Shown piece after piece: positions 1 to 64,000 of a DNA stretch of 64,000 nt. The position numbers were made by a program, and so were the translations under genes. How positions within the stretch are numbered: the stretch's first letter is position 1; each line of letters opens with the position of its first letter. Origin of the DNA: Owenia fusiformis (taxonomy: Eukaryota > Annelida > Polychaeta > Sabellida > Oweniidae); assembly GCA_903813345.2 (NCBI GenBank), contig CAIIXF020000002.1, positions 30,622,926 through 30,686,925 on the forward strand. Reading direction: 5' to 3'. Below the pieces are notes generated by a model. The model saw nothing but the letters and a program-made list of their open reading frames with translations. It did no database searches and was not told the origin of the DNA.

Positions 1-276
1 TTTCTACGACCTATTACGATCCCGACGCTTTAATCAAGCTTTGTTACGCTTTGGTGCCGCTTTACAATCCGCTTTAAAGCGCCATCAAAGCGCCGTTGGT
101 GCGAACGCTTAAACAGTTTAAATTTTTTAGCGCTCTTGCCGAATATCCCGCTTTACTCCCGAGCTTTTCTACGACCTATTACGACCCCGACGCTTTAATT
201 AAGCTTTGTTACGCTTTGGTGCCGCTTTACAAGCCGCTTTAAAGCGCCATCAAAGCGCCGTTGGTGTGAACGTACC
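1..276. mobile_element. Right end of a foldback DNA transposon (third family member, cut by the window edge)
   Basis: This stretch is nearly identical to 34325-34599, the right part of the complete element at 33208-34599, with only scattered substitutions. It ends with the same terminal motif (gtgtgaacgtacc). The interior is built from short AGCTTTGTTACGCTTTG-like words typical of this family. Only the right end is visible. No coding capacity was found. Confidence 0.75.
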
Positions 277-530
277 ATTAGGAGATCGTGATATTTTGGA
301 AATTAAACATAAATGACAGCGCTTTGCTCGCCGATTTAAAGTGTGGCATTCGCCGTTGGTGTGAAAGTAGCTTTAAAAATGTTTGGCGCTCTTGCCGAAT
401 ATCCCGCTTTACTCCGAGCTTTTCTACGACCTATTACGACCCCGACGCTTTAATCAAGCTTTGTTACGCTTTGGTGCCCTTTAGAAGCCGCTTTAAAGCG
501 CCATCAAAGCGCCGTTGGTGTGAACATAGT
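277..530. repeat. Scrambled fragments of the same foldback transposon family
   Basis: Positions about 318-380 match the reverse complement of the family's left end (cgccgttggtgtgaaagtag). Positions about 381-525 match another right end (ccgttggtgtgaacatag). Two partial ends lie in tandem with no complete element between them. The open frame here is not a gene. Confidence 0.6.
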
Positions 531-561
531 TTAACCAAAATCCAAGATAATCCAAAACTAA

Positions 562-676
562 ACTCCCCTCCATAAGCCTGGCAACTCCCTCATCGAAAAA
601 TGATTCAAATATAAATAGGCTTGAGCACGTAATTCAATGAGGGAGTTAGGGTTGCCAAACTTATGGAGGGGAGTGT
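562..676. repeat. Small hairpin element with ~33-bp arms
   Basis: The arms read actcccctccataag... and its imperfect reverse complement cttatggaggggagt, around a ~40-bp loop. About 115 bp in total, so it could be a miniature inverted-repeat element. No target-site duplication was identified. Confidence 0.5.
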
Positions 677-797
677 AATGTCTTTTAAAAGAACAATAAA
701 TGTTATTACTTTGAACATTTAGTATTGTTCTCCTGATCTAAAGCAAATTGCTTGAATAGTTGAAAGATGGGGGCACAATTGGAGTACCTTAACTTAC

Positions 798-898
798 ATA
801 TACTCGAATGCTCCATAGTCATGGCCGATTTCAATACTCCAGATCCTTTTGCCACTTTGAGAGACCTTCGCCGCTGACCCATCACCACTTCCAGCCGG
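798..898 (-). CDS. Copy A exon 3: start of the solute-binding domain
   Basis: The acceptor is gctag just above 898 and the donor is gtaagt just below 798. The exon encodes PAGSGDGSAAKV... then GKRIWSIEIGHDYGAFEY and ends in phase 2. It is paralogous to 34730-34842. A longer overlapping open frame in another phase is a shadow. Confidence 0.65.
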
Positions 899-2126
899 CT
901 AGCAATGTTAAATTGAGATAATAGCATATTTTAAATACTATGTTATGATACGTGTACAATTTAGTACATGGTTGCTATTGTACTTAATAGTGTTTCGGTT
1001 GTTGTACGTTAGATATTCTTGCGATTTCTGCTTTACTAGGTATCATGTAAAAACGACATACGTTTACAAACGAAAATAATGGCCGCTCAAGCTAGCAATC
1101 AGATAGCAAAACATATGTTTACTCTAGTAAAGCTTTCTAAATTATATTTCCAATAATAATTATCATACGTAGTCAATCTGGCCAAGGACGTATATTTGAC
1201 CTAAGAGATGGATAAAGTTGTGAATACTATACTACCCGACCCCGTCATACCTGGACTGTCACGGAGGTTCCAGTGGGTCTGCCCAACGCAACAGCTGCCA
1301 AGATTAACCCTATGATTGCTACTACTCCAAGTACCGCAATCAAAATAAGCAACAGTCGGGAGTTGACTAAAATATACAATGAACATAAATGTATGTAGAA
1401 ATTAATGTAAAATTGATTCCTACAAAGTCCCCTTTGTGTCTTTCTATTCATTTGAAATGGATATTTTTCTTTAGTAAGTTGTTTCTCAAACCATTTGTTT
1501 TTATTTATCGGAAATAACCTTTTTCAATTCTTCCAAATACTCCAGGCCTGGAATGAGATAGGCCTACTGACATGGGCCGGCTACAAATGTCATTAGTTTA
1601 CCCTACATGTCTTTAGCTTACCATACATGAGAAAGATGGAAAAATAATATGCACGATATATGAAATATGTTTTTTGTTATTTTATCACTCAATAATCATA
1701 ACCTATGTCATATCTCAGTCTAGCGTTTTAATAAATGCACTTGAGCTGAGGCCAAGGAATGAAGTCATAAAATGTTTTAAAATAGCGTTTTCTACATTAT
1801 GTTATATCAATTATTCGTCTTTTTCATCCTTACTCATGTAAGTTTGTGCAAATGCAGTTGAAAATTGACATTACATGGCACTTTTAAAATCATTTTATAA
1901 CCAATATGTATTCATGGGCTCAGTACTATAGAAAACTATTCATTTTTAGCATATCTTGTTTGAATTTTATGACATTGTAAGTGTTTAACAGAGATTTTAA
2001 TATGGTGTATAGATTGTGTTTAAACAGACACTTAAAAGTTTCGCTAATTTCCTACTTACCCTGTCCCCCGTTATTGCCCCCTGCCAGATTGACCGTGCTT
2101 CCGGTTGCACCCTCTGCTCCATTCAT
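798..2126 (-). CDS. Copy A: membrane-anchored solute-binding-domain protein, first three exons (partial gene)
   Basis: Exons are complement 2060-2126, 1251-1366 and 798-898, with lengths 67, 116 and 101 nt. All borders are AG/GT and phases chain as 1, 0, 2, exactly as in copy B. Exon 1 gives a 22-residue Gly/Asn-rich cytoplasmic start (MNGAEGATGST...). Exon 2 gives a single strongly hydrophobic helix (RLLLILIAVLGVVAIIGLI). Exon 3 gives a Gly/Ser linker and the first strand of the binding domain (RIWSIEIGHDYGAFEY). The remaining exons should lie left of the window. All three exons look intact, so this copy could be functional. The family call is carried over from copy B. Confidence 0.65.
1251..1366 (-). 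CDS. Copy A exon 2: transmembrane segment
   Basis: This 116-nt exon begins after TAG and ends before GTATG. It encodes NSRLLLILIAVLGVVAII followed by GLILAAVALGRPTG and TSVTVQ: one membrane helix, with no signal-peptide cleavage site evident. Arginine just before the helix favours a cytoplasmic N-terminus (type II). Confidence 0.7.
2060..2126 (-). CDS. Copy A exon 1: start codon and cytoplasmic tail
   Basis: ATG is at complement 2126-2124. Twenty-two codons are followed by a GTAAGT donor. Three copies of this exon (here, 36494-36560, 44697-44763) share the same 67-nt length and end phase, which supports both the start and the donor. Confidence 0.65.
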
Positions 2127-2154
2127 CGTGATAGTAATCTTACGGATATCTTAA

Positions 2155-2306
2155 AATCCTAATATAAAAAAATGAAGCTGTTGTAGTCTCCAATTCTTAG
2201 TTATAAAACTTGAAATATTTAACCGTGACCCTCGATGTTATTGATGTCGTCCTGACATACATTTTATAGCCTATTAATAGATGCAATAAAAATAAAGTTC
2301 TATACG
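2155..2306. repeat. First unit of a tandem duplication, interrupted by the 7-kb element
   Basis: This stretch plus its continuation at 9340-9420 matches 9437-9650 closely. The second unit contains the uninterrupted sequence across the insertion point and so acts as an empty-site reference. Confidence 0.75.
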
Positions 2307-3300
2307 TAACAGGATCTTAAGAGGTTCTGGACAAATCATTTGATTCTGGACTTGTCATATTTTTTTTTCAACGAAATCACATCCAAGGGGTGAATTTTTA
2401 TTAGCTATTTAGAGAGCGAGTCCTGCCTAGTATTAATTTCAATAAAAAAGTTAAAATAGAACCCTATTTGAGAGTCAATCTAATACTTACATTACATTGA
2501 TAAATTAAGGCAAATCCTGAAATATTTTTAAAGTGCGTTTTTTAATGAAATATTATCCAGCAAGTATTTAAATGAAACGGTCTTATTTAAATACAAATCA
2601 TAACATGATATTTTTCATGAAACATTTTTCAATGAAATTCAATTGAAGGGTCAAGATAAAACGAGCTAATTTAGGTGAAAACCCTTACATGATGATGTGT
2701 TTTCATAACTTCTTTCATAAAATTCCATCAAGGGGTGAAGATAAAATGATCGAATTTAAGTGATTTAAGGATCACGAGAATATGTTTTCTATGATATTTT
2801 CTATGAAATCCCATCCAATGGTCAAGGTAAAATTTTGATTTTGATTTTGATTTGGTCACGTGTTCGAAAGATCCATATAAGGCCCATAGAACCATATAGG
2901 AACGTCATTTTGAATGTCACGTGATAGATCCATATAAGGCTTTTAGAACCATTTATGGAAAGATGAGGGAAGCCCCTGACACCTGTTTCACGATTTTTAT
3001 GCACTTCATTATTGTACCGAAGTTTGCCGATTCGATTCGTCGTATTTCGGAATCCTGGTGACAATTTTATACTCCATTGGAGTATTTTTGACCTACTTCT
3101 TATGACGGAAATTCCCGAACCTTGTTCGGATTAATCCGGATTTTCTGACCTACCTTATCTACCGAGATTTCACGAGTTAACATTCGTCTCATTCCGGAAT
3201 CCTGGTGACAATTTTATACTCCATTGGAGTATTTTTGATCTACTTTTTCTGGATTTTGCCCTACTTATTATATCTTGACAACAAGCAAATCAAAAAGTTC

Positions 3301-3375
3301 GACATGAACGGGTCTCGATCAACTAACCTAGACTATGGAAGCCAGGCACGCTAACCATTAGGCCAACGAGCTACG
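3301..3375 (-). repeat. tRNA-like sequence in the left arm (SINE-head-like)
   Basis: Read on the minus strand: a D-arm/A-box-like stretch (TGGCCTAATGGTTAGCGTG), then ctggcTTCCATagtctag with TCC in the anticodon position, then a weak B-box region (gatcgagaccc). Stems are imperfect and CCA is absent, so this is a tRNA-derived repeat rather than a working tRNA gene. A tRNA-Gly(UCC)-like origin is a guess. Confidence 0.5.
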
Positions 3376-3475
3376 GATATGAAAGAACAAAAGTATTATA
3401 TATTTATACCGAGCGTCAATTCAAAATGATCCTCACTTTTGTCTCCACTTAAATACGACTCGTCAGTTGTATCCA

Positions 3476-3545
3476 GAATAGTAGAACGCCTATGGCGCTA
3501 GTGAATAACCAAGTCCCAGGTGAGTGGTTCGTATCCCTCCGTGAT
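3476..3545 (+). repeat. Second tRNA-like / pol III box-B-like segment
   Basis: Contains GGTTCGTATCC, close to the pol III B-box consensus, preceded by gcgctagtgaataacc. The inverted copy is at about 8101-8170. The upstream words tcgtcagttgtatccag recur near 4390 outside the arm, suggesting a dispersed family. Confidence 0.4.
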
Positions 3546-3685
3546 ATACTATTTTTGTTTTATTAAATACGACAGAAAGGAGCAAGGTGTAGGTTGAAAA
3601 CAAGACGTTAGTTTGTTTCAAAACAGTTTGGAAACATTAATCTCTGATAATTTAAGGGTTTCCACTCCTGAAGGGCCTCTAGATC

Positions 3686-4365
3686 TATGAAATTCAATAA
3701 TCCACTCAGTAAAAATACGATTTCTCTGCAACCTGATGTCCAATCAAGATCATTCAAATATATATGTGTTCCTGACACGTTTGGGCGTCCGGGAATAAAA
3801 TTGCTTGTGAAAACTATTTACAAAAGTGTTCCAGAGACCCTTATCTACTTGGCTAAGGTTTTATTTGAAGATACATTGCCTTATTAGCAGGTAGAGGGGC
3901 ATACAGAACACAGAAGCAAATGCTATGTTGAAAATTTTCTATATTTCAATTTGAACCTGTGTTTACATGTCACGTAGGCCAGTGTTTTATATGGGGATTA
4001 TATGTACTTTCCTTGTTTACATGAACGTAAATCATTACATGAAATCTGCATTCTTCTGGGTTTAATCTGGGTTTGTATTGTCTTATTGGAGCTTTTCGAC
4101 TTTAAAACAAACCCTACCTAAATGGATTGTGTCTCGGGAACGTTTTTGTAAATAGTTATTATAAACAATTCTGAAAGAATATCACATATTTTTGTCTTCC
4201 CGATTTCAGTCATGAATTACGTCAATTTCTCGTGCAAACATTGGGTAGACGTTGTCATAACCGGATGCCCGAACGTGTCAGGAACATATAGATACTCGAA
4301 TGATGTTGATTGAACATCAGGGTTGAGAGAAATCGTAATTTTACTGAGTGGCTTCACGAAAAAAT
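3686..4365. repeat. Degenerate inverted repeat inside the 7-kb element
   Basis: Left part (ccactcagtaaaaatacg, gtgttcctgacacgtttggg) is mirrored at 4255-4350 (cgaacgtgtcaggaacat, ttttactgagtgg). The arms are diverged and interrupted. This looks like an older foldback insertion nested in the interior. Confidence 0.55.
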
Positions 4366-5929
4366 AAGCAGCACTTTAGGCCACCTAAATACAACTCGTC
4401 AGTTGTATCCAGTTTGAATCCCAGCGTAATGTTTTTAATTATATGGTTGTGCTTTGATTTTACGCTGAAAACATTTATAACTACGTCAACTTTATATTAA
4501 AACATTTATTATCTTTTCAGTTGTATTAAAATGTAAAATATGATATATGTCAGCTTATTGCTTTCTGGAGAACAGTCAAGGTTTAAATTTGGTTACAATG
4601 AATCGGACACTCATGTAAATCGACATGGTTATAACATTGAACTCAATGCAGTAAATTAGTTATTTCTATGAATCACAGCGGGATTGGTTTCATTTTATAT
4701 GATTGCCAACTCTGGCGGTTTTTTGTAAATGCTTTTGACCGCTGTAAATGTAAAACTGATACAGTATTATTCAATTGTTTTATGTCTTGGTCACATTTGC
4801 TCCGATTTTCACTACGGCGCCCGGCCGATTGAGTATTGTGTTCAGAAATGTATTTAATTTTGAACAAAATACTCGCAGCAAATGTGATCCAGGCATTACA
4901 CAGCGGTATTTCGAACATACTATTGTTGCTTAACCACGACCTAGCCAATTTTAAAATCATACTCCTTATTTAAATCCAAGTAAACGATCAATGTCTAGGT
5001 ATTTGGCGTTTGATGATACTATGGCCCTTGGCGAATTATGATAAGATGAACCGAGGTCAACATTAATGTTTCTTGTACAAGGTCATCCCAAGGTCTAAGA
5101 TAAATATTTAGGTATTTTACGTTTCAAGACCTTTGGACAAATTCGATTCAACGATGTATCAAAGTTAAAATGTATACAGAGATAAAATAGGTTATCTCCT
5201 ATCGTTTCCTTGTGTATACGTTTATGTCTCTGCGTAATAACGCAGATGCGAGCAGGTAGTTACCAATCTCACCACAAGGTGGCTCGTTCGGGTCAGATAG
5301 CATGGCGGGTATGGTAGAAAGTTCCCTTTAACTTAAAGTACATCTGTTTTCGTGGTTCAATTTTCATATCACCCTTAAATGTATCTAATAGCAATGCAAT
5401 TAAAATATGTCCAGTGAACGAAAATGCAATACAAGAATAGATATTTCACTTTTTGTGATTTTGTAACAATGGGGTTATTTTTTGTATATGTAACATGGTC
5501 ATTTTCACATTTTATATTATTACTGTTCATATTAATCAATCCCTATTCATCTCAATATAACAGGTCCCTAAGGTCCCTTAGGTTGTTTGCAGTTTTACTC
5601 TTTTAATACCATGTTCACTTTTCACCTTGAGTTATTCAACTATGCAAACTGTGTCAGTGTTATATATCTATTGTTCCCCTATATGGTCTTTCTCACTCAC
5701 ATGTAGCTGAGTTTGCATTGGGTGTTGGCTTGTCAGTAGTTGCTGTAAGAGTTCATGTTGTACATTACAGAGCATTGTATTTTAAACATTGAAGTTTGAA
5801 ATATACTATTTTATATATATTTTAATTTGAAGTTCGAGTTATTTTATTGCCACCCACGGGCCTTTCACACACCCATTTACATATAACGCTTTGAAACAAC
5901 TTTAAAAAGTGAGCAATGTCAGTGTTGTG

Positions 5930-7150
5930 ATAATAGAGAATTTTCGTTATAAGTTGTTTCAAAAACTTATACGTATACTTATAGTTTAAAGGGTCTTGTC
6001 GAACTAAAATCAATTCAAATTGATTTTCATAATCTGTACCAAGTGGGGCATAACTATTCCCGATATAGTCAAGTTTCATCATCAACTAGGGACTGCGAAT
6101 ACAATGTCCTTTGCTAGTGTCAATTATGAACACAATAAACTAAATTCTAGTTGACGGGTCCTTGTAGTGTACGATAAACAAGACCCTTTAAGGACAGGGT
6201 GCATGTTTGGAAATTTTCTGCATTCCTCAATTGAGTCACATGTTATTTTTCAAACAAAAATCACTCCTTCCCCACATTGTCTACATCTTCCAGGTTTGCA
6301 CAAAGAGTGCACTTATGTGCCTAGAAAAGCCTTGTGAGAAGATTTGTTTTGTAAAATGTATACAAAACGAGAAAATTCAGATAAAAAAATTTCTGAAAAT
6401 TTTCTGAATTTTTTCACTGAATTTTCTTGTTTTTTATACACTTCATCAAAACATTCTTCTCACAAGTCTTTTCTAGGCACATAAGAGCACTCTTTGTGCA
6501 AACCTGGAAGATATAGACCCTCTGGGGAAGGAGTGATTCTTGTTTGAAAAATAACATGTGACTCAATTGAGGAATGCAGAAAATTTCCCATCATGCACCC
6601 TGACCTTAAAGTGAATCACTACACGAACGAGTCGATCATTTCAAAGTTCTCATGAAATTATAAGGTCAATTTTTAAGTTTTTACGTATAAAAGGGCCTTT
6701 ATACGCAGATTATAAACTTACAGAGTTGGATCTCCGCATAGTATATGTGTGGACCTACTGACCAGAATGGCTTATTAAAATTAATCGGCTGAATAGGCAT
6801 AGTATCCAATCAAATAGCTCGACTCATTCATTAGCTGAACTAATTCTCCCTTCGTTATTTCTACAAGGTGATTCAAAACGATCATCTACAAAAAATATAT
6901 TTGAGAGCAGATAAATCTGTAAAACCCGTGTGCTATATCAGCCTATTTGATTCTAGAAAACACATATGACACAACTAAACATGCTTTACATCAAGGGGGT
7001 ACGGATGGTATGCCATTGGCCCTTTTTATAACCGTCCTAGGAGATATTTCCCGACGAATTAGGAAATTATGAAACACCTTGTTTATTGGGTTTATAAGTA
7101 TAAGTATACGTATAAGTTTTTAAAAAACTTATAACGAAAATTCTCTAATA
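5930..7150. repeat. Inverted arms enclosing 1.1 kb, with a nested palindrome
   Basis: The arm at about 5930-5995 (tagagaattttcgttataag, acttatacgtatacttatag) is mirrored at about 7085-7150. Together with the palindrome at 6186-6610 this gives inverted repeats nested inside inverted repeats. Sequence from about 7160 to 7500 is also related to 37340-37620. Confidence 0.6.
6186..6610. repeat. ~425-bp near-perfect palindrome
   Basis: Starts ctttaaggacagggtgcatg and ends with catgcaccctgaccttaaag, its reverse complement with one mismatch. Arms of about 200 bp meet in an AT-rich centre near 6400. Open frames here are products of the palindrome. Confidence 0.8.
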
Positions 7151-7227
7151 ACGCCCCTCATACCTATTTATTACAGGTCGTGTAGACCATTGTTGCCTGA
7201 TTTATAGCTAAAACATTGACTTTTGAA

Positions 7228-7259
7228 CGTTGATGATGATGATGATGATGATGATGATG
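7228..7259. repeat. (GAT)n microsatellite
   Basis: About ten uninterrupted gat units. A short C-run follows at about 7434-7444. Confidence 0.9.
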
Positions 7260-7999
7260 CGCCTTTTATAATAGATCTCATATCTTAGAAGCGTATCAGT
7301 TCAAAAAATACTAGAAGACCTTACATATTTTGCCATGCACTGCGCCTATTCATTTGGCAATTCAGTTGTAAATTTTATCTTGAAAAAAATAAATCTTCCA
7401 AATTTGTTGAGTTTTCTTGCAGAAATCGCCTACCCCCCCCCCCCTCCATCCATTTTGTATGATCACAAGGCGTGATTTAAGCTGCTGATATTCTTCTTTA
7501 AACGAGTCGGATTTTCAAAATCTATAAGTTGGACTCCCTTTATAGAAGCTTTGAACTGAATTTGCACTGCTTAATGCTGAAATTTTATTGCTTATCCATA
7601 CATTTTAAGAAAAAATGTATAAAAAAAGATGTTAAAGCCAAATGTTGCCCTAAAAATTCAGAAAATGTAAAAAATTTCGATTTTTCTATGTACAGGCCTT
7701 ATTGCCCCTTTAAGAAGCTTAATATGTAAATTATCTAATTAAACACTTCGTCCACCATTTTGAAACACTAATCAATCCAATCTGTGCTAGCGATTCATAG
7801 GGCGAGCCAGTGGGATATTTCGAGGGTTCATACACACCTGGAAATGTCAGGGAAATTGACTTGATTTTCCAAGTGCTGGAAATGTCAGGTAATTTTAAAA
7901 TTAGGTCAAAAGGGCCAAAGATGACCGGGAATTTCGAAACGGTAGACATGTCAGGGAAATGTCAGGGAAATTTGTATCAGTGTTGAAAAAATAATGTTC

Positions 8000-9339
8000 C
8001 AGAGATTAATGTTTCCAAACTGTTTTGAAACAAACTAACGTCTTGTTTTCAACCTACACCTTGCTCCTTTCTGTCGTATTTAATAAAACAAAAATAGTAT
8101 ATCACGGAGGGATACGAACCACTCACATGGGACTTGGTTATTCACTAGCGCCATAGGCGTTCTACTATTCTGGATACAACTGACGAGTCGTATTTAAGTG
8201 GAGACAAAAGTGAGGATCATTTTGAATTGACGCTCGGTATAAATATATAATACTTTTGTTCTTTCATATCCGTAGCTCGTTGGCCTAATGGTTAGCGTGC
8301 CTGGCTTCCATAGTCTAGGTTAGTTGATCGAGACCCGTTCATGTCGAACTTTTTGATTTGCTTGTTGTCAAGATATAATAAGTAGGGCAAAATCCAGAAA
8401 AAGTAGATCAAAAATACTCCAATGGAGTATAAAATTGTCACCAGAATTCCGGAATGAGACGAATGTTAACTCGTGAAATCTCGGTAGATAAGGTAGGTCA
8501 GAAAATCCGGATTAATCCGAACAAGGTTCGGGAATTTCCGTCATAAGAAGTAGGTCAAAAATACTCCAATGGAGTATAAAATTGTCACCAGGATTCCGAA
8601 ATACGACGAATCGAATCGGCAAACTTCGGTACAATAATGAAGTGCATAAAAATCGTGAAACAGGTGTCAGGGGCTTCCCTCATCTTTCCATAAATGGTTC
8701 TAAAAGCCTTATATGGATCTATCACGTGACATTCAAAATGACGTTCCTATATGGTTCTATGGGCCTTATATGGATCTTTCGAACACGTGACCAAATCAAA
8801 ATCAAAATCAAAATTTTACCTTGACCATTGGATGGGATTTCATAGAAAATATCAAAGAAAACATATTCTCGTGATCCTTAAATCACTTAAATTCGATCAT
8901 TTTATCTTCACCCCTTGATGGAATTTTATGAAAGAAGTTATGAAAACACATCATCATGTAAGGGTTTTCACCTAAATTAGCTCGTTTTATCTTGACCCTT
9001 CAATTGAATTTCATTGAAAAATGTTTCATGAAAAATATCATGTTATGATTTGTATTTAAATAAGACCGTTTCTTTTAAATACTTGCTGGATAATATTTCA
9101 TTAAAAAACGCACTTTAAAAATATTTCAGGATTTGCCTTAATTTATCAATGTAATGTAAGTATTAGATTGACTCTCAAATAGGGTTCTATTTTAACTTTT
9201 TTATTGAAATTAATACTAGGCAGGTCTCACTCTCTAAATAGCTAATAAAAATTCAACCCTTGGATGTGATTTCGTTGAAAAAAAAATATGACAAGTCCAG
9301 AATCAAATGATTTGTCCAGAACCTCTTAAGATCCTGTTA
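8000..9339 (-). repeat. Right 1,340-bp terminal inverted repeat
   Basis: Reverse complement of 2307-3646 with the same length and few differences. The close match implies recent insertion or arm-to-arm gene conversion. Confidence 0.85.
8271..8345 (+). repeat. tRNA-like sequence in the right arm
   Basis: Inverted copy of 3301-3375, with A-box-like tggcctaatggttagcgtg. Same reservations as for the left copy. Confidence 0.5.
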
Positions 9340-9436
9340 CGATACCATTCATAAGTTGGCAAAATGTATGAAAGCATTTTGTACACCCATTTGAAACATT
9401 CAAAACAAATCTATTCAAATCGTATGTATGTAGGTC

Positions 9437-9650
9437 TCCTAAATTAAAAAAATGAAGCTGTTGTAGTCTCCAATTCTTAGTTATAAAACTTTTAGTTATA
9501 AAACTTGAAATATTTGTTATTGATGTCGTCCTGACATACATTTTAATAGATGTAATAAAAATAAAGTTCTATACGATACCATTCATAAGTTGGCAAAATG
9601 TATGAAAGCATTTGAAACATTCCAAACAAATCTATTCAAATCGTATGTAG
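9437..9650. repeat. Second unit of the tandem duplication (empty-site copy)
   Basis: Repeats 2155-2306 joined directly to 9340-9420, without the 7-kb element. It has a small internal duplication of ttagttataaaactt. Related sequence at about 36590-37020 upstream of copy B shows that it belongs to the copy A/B duplication. Confidence 0.75.
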
Positions 9651-10200
9651 CTCTGTATGAGCAAAAACGAAGAAGTACAAAGACATCCCGAATGTTACAA
9701 TTACGCCAAGGGCCGGAAAAGATGTCTACTAAAGTTTAAATCATTATTACACTATTGGCTTGCTAAAACTTACAGGACGTTCATGTAGTAAAGTTTGTTC
9801 TGAAGGGCTTTCATGAGTCGACATGGTAACCTAAAAATCCGTAGAAAACCCTCATTGTCTCATGGCCATATCTTTATACACAATTGGCGTAGCCAGAGGG
9901 GGTGCGATGGGTTGAGATTTGTTGAAAAACGTTAACAAATTATAGTTTGAAATGCTTAGAATGCACCATATACAAATTAAATTAAAAAAAGATCCATTCA
10001 CCCCCGTGTCCCTTTTTGGGCTCACTTCGCTCGCATTGATGCAAACCCCAAACTTCGCGCCCCTTGATATTTGCTAGCTACTTCCTTGTATAGGTATGCA
10101 TATCAAGTAATAGTTGTATATCAAACAACAATATGCTTGCATCTTATTTCTCTAAGGCATATACGAAGTATGGCTATTTGAAAAATATTGCAAAAATTTT
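9651..10200. other. No gene seen
   Basis: Up to about 9830 this is homologous to 36985-37140 upstream of copy B. Beyond that I see AT-rich sequence with transposon-like debris (ggcgtagccagagggggtg). No coding signal was found. Confidence 0.5.
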
Positions 10201-11763
10201 ATGTTTGGGTTGAAGCATGTCTTTGTGGGAGACGAGATCTATCGACATACTCACACAGTTTGGGCCATAAATAAATTAGAAGTCGATTTTCTATCACCAT
10301 TTCAAAACCATGGTGGTTTGAAAACCCATAGTTTCCAATATTATCTAGATACCTACAACCAAACTAAAGCTTACCAGGAACTTAGAAATTGTACTAAACA
10401 GATTCAGATTAGATCTGATTTTCAAAGCCCAACTATATGCACACAACTTTACCACGTTAACCAATCCCAACTGTGCATGTGGATTACCTGAAACCCCAAA
10501 ACATGTCTTTTTTAGATGCCCTCAAAATTTTGCAAGCAGAACAATGTTCTTTAATAAAATCTCAACATACTTGGGTGCATCAAAAAGTTTTGCAATTTTG
10601 ACTCTATCGTAATTACTATATTGAGTTATGTCATAATATTCGGCACATACAATGATCATACATTTGTGGACATACCTGCAAAGTTTTGAGACTGGATCTT
10701 CATTTTTCAAGAAAATATGGTTGTCATAGTAATATAAGAAGCGACCTCATGGTTCAATGCAAGTTTATTATTACGCAATAAACAGAATAAATGACATCAA
10801 TTTGCCAACACCTTGTTTAGTCTCATATTAACAATTTTCTGCATATTAAAAAATTGTTCCCAAATTCCTATTATCAATTTTCTGCAAACATTGTTCTCAA
10901 ATTATTCAAAAAAATTGCTCCCAGCTGCCAAACATTGTTGATGTCTGTGGACCCAGTCTCTGAAGACAGCCTGAAATCCCCTGCTGATAAAACAGCCAAT
11001 CGCTTCCTCACGGCTGAGGCAAGTTCCTATTGGGTTTCAAAGCACATGCCCCTCAATCCCCTCTTCATATGACTGAACAAGAAGAAGTCGCATGGAAATG
11101 TGTCTGGGAGTAAGCTGCCTGTTGTTACACGCTCCCAATCCAGGTCCTCTTGAGCATCAATTGCCACCCTACTTGTATGGGGCCATGCGTTGTCCATATG
11201 GAAGTGGGGTTTGTAGCAGAAAGAGAAAATTTACTTGAAACAAAATGGCTGCCAGAATTCACAGGATTTCCCCACAATCTACATCACAATGTAAATCCAT
11301 ATGTCATAATAGCCTTGTGTGATGTCATCAGAACAATAAGAAATAGAAAAGGGGAATGAAAAGACACACAAACCTGTAATTTTGGTGACTGAATCATAAT
11401 AATAACAGAATATAATAGAATTTAAAATTAACATATTCTAGGTGGAACCGAGTACCCTCGGGTCCCGTTACCATAGCAACCATATCTTTTTACCCAATCA
11501 CAGATGAGCAACCAAATCGTTACACACTATGTATAAATATATGATCTATAATTGTGCCAAATTTCAAAGCAAAGCTAAATGTATAACTTGAGATAGTGTC
11601 AAAATTGCAAAACTTTTTGATGCACCCAAGTACAAACCAAACACTATCAAAAATGAAAATCAAATTATGCATTTCTTGAAATATGGAAGCAATGACCTTT
11701 CAATCCTTCAAAAGAAGGACCTATTTGAAAACGTTGCAAACTTTATCCAAGAAAATATGTAAT
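10201..11763 (+). mobile_element. Decayed LINE 3' portion, split by a foldback insertion
   Basis: The end of a non-LTR retrotransposon ORF2 is visible in pieces. Near 10460-10560 the frame gives CACGLPETPKHVFFRCP, the Cys/His motif (C-x-C...E-T..H....C) seen after the reverse transcriptase in many LINEs. From 11594 to 11763 the C-terminus continues (KLFDAPKYK..., LFENVANFIQENM) to tandem stops. Between them, the 37-bp start of the second piece occurs inverted at 10567-10604, and degenerate arms enclose about 1 kb. Frameshifts and stops make it inactive. Confidence 0.6.
10567..11631. repeat. Inverted-repeat insertion inside the LINE fragment
   Basis: The arm at 10567-10730 is an imperfect reverse complement of about 11450-11631. 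The outermost ~37 bp match almost perfectly and further in they diverge (gatatggttgctatggtaac against atatggttgtcatagtaa). The central frame reading PADKTANRFLTAEASSYW was not recognised. Confidence 0.45.
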
Positions 11764-14549
11764 AAGACCCCTTCCATAGTTTTTTGTATCATCCTCATCT
11801 CCCTTTTGCCCTCATGGAACCAATGACTCGACACCTAAATCTCATTCTTAGCCAGACACTCAAAGTTCTTTTATGCCACAATGGACAAAATGCTGTTCCT
11901 AATTGTATTAAATATATAATATGTACTTAAGCTTGGCCATTTAATGTTAATTTGAATATCATGAAATAAATAGTTTATCATATAAAAAAAATCTAGATAC
12001 ATATCCCCCCTAAAATGAGTGGTATGGATATGGCGAACTTTTTGAACACACGTTTCTCTTAAACCAGTCATAAAAAATCTAAAAATTTAACACATCGTCA
12101 ATTTAATTGTCATCTTTTGAATGATAACAATATAATTTGAAATATATATATATGTGGACCTTATTTACAAAAGGTGGAGTGAAGTATAGTACCTAGTTTG
12201 GTCAATAGAGGGAACATTAATCTGTCCCCGGGAGGATTTTCCCCGGGAATGTTACTATATGTGAGTAGTATAATCAACAAACGGCTCCCTTTTCAATCCC
12301 ATCATGCATGTCTTACTTCAAATATATACGTTTTCTGATTGGTGAATTTCTACTTGGGAATGCACCTAATTAGTTTTGGCATGCAGCTCAATTCGATATC
12401 AAAGAAATTGTAATCGAGCTAATTTGTGCGTCCCTCGGTTAGCTAACAGCAATCAAAATCATCTGTACACCCCAGCAATATTTTGGTTGATGGATAAATG
12501 AGAAATACGTTTTTACATGTGAGGTGACTATAGGATTGATAAACCTGGTAACATGAAACTGCATCATACTCCATTGTCTTTGTAACCAGACATATACAAC
12601 AGTTTTATATGTCTTTGTTGTAACATGAGGAATGTACTATGTAATATTTGTAAAGTGAAAATTAAAATACAATCATTCGATTTGTCACTAGCGGTAATTT
12701 AGCAGATGTACAATGTATTATGATTGGTCTCAAACCCAGGGGCTCCAAGGGGGAAAGATGAAACATTTATTCAAAGTTGATGAGGTCCCCGATGAGGTCT
12801 CGCAAAAACAAATGTAATATTTGACATTTATCCTTTAGAAATAACGTAGTGTTACTACTTGGTGTTACTATAGCTGTACCATCGATTCTGTGAATAAGGT
12901 ACGAATGAAATTGTGGTCCAATACATTATTTTAAGGGATCGAGTACCTCTGATCAATGTTACACTCCCGGGGTTACAATCACATTCAATTTTCAACATTT
13001 GCAAAAGCAAAAAGGGAACGCCGCATTTGCAAAAGTATTGATATTATGATTTCTCTCATGCGTCGGACAAGAATATCGTCTGGTTCCAGTGAAGTTCCAG
13101 TGAAGATGACCCACTACGGGGCGGTCCTGATAAAATCAAGAGGGGCAAACCGATGAAAATAATTATTGGCCTCTGTACTAGATCCGATCATCGGGTTATT
13201 AGCCGAACAGACAATTACAAATGAACGGGTACTTTGAAAAAAGGACAGGCGAATGGACACATTTTCTATAATTTATTTTAAAATTTGTTTTTAAAAGGAT
13301 ACATTATTTTTCAATATCATACATCCCATATAGGTTTGACAGCCTTAACTCCCCAACGGGTTTCTTTATTTTCTGCACCTCCGAACTGTCCCAATATGTT
13401 TGGAGAAGATATCAATTTTGCGTTCCATAAAGTTAAATTCAATTTTCTCTTTATTAACTTATATATTTGTTAGAACTTCGGATGGATGCATATTCTGCAC
13501 GTTACATGATTTGTGGCAATTTCCCACTAATTGTAAATGGCGAAAACTTAGAAAAGTGAGGAATTGGACATCTGCAGCCCTACAAATATTTTTTTCTCTT
13601 CACAATTCAAACATGAAAAGGCTTTAACACGTAGACCAATAGAAGGGGCTAAAGGTAGCTAATTTTGCGGAGACGAGTGTACTACTGAAATTAAAAGCTC
13701 ATATTTATTGTTTCACAACTATTTCTAGTTACTTTGACGTAATGTTACGAAATAGAGGAGGTTGACTATTCTCATTCTGTAAGCTGTTTTCTATCTTTAA
13801 ACACATGTCCTGAATGTCATACGTTAAGCTCCATATTATACTTTTGTACCAAGGAACGCAATCTAGTCGGAATTAAAAAATGCCTCCGGTTTGGAATTTT
13901 TGGTTTAAATGAAGCTGTAATTTATTCATTTAGTCCCTCGCTTTTAAACCTTGGCGGAATAACACAGGCAGCCAGGATTAAATCAAATGACAAAACGAAA
14001 CGATCGTGCGTAATCAGATCTCATCATTTGTAGTTGAAATTAATAAAGTGGGGCATTGTACAATGAAGGACAGATTTCGACGCATGTCTTTCATGGGAGT
14101 AGTTGTGAGTGTTCGGCAGTGTTCGTCATGTGTGTTAAAAACTCCCTTTAAAATGGAGGATAACGTTTTCTGCATCGGGTCCGTCACAAAGCTCGAACAT
14201 TTACAACGATGTGTTATTCGAGAATACAATGTACCATCAGAGTTTGTGAATTGTTGATAGAAATGTGTGTTTACAGAGAAACATCTCTCCAGCAGAAATT
14301 CCAAAACGCAATTTCGCAAGAAAATATTTTAAAAATGCAAGAAAATAATGCAGTGAATGCATCAGTTAAAAAACATTAAAAATAGTTTCATAGCATACCG
14401 TTAATCGAGTGATTGACTGATCATAACTAATATATTTAAGAAAATGAACATATTAACGAACAAATAGTTCAGACGACTTTACTTGTTAAGTAGACAGAAC
14501 TTCAAAAAGCGGTTAGAATCTGTACTTCTAAAACGTTCCAAGGGGGAGT
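11764..14549. other. 2.8 kb without recognised genes
   Basis: Just after the LINE stop there is a 3' UTR-like tail. At about 12150-12260 lies a repeat with a palindromic CCCCGGGA core, which recurs inverted at 23461-23560. Overlapping open frames on both strands at 14006-14319 (up to 101 codons) have no start context, splice signals or motif I know, and I do not call them genes. Confidence 0.5.
12150..12260 (+). repeat. Dispersed ~110-bp repeat, copy 1
   Basis: Shares aaaggtggagtg, ggtcaatagaggga and tgtccccgggaggattttcc with the reverse complement of 23461-23560. The core has paired CCCCGGG boxes. Confidence 0.6.
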
Positions 14550-15330
14550 ATGTATCGGGTGGTCCACGATTGTGTTGTGTGGTTGCCCGGTTGTGGTTGT
14601 CTCTATTTAGAGAAGCTTAGTTGGATATACTGATATCACCGTTTCATAGGTTGTGCCTGGTTGTGTTTTGATTGTTTGATTTAATCGAGTTTAATTAATT
14701 GGGTATTTGGTTAAGCCTGGTTGTGTTATGGTAGGGTTTTTGTCAGGTAGTGCCTAAATGAATTAGTTAAATGATAGGTTGAGTTGAGTTTAATCATGTT
14801 GATTGTGTTGGGTTGGTTTATTATTGGGTTGTGCTCGATTGTGTTGTAGTAGTTTGACAGCGCAGTAGGAATTGTGGCTCTTTGTCTGGTTGAATCTGGT
14901 TGTAATGTGTTTTGGCGCATTGGGTTACGTAAGTTTTATAATGGGTTGTGTTGTGAATGTATAATATTGGTCGGGTAGCAGGTTGTGCCCAGTTCGGTGA
15001 GGCATTTGGCTGTGTCCATCTGTGTGATTGTTTTTTTGTTTTTTTCAACATATTATTTATTTCCTTCATAATCAAAAATACACAAAATATCTACTACCAA
15101 TCGCCATAGGTGGTTGGTGTTATCTCAAGTTGGATGAGAATTTGTTGTGCATATTGGTATTTTAGATTGGTTGTATTTTATTGGTTGTGCCTGATTGTGT
15201 TGTGTCAGTTTGACAGTCGGTTTTCTTTAAGTGTTTTTGTCTGGTATTGGTTTCCTGTCACATTGTGCCCCATTGCGTCATACTAATTTTATAATGGATT
15301 GTGTTCTGTTGTTGCCATTCAGTGATGGTC
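14550..15330. repeat. GT-rich tandem repeat, unit about 360 bp
   Basis: ggttgtgctcgattgtgttg at about 14826 recurs as ggttgtgcctgattgtgttg at about 15184. attttataatgg...tgtgtt blocks recur at the same ~360-bp spacing. The second unit resumes at 16128 after the LINE fragment. G/T-biased on this strand. Confidence 0.6.
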
Positions 15331-15339
15331 ACAAACATA

Positions 15340-16125
15340 AAATACAGGAAAACTTTCCTTTTAGGAAATAATAAATGAATTAAATTAGAAGAGATGAAAA
15401 CAAATATGCTATATGATATATTGATAAAAAGTAAACAAGAAGGAAATGTTTTAGAAAAACATTGGAGTAATATTTTTAGTATTCCTCATGATAAAACGTT
15501 TTATGCTAAAATATATTCTTTGAAAATAACAAACATGAAATGCAAAAAGTATGCTGAATTCAACTTTAAATTATTTCACAACATTTTTGCATGTAGATGG
15601 AACTCTAATATAAACCAAAATTGTTCAAAATTTAATATAATTCAAAATACAAAACATCTTAATTTTGAATGTAAGCAAGTAGAAACACTATGGAAGGATG
15701 TGGAAAAAATATTGAAATGTAAAATACTCTGGAAACATTTTATTCTGGGTTTGTATTTCATGGAAAGTGATATTATATAGCATTTAGAAATTTAATACTT
15801 ACTATTTATATAGATTACACAATATATTCAACATGGGTAAAATTGTCGGAAGAAACGAATAAATATGAAAATGGCAACTTCAAATCAAAAATTGCATCTA
15901 ATTTAAAGATCTACGCAAACTGTGTAAATGAAAACGAAAAAGTAAATCATTATTTAGATCAATTTATTGAGAAAAATTATATCATAAATATGTTTTTTTT
16001 GAAGAAGTTCTATATATTAAAATGTTCTATGTATTTGTAGAAATTGCATGTATTTTTGTATGCTTTTGAAAGTTTTTGTTTTGTAAACATTATGTTGAAA
16101 TAAATGTTGGAAAAAAAGTCACGCA
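15340..16125 (+). mobile_element. 5'-truncated LINE inserted in the GT-rich repeat
   Basis: The 128-codon frame 15394-15780 resembles a LINE ORF2 C-terminus: FNFKLFHNIFACRWNSNINQ, then C...NTKHLNFEC...ETLWKDVEKIL. A second frame (15843-16040) follows after a stop. The 3' end reads aaataaatgttggaaaaaaa, an A-tail. The flanking GT-rich unit continues at once on the other side, showing the insertion. Clade is probably Tx1/L1-like, by resemblance to the element at 39682-44552. Confidence 0.65.
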
Positions 16126-16195
16126 GTGCTGGTTGGGTACCAGGTTTTGCCAAGTCGGGTGAGGTATCTGGTTGTGTCTGATTTTATTGACAATG
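16126..16195. repeat. Remainder of the second GT-rich unit
   Basis: ggttgggtaccaggttttgc and gtgaggtatctggttgtgtc match about 14968-15020, placing this immediately after the LINE in the interrupted unit. Confidence 0.6.
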
Positions 16196-19100
16196 TGTAG
16201 TTGGTGTTGTTTCCAGTTAAAGAAGGTTTTTATCGTACCTAAAAAAGGTATGATATTGTCGGGCGGGGGCGGGCGGGTGAGCTCTCACTTTCTTGTTATC
16301 ACGATTCCAGGAAAATCATTAGACAGATTTACTTTAAATTTCATACATATTACATGGTAAGAAGTTCTAGAGCTGATTAACCTTTCGGCGGCCATCTTGC
16401 ATTCTGGTGGCCATCTTAGAAGTTTTTAGATAGAAGGTATGCAACACATATGTTGGATATGTTGGATTGTGGCTATTTTCTGAGGAATTAGGCAGGTTCA
16501 TGATAGGCCAATGCATTACCTCAAGGACAAACACTCATAGAGGTGATAAAATAATTTGGACTTTGAGACAGGGCAGGTGCTAACACCCCGCCAATATTTT
16601 TTTTGAAATCTTGTCCTGATTTTATGCACTTTCTGATGACGTACGCGGTTTTCTGTTATTCAATGAATCCCAGAAAAACAAAACAATGCCAATTTTGTTT
16701 TTTACACGTTGATTCTTCAAAACAGGAGAATGTACTTCCACAGGGTAACCAATAACTATCGACAATGATGCTCCCATTTGAAGATGTTTCAATAGTACAA
16801 CATGAAAAATATGCAAACATAAGTTCCCAATTTTATTATATAGAGGCATGATGCATGTCACAATATATAGACGTGTCGCAAAAAGGTGGCGCATTTGTTT
16901 TTTAGGGGTATCGTGTGAATGTAACTTTGATTCCCCGGATTATAAAATAATATTCTAATTAAAGTTGTATATCATTTTAAAGCTGTTTCGATGAAGTTTT
17001 TAGATCAACTACACTCCGTTCACAATTCTTGCGCGTTCTTTTTTAAAAAAGAGTTTTTTACCAAAACATCTGGCAAATATTCCCTGTTGACACGTTACAT
17101 TTTGAATTATTTTTCGTCTTTAAACGCTCATAACTCAAACAATATATGACTATTATACTTATTTTTCGTCTTGATAAAGGTAGATAGAAGTTTTATTTCA
17201 AAGGATGAATTTTGGTAAGCGTCCCATATTGTGACGTCATAGAGTTTGAAAAATAGAATCTGTTGACAGCGACCTTTTCTGCTCATTTTTTTGTTCCTTC
17301 AACTTTTCAGGTGTACATTAAACAAAAAATACGAGATCAATTTTTAATAAATCATACATGATTATTTTGCTCCTAAACTCTAGTTTATTAATAAATAGTT
17401 GATTTTGTTCGCAAAAGTATGTGTTTTCTGTTGTATGTGGAAAAGTGGAGGACGAAAGGTTTTCAAAATTCATCAAAATAGGGCTAATTTACGCCATTCG
17501 CCTATTTTCAAGCACAGCAACACGTATATTTATTTCACCTTAAATATCAATTGATTCGTGTTTTATGATGCTCCTAGCCCATTAACAATATATATATGAT
17601 ATCAGAGTTATTCGTCTAAAATGTTTTGAGATAGAGAGGTAAATGTGGAGGACGAAAGGATTTTCATTTGTGTACATTTTTCTCAAAAACGTCACATTCT
17701 ACCACGTTAAAAGCGAGGATCCTCTGGATTACGCCACAAAATGTGTAACAATGCGTGCGCGAGCTTTTTGCGATACATCATATGATTTGGCGATGACTTT
17801 AGTAATATAGGGGTAGGGTACCTGGAGCAAGTGACATTTACCTGCTGATCGTCATTATATTTTATATTTACGTTGTTTATTTTCTTGGCACAGCTGTTCA
17901 TTGATTGATCTAAAATAGAGCAATTTTCTGAGATTTAATGTATTCTATGAAAAATTAATTCTATGAATGTTTAATATATTGTTATGATGACAACATATGT
18001 TTATTGTTGACAAGATTACGAGTCATTATACCACGAGTGGCAAAACATGTTGTTGCCAGGGTAGCCATATTGCAAAGGTATCAAAATGGATAAAAAATCG
18101 TCAATAGCAAAAAAATGAATCAGACAGAGAACATTGATACAAGACTGTGTAAAGGATAACCCAGCTATGAGTACATTTCTTGAGAAATGCCTATGGGGAC
18201 TCTATTATGTCTGAGCAAAGAGTGTATACTTGCTGGCACGAGAAGTTCAAGGGTGGTCGAGTCAAACCAGAGAATTATCCAAGTGGCCGACCAGTGGCAG
18301 ACAGATCAGATCATGTTCCATCATGAGTGGGATGGGATGCATAGAGAATGTGTCCGTAAAGATGGTGCTTATTTTGAACATGAGCAGTGACTTGGCGTTC
18401 AATAGCATTTTGTGAATGAATTGTCCTGTTTAACAGGACAAGGAGTCGCTTAGATTGACCAAATATTATTCGATGGAACCCTGATATTGTCTGTTTGTTT
18501 TAAGACGATGGCCGTGGTCCGCCTACCCAATACAAGCTAGGGTTGCCATGACAACTGCAAATGCAAATAAGTTGCAGCGATTGTCAGTGTACAATGAATG
18601 AATGGGAGAATCATTGTCACAACTTATTGATCACCCTGTATTGCATAGATGATATATTTTTTTGTGTCACTTCCTGTGATCAAATGTGTTACTTTGCTTC
18701 TCTCCTCAGTTTGTGTGAGGGGGGAGGATGGTTGTTTGTGAAAGTGTATGGCTTCCGAATGCCTATATGGATTTTTATGTCTACTAGTTTTATACGCAAC
18801 TATTTACTGGCATTATTTCGTATTAGACATTATGTATGCTCGAGATTAGATTCTACATTAGAGTGAAATAAAAAAGGTATGATGGATTCCACTTAATCTT
18901 GATATACAGTGATTCACTGTTTAGATTGTACGTACTCCTTTGGAACTAATACATTGATTTAAAAAATACATTAATAAATATACTTATAAGGGCATATTTT
19001 AAAATATAATGAATACACACTTGGTGCAATCTTAATATTCTCAGAAGAAAATTCTACCTGTAACAAAATTGTTTGCGTATTTTGTAGCATAATGGAGTCA

Positions 19101-21604
19101 CAGAATTTATGACCACTATCTCAGCCTATCTGAGTTAAGACTCATAAAATTAAATATTCTACAAAGTATACTTTTACACTGAATTAGTTATTATAAACCT
19201 AGAAATCGTTCATTTTGAAAGTGATTTAATAAAATTAAAAAGTGACCCTAATAGCCGCAGATTCAGATGCGTTTAAAATTACGTACTTCAAAAAACGTAC
19301 TGCAAAACAAAATTATCGAAATACCATATTTGTAAACGTAATGAAATACTAATACGAGTACGTTTTAGCTAACCCAAGATTAGGGGAACCCCAAGAGCTT
19401 AGACGATACCAAACATAATTGCGTCTTTTGCTTGCCACCTTCATATGACATTGTTTAAATTCTCCAGAAATGAACATAAAATTATTCGAATCATATAAAA
19501 ATTCTGAGGCCGCCATTTTGTGTAGATTTTGACCATCAGAAACAAATTTACATTATAAGCGTATGTCATCTTTGAACTCTGGGATTATTCCCGGGGGTTT
19601 CACTCCAATATCCCCCTCTTTAGCTAACCAGTTGTGCGAAACCTCTCCATTATATCTATGATTCTGTTCGCCAGAATCGACCATTTATCCGGTTCGCGAG
19701 ACAGCGTTTAGTAGATTCGTTCATATGCCGGGACTCCTTAAGATTCGGCGGCGATTTAAATATCGCGGCTATTACCAGGTTACTCATAGATCAGAAGAAC
19801 TAAGAAAGACTATTTTTAATGAACGCATGTCCTTTAAATCACTGAAAACGGCTAAAGTGTGAAACAAATTTTGTTAAAAATTCAAAAAAGCATGAAAATG
19901 ATTTTTTCAAATAGACATGCAGTATGTATCTGTATACATTTATACACACGTTACCCAAAGCATTGAGGAAATTTCCAAGGAACAATAGGTGGAATTTCAA
20001 ATTGAAATTAGGGCCCGTCTCAAACTTGACGATTTTCACATTTTCAGTCCGTGATTTATATGCCAAGATATTCACATTAGAATGCAACATTTTCAAAAAA
20101 TCAAGGACTTTCCTTATGCTACTCTACTGTCCTTTAAAATCACAAATGAATTTTGACAACAAGCATTTTCCTTTTGATGTGCATCACTTGTCAACATGAA
20201 ATATCCGAATTCATAATTTTTCTCGATTTTTTTCATACGTTTTGTTTTTAATTTGAGCAAAATTGAAAGGGGTCGACCCTATTGGAACTATTGGCTCCAT
20301 TCTCGAAGCGTGCATTTTGTGTTTCTGATTTCTTTTTGCTAGTCGGTTGGCGATATATTTCGAAAATGAGAGTACTTTTTGCATTGCTTGCCTTACATTT
20401 TCTTTAATATTCTCGGGCATTGCTTAGTCTTTGCTTTTCTCCGTCTCTTTTCCTACGAATTGCGTTTCGCGAAGGCATATTGAATATTACAGATCATATA
20501 CAGATCGTGCAAATGGAATTCAAGGAAATAAAAATTAATTATAACACAAAAACATCATTGAAACGCTTTAATCGTTCATATTACTTAACTGGAGTTTTCG
20601 GTTTATGTTGTTCTCCATTAGTTATAATTGCATTCATTGAAAAGAAAACAGAATGCAAATATTAAGGGACTTTTTGATTGAATTCAGCGATCCCCGGGAA
20701 CACACTGAGCGAAACGTCATTTACTGAGGGTCAGCTATTTTGGGCTTTAATGGTCTTCATTTAACATTTTTTGTTATGACTTTTCCGATAAATTATGCTT
20801 ATGGAATTCCCAAATAACAAGTGTCATTTGCTTGCATGTCACGTATTATTGTAAAGACGTATAAAATGCAAAAAGCACATTTACAGAAGGGCAAATTCGT
20901 TAGCTGTTATCGTTTTCTCGTCTATGAGTTGATCTTTATGCGTAATTACTGAATAACTGTTAAACATGTGTTTTAAGAATATGGGTCATCATACAAAATT
21001 AAACCAATTCATCTGGGATTTATAAAAATGGCTAATTACTGCTTTGAGTTCAATGCTATAACCGTGACGTTTTTCACGCGTGACGATTGTCACAGTTTCG
21101 CACTATATCAGTTCATAGATGGGGTAATGCTGGTTATTTCGAAAATCCCTTTATGTTATGATGGAGTGGACATATTGTTTTCTTGAAAATTGCCCCATTT
21201 CCAACAAGACTACTGTCAATATATGAGTAACATCATGGTCGTTTTTCACAAGCAAAACGGTGATTTTTCAGAATTTTTCAGATCATGTTCATTATAATCC
21301 AATCACAACTATTACCACGATTTGTAACACGATGGTCTGATAAACTGAACTAAATACTTTAAAACTTTATAACGACCGTGACGTTTTTCACAGAATAAAT
21401 TTTACACTTACTACAGGATAATGGGTATATATAATCGGTAGAAGGTGAGAAGCAAATACACTGCTGTCATCACACTATGACTGTATTGTTTTCATGCCAA
21501 CAGAACCAAAATGAATAGATGCGACCCCTTATAACTGAGATATGACATGTTTTCACAGGCATGTTGTCCCGTTTCATCAACAAATTCACGAAATTCACAA
21601 CTTA
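16196..21604. other. 5.4 kb without recognised genes
   Basis: AT-rich sequence with a short GC-rich patch (gggcgggggcgggcggg, about 16260), two copies of gtggaggacgaaagg (about 17443 and 17645) and one copy of a dispersed repeat at 19730-19820. Imperfect GTGACGTTTTTCAC words occur near 21065, 21238 and 21375. Open frames up to 101 codons (18187-18866, 19839-20199) show no recognisable domain or splice context. Confidence 0.5.
19730..19820 (+). repeat. Dispersed repeat, copy 1
   Basis: gattcggcggcgatttaaat, atcgcggctattaccaggtt and tttaatgaacgca recur at 22273-22365 in the same orientation with substitutions. Confidence 0.5.
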
Positions 21605-22050
21605 GGCCATAAGAAGTAGATTCTTTGTTTTGCGTCCTGGCAAAATCCAAATCATGCAAGGGTACAAGGAAAACAAACACAAACTCAAGAACAAGAAAAA
21701 ACACAAACTTGTTTGCTGAGAAATGTATACATGTTATGGGCATAAAAAGGGATGACATACCAATTTGCAGTGATTACAAACACATATCTATTCATTTATA
21801 CAATAAATAAACATAGCTATTATTCAAGGGTAAAAAATAAGAAAATACACAATGTATGCCAAAGTAATTATAACACTGTCAATTTTGACGCCGTCAAATT
21901 ATCCACCATTTCATCTGATTCTGATTGAACAAAATGCGATGGTACTTGCAGACCCTTGTGATTGCTATTTGGATGTGTTTGTTTTTTTCTAATTTACTCA
22001 AAATCGTGCATACAAGGGGACGCAAAACAAAGAATCTACTTCTTATGGCC
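21605..22050. mobile_element. 446-bp MITE, PIF/Harbinger-like
   Basis: The 33-bp terminal inverted repeats are perfect (21605-21637 and 22018-22050) and begin GGCCATAAGAAG. TTA flanks both ends (21602-21604 and 22051-22053), the 3-bp TWA target duplication expected of PIF/Harbinger. No transposase is present, so it would be mobilised in trans. Confidence 0.8.
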
Positions 22051-22053
22051 TTA

Positions 22054-23072
22054 TTCGCGAGTTATCAAAGCTATTTACAACCGGAATGATCAATACGTAT
22101 GCTGACCGAATTTAGATAAAATACATATAACAATGAAAAAAAATCATTTTCGTTTTAGCTATTTTCAATTACATAAAATATACCCATTTTTAACATTTAT
22201 TGGTTTTGAATGAAATGACATAGATTTCAAAGCTATTTAGAAACTCCTCTAACCCCTAGGTTGTGTTAGTGGAATCGTTCGGATTCGGCGGAGTTTTAAA
22301 TATCGCGGTTATTACCAGGGCTACTCAGATGAATTAAGATTGACCAGTTTTGATGAACGCAGATATTTGCTATATTGGAACTTTTAATAAATATTGGCAG
22401 GTTATTATTTAATGTCACTTTTTGTAATGAACAAAATGCTTGCTGAATGAGTAGCTATTTAAAATCATGAAAGCGTCCTAAGTATATATCACATATTTCA
22501 TTGCATGTTTTACTGATCTTTTAACTGTTTTTGAATATTTTTAACTAAATGAAAATATATACGGTAACAAAATTAATTAAATACGCGCTGTGTTTTGAAC
22601 TTTATTAGGAATTACATTAAATTTTGTAAAATTGTCTTTTCCTGCCGTGGGAAGCTACGCCTTTTCCATCTCCACCTCCGGGACGCTATGCAAACTGTAT
22701 ACGTCATTCTCATGAAGTTTAACTGATTTATCTTTGTGGAGTATTGGATTCAGTAGTATTCGATTTCGGTCTAATCATGGGTTTTCGAGTATTGGGGCTC
22801 GAACAAGGGCAGCAATACTTCATATATATTATGTTGAGGACGGGGGTTCGTCCAGATGAAACACACAATGCAGGAAGATCATACCGCCGTATTCTGCATT
22901 AACCGATATATTTGCTTGAATTCTGCTCCAAGTCAGATCAAAGAATGCGTTCATAGCGTACCAATTGTACTTATATACTGTATACGTAAATCGTGAAATT
23001 AACGGGCATATCAGGAGTTCTACGATTGTTCACCGTACTTTAGTTTTAATACGCCTATGTTTGTTATCATCC
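22054..23072. other. 1 kb without recognised genes
   Basis: Holds the second copy of a dispersed repeat (22273-22365, gattcggcggagttttaaat) and AT-rich sequence. No coding signal seen. Confidence 0.5.
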
Positions 23073-23257
23073 CACTGGCGGATCCAGATCCAGATCCATC
23101 TTGCAACCCCCCCCCCTTTTTTTAGGACCCCAAAAATTGTTTTGCTCGAAAATAATTACATATGGCCTTAAAAATGAGTCTTTTTGGGCATGATATGGCA
23201 TTTTTAGGCCAAATTTTCTAAGAATGGGGTTTAAATTTTCATCTGGATCCGCCAGTG
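23073..23257. mobile_element. 185-bp MITE with TIR CACTGGCGGATCCAGAT
   Basis: Perfect 17-bp terminal inverted repeats, with a poly-C run just inside the left end. The ends resemble hAT-type miniature elements with GGGGCGGATCCA-like ends. I could not find a convincing 8-bp target duplication, so the superfamily is tentative. The frame read through it on the minus strand is not a gene. Confidence 0.6.
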
Positions 23258-24044
23258 TGGTCAAAGTTGTTAAATCCAAAAAGACCAAATAATTGCGATA
23301 TTGAATGTGCAACTTATTACAGTACACCTCTCCCGATGAGTGACACGTGTTGCTAAAAACTATCCAATCCTGCACATAGAACGCATGCATGATACAAAAA
23401 ATGCTGGGATTGAAATTGTATCGTAGTGTAAGCCAATTTAGTGACCGAATTACTCAGTTGGAGTAACAATTCCCGGGGAAACTTTCCCGGGGACAGATAA
23501 CTATTCCCTCTATTGACTAAACCAGGTACTACTACTCCACTCCACCTTTTGAAAATAACTAACTCATATATATTTTCATCTATATTGTTTTAGAAAACAC
23601 ATCAAACACTTGTTTTGATCTTGGTATGATGTTTCCAGAGTGAAATGAGACATCTTTCCGAACCTCAATGGAACAAACCGACATAAACACAACATAAATT
23701 TTGGTTCATTTCAAAAAAGTATATTGTTAATGAAATAAAAGGTTTATCTTGATTTTCATCTATTTTGGGGGGATTTTGTTTTAATTTTTTGAATACTTTT
23801 TTAAAATCAGCCCAAAACAAAAAATTCCTTTGTATAACTATAATATTGAGAGGCCTAAAATTATGTTGTATGCTATTTTGTTCCGACAAGGTTCGGAAAT
23901 ACATTTTATTTCATAGCGCATGAGTGATGGATTTTGTTCATTCTGTGATGCAAAAAGAAGGACACTGTTCAACACAGAATTTTGAAATGTATTCGTTTTA
24001 ATGATGAGCGCCAATCACTTTATTTTAGTATAAGACAGAAATGT
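23258..24044. other. Intergenic, with a dispersed repeat at 23461-23560
   Basis: 23461-23560 is the reverse complement, with substitutions, of 12150-12260 (CCCCGGG boxes). Otherwise AT-rich, no gene seen. Confidence 0.5.
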
Positions 24045-25145
24045 AATGAAATCATATTTTCCTATTTTATCTCTGCAAGTTCAGACAAGAACACAAATGT
24101 GTACAAAATGTCCCCACCAATGGGTGATCCCATCAAATGCTTATCCTAAAGATGTCCAGTCCTCAAACACAATTCGAGGACGGAAAATCCAAAATGGCCT
24201 CCTTAAAATTTACCCAGAATGCCAAAAAATTTTAATTGATCCGTCACATAGGTAACCAGAAAACATGTAAACAAGACTTCTACAGACAAGATTTTAGGAT
24301 GGAAAATTCAAAATGGCTGCCTAATGACATTTACCCAGAATGTCAAAAAACTAATCTGTTAATTCTAGATTTTCATACTAAGAATCATCCCTGAAAATAT
24401 GACATTGATCTACCAAATGGTTCACCTGAAAACGCGTAGACAAGACTTTACAGACAAGAATTTAGGACAGAAAATCCAAAATGGCTGCCTTGACATTTAC
24501 ACAGAATGCCAAAAAACTGATCAGATGTAGATTCTCACACTATGAATCATCCCTGAAAATTTGAAATTGATGTACCAAACGGTTCACCTAAAAACGCGTA
24601 GACAAGACTTTACAGACAAGATTTTAGGATGGAAAATCCAAGATGGCTGCCTTGACATTTACCCAAAATGCCAAAAAACTAATCAGTTCTACATTTTCAT
24701 ACTAAGAATCATCCCTGAAAATTTGAAATTGTTCTATCAAACGGTTCATCTGAAAACGCGTAGAGAAGACTTTACAGACAAGATTTGGAAAATCCAAAAT
24801 GGCTGCCTTGATATTTACCCAAAATACCAAAAAACTAATCAGATCTAGATTTTTAAACTAAGAATCATCCCTGAAAATTTGAAATTGATCTACCAAACGG
24901 TTCACCTGAAAACGCGTAGACAAGACTTTACAGATAAGATTTGAGGACGGAAAATCCAAAATGGCTGCCTTGACATTTACCCAGAATGCCAAAAAACTAA
25001 TCAGATCTAGATTTTTAAAATAAGAATCATCCTTGAAAATTTAGAATTGATCCACCAAACGGTTCACCTGAAAACACGTAGACAAGACTTCACAGACAAG
25101 AATTTAGGATGGAAAAATCCAAAATGGCCGACAATAAAAAAGTGA
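24045..25145. repeat. Satellite: tandem repeat of about 165 bp, six to seven units
   Basis: The word aaaatggctgcc (or a close variant) recurs near 24191, 24309, 24479, 24643, 24797, 24958 and 25122. Spacings between adjacent occurrences run from 118 to 170 bp, most of them 154-170 bp. Each unit also has cgcgtagacaagactttaca and aatcatccctgaaaatttga. Open frames across it are repeat artefacts. More diverged units continue to about 25500. Confidence 0.85.
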
Positions 25146-25608
25146 TTATGAGTGTTTGCTGATTTCTTTTTACAAAATTATCACATATATCTACTGTTAA
25201 CAATAACATAGGCTTTTACAACAAAGTACATCTGAAATTATTTATAAAGCTACTAAATAGCTAAAGTATGAAAACTCAAAAACACCATTCAATATGATAC
25301 AAAGTATTATCGTGCGCTAACTTTTCTTAAGACATTCAAAATGGCTGACATGACAGCTAACAGGTCCAAAACCTAATCAGATCTAGAATAAAGTGAGCTG
25401 AACACGATGTTAAATATTTAAAAGCAACTGTGAAGCCGTTTTTCTGAAAGTTTGCAGACAAGGATTTTAGCATTTGACTTCAAAATGGCCGACAGGAAGT
25501 AGGTATCGAGTTAATTTTTTTTCATCCATATCTGTATGCACTCATAAGTTATCCCTGAAAATTTGAAGGTGATATCTGTAGTGGTTTTGGAGAAAACTCC
25601 TGGACGTG

Positions 25609-25685
25609 AGGACGGACGGACAGACGGACGGACGGACGGACAGACGGACGGACGGACGGACGGACGGACGGACAGACAGACGGAC
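25609..25685. repeat. (GGAC)n microsatellite with CAGA variants
   Basis: Runs of cggacggacggacagacgga follow the satellite directly and precede ggccgaaaatatggcccca. The arrangement suggests that the satellite, the microsatellite and the following ~50 bp belong to one repeat family. The Arg-Pro-Ser-Val frames on the minus strand are artefacts. Confidence 0.9.
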
Positions 25686-25744
25686 GCGCCTAGGCCGAAA
25701 ATATGGCCCCACACTATGTGGTTGGGACATAAAAAGAAACATGG

Positions 25745-26635
25745 TTTTATATTAGGTGATGATGTATTTTTATTATGGGGGCATGATAAATTAAAAAATG
25801 CTGACAAGAGTGTAAAAACATTTTAAAGTAAAGTATACACGCCTAGAAATATGAGTGTGACTTAATCCCACACATCTAATGTTTGGTACTTTGTTTTAAA
25901 TACTGTTACATGTTTTAGACGCACCTATAATAATTTAATTTTAGTGTACCATCGTTTCAAAGATGTAGATTCTAAATAAATAATAAAATAAAAAAATATT
26001 CTAACAATATCACCTTCAATGGATTTTGAGAATAAATGGATTTTGGATATTTGGGAAGAGAGAAATTAATTGATTAGAAATGACAAACAGACACGGTATT
26101 TTGACTGATTGACAGATGCTATCACCTGATAGCTGGTACAAACTTATAGAGGTCTAATCGCAGAGCTCCGATTTGGGAATTATTGACATGCTATTTTGAA
26201 TTTCTTAGTACTCACAGAATATTAACTTTTATTTATTTTTACAACTTGCTATAACTAATGATAGTATCAGGCTACCTTATGCAGTAATTGGAGGACTTAA
26301 TACAACGTATTCTTTTTTCTGAGTATGAAATATCAATCCCCCTTTGAGAGGTGGTTGCAAACATGTTGTGTTGACATAAAAATAGCGCATATTAAATGTC
26401 ATTGATATTAATACACATGTCATAGGCTTTGGTAGATTAACAGAATTTGTCTAGATTTGAAAATATCTATTATCGTGCCCATCTACCATTAGCAAGGACC
26501 AAAAAGTAGTAGAAGCAATTTATATGTTTCTAATACTTTGAATTAAGAATACTATGGAGAATTTTTTGAATATTTCATTTAAGTTTATTAGCTATGTTTC
26601 CAAATTAGTTTCAACAGAATTTGCAATTAAGTGCA
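25745..26635. other. 0.9 kb without recognised features
   Basis: AT-rich intergenic sequence downstream of copy B. No gene or repeat structure recognised. Confidence 0.5.
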
Positions 26636-26641
26636 TTTATT
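26636..26641 (-). terminator. Putative poly(A) signal of copy B
   Basis: AATAAA on the minus strand (tttatt on plus), about 140 nt past the stop codon at 26781. Confidence 0.45.
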
Positions 26642-26780
26642 TTGTTTTTTAAGATAAACAGTATATGTAGGGTGTCCAAAAAGTTCATACACTCCATCCG
26701 CCAAAATGTTAATAGTGTTGTATAATCCTATTTTATCGTGATATTTTCATATAAATCGTCAATCAGTTTGGATCCTACTT

Positions 26781-26815
26781 TTAGCTGGTCACACAGTCAA
26801 TCGTACCTTCGTCAC
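26781..26815 (-). CDS. Copy B last coding exon
   Basis: Follows acceptor ttacag. With the carried phase it encodes SDEGTIDCVTS and stops with TAA. The Cys may pair with the one in KLCDSAAH of the preceding exon. Confidence 0.6.
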
Positions 26816-29800
26816 CTGTAAATAAGATATATTAATTTGGAATTATAGATTTGGAATTCAATAATATAAGCCTACACGACCTGACTTGGACGTGACGTTG
26901 ATTGTGTTTATCTTCCTATATGAATGATACGTTCAATTGACTCAGTATGTGACTTTTAATTAGGCTCTTGTGTAAAATGAGCAACACTATACTTACTGTG
27001 TGCAGCTGAATCACAGAGTTTCTGAAATATTCCATTAGCCTTGATCTTTCTAAATCCTTCATCCCAAAGAGCTAAAACATATTACAAGTTGAAAGGTATA
27101 CTATGCAGAAATGAACCGCATCAGTATTCAGAATGGAACCCTCAACTACTTTTTCACACCAGTTAGTTTTGCCCTACTTTTGACTTTATCATGTTTATTA
27201 CTAGAATATTAGTTTTTATTATATCACTATCTAGCTAGCGACAGTATGATTGGTCAAAACCGGGTCACATGTCGTGGGATATATAAGGGTTATGTACTGG
27301 GAGGTTTTGGATCCAGGGTTTATCCCAAGGGAAATATGTGTATCTCACGAGGGACCGCAGGGACCGAGGGAGATACAAATATTCCCGCGGGATAAACACT
27401 GGATCCAAAACCGACCGTACATAACTGGTGTATCTCATACTTGAGTGGGTTTGGGGTAGATATTACTTTTTCCACCTTTTTCAAATGACAAGATAGGCCT
27501 ATACTGTAAAAGCACAATTTATATTTAACATTTTCATAATATTCCTTCAGTTCAATACAATAGAATTGTAACCTTTAAACTTTTTGAAAAATTTTAAACT
27601 TCTGAAATTTAAATTTTTTAACTTTTGAAAAAATTCCCGGGAGCGGGATGGATATATTATATCTGCCCGCATTTGGCCTAGAGCGGGACATATACAATAT
27701 ATCCTGCCCGCTCCTCAGATATGATATATATTCCCGGGTGATATCTTCCCCAAACCCACTCAAGTATGAAATACCTGGCGATATTCAATGGCAATTCTAT
27801 TCGGATAAGACAACCGTGAGATATCTAGCGATATCCCACGCTCCCGGGAATTTTCAAAGAATTTGTTTTCGTTCAGTGTAAATAATTTAGTTCAGTGTAA
27901 GTCAAAATGACAGACGAACCGAGTAGGTTCGTAAAAATATCTGAAGACTTAATGACTTAATAATATTAGGGATGTTAAGCTAAACAGTGATATAATAAAA
28001 CAAATATTTCACTCTATTTTCGTTGAATACCTGTAGCACTTTCACAAGGTGATATTCCACTTGCCCTTCGGGCTTCGTGGAATATCACTTGTGAAAGATG
28101 TACAGGTATTCACCTCAATAGAGTGAAATATTTGTTCAATATCATTTAAAGGGCTTTAAAAAATACTATTTACCATTCGATCGGTCTGTAAAATCACTTA
28201 AGTTAATTTTTAGACGTCCATAATATACATTATTGTTTACCTAGGAAAGGACTGTCTTTTCTGGCCATTACTGCATTTCCACCGAGCTTACACAAAATAT
28301 CACCGCCTGATTTTTTCACCTTCTTTTCAGTAATGGCTTGTTTCATATTCTCCTCACCTGAGAAACCTGCGGTTACCTTTATAAGGGCGACGAATCATGA
28401 TTATTTTACAAGGTATTTTATAATTGTATTATATACAGCGAGAACTATCAAACATATAGAGGTTCTCATATGAGTACCTGTGCAAGATCGTCCATTCTTG
28501 ATGAGCTTCGATAATTTTTCTTTATCGAGTCGCAGACGTAAAAAGAAACATTATCAAAGCGAGTCAAGAATGGACGATGTTGCACAGGTACGAGTATGAG
28601 AAAGTTTTTCTCATATGACTCTGCATTATGCCATATTTTCACCTTTTTATGATAAAACTAAGTGAAAAATAGCTTGAAATTAATGGAGCTTCATTTTTCA
28701 ATTGCTATGACGTCATACCAATATTGTAGAAAATACATGGAAACGCGTTGCAACAAAGCTACATTGTTATGACGTCACAGCTTAGTTTTGTAGAATGAGC
28801 ATGGATACGCATAGCAACGGTGTACCCGTTGCCATGTTGTTGATGTTTATAAAGCAGTTATGTCACAAGTAAATCTCATCTTGCACGTGTGACTTTTTAG
28901 GATGAAAGATGGCAATATCTTGCATGGGGTAAAGATGGCTGTATCTTAGTTAGCCATATGAGAAATCGTTATCTAAGGTTTGACACAGGCGTCTATTCAA
29001 CCCCCCAAATCTTACACAATCCGACTAAAATTGCCCCATGGTTATAGCTTTGGTTGGCTAATGGTCATGATATGTTTTGGTTTTAGATCTTGATGTTAAT
29101 AATGGTTGGTATTTAAGACCATGTGCTATGGTGGGTTTGTTTTCATACTTTTATTAATCTTAGTCATGGTCTTAGCAGAATAAATTTGGTAACATGAAGG
29201 CATACCTCGCCTCTGACGATCTTATCGATTAGTTCTCCAGGGCCATTCACGTGGACAACATTATCAGGCTGTATGTACGCCCCTATGATTTTGTCGTTTT
29301 GTCTGGCTACACATTTTTCATCAGAAGAATAGCTATCCAAAAATCCTATGAAACGAAATGTCAAAATATGAAAAACGTTAAAATAATACAAGAATTGAGT
29401 TTGCAGCTGATAGAGAAAATAAAACAATTAACTTACCTATTTTCTTCCCCGTAATGTTTGTCGGATCGAACATGGTATCGTCAAATTTTACGTAAAATTG
29501 AGCCGGGATGAGCTTGCGATACGACTGTGAGAAAGAGAAAACGTGGGTTCTTCCAACCGTTGGAGACCAGTTCATACACGCATCGTACCATCCGTCAAGA
29601 AGACCTGTGTAAACATAAAAGAAAATGATTGCATTGAAATGTGAATACTCGAAGAACTAAACCACTCTAACCCCTAGAAATGCATAAGATATTCTGTTTG
29701 TCTAATTGTATTGTTTAGTATATTTTTGAAAGTACCTTATTTACATCTTACAGTCATCCGATAAACCATTCATAAGGAACAGACAAATAAAAACAAATCA

Positions 29801-32800
29801 TACAATCATTACTAATAAGCCAAATAGGTTGTTCATGAACACCAAATGCAAGGTATAGTCAAATGAAACTAATAGTTTTTAAATAGGCCTTTCCAATAAA
29901 CTACAGCTATGACATCATCTGATTTTATTGATCAGCTTTGTTATCAAATTGGAGGGTTAAACCTCATCTGGAGAGATTTGAATCTTATTCTGAACTTTGA
30001 ACTTCTCCCTTGCTTGAGAGAATCTTACCTTGTCCTCCCATGGAGTGCTCTCCCGGTTCTGAATCCCAACAATTGGTATATTTGTCCCATATTGTCCTAC
30101 AATCCATATCAACTGCCTTACATACTACAATTGAAAGGAGTCACGAAGAGCAATAAATTGGCGAAGCAATTGCACCGCCTACCTCTTGTCTGGCTGCGCT
30201 CAGCAGGGGCGGATCTGGGAACCAACAAGGGGGGGGGGGGCAAATTTCAGGTCAGAGAAAAAAATGTGGGCCCCTAAAACCCGCCAGTACTCAGGGTATC
30301 CCCCTAATCCGCTAGTGCTCAGGGTATCTACTCTTTGATACACAAAAGAACATTATTCCAAACTGACAACAAAATTCGCCCAAAATCGACCAGTTTCAAT
30401 AAAATGTTCAACAAGCTCAAATCTTCTTAAAGCTACGTTCACACCAACGGCAAATGCCACGCTTTAAATCGGCGAGAAAAGCGCCGTCATTTTTGTCATT
30501 TTTGTTCATACCAACGGCGCTTTGATGGCGCTTTAACTGTTTAAACATTTTGGGCGCTCTGTTACGAATTGATTAAAGCCACGAGAGCGTATCGAAGCTT
30601 AACAAACCGTAACAAAGCTCAGAAAAGCTTGATCCAAAGCGTAGGAAAGCTTAACATAGCTCTGATAGGTTCCTCACGCTTTGATCCCGTTTTGACCAGG
30701 CTTTGTTACGCATAAAATCACGCTTTGATAAGCTTTGATAAGCATTATTACGCTTTGATGCGATAATGACGCTTTAAATCAGGCTCTGATACGATTTCCA
30801 AGCTCTGTTGTCACGGTGTATAACCCAAACGCTCCTACATGCACGACGGAGCGTTTCATTACTGAAATTAAACAAAGAAACGCTCCGGAGTAGGAAAACT
30901 GTCTGGCGGGAATGATGAGCCGTCTGACAATTTCCCCAATAATGGGAATAAGAGGTATGAGTTACATATTTCGAGTATACCATTCGATGGGTGTGATATT
31001 CATGGTGTACGTGGCTGGCTGTTGACGTTTGAAGCAATTAGGAAGAGCTGTACGAAGCAATATAGTATCAAAATTCAAAAACGTTTTTGTCATTCTACCG
31101 GTCAAAACCCCTTTTGTCGATACATGTGATTAGTTGAGCCAAGATTAGAGCACCAACGTATATTTTAGTCAAATTCCAATGCTTCAACGCACCATACATT
31201 ATCGTAATAGTGATTTGATGACCGAAAATCCAGTCTTAAAAATGATGACATTCTCATATTCAAGAAACGCTCCGATCTGGTTAACACAGTGAATTGGAAA
31301 CGCTCCGGTAGTCTAGATCAGTTAAGGAAATATATAGCTTGCCTTTCCTTTTCAGGAAGAGAAAGAAAAGATCTATTATACCCCTTGGCATCAATAGAAG
31401 AAAGATTAATTCACATATAACTTTTCGTTTTTTTTCTATAGTTTTATGATTTAGCACATATGTAGGCATGACATCATCTAATGTATAGGCTTAAATCAGC
31501 TAGTTGCACGTTTAGCACCACCGGGTCAGATGTTTCAATTTGCCTAACAAGTACAACACGTTTTTGAGAGATAGATTCGATTCGGAACTCTTCTCTAATA
31601 ATCTGAAAATGGTATCAAAACAAAATGGTAAGAGCGTTTCTAAAATTGTGGTCTAAATCGACGGAGCGTTTCGAGGAAAACAAGCGATTTCTCGAGAACA
31701 AGTAATGGATTTGGACTGGGATTTTAGGAAATGAGAATATACGAGTTTGTGATCTACTACTTAAACAGAAAGATTAACGTTTTCATAGAAATACTAGTTT
31801 AATTCGTAATTTGTGGTCAAATCGTCATCTTCAGATTCGTTCGATCTACACTACGGAGCTTTGATCAAGCAAATAACAGTTTACCACCAGAAGTTGAATA
31901 AATAAGAACTTTGCTCACGGTATTGTTCATCGAATGGTACATAATATTTCACCATGACATATGATATGTAAGAGAAACGAGAGAAACAATACTTACGGTC
32001 ATAGTAGAATCTTCATTAGCCGCCATTTTATTTCGCTCCGGAGCGTTTCCGCGTAAATGTAACGCTCCGTCGTGCATGTAGGAGCGTTTGGGTTATACAC
32101 CGTGGTTGTGCATTGTTACGCTCTGTAAAGCTCTGTCACGCATTGGAAAATGTCGAGATCGCCAATTTCACGCCGCTTTTGATCCAATGACTATATAAAG
32201 ATGCAGTAGATCCATAAAACCATTGCATCTTTGACTCGAGAACACGATGGCAGAACAAGATCCAGAAATTCCAGATGGACCAGAGCATGACCTATCTGAA
32301 GAAGACATGATGTTTGTCGCACGGCGTGATATAGCGTGTGGAGACTTGTCAAGCGTAACAAAGCCTAACAAAGCGTTTCAATCCTTGATTAAAGTGTCTC
32401 AATTCGTTGGAAAGCTTGAGAGTCCTCACTTTGAAAGTGTAACAAAGAGTGTTAGATATTGATGAAAGCGTCTGACCTCATGTCAGATCTTCATGCCAGA
32501 TTGTAGCAAATCTTGAGACATCTTAACGAAGCGTGTCAAGTGGTAACAGACAGTGAAGAGACAGGGGTCCCCGCTTTGAACCAAGCTCTGTAAAGCTTTC
32601 CTACGCTTTGGGCCACGCTTTGCTGAGCTTTGTTACGATTTGTTAAGCTTTGATACGCTCTCTGCGCTTTTATCAATTCGTAAATGAGCGCCCAAAATTT
32701 TTAAACAGTTTAAAAATTTTTGGCGCTCTTGCCGATTATCCCGCTTTACTCCGAGCCTTTCTACGACCCCGACGCTTTAATCAAGCTTTGTTACGCTTTG

Positions 32801-35800
32801 GTGCCGCTTTACAAGCCGCTTTAAAGCACCATCAAAGCGCCGTTGGTGCGAACGTAGCTTGAACAGTTTTAATTTTTGAGCTCTTGCCGAATATCCCGCT
32901 TTACTCCGAGCTTTTCTACTACCTATTACGACCCCGAAGCTTTAATCAAGCTTTGTTGCCGCTTTACAAGCCGCTTTAAAGCGCCATCAAAGCGCCATTG
33001 GTGTGAACGTAGCTTAACTGGTACAAAAAATGCGTCTTTGACCGAGTGTTTTGGCCCATTTGAAATATAAACAACATTTGTGCAAGGAGTTTTTTTTATA
33101 CATTCTAGTTCCCTTACCTGCTTGAAGAAGGTCATAGGAAAAGCCTTTTAGATACCCTTCACTGTCTCTGGAGATAAATATGAAAGTGCGATACTTTCTC
33201 ATGTTAAGGTACGTTCACACCAACGGCGAATGCCACGCTTTAAATCGGCGAGCAAAGCGCCGTCATTTTTGTCATTTTTCTTCATACCAACGGCGCTTTG
33301 ATGGCGCTTTAAAGCGGCTTGTAAAGCGGCACCAAAGCGTAACAAAGTTTGATTAAAGCGTCGGGGTCGAAATAGGTCGTAGAAAAGCTCAGAGTAAAAC
33401 GGGATATTCGGCAAGAGCGCCAAAAAATTTTGGGCGCTCTGTTACGAATCGATTAAGCGCCGAGAGCGTATCAAAGCTTAACAAACCGTAACAAAGCTCA
33501 GAAAAACTTGATCCAAAGCGTAGGAAAGCTTAAGCTCTAAAAGGTTCCTCACGCTTTGATCAGGCTTTGTTACGCTTGAAATCACGCTTTGAAAAGCTTT
33601 GATAAGCATTATTACGCTTTGATGCGATTATGACGCTTTAAATCAGGCTCTGATACGATTGCAAAACTCTGTTGTGCATTGTTACGCTCTGTTAAGCTCT
33701 GTCACGCATTGGAAAATGTCGAGATCGCCGATTCTATGCCGCTTTTGATCCAATGACTATATAAAGATGCAGTAGATCCATAAAACCATTGCATCTTTGA
33801 CTCGAGAACACGATGGCAGAACAACGAGATCCAGAAATTCCAGATGGACCAGAGCATGACCTATCTGAAGAAGACATGACGTTTGTCGCACGGCGTGATA
33901 TAGCGTGTGAAAACTTTCAAGCGTAACAAAGCCTAGCAAAGCGTTTCAATCCTTGATTAAAGCGTCTCAATTCGTTGGAAAGCTTGAGAGTCCCTCAGGA
34001 AAGTGTAACAAAGAGTGTCAGATATTGATGAAAGCGTCTGACCTCGTGTCAGATCTTCATGCCAGATCGTAGCAAATCTTGAGACATCTTAACGAAGCGT
34101 GTCAAGTGGTAACAGACCGTGAATAGACTGGGGTCCCCGCTTTGAACCAAGCTGTGTTAAGCTTTCCTACGCTTTGAGTCAGGCTTTGTTGAGCTTTGTT
34201 ACGGTTTGTTAAGCTTTGATACGCTCTCGGCGCTTCAATAATTTCGTAACAGAGCGCCCAAAATTTTTAAACAGTTTAACATTTTTTGGCGCTCTTGCCG
34301 AATATCCCGCTTTACTCCGAACTTTTCTACGACCTATTACGATCCCGACGCTTTAATCAAGCTTTGTTCCGCTTTGGTGCCGCTTTACAATCCGCTTTAA
34401 AGCGCCATCAAAGCGCCGTTGGTGCGAACGCTTAAACAGTTTAAATTTTTTAGCGCTCTTGCCGAATATCCCGCTTTACTCCCGAGCTTTTCTACGACCT
34501 ATTACGACCCCGACGCTTTAATTAAGCTTTATTACGCTTTGGTGCCGCTTTACAAGCCGCTTTAAAGCGCCATCAAAGCGCCGTTGGTGTGAACGTACCA
34601 TGATATAGTGAAACTTGCTTTATGCAAATTGTAGTCTATTGCGTACATGTATGCTTCGTAGTCATGGCTGTTTGCTGTAGTTTACAACATTTTATACGAC
34701 CTTATATTACATTGTACACTTAAACTTACATATACTCGTATGCTCCATAGTTATGACCATTTGCAATACTCCAGATCCTTTTGCCATTTTGTGAGACCTT
34801 CGCCGCTGACCCATCGTCGCGACTGGCACCACCTCCAGCAGCCTTACGTAATGTTAAATTGAGATAATGACAGTTTTTAAGTAATAATACATATACAATA
34901 GAACATACATGGTTGCTATTTGTTCTTAGTGTTTCGGTCGTTGTGCATTATTGTCCACTAACAAAAAATGAACAACGAACGTTTACAAACGAAAATAATG
35001 ACACATCAAGCTAGCAATCAAATAGCAGAACATGTTACATGTTCTTTCCAATGGTATTGTACTGTTTGTGGTCAATTTTGGCAGGGATATATTAAGCTGA
35101 GGAATGAATACTACCCAACCCCTTCGATACCTGAACTGTCACGGAGGTTCCAGTGGGTCTGCCCAACGCAACAGCTGCCATGATGAAGCCTATGATTGCC
35201 ACAACTCCGAATGCCGCAACTAATATAAGCAACAGGCGGGAGTTGACTACAATACACAATGAACAAATAAATTATATGTTGAATATATTACATAAAATAA
35301 TGTTAATTGATTCCTAAAATGCATGTTGTTTCCTTGGTTGGTTGTTTTTCAGGTATGTTTCAAAGCATCTTATTTAAGGAATAGAAAATCCTAAATACAT
35401 AATATATTGGATTTAAAAGCACGAGGGCATGCATGTTCTAACTCATACACATAATGCACGAAGGCATAGCCTAAGGGCATTATCAGAATTGGATACATGC
35501 ATGAAGGCTTTTAATTTCCAGTGCTTGACTCAACCTTACGAGCATTTTGCTCATTGGAGAGGTTAAGCTTTGCATATATAATCGAAACTGAACCTGTACG
35601 TATCACTCGACCATATACAAATTCATGTAGCCTTCTCATATAAATAGCCGTTCAAATCCAGTGTTTGTTTAGACTACACCATAGCGTGTAATGATTCTAT
35701 AGTATGTCATTGATGCGGTTTTATAGCTGGTTTTCTAATACATATTTTAAACGAGCTCGTTCCGTAAGATTTTTGGCGCTAAATCATGCATGACATACAT

Positions 35801-36560
35801 CATCGTGTTCAGCAAGAATTCAACTGTGCATCGAAATCAAAATTGACACCATAGTGTTCAATAGACACGAGTAAAATGGTTCCCGTTGACCCAACGTCAA
35901 ATATTCAAATCTCCCGTTCTAAACCCGAAACTCTGAAGCTGAAAGAGTATCTGAAGTAGACTAAGCGCGCATAAAACTATGAGCGCTCGATACATTCCTT
36001 TGTTAATTTTTGTACTTTGCGTTCACGGTTACGTTGTGAAAAACATCGTTAGCTTAACCTCTCCATTGAATAGTTTTTATACGTCTAACGTGTATATAAT
36101 TTTGTCATAATTTTGTACTTTTATTTTACACTACTGTACATATAAATTGTTTCTCCATTTTATTATGGGCAATAAAGATATATATATATACAAAGAGATA
36201 TATACAATACAATACAATACAATATAGAATGATGATAAAGGATTATTACCACCTTGCCGGGCCTATTCTAGGGGTATCTGAATATATCAGATCACAAAAT
36301 GTAACCAACTAAATTCAGACAAATTATAAAGCTATGTCATTTCTTTATAGTCCAGCGTTTTAATGAATGCACTGGAGCTGAGGCCAAGGAATACAGTCGT
36401 AAAAATCTATTAAATTGCGTTTTCTAATGTTATATCAAATATTCGGCTTCATTAATTCAGGCAGTTTAAAAGTTTCACTAATTTCCTACTCACCCTGTCC
36501 CCCATTACTGCCCCTTGCCAGATTCACAGTGCTTCCGGTAGCACTCTCTGTACCATTCAT
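26781..36560 (-). CDS. Copy B: type II membrane protein with an extracellular SBP_bac_3-like (periplasmic amino-acid-binding type) domain
   Basis: Ten exons on the minus strand chain with matching phases and GT..AG borders: 36494-36560, 35131-35246, 34730-34842, 33118-33197, 30029-30124, 29437-29604, 29206-29345, 28241-28357, 26997-27071, 26781-26815 (stop TAA). One small exon (phase 0 to 1) between 29206 and 28357 was not found. The visible exons encode about 335 residues: cytoplasmic tail, membrane helix, Gly/Ser linker, then a domain with GYLKGFSYDLL, GLLDGWYDACMNW, FSFSQSY, GKKIGFLD and MARKDSPFL...WDEGFRKIKANG. These fit bacterial family-3 solute-binding proteins, which bind amino acids in the periplasm. 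No permease or ATPase is adjacent, so a receptor or binding role is inferred. The missing exon and a transposon beside one acceptor leave function open. Confidence 0.7.
26997..27071 (-). CDS. Copy B penultimate exon
   Basis: 75 nt between ttttag and gtaagt. Encodes ALWDEGFRKIKANGIFQKLC, matching the C-terminal helix of family-3 binding proteins (dagl.kik.nG.y.kl). Confidence 0.75.
27288..27425. repeat. Hairpin repeat in a copy B intron
   Basis: gttttggatccagggtttat is mirrored by ataaacactggatccaaaac. The arms of about 55 bp continue out to gttatgtac/gtacataac. Part of a cluster of inverted repeats from 27288 to 27870. Confidence 0.7.
27425..27870. repeat. Second inverted repeat with CCCGGG-centred words
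   Basis: tcatacttgagtgggtttgg (27435) is mirrored by ccaaacccactcaagtatga (27750). Between them are gcgggatggatatattatat and further palindromic pieces such as ttcccgggag and ttcccgggtg. Confidence 0.65.
27987..28146. repeat. Long hairpin with loop ttgcccttcgggcttc
   Basis: Arms of about 70 bp (caaatatttcactctatt..., ttcacaaggtgatattccac) flank the loop. It lies in the intron between copy B exons and would form a strong RNA hairpin on either strand. Confidence 0.8.
28241..28357 (-). CDS. Copy B exon encoding the second-lobe segment
   Basis: 117 nt, acceptor tttctcag, donor gtaaac. Encodes ENMKQAITEKKVKKSGGD, then LCKLGGNAVMARKDSPFL. Needs a 1-nt carried phase, while the next upstream exon found ends in phase 0, so one exon is missing between them. 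Confidence 0.7.
28463..28604. repeat. Hairpin repeat in a copy B intron
   Basis: Arms tctcatatgagtacctgtgc ... and gtccattcttga are mirrored at 28560-28604. Together about 50 bp each with few mismatches. Confidence 0.75.
29206..29345 (-). CDS. Copy B exon encoding the hinge/second-lobe start
   Basis: 140 nt. Encodes GFLDSYSSDEKC, then IIGAYIQPDNVVHVNGPGE and LIDKIVRGE. The G-[FV]-x-x-G/Y-S-S/T and E-L-I-x-K-V-x-x-G-E pattern is typical of the inter-lobe region of SBP_bac_3. Donor GTATGC. Confidence 0.75.
29437..29604 (-). CDS. Copy B exon encoding the first-lobe ligand-site region
   Basis: 168 nt between tttacacag and gtaagt. Encodes LLDGWYDACMNWSPTVGRTH, VFSFSQSYRKL and DPTNITGKKI. The R-x-x-x-F-x-F-S-x-x-Y block corresponds to the bacterial R...ysfs.pY segment near the ligand pocket. 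Confidence 0.75.
30029..30124 (-). CDS. Copy B exon encoding the Cys/Trp-rich insert of the first lobe
   Basis: 96 nt between ttgtag and gtaaga. Encodes VCKAVDMDCRTIWDKYTNCW and DSEPGEHSMGGQ. It links LLQA of the previous exon to GLLDGWYDAC of the next with perfect phase. Three cysteines suggest disulfides and an extracellular location. Confidence 0.75.
30203..30330. mobile_element. hAT-type MITE-like fragment
   Basis: Begins caggggcggatctgggaacc followed by a G-run at about 30227-30240, like many hAT miniature elements. Two ccgc(c/t)agt(a/g)ctcaggg end-like words lie at 30281 and 30310. Boundaries and target duplication are uncertain. Confidence 0.35.
30812..32104. mobile_element. Nested 1,293-bp element, 5-bp target duplication, CACGGTG ends (Transib/ProtoRAG-like)
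   Basis: A 44-bp perfect terminal inverted repeat begins CACGGTGTATAACCC. GTTGT is duplicated on both flanks (30807-30811 and 32105-32109). The related transposon at 33208-34599 has the empty site (ctctgttgtgcattg, about 33669), which proves insertion and duplication length. A 5-bp duplication with CAC-starting heptamer-like ends is the Transib/RAG pattern. The motif GAAACGCTCCG, or its complement, recurs about seven times near both ends, as expected for transposase-binding sites. No transposase frame found; non-autonomous. Confidence 0.75.
32191..32200 (+). promoter_or_regulatory. TATA-like box inside foldback transposon 1
   Basis: CTATATAAAG lies 56 bp before the ATG at 32247. The same box at 33757-33766 is 56 bp before the matching ATG in transposon 2. 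Confidence 0.45.
32247..32462 (+). CDS. Short acidic open frame carried by foldback transposon 1
   Basis: 71 codons starting MAEQDPEIPDGPEHD and LSEEDMMFVARRDIA. The first ~35 residues are repeated in transposon 2 (33813-33926) with an inserted Arg codon, after which the sequences diverge in frame. Acidic start, no recognised domain. It may be the first exon of the autonomous ancestor's protein or a decayed captured gene. Unknown function. Confidence 0.35.
   Translation: MAEQDPEIPDGPEHDLSEEDMMFVARRDIACGDLSSVTKPNKAFQSLIKVSQFVGKLESPHFESVTKSVRY
33118..33197 (-). CDS. Copy B exon 4, with its acceptor next to a transposon end
   Basis: 80 nt. Encodes KYRTFIFISRDSEGYLKG and FSYDLLQA; G-x-L-x-G-F-x-x-D-L is the hallmark of the N-terminal lobe of family-3 binding proteins. 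The acceptor (atgag) lies 8 nt from the end of the element at 33208, so its polypyrimidine tract is now transposon sequence. Phase fits exon 3 exactly. Confidence 0.7.
33208..34599. mobile_element. Foldback DNA transposon 2 (same family, without the nested insertion)
   Basis: Ends GGTACGTTCACACCAACGGC and its complement; 1,392 bp. Interior matches transposon 1, and its right part matches 1-276. The left flank ends TAA but the right flank reads ATG, so no target duplication is confirmed. It sits 8 nt from the acceptor of copy B exon 4. It carries the TATA-like box and a truncated version of the short acidic frame. Confidence 0.75.
33813..33926 (+). pseudogene. Truncated acidic frame of foldback transposon 2
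   Basis: 37 codons beginning MAEQRDPEIPDGPEHD, ending at TAA earlier than the transposon 1 version. Shares start codon and TATA context. Confidence 0.35.
34730..34842 (-). CDS. Copy B exon 3: linker and domain start
   Basis: 113 nt, acceptor gtaag, donor gtaagt. Encodes AAGGGASRDDGSAAKVSQNG and KRIWSIANGHNYGAYEY. Paralogue of 798-898. Confidence 0.7.
35131..35246 (-). CDS. Copy B exon 2: transmembrane segment
   Basis: 116 nt, acceptor tgtag, donor gtatcg. Encodes NSRLLLILVAAFGVVAIIGF, then IMAAVALGRPTGTSVTVQ. One membrane helix preceded by Arg. Confidence 0.7.
35552..36072. repeat. Possible ~520-bp MITE in a copy B intron
   Basis: tggagaggttaagct at 35557 is mirrored by agcttaacctctcca at about 36052-36067, with an AT-rich interior. 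Terminal repeats are only ~15-18 bp and no target duplication was found. Confidence 0.4.
36181..36230. repeat. TA and ATACA microsatellites
   Basis: tatatatatatac is followed by repeated caatacaatacaatacaata. Confidence 0.85.
36494..36560 (-). CDS. Copy B exon 1: start codon and cytoplasmic tail
   Basis: ATG at complement 36560-36558. Encodes MNGTESATGSTVNLARGSNG and GQ, then a GTGAGT donor in phase 1. Confidence 0.65.
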
Positions 36561-36599
36561 TGTGTTCAGCAATCGTTCTCAATTTTTTAAGAATAAAAC

Positions 36600-38070
36600 T
36601 TTACCTGGAAATATTTAACCGTGACCCCTGGACATACCTGTTATTGCTATACTAAAAATAAAGCTTTGTGCCAAACGGTTACAAATTTGGCAAAATGCAC
36701 GAAAGCAGTATGCAGTCACAAGTGTTTGAAACCTTTTCACTTTGATAAATGCCGGTAAAATAGAAGTTTGTTTGATGTATATGAATTCAGCCAGCATTGT
36801 GATTTAAGTGAATGGGAGGGGGGGGGGGGTTGACAATTTAGATCAAAAAGGCAGTGCTACTCATCATTTCATAAAAACTGACATAGATATCTTTCTCACT
36901 CTCTCCTTTGTATCTCTCTGGCATTTGAAACATTCAACACAAATCTATTGGTATCGTATGGGGCTCTTTATGTGTCAACCCCCCCCCCTCAGAAAATCAC
37001 AAAAGACTCCTGAATGTTACAATATTACTCCAAGTGCCATAAATGTTCTCCTTTACATTTGCACTGGTGATCCACTCAATAACGTTGGTTACCGTAACGG
37101 GATCGTAAAACTAGACTGTTCTGAAGGACTTTCATGAGTTGCCAAACCTTAAAAAAATCTGTAAAATACCCTAATTGTATCTGGCAATATAGTTATAAAT
37201 GCAATGTACGTTGGCATATAAATTAATACTGTAGCATCAAGCATCAACGGTCTACACAACCTGCAATACATATTTGTAAGTGACATTATCATCATAAAAT
37301 TAATGACCTTAATGACTTTACAAAATATGTTTCCATACGTTGGTTGTGTAGACCGTTGATGCTTGATTTAAAGCAAAAACATTGACTTTTGCACATTGGT
37401 GGCGTTGCGCCTTTTTTAATAGATCTTATACCTCGAGAATCGGCTAAAAGAAATTCGTAGAATACGTGACATATTTTACCATACCGTGCGCCTATTCGTT
37501 TAGCAATTAAATCATAAACATTTTCTTGAAAAAATAATTTTTGCAGATTTGTTCATTTTTCTACCAGAAATTGCTTGCTCCCCCCTCCGTCCCATTTTCA
37601 CGATCACCGGGCATGATAAGGGGTGAATATAAAGATTCTGCGATTGTTGGCAAAATGAGTTCAACCCACCAATGCAATCAATGGGAATGTCCGAAAGGTT
37701 CAAAATAAAACTGAAAACTTTAAAAAGATGGCAGATCAATCCTTCAAGATCGGGATTCGCTTCTATTGCAGCTATGTAAAGAATTGAAGTACCCTTGGAC
37801 CAAGTATGGGCAGATCATTTTCTAGAGGCTACAATTTACTCCATAGAACATTATTTCTAGTTACGACAGCTGCTTCATCTCCATAGTTTATCAGCTCTCA
37901 TTTATTTTCTAGAATAGTCAGAAAGATGTTTGATGGTAACTTTTTTATACATTTGGACAAAATAATATTTTATTGTTAATCGAGTGTTTTTTTGTTATAC
38001 AAGATATATAATGCTCATACGGCCAAATGATACATACCTTCAGTTCTTTGTGTAAACCAGAGACATATAA
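36600..38070. other. Upstream region of copy B, no gene seen
   Basis: Colinear with the region upstream of copy A (9340-9830) in pieces (gcaaaatgcacgaaagc, cattcaacacaaatctattg). An inverted repeat at 37231-37370 reads catcaagcatcaacggtcta ... tagaccgttgatgcttga. Sequence at 37340-37620 is related to 7160-7500. Confidence 0.5.
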
Positions 38071-38345
38071 AACATTATCCTACTCTTAGTGTACTAAATA
38101 TATAATAACATTAAAAAATAAATTTGATATTTATTGGCAAAATGAATATCCGGAGGATATCGTAACGATATTCTCCGGGCGGAGGATATCGTAACGATAT
38201 ACTCCGGAAAACCCAATATGCGGAGGATATTGTGACGATATACTCCGCTTGTTGATTTCCCGCCAAATTGACTCTATTTGGCATGGAATTCATTTTGCAA
38301 TGATATTATACATTTAGTACACTCCTTGTAAGTGTAGGATAATAA
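38071..38345. repeat. Foldback element with three internal 27-bp palindromes
   Basis: Outer arms cattatcctactcttagtg / agtgtaggataat and inner arms ggcaaaatgaat / attcattttgca enclose three copies of CGGAGGATATCG-taa-CGATATACTCCG (38151-38177, 38180-38206, 38221-38247). Each copy is itself a near-perfect palindrome. Confidence 0.8.
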
Positions 38346-38349
38346 GAAA

Positions 38350-38490
38350 ATCCTATTATTTTTTTCAGAATATCATTTTAATCTACTCTGTGATATTGAT
38401 ATATGCACTCGTTCGCTTCGCTCTCTCATGCAGATATTAATATCACCTCGTAGATAAAAATGATATTCCTCAAAAGCATAGGATATCCTG
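38350..38490. repeat. Hairpin with GC-skewed loop
   Basis: Arms (aatatcattttaatctactc, gtgatattgatatatgcact) fold around cgttcgcttcgctctc. Directly adjacent to the preceding foldback element. Confidence 0.7.
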
Positions 38491-38839
38491 TAAGTCTCTC
38501 GGGGTAGTTACTGTATCAGAAATTTACACCAAACAGAAATGAAAAAACATTTGAAGTAAGATAACTAAGTTCTGCTTTGATCTTCAGTCAGTTGTACTCC
38601 TCCCATATATCATTTACATAGCCTGGATCACAATGGTCATGGTAAAAATGACCCTTGCCATGCTGAAAATGTGACTGAAAAAAGGTAAAAGTTAGCGTTT
38701 CGGAAAGGTTACTGAACAGAATATTTTGAACTTTTCAGAAAATGTACCCAACATATTGCTTTAATTGACAGGAGCTTTGTCTGATTCACAGAGATTCTGG
38801 ACAGCGATACCTTAAGAGGAATCCCAACCCCGTCAATAC

Positions 38840-38955
38840 CTGAACTGTCACTGAGGTTCCAGCGGGTCTGCCCAAAGCAACAGCTGCCATGATGAAGCCT
38901 ATGATTGCTACTACTCCGAGCACCGCAATCAATATAAGCAACAGGCGGGAGTAAA
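38840..38955 (-). pseudogene. Copy D: decayed transmembrane exon
   Basis: Encodes SRLLLILIAVLGVVAIIGFI and MAAVALGRPAGTSVTVQ with a good GTATT donor. The acceptor AG and the first codons present in copies A and B are replaced by tatttta, so it cannot splice in the usual way. Probably pairs with the weak exon 1 at 39401-39463. Confidence 0.6.
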
Positions 38956-39400
38956 ATATATTTAACAAATATCGAATGAGAAGTCCTTCATTGATAAATA
39001 ATCTAAAAATACCACTCTCAGGGTCGTTACGATAATCTTAAAAGATGAAGCAATTTAAATAAGTGAGGCCAAAGCTGAGAAACAGATTAACATATATTGC
39101 ATGTAGCAGTGGCTTTCAATTAGCAATTATTTCAATTAGCAATCATCTAATTGAAAGCCCGTGATATTAGATATTTAGTAGTTTTTCATAGTACTTTATT
39201 TCCACGTGTTCAATTGAAAAAATATTTTCTTTAAAACCTTTATACTAGAGATAAACAACATGAATGCATTCCCATTTGTTTATCTAAAGAAATATACAAC
39301 ACTTTAACCCATGTCAATGTAAAAAATATTGACAACTACAAAGTTGCCTTGGCTCATTACACTTCACATACATGAATTCGAATGCGATATGCAGGTTAAC

Positions 39401-39463
39401 TGTTCCATTATCACTCCCTGCCCAATTTATCGTATTTCTAGTTGCACATTTCGCTGCTTTCAT
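39401..39463 (-). pseudogene. Copy D: degenerate exon 1
   Basis: Reads MKAAKCATRNTINWAGSDNG T, alignable codon by codon with exon 1 of copies A-C. It is 4 nt shorter, and the donor is weakened (GTTAAC) and out of phase. Confidence 0.4.
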
Positions 39464-39788
39464 ATAGTGTTCAAGCAATATTACTAGACGTCTTAAAAAT
39501 CTTAAAAATCTTAAATATGTACAGGGTGTTCAATAAATGAGGTGAAAGATATTGTAAGGCTTATAAAAATGGGCAAATGATGGACGTAACACATGAAACT
39601 TTATTGCAGGCAGCACGTTTTATAACTGCATTCTCAGGCCTCAGCTCAGTATCGATTTTGATTTAAATATATGCAGGTCATTTTTTTTTTTTTTTTTTTA
39701 AATTAATTTATTAACATTGAAACAACATTTATACAATTTTTACATAATATACAATGGTTACATTGGTACTTATACAGGAATACAGAAC

Positions 39789-40235
39789 TTATTGGTTATA
39801 GATTTTACTATTTCTAATTTTCCAAATTTCAAACTTGTGTTTAAACACTAGCTGGTTTCTATGGCATTTGCTCTCAAAATCTCCTTCATTGCTATAAAAT
39901 AAAATTTCTTTTTCAGAAAACTTTAAATTTTGAGTATTTACATATTCCTTTGCATTCGTACAATTGACAAATAAGTGTTTATGACTTTCTGCTTCAACAT
40001 TGCATATTTTACAAATTCCATTTGACTTCTGAATTTTTTGTAATTTTTTTTCTGTCCATATGGCTCCATTAAAACATTTAAATATAAATTCTTTAACATT
40101 ATTGCTAATGTTACATTTAAACAAAATCTTATAAAAATCTGAGAAATCCGTTTGAGCAAACTGCTCAGACCAATACTCTTCTGATTTGGATTCTGTTAAA
40201 CTGTTTTTTACAAACCCTTTTCTTATTGATTGCAC
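39789..40235 (-). pseudogene. LINE ORF2: C-terminal Cys/His region
   Basis: 148 codons, with CKICNVEAESHKHLFVNC and a C-terminal KHKFEIWKIRNSKI. The same architecture is found at 15394-15780. Separated from the RT core by stops. Confidence 0.75.
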
Positions 40236-40727
40236 ATTGATTTTCTGTACAGGAATACAATTAAAATATATTTTGCTTTCACTGTTTCACTGTTTTAATG
40301 CCTCAATCTTGATTCTGTCTAACTTGTTAAAAACTCCTTTAAGTAAATTGTATTGAAGAAAAGTCTGGCCATTAAAACCTACTTTTTGCCCAATTTGATC
40401 ATAGCTTAATAGTTCATTGTTTACATTACATACATCATTTATTTTATACACACCTTTTTGATGCCAGTTATCAAAATATAAAGGATTGTTCTTGTACAAC
40501 AAGTCTTTGTTATTTGATATATATGGACTACTTTTAACTGAATTATACATAATCCATGTTTTCAACACATCTGTCCAAAATGAGGACTTAATTCTTTCTA
40601 GTCCTTTTACCTGATTAAATTCAACATTAGACAGTAAAATAGAAAAATCTTGACAAATTTTGTCAATAAGATAGGTTGGGAGTTTTTTCCAGTTTGCTTT
40701 GTTTCTATCAAGTAGAAGTTTAATCCA

Positions 40728-41843
40728 TTAAATTGCAAAAGCATCTTGAAAATGTTTCACATCTATCATATTTAGACCTCCCTTTGCATTGCCCTGTATC
40801 AATATATTTCTTTTAATACATTCTACTACACCTTTTACATCTTCTTCTTTATACACACCTTTGTTACCTGACCAGATATATTTAAAAAACAAACAATTTA
40901 TCCGTTTAATAATCTTATCTGACAAAATAAAACTTTGCATAATGTATCCAAATTGTGATAGCATTAGTGATTTTACGAGAGTAATTTTACCAAACATGGT
41001 TAAACATCTACCTGCCCATCTTTTCATTATTTCTTCACATTTTTTGAATTTATATTCAATATTCTCATCTAATTCAACCACCTTATTGGTTGTGCAAAAT
41101 GTTACGCCTAATATTTTAATCCTATTATTTGGGAAAATATTCCATTTGATGTTTACTGGTTTTTCAACACAAAATTTTTTATTGCCTAACCATATTGCTT
41201 CTGATTTCTGTTTATTTAATTTTAACCCAGATATATTTGAAAAGGCATCAATAATATTGATTGCCTCTTTGACAGATGCAACATCTTTAAGTAAAAGTGA
41301 CATATCATCAGCGTATTGAACTAGTTTAATTTCATCTATTTCAGATATAACAATACCTTTCACATTATTAGTCTGTCTTATTTTACATGCCACTAGTTCA
41401 CAGCATAAAATAAAGCAAAAAGCAGATGCAGGGCACCCTTGAGATAAACCTGACTTTAGTGGTATCCACTCGGAGAGCCAACCTCCAAAATTAATGCAGC
41501 TTAGCCCATTTGAATTAAGTGTTTTTATCCATTTGATAAAATCAGGACCAAAACCAAAAATTTGGAATGTGTCATACATTAACTCTTTATTTAAACTATC
41601 ATACGCACGGGAATAATCCAGTGCTACAAGTACACCTTCATCGTCATTGTTACATAAATGTTCTATTACATCATCAATAAGTCTTAAAGCAGTAGCTGGT
41701 GTGCGACCTGGTATATATCCACATTGATCATGACTAATTATTTTTCCAATTACTTTTCTGAGCCTATTTGCTAATGATTTTGCTAAAATTTTATAATCAG
41801 TGTTTGTTAATGATATTGGCCTCCAACTTGGAAGACACTCCAT
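40728..41843 (-). pseudogene. LINE ORF2: reverse transcriptase core
   Basis: 371 codons. Motifs in order: SWRPISLTN, GYIPGRTPATA, LVALDYSRAYDSL (catalytic Asp), GLSQGCPAS, QYADDMSLLL (catalytic YADD), GLKLNKQKSE and KILGVTF. Tx1/L1-like order and wording. Joined upstream to 41889-42380 through a frame disruption. Confidence 0.85.
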
Positions 41844-42406
41844 TGGCAGACCTTTGCCTTTATATAATAAAGTAATTACTCTTTGTCTTTAGGAAGTAGA
41901 CAACTGTCCATTATTAAAACAATCATTTATAGCTGATACATAAAGTTCATTTATCTTGTTCCAAAAACATTTATAAAAACATGTAGTGAGTCCATCAAGA
42001 CCTGGACTTGAAGTATTTGACATATTTTTGAGTGCCTGAGTACATTCAGCTAAAGTTATTTGTCCTTCACAAGATTGCATTTCCTCTTCATTTAAAGAGG
42101 GCAGTACTACTCCATGTAAATATTCATTCAGTTTGTTTCTGGAGTAATTACTGTTTACACTAAAAATATTTTTATAATAGTTTACTTGAGCACCCATGAT
42201 ATCATTGGGATTGGTGTACAAATTATTTTCTACTCTACATGATTTCATTATTTTACTCTTTCCTCTGCTTTTTTCTAAACCTAAAAAATACTTGGAACTT
42301 TTTTCACCTTCTTCAGCCCATTGAACTTTTGCCCTTATTTGGGCACCTCTGGTTTCTACAGCTAAAATGTTATCATACATGAGTTTTAAGTGATTTGCCT
42401 GGTTTA

Positions 42407-43705
42407 CCCACAGGGGCTTGTCTCGAGGCGTCGGGCAAGCCCTCCGATGAGTCTACTGCTTATTAATAGTATTAAGGGTGGTCGGTTTTGATGCTACCTG
42501 AAATTTGTAGAAAATGATTGTCAGATATATCAAGTAAAAATATATGGAATCCTTTCAATAATCGACATGCTGATTCAAACAACACTACAGAGTAAACTTA
42601 CCTAAAATGGTAGCAATCCATCCACTAGTTGCTGAGATGTGTGAAGAACATGTAAGGAAGTGATTAAATTTAATTGAAAATGCAAAACACGACAATTTTC
42701 ACCCTCAAATTGTTAGCTCCAGAGTCGATTTCTTCCTCAAGACACGTCCACTGTTAAAAATCGGTAGTTCCTAGAGTTCTTTGTTTACTTAGGTTCATTT
42801 CCGTATATTATTTTTAACGAAGGACAGCCTATAACGACTGCTATACCTAAAATAGATGCATGAAATTATGTTTCGAAACTGAAAATGTGTTCCATGCGCA
42901 GTTGCGTTCAATCCAGCAATTTGATTAGTTCATATTATATGAACGCATGCGCAATGACCACATATTTTTCTAGATAGATGTCACTTGCGTTCATTATTTC
43001 ACACCAGTCCATTCCCATGATGCACCTAATATTGCGGGAATATTTTCCTTTAGTGATAAAACAAATTACTCTCATTTTCGAAATATGTTTTCCGTTCCTT
43101 GGCAATAATCTTTCATTTGGTACCGATCCAACCGCCGAAAAGTAATTCGAATCCTTCTGAATTGTGGGAATGAAGTACTTTCATTTTTGCGCATGCGCTG
43201 CGCATGCGCATAGAACACGGGAAAGTCGCCATTTTTCAACTTTCAGTTTCGAAACTTAATTTCATGCATCTTTTTGCGTATAGCAGTCGTTATAGGCTGT
43301 CCTTCGTTAAAAATAACATACGGGAATGAACCTAAGGAACAAAGAACTCTAAGAACTACCAATTTTTAACAGTGGACGTGTCTTGGGGAAGAAATCGACT
43401 CTGGAGGTAATAATTTGGCTGCAAAAAAATTCGGTACTTGCAGTGTAATCACTTCTTAACAAATTATTCAGATTTCTCAGCAACAAGTGGATGGATTGCT
43501 ACCATTTTAGGTAAGTTTACTCTTTATTGTTGTTTGAATCAGCATGTCGATTATTGAAAGGATTCCATATATTTTTACTTGATATATCTAACAATCATTT
43601 TCTACAAATTTCAGGTAGCATCAAAACCGACCACCCTTAATACTATTAATAAGCAGTAGACTCATCGGAGGGCTTGCCCGACGCCTCGAGACAAGCCCCT
43701 GTGGG
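42407..43705. mobile_element. 1,299-bp long-TIR element inside the LINE, 4-bp TTTA duplication
   Basis: TTTA flanks both ends (42403-42406 and 43706-43709). Removing the element and one TTTA restores the LINE reading frame across the junction, which proves the boundaries. Ends CCCACAGGGGCTTGTCTCG. The outer ~230 bp of each arm are almost identical, and similarity continues to ~470 bp. No transposase. Superfamily unidentified; 4-bp duplications occur in several. Confidence 0.85.
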
Positions 43706-43709
43706 TTTA

Positions 43710-44550
43710 CCAGGTCTACATTTTGGGGATCTTTTGTTAACTTAATCGAAACATTTTTCAAAGATTTATTGATACCTTCTAATTTTTGTCGTTTCTCTTT
43801 AGCTTTAGTTTTTCCATATTGAATACTGATTGATTGTACTTTGGATTTAAAATACTCCCATTTTTGTAATGATTGTAATTCTTCTAACTGGGTGATTTCT
43901 GTGACTAAATTGTTTACCATGTTTACATATACTATATCTTTTAAAAAACTATCATTGAATTTCCAATATGATGGCCCTCTTTTAAATTCACCGAAATCTA
44001 AGTGCATGTATATACCTTTATGATCTGAGTTTGGTACATTTAATATATCACAGGATTCAACATATTCAAAACAGGTTTCATTCGTAAAAATAAAATCAAT
44101 TTTTCTCATTATTGCTTTTGATTTGTGCCTCCATGTATATTCTTTACAGTCGTCATGTTGTAATCGCCAAACATCGTTTAGTTTTAAACTTTCTACCATA
44201 TTACAAAAGGCTTTGATTTCAATTTGACTGTGCATTTCACCACATATATTGTCTAATTTACTTAATGTACAGTTAAAATCACCTCCAATCAAAACAGATG
44301 ATGTAAGTATATTTTTTTGATTTATAGTTCTGGTTACCTTTTTGAAGAAGTCAATTTTTTCCTTTGTTTGGTTTGGAGCATAGATATTAAAAATATACAA
44401 TGGCTTATCAGAATATTGACATGAAATACCTAAAATTCTTGACTCAGCATGTATGACTTGCATATTTGATATTTCTGTACATTTATCACTAATTAAAATC
44501 ATTTCACCTTTACTGTGCTTTGTTCCAGCATTATAAAACATTTGCCCTTT
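43710..44550 (-). pseudogene. LINE ORF2: AP endonuclease (N-terminus missing)
   Basis: GDFNCTLSKLDN, IDFIFTNE and NVPNSDHKG are the exonuclease-endonuclease-phosphatase motifs. The first catalytic motifs are absent through 5' truncation. The apparent starting ATG lies in the target duplication, not in the LINE. Confidence 0.8.
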
Positions 44551-44696
44551 CCATATGCAGGTCATATATCATCACCTGTATCAAATACCAAATTAAAGAA
44601 AAATTTTCCTCTACTAAACTGTTATCCCTGTATCAAAACACCAAATAAAGAAAGTGACCCCTCTCTCATGCCTTGTATCATGTCAATATAACTCAC

Positions 44697-44763
44697 CCGG
44701 TCCCTCAGCATCGCTTCCGGTAAGGTTTATTTTACTTCCAACGGGACCCTCTGCGCTATTCAT
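44697..44763 (-). CDS. Copy C: intact-looking exon 1 (orphan or alternative first exon)
   Basis: 67 nt, ATG at complement 44763-44761, GTGAGT donor, phase 1. Encodes MNSAEGPVGSKINLTGSDAE and GP, homologous to exon 1 of A and B but more diverged. No intact exon 2 lies downstream before that of copy B at 35246, so it is either a dead copy or an alternative first exon for copy B. Confidence 0.55.
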
Positions 44764-44765
44764 GG

Positions 44766-45700
44766 TTATCCCTTGTATATTCGTCCACTAAGGTTGATGT
44801 AACGTGTTATGTTGTCCTAAAAAACGCACTGATCGCTATCTGATAGAAATGCTCTACCAGTTCACCTGACCAGTTCTATGTAGTTTTTTTTTTTTAGGTG
44901 AAATGATTGTGAATAGTTTGCAAATAAACATTTTGAATCATACATATCGTGGACATGTCAATAGGTCACAAGTTAATACAACAAGCACAGGTAACTGCGT
45001 TTGCATCTTCACACGATCGTGCTTGAATGTTTTAGTTTGTTTTTCTAAGACTAAAATCTTGGAAAAAGTTTTTCATTTAATATATTGCAAACATATTTGA
45101 ATTTCATAAATGCGAAAAATAGAGAGGATAAGATTTACGGGCAACCTAAACGTGAACCTGTATTTCTGCGTACATATACGCGTATATAGTTTTTCTGAAT
45201 GTTCCTTTTGAGCAGCAAAAATAATCGATTTATTCAACGAAAATGTAAATGGAATAAGGAGTGATATGATTGTTATTCTCGAATAGATATGATATCGTTA
45301 TCAATATATCAGATATCAATATCCATGAAAAACGATATTTGATGGATTTAGGGAAACGCTGTCAAAATGTTTTTACCACCGATTACGAATCTAGGGATAT
45401 TTCAAAAAATAGTCTGTACTAGTGCAAAAACGCTTTACTTCAAGCTTATCATTACAAGTTTCTATGTACATCCGCCCGTAATAAACGGTTTACATATCTT
45501 AGCATTACGTGATTATTTATACGCCCAAAAGTGAATCTTTTTTATAATGCCATAACCCTCTTATGTCTTCACGATCGACAATTTTGCAATCCCTTGTATT
45601 ATTATCCATATAATCTTACTACATATGAGGAATGTAGTTGGATGAGTAAGTGTATCCGAAACGCCTAGAAAGATTTGAATGGATACACGGATTTTCAATA
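44766..45700. promoter_or_regulatory. Shared 0.94-kb divergent upstream region
   Basis: Separates the start of copy C (minus) from the start of the mucin-like gene (plus). AT-rich, with palindromic gatatc-rich DNA at 45280-45335 and gtgtatcc ... ggatacac at 45648-45687, just before the ATG. No clear TATA box. Promoter function is inferred from position only. Confidence 0.35.
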
Positions 45701-45761
45701 ATGGAGCCAAAATACGCAAGCATTTTTCAATTAATTATCGGATTTTTGGTTTTGTTATCAG
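45701..45761 (+). CDS. Mucin-like gene exon 1: signal peptide
   Basis: Starts ATGGAGCC, encodes a Lys-containing n-region and the hydrophobic core IIGFLVLLS, then donor GTGAGA in phase 1. Confidence 0.75.
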
Positions 45762-48700
45762 GTGAGACATATTTTGCTTAAATACAATTAAACCAATTCA
45801 CATGTAAAAATGTACAAAGATATTAAATTGAAAATTGAAAACTCATCTCAAGAGGCAAGCATGTTTACTCAATTTAGCTGCAACTATATCACTTTATGTA
45901 ATTAAAAATATATGTTTTATTCATTAAAAATATGTATAAAACATGTAAATGTATAAAGATGCCATTATATTCAGAATCAAGTGCGGATTATATTCTGAGT
46001 GGAAGTACACCGATTGTAAGTCGTGCACAAGGGCCAGACACTGGGGGATTCAAGACCTTTCTATATGTTGACCCGGGGTCATTGCTTTCTGGTGGTACCG
46101 TTGTTTCATTTGAGGCATGGATAGGACGCCTTGCTGATACCCGTTTTCAAGTTTGGAGACACTCGAATAATGAGACCTACACGCTGATTGGTGAAAAGTT
46201 CATTCCCGCAAACGAGTTGGTGCTAGGATATTTTAGGGTAATCACAGCTGTATAATACTACGCGTAAATAATGATCTTTATAATCTAAATAGAAGAAAAT
46301 ATTACCCGCTCACGTACAGGTTCTCTTAAAGCGTGTAACTTAACCTCCTTATTGAGAGCATACATGTGGACGAACCAATGATTCCATTTTATTACTAGGT
46401 CAATCTGACAGCAGAGGAGCAGTTTCTATGTAACGATGGTGATGTCGCTGGTTTCTATGTACAACAGCAAGAGTTTGCACTGTCAGCAGATTTCTACTTT
46501 GAAGAGAGTTTTCTTATGTACTCCCCATTGGCCTTCCCGCCTACCGTGGGGTCATCGGAGGAGTTTGAGTCGATCGCATTGCCGTATAAATTCTCATTCG
46601 GTGTGGGGACATTGCCAGGTACAATGCAAATTGATGATAATGATGATATAGTACTCATTAATAGCAATGGTGGGAATTAGGAGGTATCATAAAGATTTGC
46701 AAAAACACAAATTAAGCTATCCCAAATTTTGGTCCTAACTTATAGAACACAGGTCTTGATTTTCAAAAATTGTGTACGTTTTACTTTACAAATAGTTTCG
46801 TCTAACAAGAGAAGGAGACCTTGTAAATAACAACTATATGGAAAATAAGTCATATGAAATTGCGTCTTTAGAAATTGAAGTTGAAGAATAAATATTCTGC
46901 CTTATGTTATTAAAAGTTAAACTTTATTAATTTGTTTTACTTTGGTTTTTGATGATGATGTTTCTTGTACAATTAATATAGCAACTGCCACAACATCGTC
47001 GCCTACAACAGCAACCGAGTCCACATCTGAGATATCAACGAATGAAGACCTCACGACTATTACTTCAATAACAGAAGAAGGTACAACTACGGATGACACA
47101 ACGATTGAACTAACAACAGTTGGTACAACGAATGGACGTGTAATAACATCAGACAAAGCCATTGAGTCAACGACATCTGATGATACAACAACTGAGATGA
47201 TATCTCTTGGTTCAACAGACGACAGTGTAACATCACCATTCGCCACATCTATTTTAACAACAGCTGATTCTACGACCACAATTGAAACAACAACCGAGAT
47301 ATCGTCAGTGGCTACAGCGGACGATGGTCTAACATCGACAGTTCAAACAGCTGAATTAACAGAAGAAACCATCACTACATCATCAGTGAGTTACGTGCTT
47401 GGTGGAAATATTCCAGTTATTGATCGAAGCATAGCCCTTACTGGTGGAGAGAAAAGTTTTTTACTGAGTGACAAAGTTCTCGCAGATGGCCGTTTCGTTG
47501 CGGTGGAGGCTTGGATAAATGCTGTGACGTCATTTCACGTTCAGATATGGAGACCCGTTGATATAGCAACTGCCACATATCAACTTGTTGCTGATGTTCT
47601 TATCCCTGAAGCAGATGTGAATTTGGATTACTTCAAGGTATCGAATGACAGCGTTCGTTTTATATTTAAACACCTTGTGTCGTCTTCTTTGATTTCAAGT
47701 CATATTATTCCTAATACTGTAATAAAAATTGCCTTTTTATCAATATTTTGTAGTATGATGTCCCGTATGCTGATCAACTTGATTTAACTACGAATGACAG
47801 GGTAGGATTCTATGCTCCGCAAACACAGATTCCAATAGCAGCGGACTTCGACTTTACACAATTGGGATTATACCAATTTGCAGACTCCTCCGCACCAAGT
47901 GTAGGTGATGTTAGGGGTTTCGATACTGTAATGTTCCCATACTCGTTCTCGATTGCTGTTGAAATAGGAATAGGTAATTATGAGCAATAGTTAATCGATT
48001 GCTGTTGGTAAAATCGCCACAGCTAAAGGTCATATTTAGAATTTATTTAACTTGCTTTAATGACTGAACAAGGAGTTTATGGCATTTAGTATTTGTGAAA
48101 GTTGGGAATGTATTTTTGCAATCTCTTTAAGGATTACCTGCTCTCACTAACATGCCAACCACGGCATCCGAAACAACTGAGGCACAAACAACGGTGTCTC
48201 AAACCACAGAGCAAGCAACAACAGTTCTCTCTCAGACAACGCCACTGCAAACAACGGATTCTACAACAGCAAATGCAGAAACGACAGCGTACGAAACAAC
48301 ATCTGAGAACCAAACAAATGATGCACAGACAACAACAGAATCTCAAACGACAGAGAAATACACAACATTATCTCAAATAACAGAGCAACCAGCTTCAGCA
48401 AGTTCACAGACAACATCAAAACAAACAACGGATTCTATAACCACAAAGGCAGAAACGACAGCGTACGAAACAACCATGGCATCCCAAACAACTAAGTCAC
48501 AAACAACAGTGTCTCAAACTACAGAGAAACAAACAACAATATCTCAAACAACAGAACAATCAACAACAGTACTCTCCCAGACAACACCACTACAGACAAC
48601 GGTTACTCTAACAATGGATGCAGAAACGACAGCGTACGAAACAACAACTGACGTCCATGCAACCGAGGAACAAACAACAGCGTTACAAACAGCCAGCTCA

Positions 48701-51700
48701 CAAGTTACAGAGTCTCAAACGACACGTGTGCCTGATGTCACAACAATTACGTTCACCACAATAGGATCAACTGAAGAAAGCAGTGCAACAGTAACAGCCA
48801 TTGATCCAACAACCGTTGATGACACGGCAACTGAGTTCACTTCTATTGGTTCAACAAGCGACAGACTAACAACATCACATACCACTTCCTTTTTAACTAC
48901 AGTTGAACCTACAACTGCAGATAAAACAACACTTGAGATCACTTCGGTAGGATCAACGGAAGACAGCACGATAGATCAAACAAGTGCATTTTCTCAGGAA
49001 ATTATGACTTCTTCATCAGTGAGTTATGTTCTTGGTGGAAATGTTCCAGTTGTTGATCGGAGCATAACCCTTTCTGGTGGGAAGAAAAGTTTCTTACTGA
49101 GTGATAAACTTCTTGCGGATGGGCGTTTCGTCGCAGTCGAAGCATGGATAAATGCTGTGACGTCATTTCACGTACAGATATGGAGACCCGTTGATATAGC
49201 AACTGCCACATATCAACTTGTTGCTGATGTTCTCATCGCAGAAGAAAACGTGAATCTGGATTACTTCAAGGTATACTATTGACGAAGCTTCATTATTAAT
49301 ACCTAATTTGATCATCTCTGGCTTAAAATGAAATAAACTTTTCCGTTATTTGATCTGAATTTCATTTGTTTTATATTACTGTTTTGCAGTATGATGTCCC
49401 ATTTGCTGACCAAGTCGATGTAACTACGAATGATAGGGTAGGATTCTATGCGCCGCAAACACAGATTCCGATAGCAGCGGACTTTGACTTTACACAATTG
49501 GGATTATACCAATTTGCAGACTCCTCCGCACCAAATGTAGGGGATGTTAGGGGTTTCGATACTGTAATGTTCCCATACTCGTTCTCGATTGCTGTTGAAA
49601 TAGGAATAGGTCAGTAAGTTTAAGCGATAGGGAAAATATCATAATTAAATTTTCATTAAACATGCTTTTGTTGATTGTATGTTTCATATTTCATTCAGGA
49701 TTTCCGGCGTTAACTGATGAACCGACAACAATATCCCAAACAACAATGGCACAAACAACTACGCCTCCAACTACAGAGGCCCAAACAACAGCAACTCAAA
49801 CACCAGATGCACAAACAACAGCGCCTAAAACAACAGATGCACAAACATCAGCGCCTGAAACAACAGAGGCAGAGACAACAACAACTCAAACACCAGATGC
49901 ACAAACAACAGCGCCTGAAACAACAGATGCACAAACAACAGCGCCTGAAACAACAGAGGCACAAACAACAGCAACTCAAACACCAGATGCACAAACAACA
50001 GCGCCTAAAACAACAGATGCACAAACATCAGCGCCTGAAACAACAGAGGCAGAGACAACAACAACTCAAACACCAGATGCACAAACAACAGCGCCTGAAA
50101 CAACAGATGCACAAACAACAGCGCCTGAAACAACAGAGGCACAAACAACAGCAACTCAAACACCAGATGCACAAACAACAGCTCCTAAAACAACAGAAGC
50201 ACAAACAACGGAGCATGAAACAACAGAGGCACAATCAACAGAAGAGCAGAAAACAACATCTCAGACTATAGCGACCCAAACAACTGCATCGTCAACCATG
50301 GTGACCCAGATAACAGAGACTGAATCAACAGCGTCTCAAACAACAGAGACACAGACAACAGTGTCTCAAACAACCGAGTCTGAAACAACAGCTTCTCAAT
50401 CAACGGAAGGACAGGAAACTAAAGGACCAACCACTGTGACTCAAATGATTGAGACAGAATCAACAGCATCTCACACAATTAGCTCTATCCAAACAACCGC
50501 AGCTGTGAGCTACGTTCTTGGCGGAAACGTACCAGTGACAGACGGCAGTGTAACGTTGAATGGTGGAAAGAAAAGTTTCTTGCTAAGCGACAAGGCTCTT
50601 GCGGATGGGCGTTTTGTAGCTGTCGAGGCGTGGATAAATGCAGTGACGTCATTTCATGTTCAGATATGGAGACCGGTTGATATAGCAACTGCCACATATC
50701 AACTTGTTGCTGATGTTCTCATCGCAGAAGAAGATGTGAATCTTGATTACTTTAAGGTAAATAAAACATCTCAATTTTTCCAATTAGCTAACATCAATTA
50801 ACAATCGTCTATTAAATTGCAAGAATATCTATTCAAGCACATATAGAGAGATGACAACAAATGCATATGAATAGACAAAACCAGCTCTCGACATTGGCAG
50901 TGATGCGTATTTTGGTTGTTGATCGGCGGTGTTTTATAATTGTAATCTTCTTGAATAATATCTTTCAGTACGATGTTCCATTAGGTGATCAAGTCGATAT
51001 AAATGAAGATGACAGAGTGGGTTTCTATGCACCAGGATCCCAAATCCCGATAGCAGCTACATTTGACTTCACTCAAACGGCCGTGTATCAATTTAGCGAT
51101 GACTCAGCCCCTCAAATAAGTGAACTACGGGACTTTGATACTATCATGTTCCCGTATGCATTTTCTCTTGCTGTTGAAATTGGTATAGGTGAGATTTGTT
51201 TCAATACATAATTATAACGTTATACTTTTTTACAATTATGCTTATTTTAAGGACATTTGCAAAATTGCCTTATCCCTCATTTGGTTCCCCATATATATTT
51301 GATATGATCAATATCTCACATGAAAACTTATGTATGATACGCTTAGGCCGGTGATTTAAAGGTATTATCATGTTTATTGGATTATTTAAGGTAAATAGAT
51401 TTCCTCAATCGTAGATACAGGATGGGCCATAAAAGTGGGACACTTTAGAGAAGTGCAATATGTATGGCAGAAACAATCTATCTTTGACAGTAGACGTTCA
51501 ATATGTAGTTGAAAATGTAGCTCTAATTCGTAAAAAGTCCATGATTTACATTACTAGTATTTGTGTCATCGTGAGACTTTTTACAATCATCAGCGAGTTA
51601 TTTTATCATTGCTATAACATAATCAACCGACATGCATCCATTTTTATTTTCTGAACCAGGGCGTTTGACTGCGATTTGAAATTTTGTACCATGACTGTAA

Positions 51701-54700
51701 AGTCCTTGAAGTGATTTTGATTTAACTCTACTGGTTTAGCATACATTGAATGAAGATGATTTTTGCCAAATTTGAAGAGCCAAAACACTATGGCTAGGAA
51801 GTCATTTAGTTTTTTGCGGTTGCAGTCGCCCCTGACCGTGTCTAGTACAACTGTCTTTTGAGCAGGTGTCCAAGACATCATGTTTTACAACTAACCATCT
51901 ACAGGAGCGGTTCCTAGTCAACTCGGACCCTAGTTAACTCGGACCCTAGTCAACTTGGACCTATGTATTTTTTATATTTTTCCTCAGTTGAGCATTAAAA
52001 TGATAAGGTATATATAAAAACAACATTAATCATATATAATTGTTAGATAGAACAATGGTTGATAATGGTGAAAAATAATTCTGACACTTTTGAGTCAATC
52101 ATAAACCATTCAGCCTGATTGTGAAATCATATACTGGTAGGAATAAATATTAAATAACCAAGATTTTGATTTTACATGAAACCAGTTAATTTGTCTTCCA
52201 AACAAATAGTATGTAACAATAAATTAGAAATTCAAAGGTGAATTAAATGTTGTTGACCTCAATTCTTCAAACCAAGTTAAAAGGGGTAAACATGTTTGTA
52301 AACAATTGAAAGCCCATGATTTTTAAGGAATTTCTTATAATGAAAGTAAAAGATAAAGTTTCAAATCAAACGATAACACCATATTTGATAATTTTGTAAC
52401 TTGTATTTGCAATTCTTTGATTTATTAAATCAAAATATATTTCAAATTCCCTACTCATTGAATATTTTACTAAGGTCACCAAATTATTTAATCATTGTAT
52501 TTCCACATTTGAAGCTTTGAAATATGAAATAATCATGGATTTTCGACAAACAGAAAGTAATTTTACACACATGTTTAGAAAATGAAATTGGAAATAAAAT
52601 TGTTTAAAACACAAATGCGCTAACACATTTCCCTATACTGTATATTGGAATTAATGTAATACCTCTATATTTTGTTTACTTCAACACCCTAATTAAATGC
52701 TTATCAGAGGATACAAGATTTGTTAATTAGGTTTCTTAGTCAAAGTTATTATAACAGCATTATACACAACAGGCTAAATTGAATTCATTTTTTAAAGACA
52801 TAGTATAGTTCCAATTCTACATAAAGTCAATATAAAATGAATCAAAATCATTCAAAATCATTCTCATTTAATTATAAAGAGTTATTTGATCCCACATGAC
52901 GCAAATAGCATAGAAGTATAAAGGTTGTAAAGACTGATTTTGACTCATCAGAAATATACATAAACATCATTATTTAAAGATTTCAGTAATAAATTGAATT
53001 ATATCTTAAACTATTCCAATATTCTTAATATTTTGAAAGTTAATTGCTTTCACCTCTAACATAGCAAAATACCTCTGATTTATATTAAATATAACTGGGT
53101 CCAAGTTAACTAGGGTCCGAGTTGACTAGGGTCCGAGTTAACTAGGGTCCAAGTTGACTAGGGTCCGAGTTAACTAGGGTCCGAGTTGACCAGATACCAC
53201 AGGAGCTATACATACACAGTCTTTCTTTCCTGAAAAATTGAACATAATTGAATAGTATTTTCAAGATATAGCAATTTCTTTGGGTTGTGTTTTTTACGTA
53301 GTCCATTTTATTTGAAAAGATTTGCCAACCGAGTGTATCACTTAAGTTGCAGACTTTTTAAATATGCAAATTTCTTTAAGTGGGACGTTAGATATGACAT
53401 TTTGTTATTGAAATAGTGTGTCTTTTGTTAAATCTTTGCAATGGCGTTAAAAAATAATGTGTTTTGCAGTGTGTAGTGGAATATGTAATGATTAAACTGG
53501 ATTAAAATGATTAAATTGGCGGGAAATTTGAGTATTCGAGAAATGAAAAGCTGACAAACATTTTTTCATTTTTTCCCCAAAAGCACTAAAATAACTTTAA
53601 GTTCATGAAAACTATTAAATGAAAATTTGCATGGAGTCTTTAAAATGATAATTGGTTGATATGGATTCTTTTAAATTAAATAAGTGAGTGTCCTATTTTT
53701 AAGCCCACCCTGTATATTCTTACTACAACCTTAACTTTGGATTTCCGAGCAGATTACTTCATCATAGATTTACCTGGTTTGTTTATAGGTTTTCCGGCAT
53801 TAACGCAGGCGCCCCAAACTACTTTATTTGAGACTACAGTAGCAACGGTAACTGAATCTCAATCAACTGAACAATCTACCGTAACGAAAGTACCAACAAC
53901 TGAGTCCATATCAACAGCTGAACCAACAACCGAGTCCATGACAACAACTGCACCAACAACCGAGGCCACATCTATAGCTGATCCTACAACTGAGGCCACA
54001 TCTATAGCTGATCCTACAACTGAGGCCACATCTATAGCTGATCCTACAACTGAGACCATATCAACAGCTGAACCAACAACTGAGTCCATATCAACAGCTG
54101 AACCAACAACCGAGTCCATGACAACAACTGCACCAACAACCGAGGCCACATCTATAGCTGATCCTACAACTGAGGCCACATCTATAGCTGATTCTACAAC
54201 TGAGTCCATATCAACAGCTGAACCAACAACCGAGTCCATATCAACAGCTGAACCAACAACTGAGTCCATGACAACAACTGCACCAACAACTGAGTCCATG
54301 ACAACAACTGCACCAACAACCGAGGCCACATCAATAGCTGATCCTACAACTGAGGCCACATCTATAGCTGATTCTACAACTGAGTCCATATCAACAGCTG
54401 AACCAACAACCGAGTCCATATCAACAGCTGAACCAACAACTGAGTCCATGACACCAACTGCACCAACAACTGAGTCCATGACAACAACTGCACCAACAAC
54501 CGAGTCCACATCTATAGCTGATTCTACAACTGAGTCCATATCAACAGCTGAACCAACAACCGAGTCCATATCAACAGCTGAACCAACAACTGAGTCCATG
54601 ACAACAACTGCACCAACAACCGAGGCCACATCTATAGCTGATTCTACAATTGAGTCCATATCAACAGCTGAACCAACAACCGAGTCCATATCAACAGCTG

Positions 54701-57700
54701 AACCAACAACTGAGTCCATGACAACAACTGCACCAACAACCGAGGCCACATCTATAGCTGATCCTACAACTGAGACCATATCAACAGCTGAACCAACAAC
54801 CGAGTCCATATCAACAGCTGAACCAACAACCGAGTCCATGGCAACAACTGCACCAACAACCGAGGCCACATCTATAGCTGATCCTACAACTGAGGCCACA
54901 TCTATAGCTGATTCTACAACTGAGTCCATATCAACAGCTGAACCAACAACCGAGTCCATATCAACAGCTGCACCAACAACTGAATCCATGACAACAACTG
55001 CACCAACAACTGAGGCCACATCTATAGCTGATCCTACAATTGAGTCCATATCAACAGCTCAACAAACAACCAAGTCCATAACAACAACTGCGTCAACAAC
55101 TGAGGCAACATCTATATCTGATCCTACAACTGAGTCCATATCAACAGCTGCACCAACAACTGAATCCATGACAACAACTGCACCAACAACTGAGGCCACA
55201 TCTATAGCTGATCCTACAACTGAGTCCATATCAACAGCTGAACCAACAACCGAGTCCATGGTAACAACTGCACCAACAACTGAGTCTATATCAACGGCTG
55301 AACCAACAACCGAGTTCATGGTAACAACTGCACCAACAACTGAGTACATATCAATAGCTGATTTTACAACTGAGTTCATCACAACAGAAGCACCCACTAC
55401 TATAGCCACATCTATGGCTGATCCTACAACTGAGTCCATTACAGCAGCTGATCTTACAACTGACTCCATATCAACAGCTGCATCAGCAACTGAGTACATA
55501 TCAACAACCGATCCTACAACTGAGTTCATTTCAACAGCTGATCTAATTACTGAGTCAATAACAACGGCTGCACCAACTACTGAGTACTTATCGACAGCCG
55601 ATCTTATGACTGAGTTTATAACAACATCTGCACCGACTACTGATTTTAAATCTACAGATGATCATACAACTGAGTCCTCAGCTGCACCAACTATAATTAC
55701 AACCGTTAAAAGAACTGATGATGTGACAATAACAGCTGATCAAAGAACTGATGCTATGACCACATACGCTCAAACCACTGATGCTGTAGCAACAGCTGAT
55801 CAAACTTCTGATGCTATATCAACAGCCGCTCAAACAACTGTTGCTATAACAACAGCAAGTCAAACATTTAATGCTATGACAACAGATTCTCAATTCTCTG
55901 CTGCAACAACATCCGCTCAATCAATTGAAGATTCCACAACAGCTGATCAAACAACTAAAGCTATAACAACAACTGCTCAAACAACTGATACCTTGACAAC
56001 AGGCGCCCTAACAACAACTAATGATGCGATAACAGCTAGCTCTCAAACAACCAATGCTGTCGCTTCGACAACGGAGACATTTTTAACTGAGCCCCAACGG
56101 TTTCGATTCGGTGGTAACATACCACTCATTGATCGTATTTATACATTGACATCTGGAAAGAAAAACTTTCTGTTGAGCGATAGTGTACTTGCTAATGGAA
56201 TTCTGGTTGCAGTTGAAGCCTGGATAAATGCTCTGACGTCATTTCATGTTCAAATATGGAGGCCACTTGACATTTCAACTGCCACATATCAACTCGTTGC
56301 TGATGTTTTCATTCCAGAGGAAGATATAAATCTCGATTATTTTAAGGTAAATTCATATTTAAAAACAATTTCCTGAGCATAGTGTTTAACATGTACTGTA
56401 ATGATTTAATATTGAATGAATTATGCCATGGTCCTGCGGTTTTTGTATCCTGATAATAGACCGCTAATTAGTTCTAAATTGGAGAAGCAGGGAGTTGGAC
56501 ATTGTTTCCAAAATGCATGCATTAGACCATTTTTGTAACGCTGGGATTTGCTTCTTGTGACATTTACACCTCGTAGATCCCTGTGTGTTCTAAAATTTTG
56601 CAAGCTGTAACCGAGCTTTAGAATGTATTTGACTACTACAGTATAGTACCATAATTCTATCAATCGTTGTGTTCTTTTTTAGTACGAAATCCCTGCAAAC
56701 CAGCAAGTTAACATTTCTTCAGATGACCGACTCGGGTTTTATGCACCAGAGACTCTCATTCCTATAGCGGCTGATATTGACGCTTCACAAGTTGCATTAT
56801 ATCAATTTCAAGAAGCATCGGCGCCGATCATGTTGGACAATCGTACATTTGATACCACAGCTTTCCCGTTTATATTTTCGTTTGCTGTTGAAATTGACAC
56901 AGGTGCGTATTTTGCAAATGATTTCACACGGCGGTTGTTGTGTAGTTGTAGTAATTTGTTTCATTGAAAACATTAATGTGTTTAGAGATTAGATTTTAAT
57001 GAGATTATAAAAGGCCATATGAGGGCATATAAAAAGCTAGCATGTATTTCCAGGTAACACTGTCATGACAACTGAATACACAAGAACTGATGTGGATACA
57101 ACTTCTCAAACTACTACTACTGAATCTCAAACTGACTTCCGATCAACTGCATCTCAAACAACCGACTTGCCAACTACTGAATCTCAGACAACTGAATTAC
57201 CAACTACTGAATTTCAAACAAGTGACTTACCAACTACTGAATCTCAAACAACCGCCTTACCATCAACTGAATCTCAAACAACTGACTTACCAACTACTGG
57301 ATATCAAACAACTAACTTACAATCTACTGAATCTCAAACAACTGACTTACCATCAACTGAATCTCAAACAACTGAATTACCGACTACTGAATCTCAAACA
57401 ACCGGCTTACCAACTACTGGATATCAAACAACTGACTTCCCAACTACTGAATCTCAAACAACTGACTTACCATCAACTAAATCTCAAACAACTGAATTAC
57501 CAACTACTGATTCTCAAACAACTGACTTTCCACCAACTGCATCTCAAACAACTGCACTACCAACTACTAAATTTAAGACAACTGAATTACCATCAACTGA
57601 ATCTCAAACAACTGAATTACCATCAACTGAATCTCAAACAACTGACTTACCATCAACTGAATCTCAGACAACTGACTTATCAACTACTGAATCTCCAACA

Positions 57701-60700
57701 ACTGACTTGCCATCAACTAAATTTCAAACAACTGACTTACAATCAACCGAATCTCAAACAACCCACTTACCAACTACTGAATTTCAAACAACTGAATTAC
57801 CATCAACTGAATCTCAAACAACTTACTTACCAATTACTGAATCTCGAACAACTTACTTACCAACTACTGAATCTCAGACAACCGACTTACCAACTACTGA
57901 ATCTCAAACAACTGACTTGCCATCAACTGAATCTCAAACAACTGACTTGCCATCAACTGAATCTCAAATAACTGACTTACCAACTACTGAATCTCAAACA
58001 ACTGACTTGCCATCAACTAAATCTCAAACAACTGACTTACCATCAACTGAATCTCAAACAACTGACTTACCATCAACTGAATCTCAAACAACTGACTTGC
58101 CATCAACTGAATCTCAAACAACTGACTTACCAACTACTGCATCTCAAACAACTGACTTGCCATCAACTAAATCTCAAACAACTGACTTACCATCAACTGA
58201 ATCTCAAACAACTGACTTACCATCAACTGAATCTCAAACAACTGACTTGCCATCAACTGAATCTCAAACAACTGACTTACCAACTACTGCATCTCAAACA
58301 ACTGACTTGCCATCAACTGAATCTCAAACAACTGACTTACTATCAACTGAATCTCAATCAACTGACTTACCAACTATTGAATCACAAACAACTGACTTAC
58401 TTACTACTGAATCTCAAACAACTGACTTACCAATTACTGAATCTCAAACAACTGACTTACAATCGACTGAATCTCACACAACTAACTTACCATCAACTGA
58501 ATCTCAAACAACTGACTTTCCAACCACTGCATCTCAAACAACTGACTTGCCATCAACCGAATCTCAAACAACCGACTTACCAATTACTGAATCTCAAACA
58601 ACTGACTTACCGTCTACTGAATCTCAAACAACTGGCTTACCAACTACTAAATCTCAAACAACTGACTTAGAAACTACTGAATCTCAGACAACTGAATTAC
58701 CAACTACTGACTCTCAAATAACTGAATTACCAACTACTGAATCTCAAACAACCGGCTTACCATCAACTGAATCTCAAACAACTGACTTACAAACTACTGA
58801 ATCTCAAACAACTGGCTTACCAACTACTAAATCTCAAACAACTGACTTACAAACTACTGAATCTCAAACAACTGGCTTACCAACTACTAAATCTCAAACA
58901 ACTGACTTAACAACAACTGAATCTCAGACAACTGAATTAGCAACTACTGAATCTCAAACAACCGCCTTACCATCAACTGAATCTCAAACAACTGACTTAC
59001 AAACTACTGTATCTCAAACAACCGACTTACAATCAACTGAATTTCAAACAACTGACTTACCAACTACTGAATCTCAAACAACTGACTTGCCAACTACTGA
59101 ATCTCAAACAACTGAACTACCAACTACTGACTTTCAAACAACTTACTCAACATCAACTGAATCTCAAACAACTGACTTACCATCAACCGAATCTCAAACA
59201 ACTGACTTACCAACTACTGAATCTCAGACAACTGACTTACTTACTATTGAATCTCAAACAACTGAATTACCAACTACTGAATCTCAAACAACTGAATTAG
59301 AAACAACTGAATCTCAGACAACTGAATTACCAACTACTGAATCTCAAATAACTGAATTACCAACTACTGAATATCAAACAACTTACTTACAATCAACTGA
59401 ATCTCAAACAACTAACTTACCAACTACTGAATCTCAAACAACTGACTTACCAACTACTGAATCTCAGACAACTGAATTACCAACTACTGAATCTCAAATA
59501 ACTGAATTACCAACTACTGAATCCCAAACAACTGCCTTACCATCAACTAAATCTCAAACAACCGACTTACCAACTACTAAATCAGAAACAACTGACTTAC
59601 AATCTACTGAATCTCAAACAACTGAATTAGAAACAACTGAATCTCAGACAACTGAATTACCTACTACTGAATCTCAAATAACTGAATTACCAACTACTGA
59701 ATATCAAACAACTGACTTACAATCAACTGAATCTCAAACAACTAACTTACCAACTACTGAATCTCAAACAACTGACTTACCAACTACTGAATCTCAGACA
59801 ACTGAATTACCAACTACTGAATCTCAAATAACTGAATTACCAACTACTGAATCTCAAACAACTGCCTTAACATCAACTGAATCTCAAACAACCGACTTAC
59901 CAGCTACTAAATCACAAACAACTGACTTACAATCTACTGAATCTCAGACAACTGAATTAACAAATACTGAATCTCAAACAACCGACTTTACAACTACTGA
60001 ATCTCAAACAACAAACTTACAAATTACTGAATCTCAAATAACTGACTTCCCAACTACTGAATCTCAGACAACTGAATTACCAACTACTGAATCTCACACT
60101 TTAGACTTACCAACTACTGAATCTCAAACAACTGACTTGCCAACTACTGGATATAAAACAACTAACTTACAATCTACTGAATCTCAAACAACCGACTTAC
60201 CAAATACTGGCTTACAAACAACTCAATCTCAAACAACTGGTTTACTAACTACTGAATATCAAACAACTAACTTACAATCTACTGAATCTCAGACAACTGA
60301 ATTAACAACTACTGAATCTCAAACAACCGACTTTCCAACTACTGAATCACAAACAACTGAATTACCAAATACTGGATCTCAAACGACCGACTTACCAACT
60401 ACTGAATCTCAAACAACCGACTTACCATCAACTGAATCTCAAACAACTGACTTACCATCAACTGAATCTCACACCACTGAATTACCAACTACTGAATCTC
60501 AAACAACCGACTTACCAAATACTGGATCTCAAACGACCGATTTACCAACTACTGAATCTCAAACAACTGACTTACCAACTACTGAATCTCAAACAACTGA
60601 CTTACCAACTACTGAATCTCAAACAACTGACTTACCAACTACTGAATCTCAAACAACTGAATTAGCAACTACTGAATCTCAAACAACCGCGTTACCATCT

Positions 60701-63700
60701 ACTGAATCTCAGACAACTGAATTACCATCAACTGAATCTCAAACAACTGACTTACCATCAACTGAATTACAAACAACTGAATTACCAACTACTGAATCTC
60801 AAACAACTGACTTACCAACTACTGAATCTCAAACAACTGACTTACCAACTATTGAATCTCAAACAACTGACTTACCAACTACTGAATCTCAAACAACTGA
60901 ATTAGCAACTACTGAATCTCAAACAACCGCGTTACCATCTACTGAATCTCAGACAACTGAATTACCATCAACTGAATCTCAAACAACTGACATACCATCA
61001 ACTGAATTACAAACAACTGAATTACCAACTACTGAATCTCAAACAACTGAATTAACAACTACTGAATCTCAAACAACCGACTTACCAACTACTGAATCTC
61101 AAACAACCGACTTACCATCAACCAAAACTCAAACAACCGACTTACCATCAACCGAATCTCAAACAACTGACTTACATACTACCGAATCTCAAACAACTGA
61201 CTTACTAACTACTAAATCTCAGACAACTGAATTGCAAACTACTGAATCTCAAATAACTGAATTACCAACTACCGAATCTCAAACAACTGACTTACCATCA
61301 ACTGAATCTCAAACAACTGACATACCAACTACTGAATCTCAAACAACTGACTTGCCATCAACTAAATCTCAAACAACTAACTTACAATCTACTGAATCTC
61401 AGGCAACTGAATTAACAACTACTGAATCTCAAACAACTGAATTAACAACTACTGAATCTCAAACAACCGACTTACCAACTACTGAATCTCAAACAACCGA
61501 CTTACCATCAACTGAATCTCAAACAACCGACTTACCATCAACCGAATCTCAAACAACTGACTTACATACTACCGAATCTCAAACAACTGACTTACTAACT
61601 ACTAAATCTCAGACAACTGAATTACAAACTACTGAATCTCAAATAACTGAATTACCAACTACCGAATCTCAAACAACTGGCTTACAAACAACTGAATCTC
61701 AAACAACTGACTTACAAACTACTGAATCTCAGACAACTGAATTATCAACTACTGGATATCAAACAACTGACTTACAATCTACTGAATCTCAAACAACCGA
61801 CTTACCAACTACTGAATCTCAAACAACTGAACTACCAACTACTGACTTTCAAACAACTGACTTACCATCAACTGAATCTCAAACAACTGACTTGCCAACT
61901 ACTGGATATCAAACAACTAACTTACAATCTACTGAATCTCAGACAACTGAAGTAACAACTACTAAATCTCAAACAACCGACTTACAAACTACTGTATCTC
62001 AAACAACCGACTTACAAACTACTGTATCTCAAACAACCGACTTACAATCTACTGAATCTCAAACAACTGACTTACAAACTACTGTATCTCAAACAACCGA
62101 CTTACCATCTACTGAATCTCAAACAACTGACTTACAAACTACTGTATCTCAAACAACCGACTTACCATCTACTGAATCTCAAACAACTGACTTTCCACCA
62201 ACTGCATCTCAAACAACCGACTTACCAACTACTGGATCTCAAACAACTGACTTCCCAACTACTGAATCTCAGACAACTGAATTACAAAGAACTGAATCTC
62301 AGTCAACTGAATTACCAACTACTGAATCTCAAACAACCGACTTACAAACTACTGTATCTCAAACAACCGACTTACCATCTACTGAATCTCAAACAACTGA
62401 CTTTCCACCAACTGCATCTCAAACAACCGACTTACCAACTACTGGATCTCAAACAACTGACTTCCCAACTACTGAATCTCAGACAACTGAATTACAAAGA
62501 ACTGAATCTCAGTCAACTGAATTACCAACTACTGAATCTCAAACAACCGACTTACCATCAACTGAATCTCAATCAACTGACTTACCAACTACTGGATATC
62601 AAACAACTAACTTACAATCTACTGAATCTCAAACAACCGACTTACCAACTACTGAATCTCAAACAACTGAACTACCAACTACTGAATTTCAAACAACTGA
62701 CTTAACATCAACTAAATCTCAAACAACTGACTTACCATCAACTGAATCTCAAACAACTGACTTAACAACTACTGAATCTCAAACAACTGAATTACCAACT
62801 ACTGAATCTGAGACAACTGACTTACAAACAACTGAATCTCAAACAACTGACTTACCATCAACTGAATCTCAAACAACTGACTTTCCAACTACTGAATCTC
62901 AATCAACCGACTTACCAACTACCGAATCTCAAACAACCGACTTACCAACTACTGAATCTCAGACAACTGAATTACCAACTAATGAATTTCAAACAACTGA
63001 CATACCAACAACTGAATATCAAACAACTGAATTACCAACTACTGAATCTCAAACAACCGACTTCCCATCAACTGAATCTCAAACAACTGACTTACCAACT
63101 ACTAAATTTCAAACAACTGACTTACCAACTACTGAATCTCAAATAACTGACTTACTAACCACTGAATCTCAAACAACTGAATTACCAGCTGCTGAATCTC
63201 AAACAACTGACTTACCAACTACTGAATCTCAAATAACTGACTTACCAACTACTGAATCTCAAATCACTGCCTTACCAACTACTGAATCTCAAACAACTGA
63301 CTTCCCAACTACTGAATCTCAGACAACTGAATTACAAACAAATGAATCTCAGACAACTGAATTACCAACTACTGAATCTCAAACAACCGACTTACCATCA
63401 GCTGAATCTCAAACAACCGACTTCCCATCAACTGAATCTCAAACAACTGACTTACCAACTACTAAATTTCAAACAACTGACTTACCATCAACTGAATCTC
63501 AAACAACTGACTTGCCATCAACCGAATCTCAAACAACCGACTTACCATCAACTGAATCTCAAACAACCGACTTACCATCAACTGAATCTCAAACAACTGA
63601 CTTACAAACTACTAAATCTCAAACAACTGACTTATCAACTACTGGATATCAAACAACTAACTTACAATCTACTGAATCTCAGACAACCGACTTACCAACT

Positions 63701-64000
63701 ACTGAATCTCAAACAACTGAACTACCAACTACTGAATTTCAAACAACTGACTTACCATCAACTGAATCTCAAACAACTGACTTACCATCTACTGAATCTC
63801 AAACAACTGACTTTCCATCAACTGAATCTCAAACAACCGACTTACCAATTACTGAATCTCAAACAACTGACTTACCGTCTACTGAATCTCAAACAACTGG
63901 CTTGCCATCTACTGAATCTCAAACAACTGAACAACCAACTACTGAATTTCAAACAACTGACTTACCATCAACTGAATCTCAAACAACTGACTTAACATCA
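45701..64000 (+). CDS. Giant secreted mucin-like protein with five repeated ~157-residue domains (3'-partial)
   Basis: Twelve exons with AG/GT borders: 45701-45761, 45975-46237, 46399-46618, 46982-47637, 47754-47973, 48132-49270, 49390-49609, 49699-50756, 50969-51188, 53789-56346, 56683-56902, 57054 to beyond 64000. Introns are phase 1 between modules and phase 0 inside each domain. A signal peptide (MEPKYASIFQLIIGFLVLLS) starts the protein. Domains 2-5 each follow a Thr/Ser linker with ~10-residue periodicity, expected to be densely O-glycosylated. Domains are almost cysteine-free and look beta-rich (GGNIP..., AWINAVTSFHVQIWRP, RVGFYAP). I do not recognise the domain. Likely secreted to mucus or extracellular matrix. 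At least 4,700 residues; the 3' end is not in the window. Confidence 0.85.
45975..46237 (+). CDS. Exon 2: domain 1, first half
   Basis: 263 nt, acceptor atattcag. Encodes ESSADYILSGSTPIVSRAQG ... VVSFEAWIGRLADTRFQVWR ... GYFR. The most diverged copy, with no linker before it, so probably the ancestral N-terminal unit. Confidence 0.75.
46399..46618 (+). CDS. Exon 3: domain 1, second half
   Basis: 220 nt between actag and gtacaa. Encodes VNLTAEEQFLCNDGDVAGFY ... LPYKFSFGVGTLP. Contains the only cysteine I noticed in these half-domains. Confidence 0.75.
46982..47637 (+). CDS. Exon 4: linker 1 (~135 aa) and domain 2, first half
   Basis: 656 nt, acceptor aatatag. The linker is Thr/Ser/Glu-rich (TTSSPTTATESTSEIS). 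Domain part SYVLGGNIPVIDRSIALTGG to LDYFK, 83 residues. Donor gtatcg. Confidence 0.85.
47754..47973 (+). CDS. Exon 5: domain 2, second half
   Basis: 220 nt, acceptor ttttgtag, donor gtaatt. Encodes YDVPYADQLDLTTNDRVGFY ... PYSFSIAVEIGI. Nearly identical to exon 7. Confidence 0.85.
48132..49270 (+). CDS. Exon 6: linker 2 (~296 aa) and domain 3, first half
   Basis: 1,139 nt. Starts GLPALTNMPTT, the same junction motif (G-[LF]-P-A-L-T) as exons 8 and 10. The linker has 5- and 10-residue repeats (SQTTE, AETTAYETT) with a longer internal duplication. Domain part SYVLGGNVPVVDRSITLSGG to LDYFK. Confidence 0.85.
49390..49609 (+). CDS. Exon 7: domain 3, second half
   Basis: 220 nt, acceptor ttttgcag, donor gtcagt. 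YDVPFADQVDVTTNDRVGFY ... SFSIAVEIGI. Confidence 0.85.
49699..50756 (+). CDS. Exon 8: linker 3 (~269 aa) and domain 4, first half
   Basis: 1,058 nt. The linker is decapeptide-based (APETTDAQTT, ATQTPDAQTT). 49801-49980 and 49981-50160 are identical 180-bp tandem copies. Domain part SYVLGGNVPVTDGSVTLNGG to LDYFK. Confidence 0.85.
49801..50160 (+). repeat. Two identical 180-bp tandem copies inside exon 8
   Basis: Every base of 49801-49980 matches 49981-50160. Each is six 30-bp subunits. In-frame higher-order duplication of very recent origin, or a site of ongoing homogenisation. Confidence 0.9.
50969..51188 (+). CDS. Exon 9: domain 4, second half
   Basis: 220 nt, acceptor ctttcag, donor gtgaga. 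YDVPLGDQVDINEDDRVGFY ... AFSLAVEIGI. Confidence 0.85.
51418..53712. mobile_element. Mariner-like element (TA target) in intron 9, carrying a nested element
   Basis: Ends CAGGATGGGCCATAAAAGTG (left) and, inverted, CAGGGTGGGCTTAAAAATAG (right), each flanked by TA (51416-51417 and 53713-53714). The ends resemble mariner terminal repeats. A minus-strand 89-codon frame near the left end (51612-51881, MSWTPAQKTVVLD) was not recognised as a transposase; without one this is a decayed or non-autonomous copy. Interrupted by 51909-53198. Confidence 0.65.
51909..53198. mobile_element. 1,290-bp element with tandem-repeat terminal inverted repeats, 8-bp duplication
   Basis: ACAGGAGC flanks both ends (51901-51908 and 53199-53206). 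Ends are GGTTCCTAGTCAACTCGG and, inverted, GGTATCTGGTCAACTCGG. Each terminal repeat is an array of a 16-bp unit (CCTAGTTAACTCGGAC and variants): about three units left, about six right, in opposite orientation. AT-rich interior, no transposase. An 8-bp duplication fits hAT, P or Merlin-type elements; superfamily unassigned. Confidence 0.8.
53789..56346 (+). CDS. Exon 10: linker 4 (~769 aa) and domain 5, first half
   Basis: 2,558 nt, acceptor tttatag. Starts GFPALTQAPQTT. The linker is about 60 regular decapeptides of three types (TTESISTAEP, TTESMTTTAP, TTEATSIADP) in changing order, then a more irregular TTDAITTAAQ-like part. Domain part RFGGNIPLIDRIYTLTSGKK to LDYFK. The long minus-strand open frame over it is a shadow. 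Confidence 0.85.
56683..56902 (+). CDS. Exon 11: domain 5, second half
   Basis: 220 nt, acceptor tttttag, donor gtgcgt. YEIPANQQVNISSDDRLGFY ... FIFSFAVEIDT. More diverged than domains 2-4. Confidence 0.85.
57054..64000 (+). CDS. Exon 12: giant decapeptide-repeat exon (>2,315 codons, open at window edge)
   Basis: Acceptor atttccag. After GNTVMTTEYTRTDVDTTSQ the exon is a 30-bp tandem repeat in frame with the domains, consensus T-[DE]-L-P-[TS]-T-E-S-Q-T, roughly 225 copies. I saw no stop codon in this frame. About half of the residues are Thr/Ser, so it is expected to be an O-glycosylated rod. Partial units (near 60200) change the repeat register but keep the frame. The plus strand has very little G. 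Other frames (LNLKQLTYQL-like) are shadows. A sixth domain may follow beyond the window. Confidence 0.85.
57122..64000 (+). repeat. 30-bp coding minisatellite, ~6.9 kb
   Basis: Unit close to GAATCTCAAACAACTGACTT + ACCAACTACT. Higher-order blocks are visible: about 60541-60780 and 60781-61020 are near-identical 240-bp copies, as are parts of 61081-61260 and 61501-61680. Homogenisation is incomplete, with scattered variant units. Confidence 0.9.

Follow-up and report, generated by a model that had tools for sequence, protein, structure and literature searches.

A predicted giant mucin gene in the annelid Owenia fusiformis, and its repeated module, an unnamed domain of a large family

The window, i.e. 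the whole stretch of 64,000 nucleotides analyzed, occupies positions 30622926-30686925 of contig C2 in the 498 Mb genome of Owenia fusiformis. A gene predicted on its plus strand runs past the window end; positions beyond the end are given on the window scale. In the same assembly the annelid haemoglobin-linker family PF16915 is matched above its cut-off at three places, in keeping with an annelid host; a search for COX1 found none. Exon 1 is preceded, at a distance of about 1.1 kb, by the end of a LINE-like element. The coding part of this exon (45701..45761, plus strand) encodes a signal-peptide-like sequence, MEPKYASIFQLIIGFLVLLS, ends in phase 1 at the donor CAG/GTGAGA, and is in frame with the first copy of a repeated domain. 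It is the sole candidate above thresholds when positions 20000-45960 are scanned for a hydrophobic start accompanied by a good phase-1 donor.

The domain, about 159 residues long, is encoded by pairs of exons, here indicated as half A and half B. Five such pairs had been placed at 45975-56902 by the original prediction: all of them are present there, and a sixth, found by searching the genome with one copy and read in the corresponding locus (L001), lies just past the window end. Copy 1 is composed of half A at 45975..46237 and half B at 46399..46618. From copy 2 onward, half A shares its exon with a preceding mucin stretch: 134 residues in copy 2 (46982..47637, with half B at 47754..47973), 295 in copy 3 (48132..49270, half B at 49390..49609), 268 in copy 4, where 30/90-nt repeats are found (49699..50756, half B at 50969..51188), and 768 in copy 5, where repeats are of 60-180 nt (53789..56346, half B at 56683..56902). 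All these exons, and the part of the copy 6 exon included in the window (57054..64000), are on the plus strand. The latter exon, 10,763 nt in total, runs on to 67816 (3816 in L001), and encodes a mucin stretch of 3,503 residues followed by half A; a 30-nt repeat fills 57116-63994, and a like repeat continues past the window end. Half B of copy 6 is located at 68030-68249. Over the six copies, one cysteine is present in total.

The proposed exon layout holds throughout: the half-B exon is exactly 220 nt in each copy, and in 6/6 copies of the gene the intron between the two halves is in phase 0 and the outer introns are in phase 1, with GT/AG at the junctions. The exon pair had also been regarded as the unit of duplication. 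The pair is real, but from copy 2 onward the mucin repeats that come before half A are on the same exon, and the repeated unit, larger than a bare A+B pair, is "mucin stretch plus half A" followed by "half B". Splicing of 13 exons gives an open frame of 5,939 codons, with cumulative phases that fit at every step; by adding three more exons, 6,878 residues are open, up to an assembly gap of 500 N. The exon number, originally 12, rises to at least 16 once the sixth pair and the exons of the C-terminal part are counted. On the basis of consensus sites, phase and conservation, the splice model of exon pairs is predicted to hold.

The mucin stretches preceding copies 2-6 (134 to 3,503 residues) are composed of Thr, Ser and Pro for 49-54%, and the one following copy 6 for 52%. 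Past the window, mucin sequence and the first part of a SEA domain are located at 68419-70649, the second part of SEA at 71210-71444; an exon encoding EGF and mucin sequence begins at 71649 and reaches the 500-N gap at 72001. The two SEA exons, once spliced, score 43.6 bits with PF01390 (cut-off 26.4), and the spliced gene end scores 34.9 with EGF_CA (cut-off 27). The motif GSVIA, a self-cleavage motif of membrane mucins, is present in the SEA domain. No membrane segment is seen in the part of the gene preceding the gap. Downstream, on the same strand, a gene with ankyrin repeats and TRP_2, a TRP-type channel, is found next door and bounds the mucin locus.

In the abstract of PMC1552070, mucins are defined by a PTS domain, and by VWD or SEA domains. 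Both a Pro/Thr/Ser-rich region and a SEA domain are found in the encoded protein, which on this definition is regarded as a mucin. As read from its sequence, the gene is predicted to encode a giant one, with Thr-rich repeats, SEA and EGF.

The repeated domain had been described as matching no named family, a strong Pfam match being the result that would speak against it. Pfam returned no family for three of three window copies, even at E 10. When ten family rows were used, four families were hit, each by 1/10 rows (best E 0.0073); with 51 rows there were three, each hit by 1/51 (best E 0.073): no match was credible in either case. Single-row matches (1/10) to NCBIfam (E 0.12) and PHROGs (E 0.021) were rejected; so were the best hit of a single-sequence search against PDB sequences, which was weak (E 1.3), and PDB profile matches that were weak, partial or limited to a single row (8hx3, E 0.02; Rab-30, E 0.093). 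TMEM154 (E 0.0074) and DUF7265 (E 0.028), each hit by one relative of the domain (L010 and L021, respectively), were further weak Pfam hits, under the family cut-offs. Scans seeded on short conserved words, of a kind that would miss distant relatives, found 83 pattern stretches in bacterial contigs (genome_contigs), and 5 and 65 in viral contigs, with no relatives among them. A description of the domain was not found in the mucin and SEA literature on annelids, Oweniidae, Lophotrochozoa and invertebrates, as covered by sources lying mostly outside subscription journals. The repeated block may be taken, at the sequence level, as a real extracellular domain, unnamed in Pfam, NCBIfam, PHROGs and PDB sequences.

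At least 42 places in the same genome match the domain; grouped at 25 kb, they make up 29 clusters, spread over 8 contigs. The list was compiled by hand from genome matches, some of them weak (E up to about 1), and part of the places were fetched. One domain match, at C6:25963893, contains five internal stops. A profile built from 16 domains matches 14 of the 14 loci outside its building set (L009-L022), with a best i-E of 3.4e-5 or lower for each, and 6/6 of a second set (L023-L028), where the best i-E is 0.001 or better for each. Four family groups match mutually in all six pairs when compared profile to profile, the weakest with an E of 2.6e-5 and a probability of 75%. In a ten-row alignment, G37, Q55, W57, R58, L69, D101, G104, F105 and P148 are invariant. 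By sequence comparison, the domain forms a multi-gene family in its own genome, extending beyond one gene.

Different surroundings are found among these paralogues. In L020 the family domain and a SUEL lectin are in one frame; in L023 and L025 kringle and AbfB domains are near the family domain; in L010 the domain is accompanied by a hydrophobic segment and a basic tail. By profile, L020, L023 and L025 belong to the same family as the mucin copies, but both half cores are contained in one exon, a cysteine precedes the core (such as in FPCDG), and no long mucin stretch is seen in the part read. Between the mucin-borne copies and the paralogues found beside lectin-like domains the relationship is distant (profile-profile E 1.2e-9 over 96 columns), and the company of the latter therefore says little about the function of the former. 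Three arrays (L002, L004, L005) resemble the mucin gene: a Thr-rich stretch and half A are followed by a phase-0 intron and by a half B that is 217-220 nt long and ends in phase 1; they differ in being separate loci, with shorter Thr-rich stretches in the parts read.

The junction between the two halves was compared in 17 rows, copy 6 plus 16 paralogue copies, with cut points set by eye and a count leaning towards agreement: in 17/17 a GT follows half A in phase 0 and an AG precedes half B. For L007, the donor after half A is weak and the end of half B was not located. The phase-1 GT after half B is found directly in 14 of the 17 rows and one codon further on in two, and was not located in one. 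The A/B intron is absent from eight copies (L003a, L003b, L009, L010, L020, L023k, L024, L025). Since it recurs in paralogues, the A/B split is likely older than the expansion of copies within the mucin gene.

As to the history of the copies, the near identity originally reported for copies 2-4 applies to copies 2 and 3 (89% protein identity in half A, 95% in half B) and to half A of copy 4, which is 88-93% identical to that of copies 2 and 3, but not to its half B, where identity drops to 67-69%. Copy 5, considered intermediate, pairs instead with copy 6 (80% identity in half A, 85% in half B). The tree, which leaves 10 of its 24 inner branches open and flags L003a, L006 and L013 as long, groups copies 2-6 in one clade (100/99), and copies 1-6 with L002, L004 and L005 in another (94/88). 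Copy 1, described as old, is in agreement with this picture: it falls outside the clade of copies 2-6, in a position that the tree does not resolve relative to L002, L004 and L005.

Purifying selection on the domain copies is supported by statistics: among the 20 half comparisons of copies 2-6 (copy 1 being left out), dS is saturated in six, and the 14 with finite dS give a dN/dS of 0.05-0.32. Statistics also support the exchange of tracts between copies in half A: copy 4 shares with copy 3 a run of 21 codons free of silent changes (p 0.00025), and with copy 2 one of 14 (p 0.004); no exchange tract was detected in the remaining 8 of the 10 copy pairs (p 0.32 or more). The A/B introns barely align: in three pairs, shuffling gave z values of 3.1 (copies 2-3), 2.1 (copies 5-6) and -0.9 (copies 3-4), and blastn between the introns of the copies returned short pieces only.

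Membrane mucins are best described in vertebrates, where those featuring SEA and EGF include MUC1, MUC3/12/17, MUC13 and MUC16; SEA followed by EGF is the layout of a membrane mucin. The worm gene resembles these layouts in the succession of long Thr/Ser/Pro repeats, a SEA domain with a GSVIA-type motif, and EGF. It differs in the six unnamed domains placed between the repeats, and in the anchor, which is not seen before the gap. A second comparison, by analogy, may be made with the CysD modules of gel-forming mucins, which are cysteine-rich. In both cases small globular modules would be spaced between mucin repeats, possibly with a role in cross-linking; unlike CysD, the worm copies are nearly devoid of cysteines, as reported above, and have no Pfam match. 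The predicted product of the gene is best described as a giant mucin in which a module from a large, unnamed family is repeated.

The preferred reading, to which a probability of roughly 60% is assigned, is that the locus contains most of a giant mucin gene, most likely of a membrane mucin, equipped with six binding beads, whose number would have grown by unit duplication, with half A homogenised later. The repeats would be O-glycosylated, and form a stiff brush; SEA would cut itself and keep the chains associated, the ectodomain being shed once strain occurs. The membrane anchor would be located in or after the 500-N gap: we infer membrane anchoring because the gap hides the region where a membrane segment would lie. 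The six domains may behave as beads that cross-link or functionalise the coat by binding either glycans or one another; the main argument for a binding role is the lectin-like company kept by some paralogues. The phase-1-bounded unit, in which a mucin stretch and half A are followed by half B, would have been duplicated, raising the number of beads; at a later time half A would have been homogenised between copies in short tracts. In an annelid, a SEA-EGF mucin of giant size, with globular modules inserted at regular places, would represent a second way of building a cell-surface brush. The family, numerous here, could be annotated at once with one new profile, and in other animals too, if shared.

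A wider proposal is put forward tentatively, with odds that fall well short of even. According to it, the domain would define a new animal extracellular family, found in dozens of places in the genome; its mucin-borne branch would provide a giant membrane mucin with beads for non-covalent cross-linking or ligand binding, as a nearly cysteine-free counterpart of CysD, and would undergo concerted evolution via gene conversion confined to exons.

A fold prediction, suggested along with the original prediction, was obtained for copy 5 from the window, read through its in-frame intron: the model is composed mostly of strands, but is poor (mean pLDDT 42.7, pTM 0.45), and suggests a beta sandwich and nothing more specific. 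Its structural matches are given no weight in assigning the domain to a fold, which may also be one outside those listed. It is rather probable that the domain belongs to a known beta-sandwich superfamily, within which it has diverged beyond the reach of profiles, and is hence new in name only. The strands of this poor model are consistent with such an origin, as are the PHM, PHR, Eph-receptor, PNGase F and capsid sandwiches listed by a second aligner at Z 3.4-5.3. Against it, Foldseek found 0/373 matches at E <= 0.001 with the same model, the best Z of the second aligner, 7.7 with a phage tail-tip protein, is within the range that the tool calls common, and no profile match was found.

The preferred reading of a membrane mucin has to be weighed against that of a secreted one, a component of slime or tube, where the last mucin stretch, following EGF, would be the end of the gene, and the beads would act as glue. 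The lack of a visible membrane segment ahead of the gap would fit such a product, and so would the arrays L002, L004 and L005, which alternate the domain with Thr-rich stretches, with no SEA, EGF or membrane segment noticed where these arrays were read. Yet SEA followed by EGF, with GSVIA, corresponds to the layout of membrane mucins, and the paralogue L010 features a hydrophobic segment with a basic tail: a secreted mucin is judged unlikely.

That the locus is decayed or was never expressed, its splice pattern being coincidental, is very improbable: the LINE-like element that ends ahead of exon 1 would be compatible with decay, but SEA and EGF are recognisable, and the exon-pair pattern is not attributed to chance because the 13-exon frame is open over 5,939 codons with fitting phases, dN/dS is 0.05-0.32 where measurable, and 16 paralogue copies feature the same A/B intron.

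Relatives of the repeated mucin domain are found elsewhere in the genome in two kringle/AbfB clusters, at C2:26.40 Mb (L023) and C1:51.72 Mb (L025), where kringle and AbfB domains alternate with a cysteine-bearing branch of the mucin-domain family. At the locus L002 (C2:19.09 Mb) the paralogous mucin array lies upstream, followed by a Thr-rich stretch and then by a short collagen-like one, GPAGSQGPGTQGPPGKDG (L002 8232-8447), for which no Pfam family was matched.

The next gene after the mucin gene, on the same strand and about 8.8 kb beyond the window (contig C2; 8782-9846 in L001, the locus continuing the mucin gene), contains ankyrin repeats and TRP_2, and encodes a TRP-type channel. Before the mucin gene, a non-LTR (LINE-like) element occupies window positions 39789-44568 on the minus strand: it features a reverse transcriptase (RVT_1, 110 bits) and an endonuclease (Exo_endo_phos_2), and is broken, its parts lying in several reading frames.

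Two 102-residue frames, at 2822-3130 (minus strand) and 8516-8824 (plus strand), have identical translations in opposite orientations, spaced by about 5.4 kb; they are probably the arms of an inverted repeat, or a mobile element present in two copies. The minus-strand frame matched no Pfam family. The same holds for a frame at 1245-1523, also on the minus strand, whose strong hydrophobic segment, LLLILIAVLGVVAIIGLILAAVAL, may indicate an exon from another membrane protein. Finally, a low-complexity frame at 25511-25826 is marked by repeated SVRP/SVCP words.
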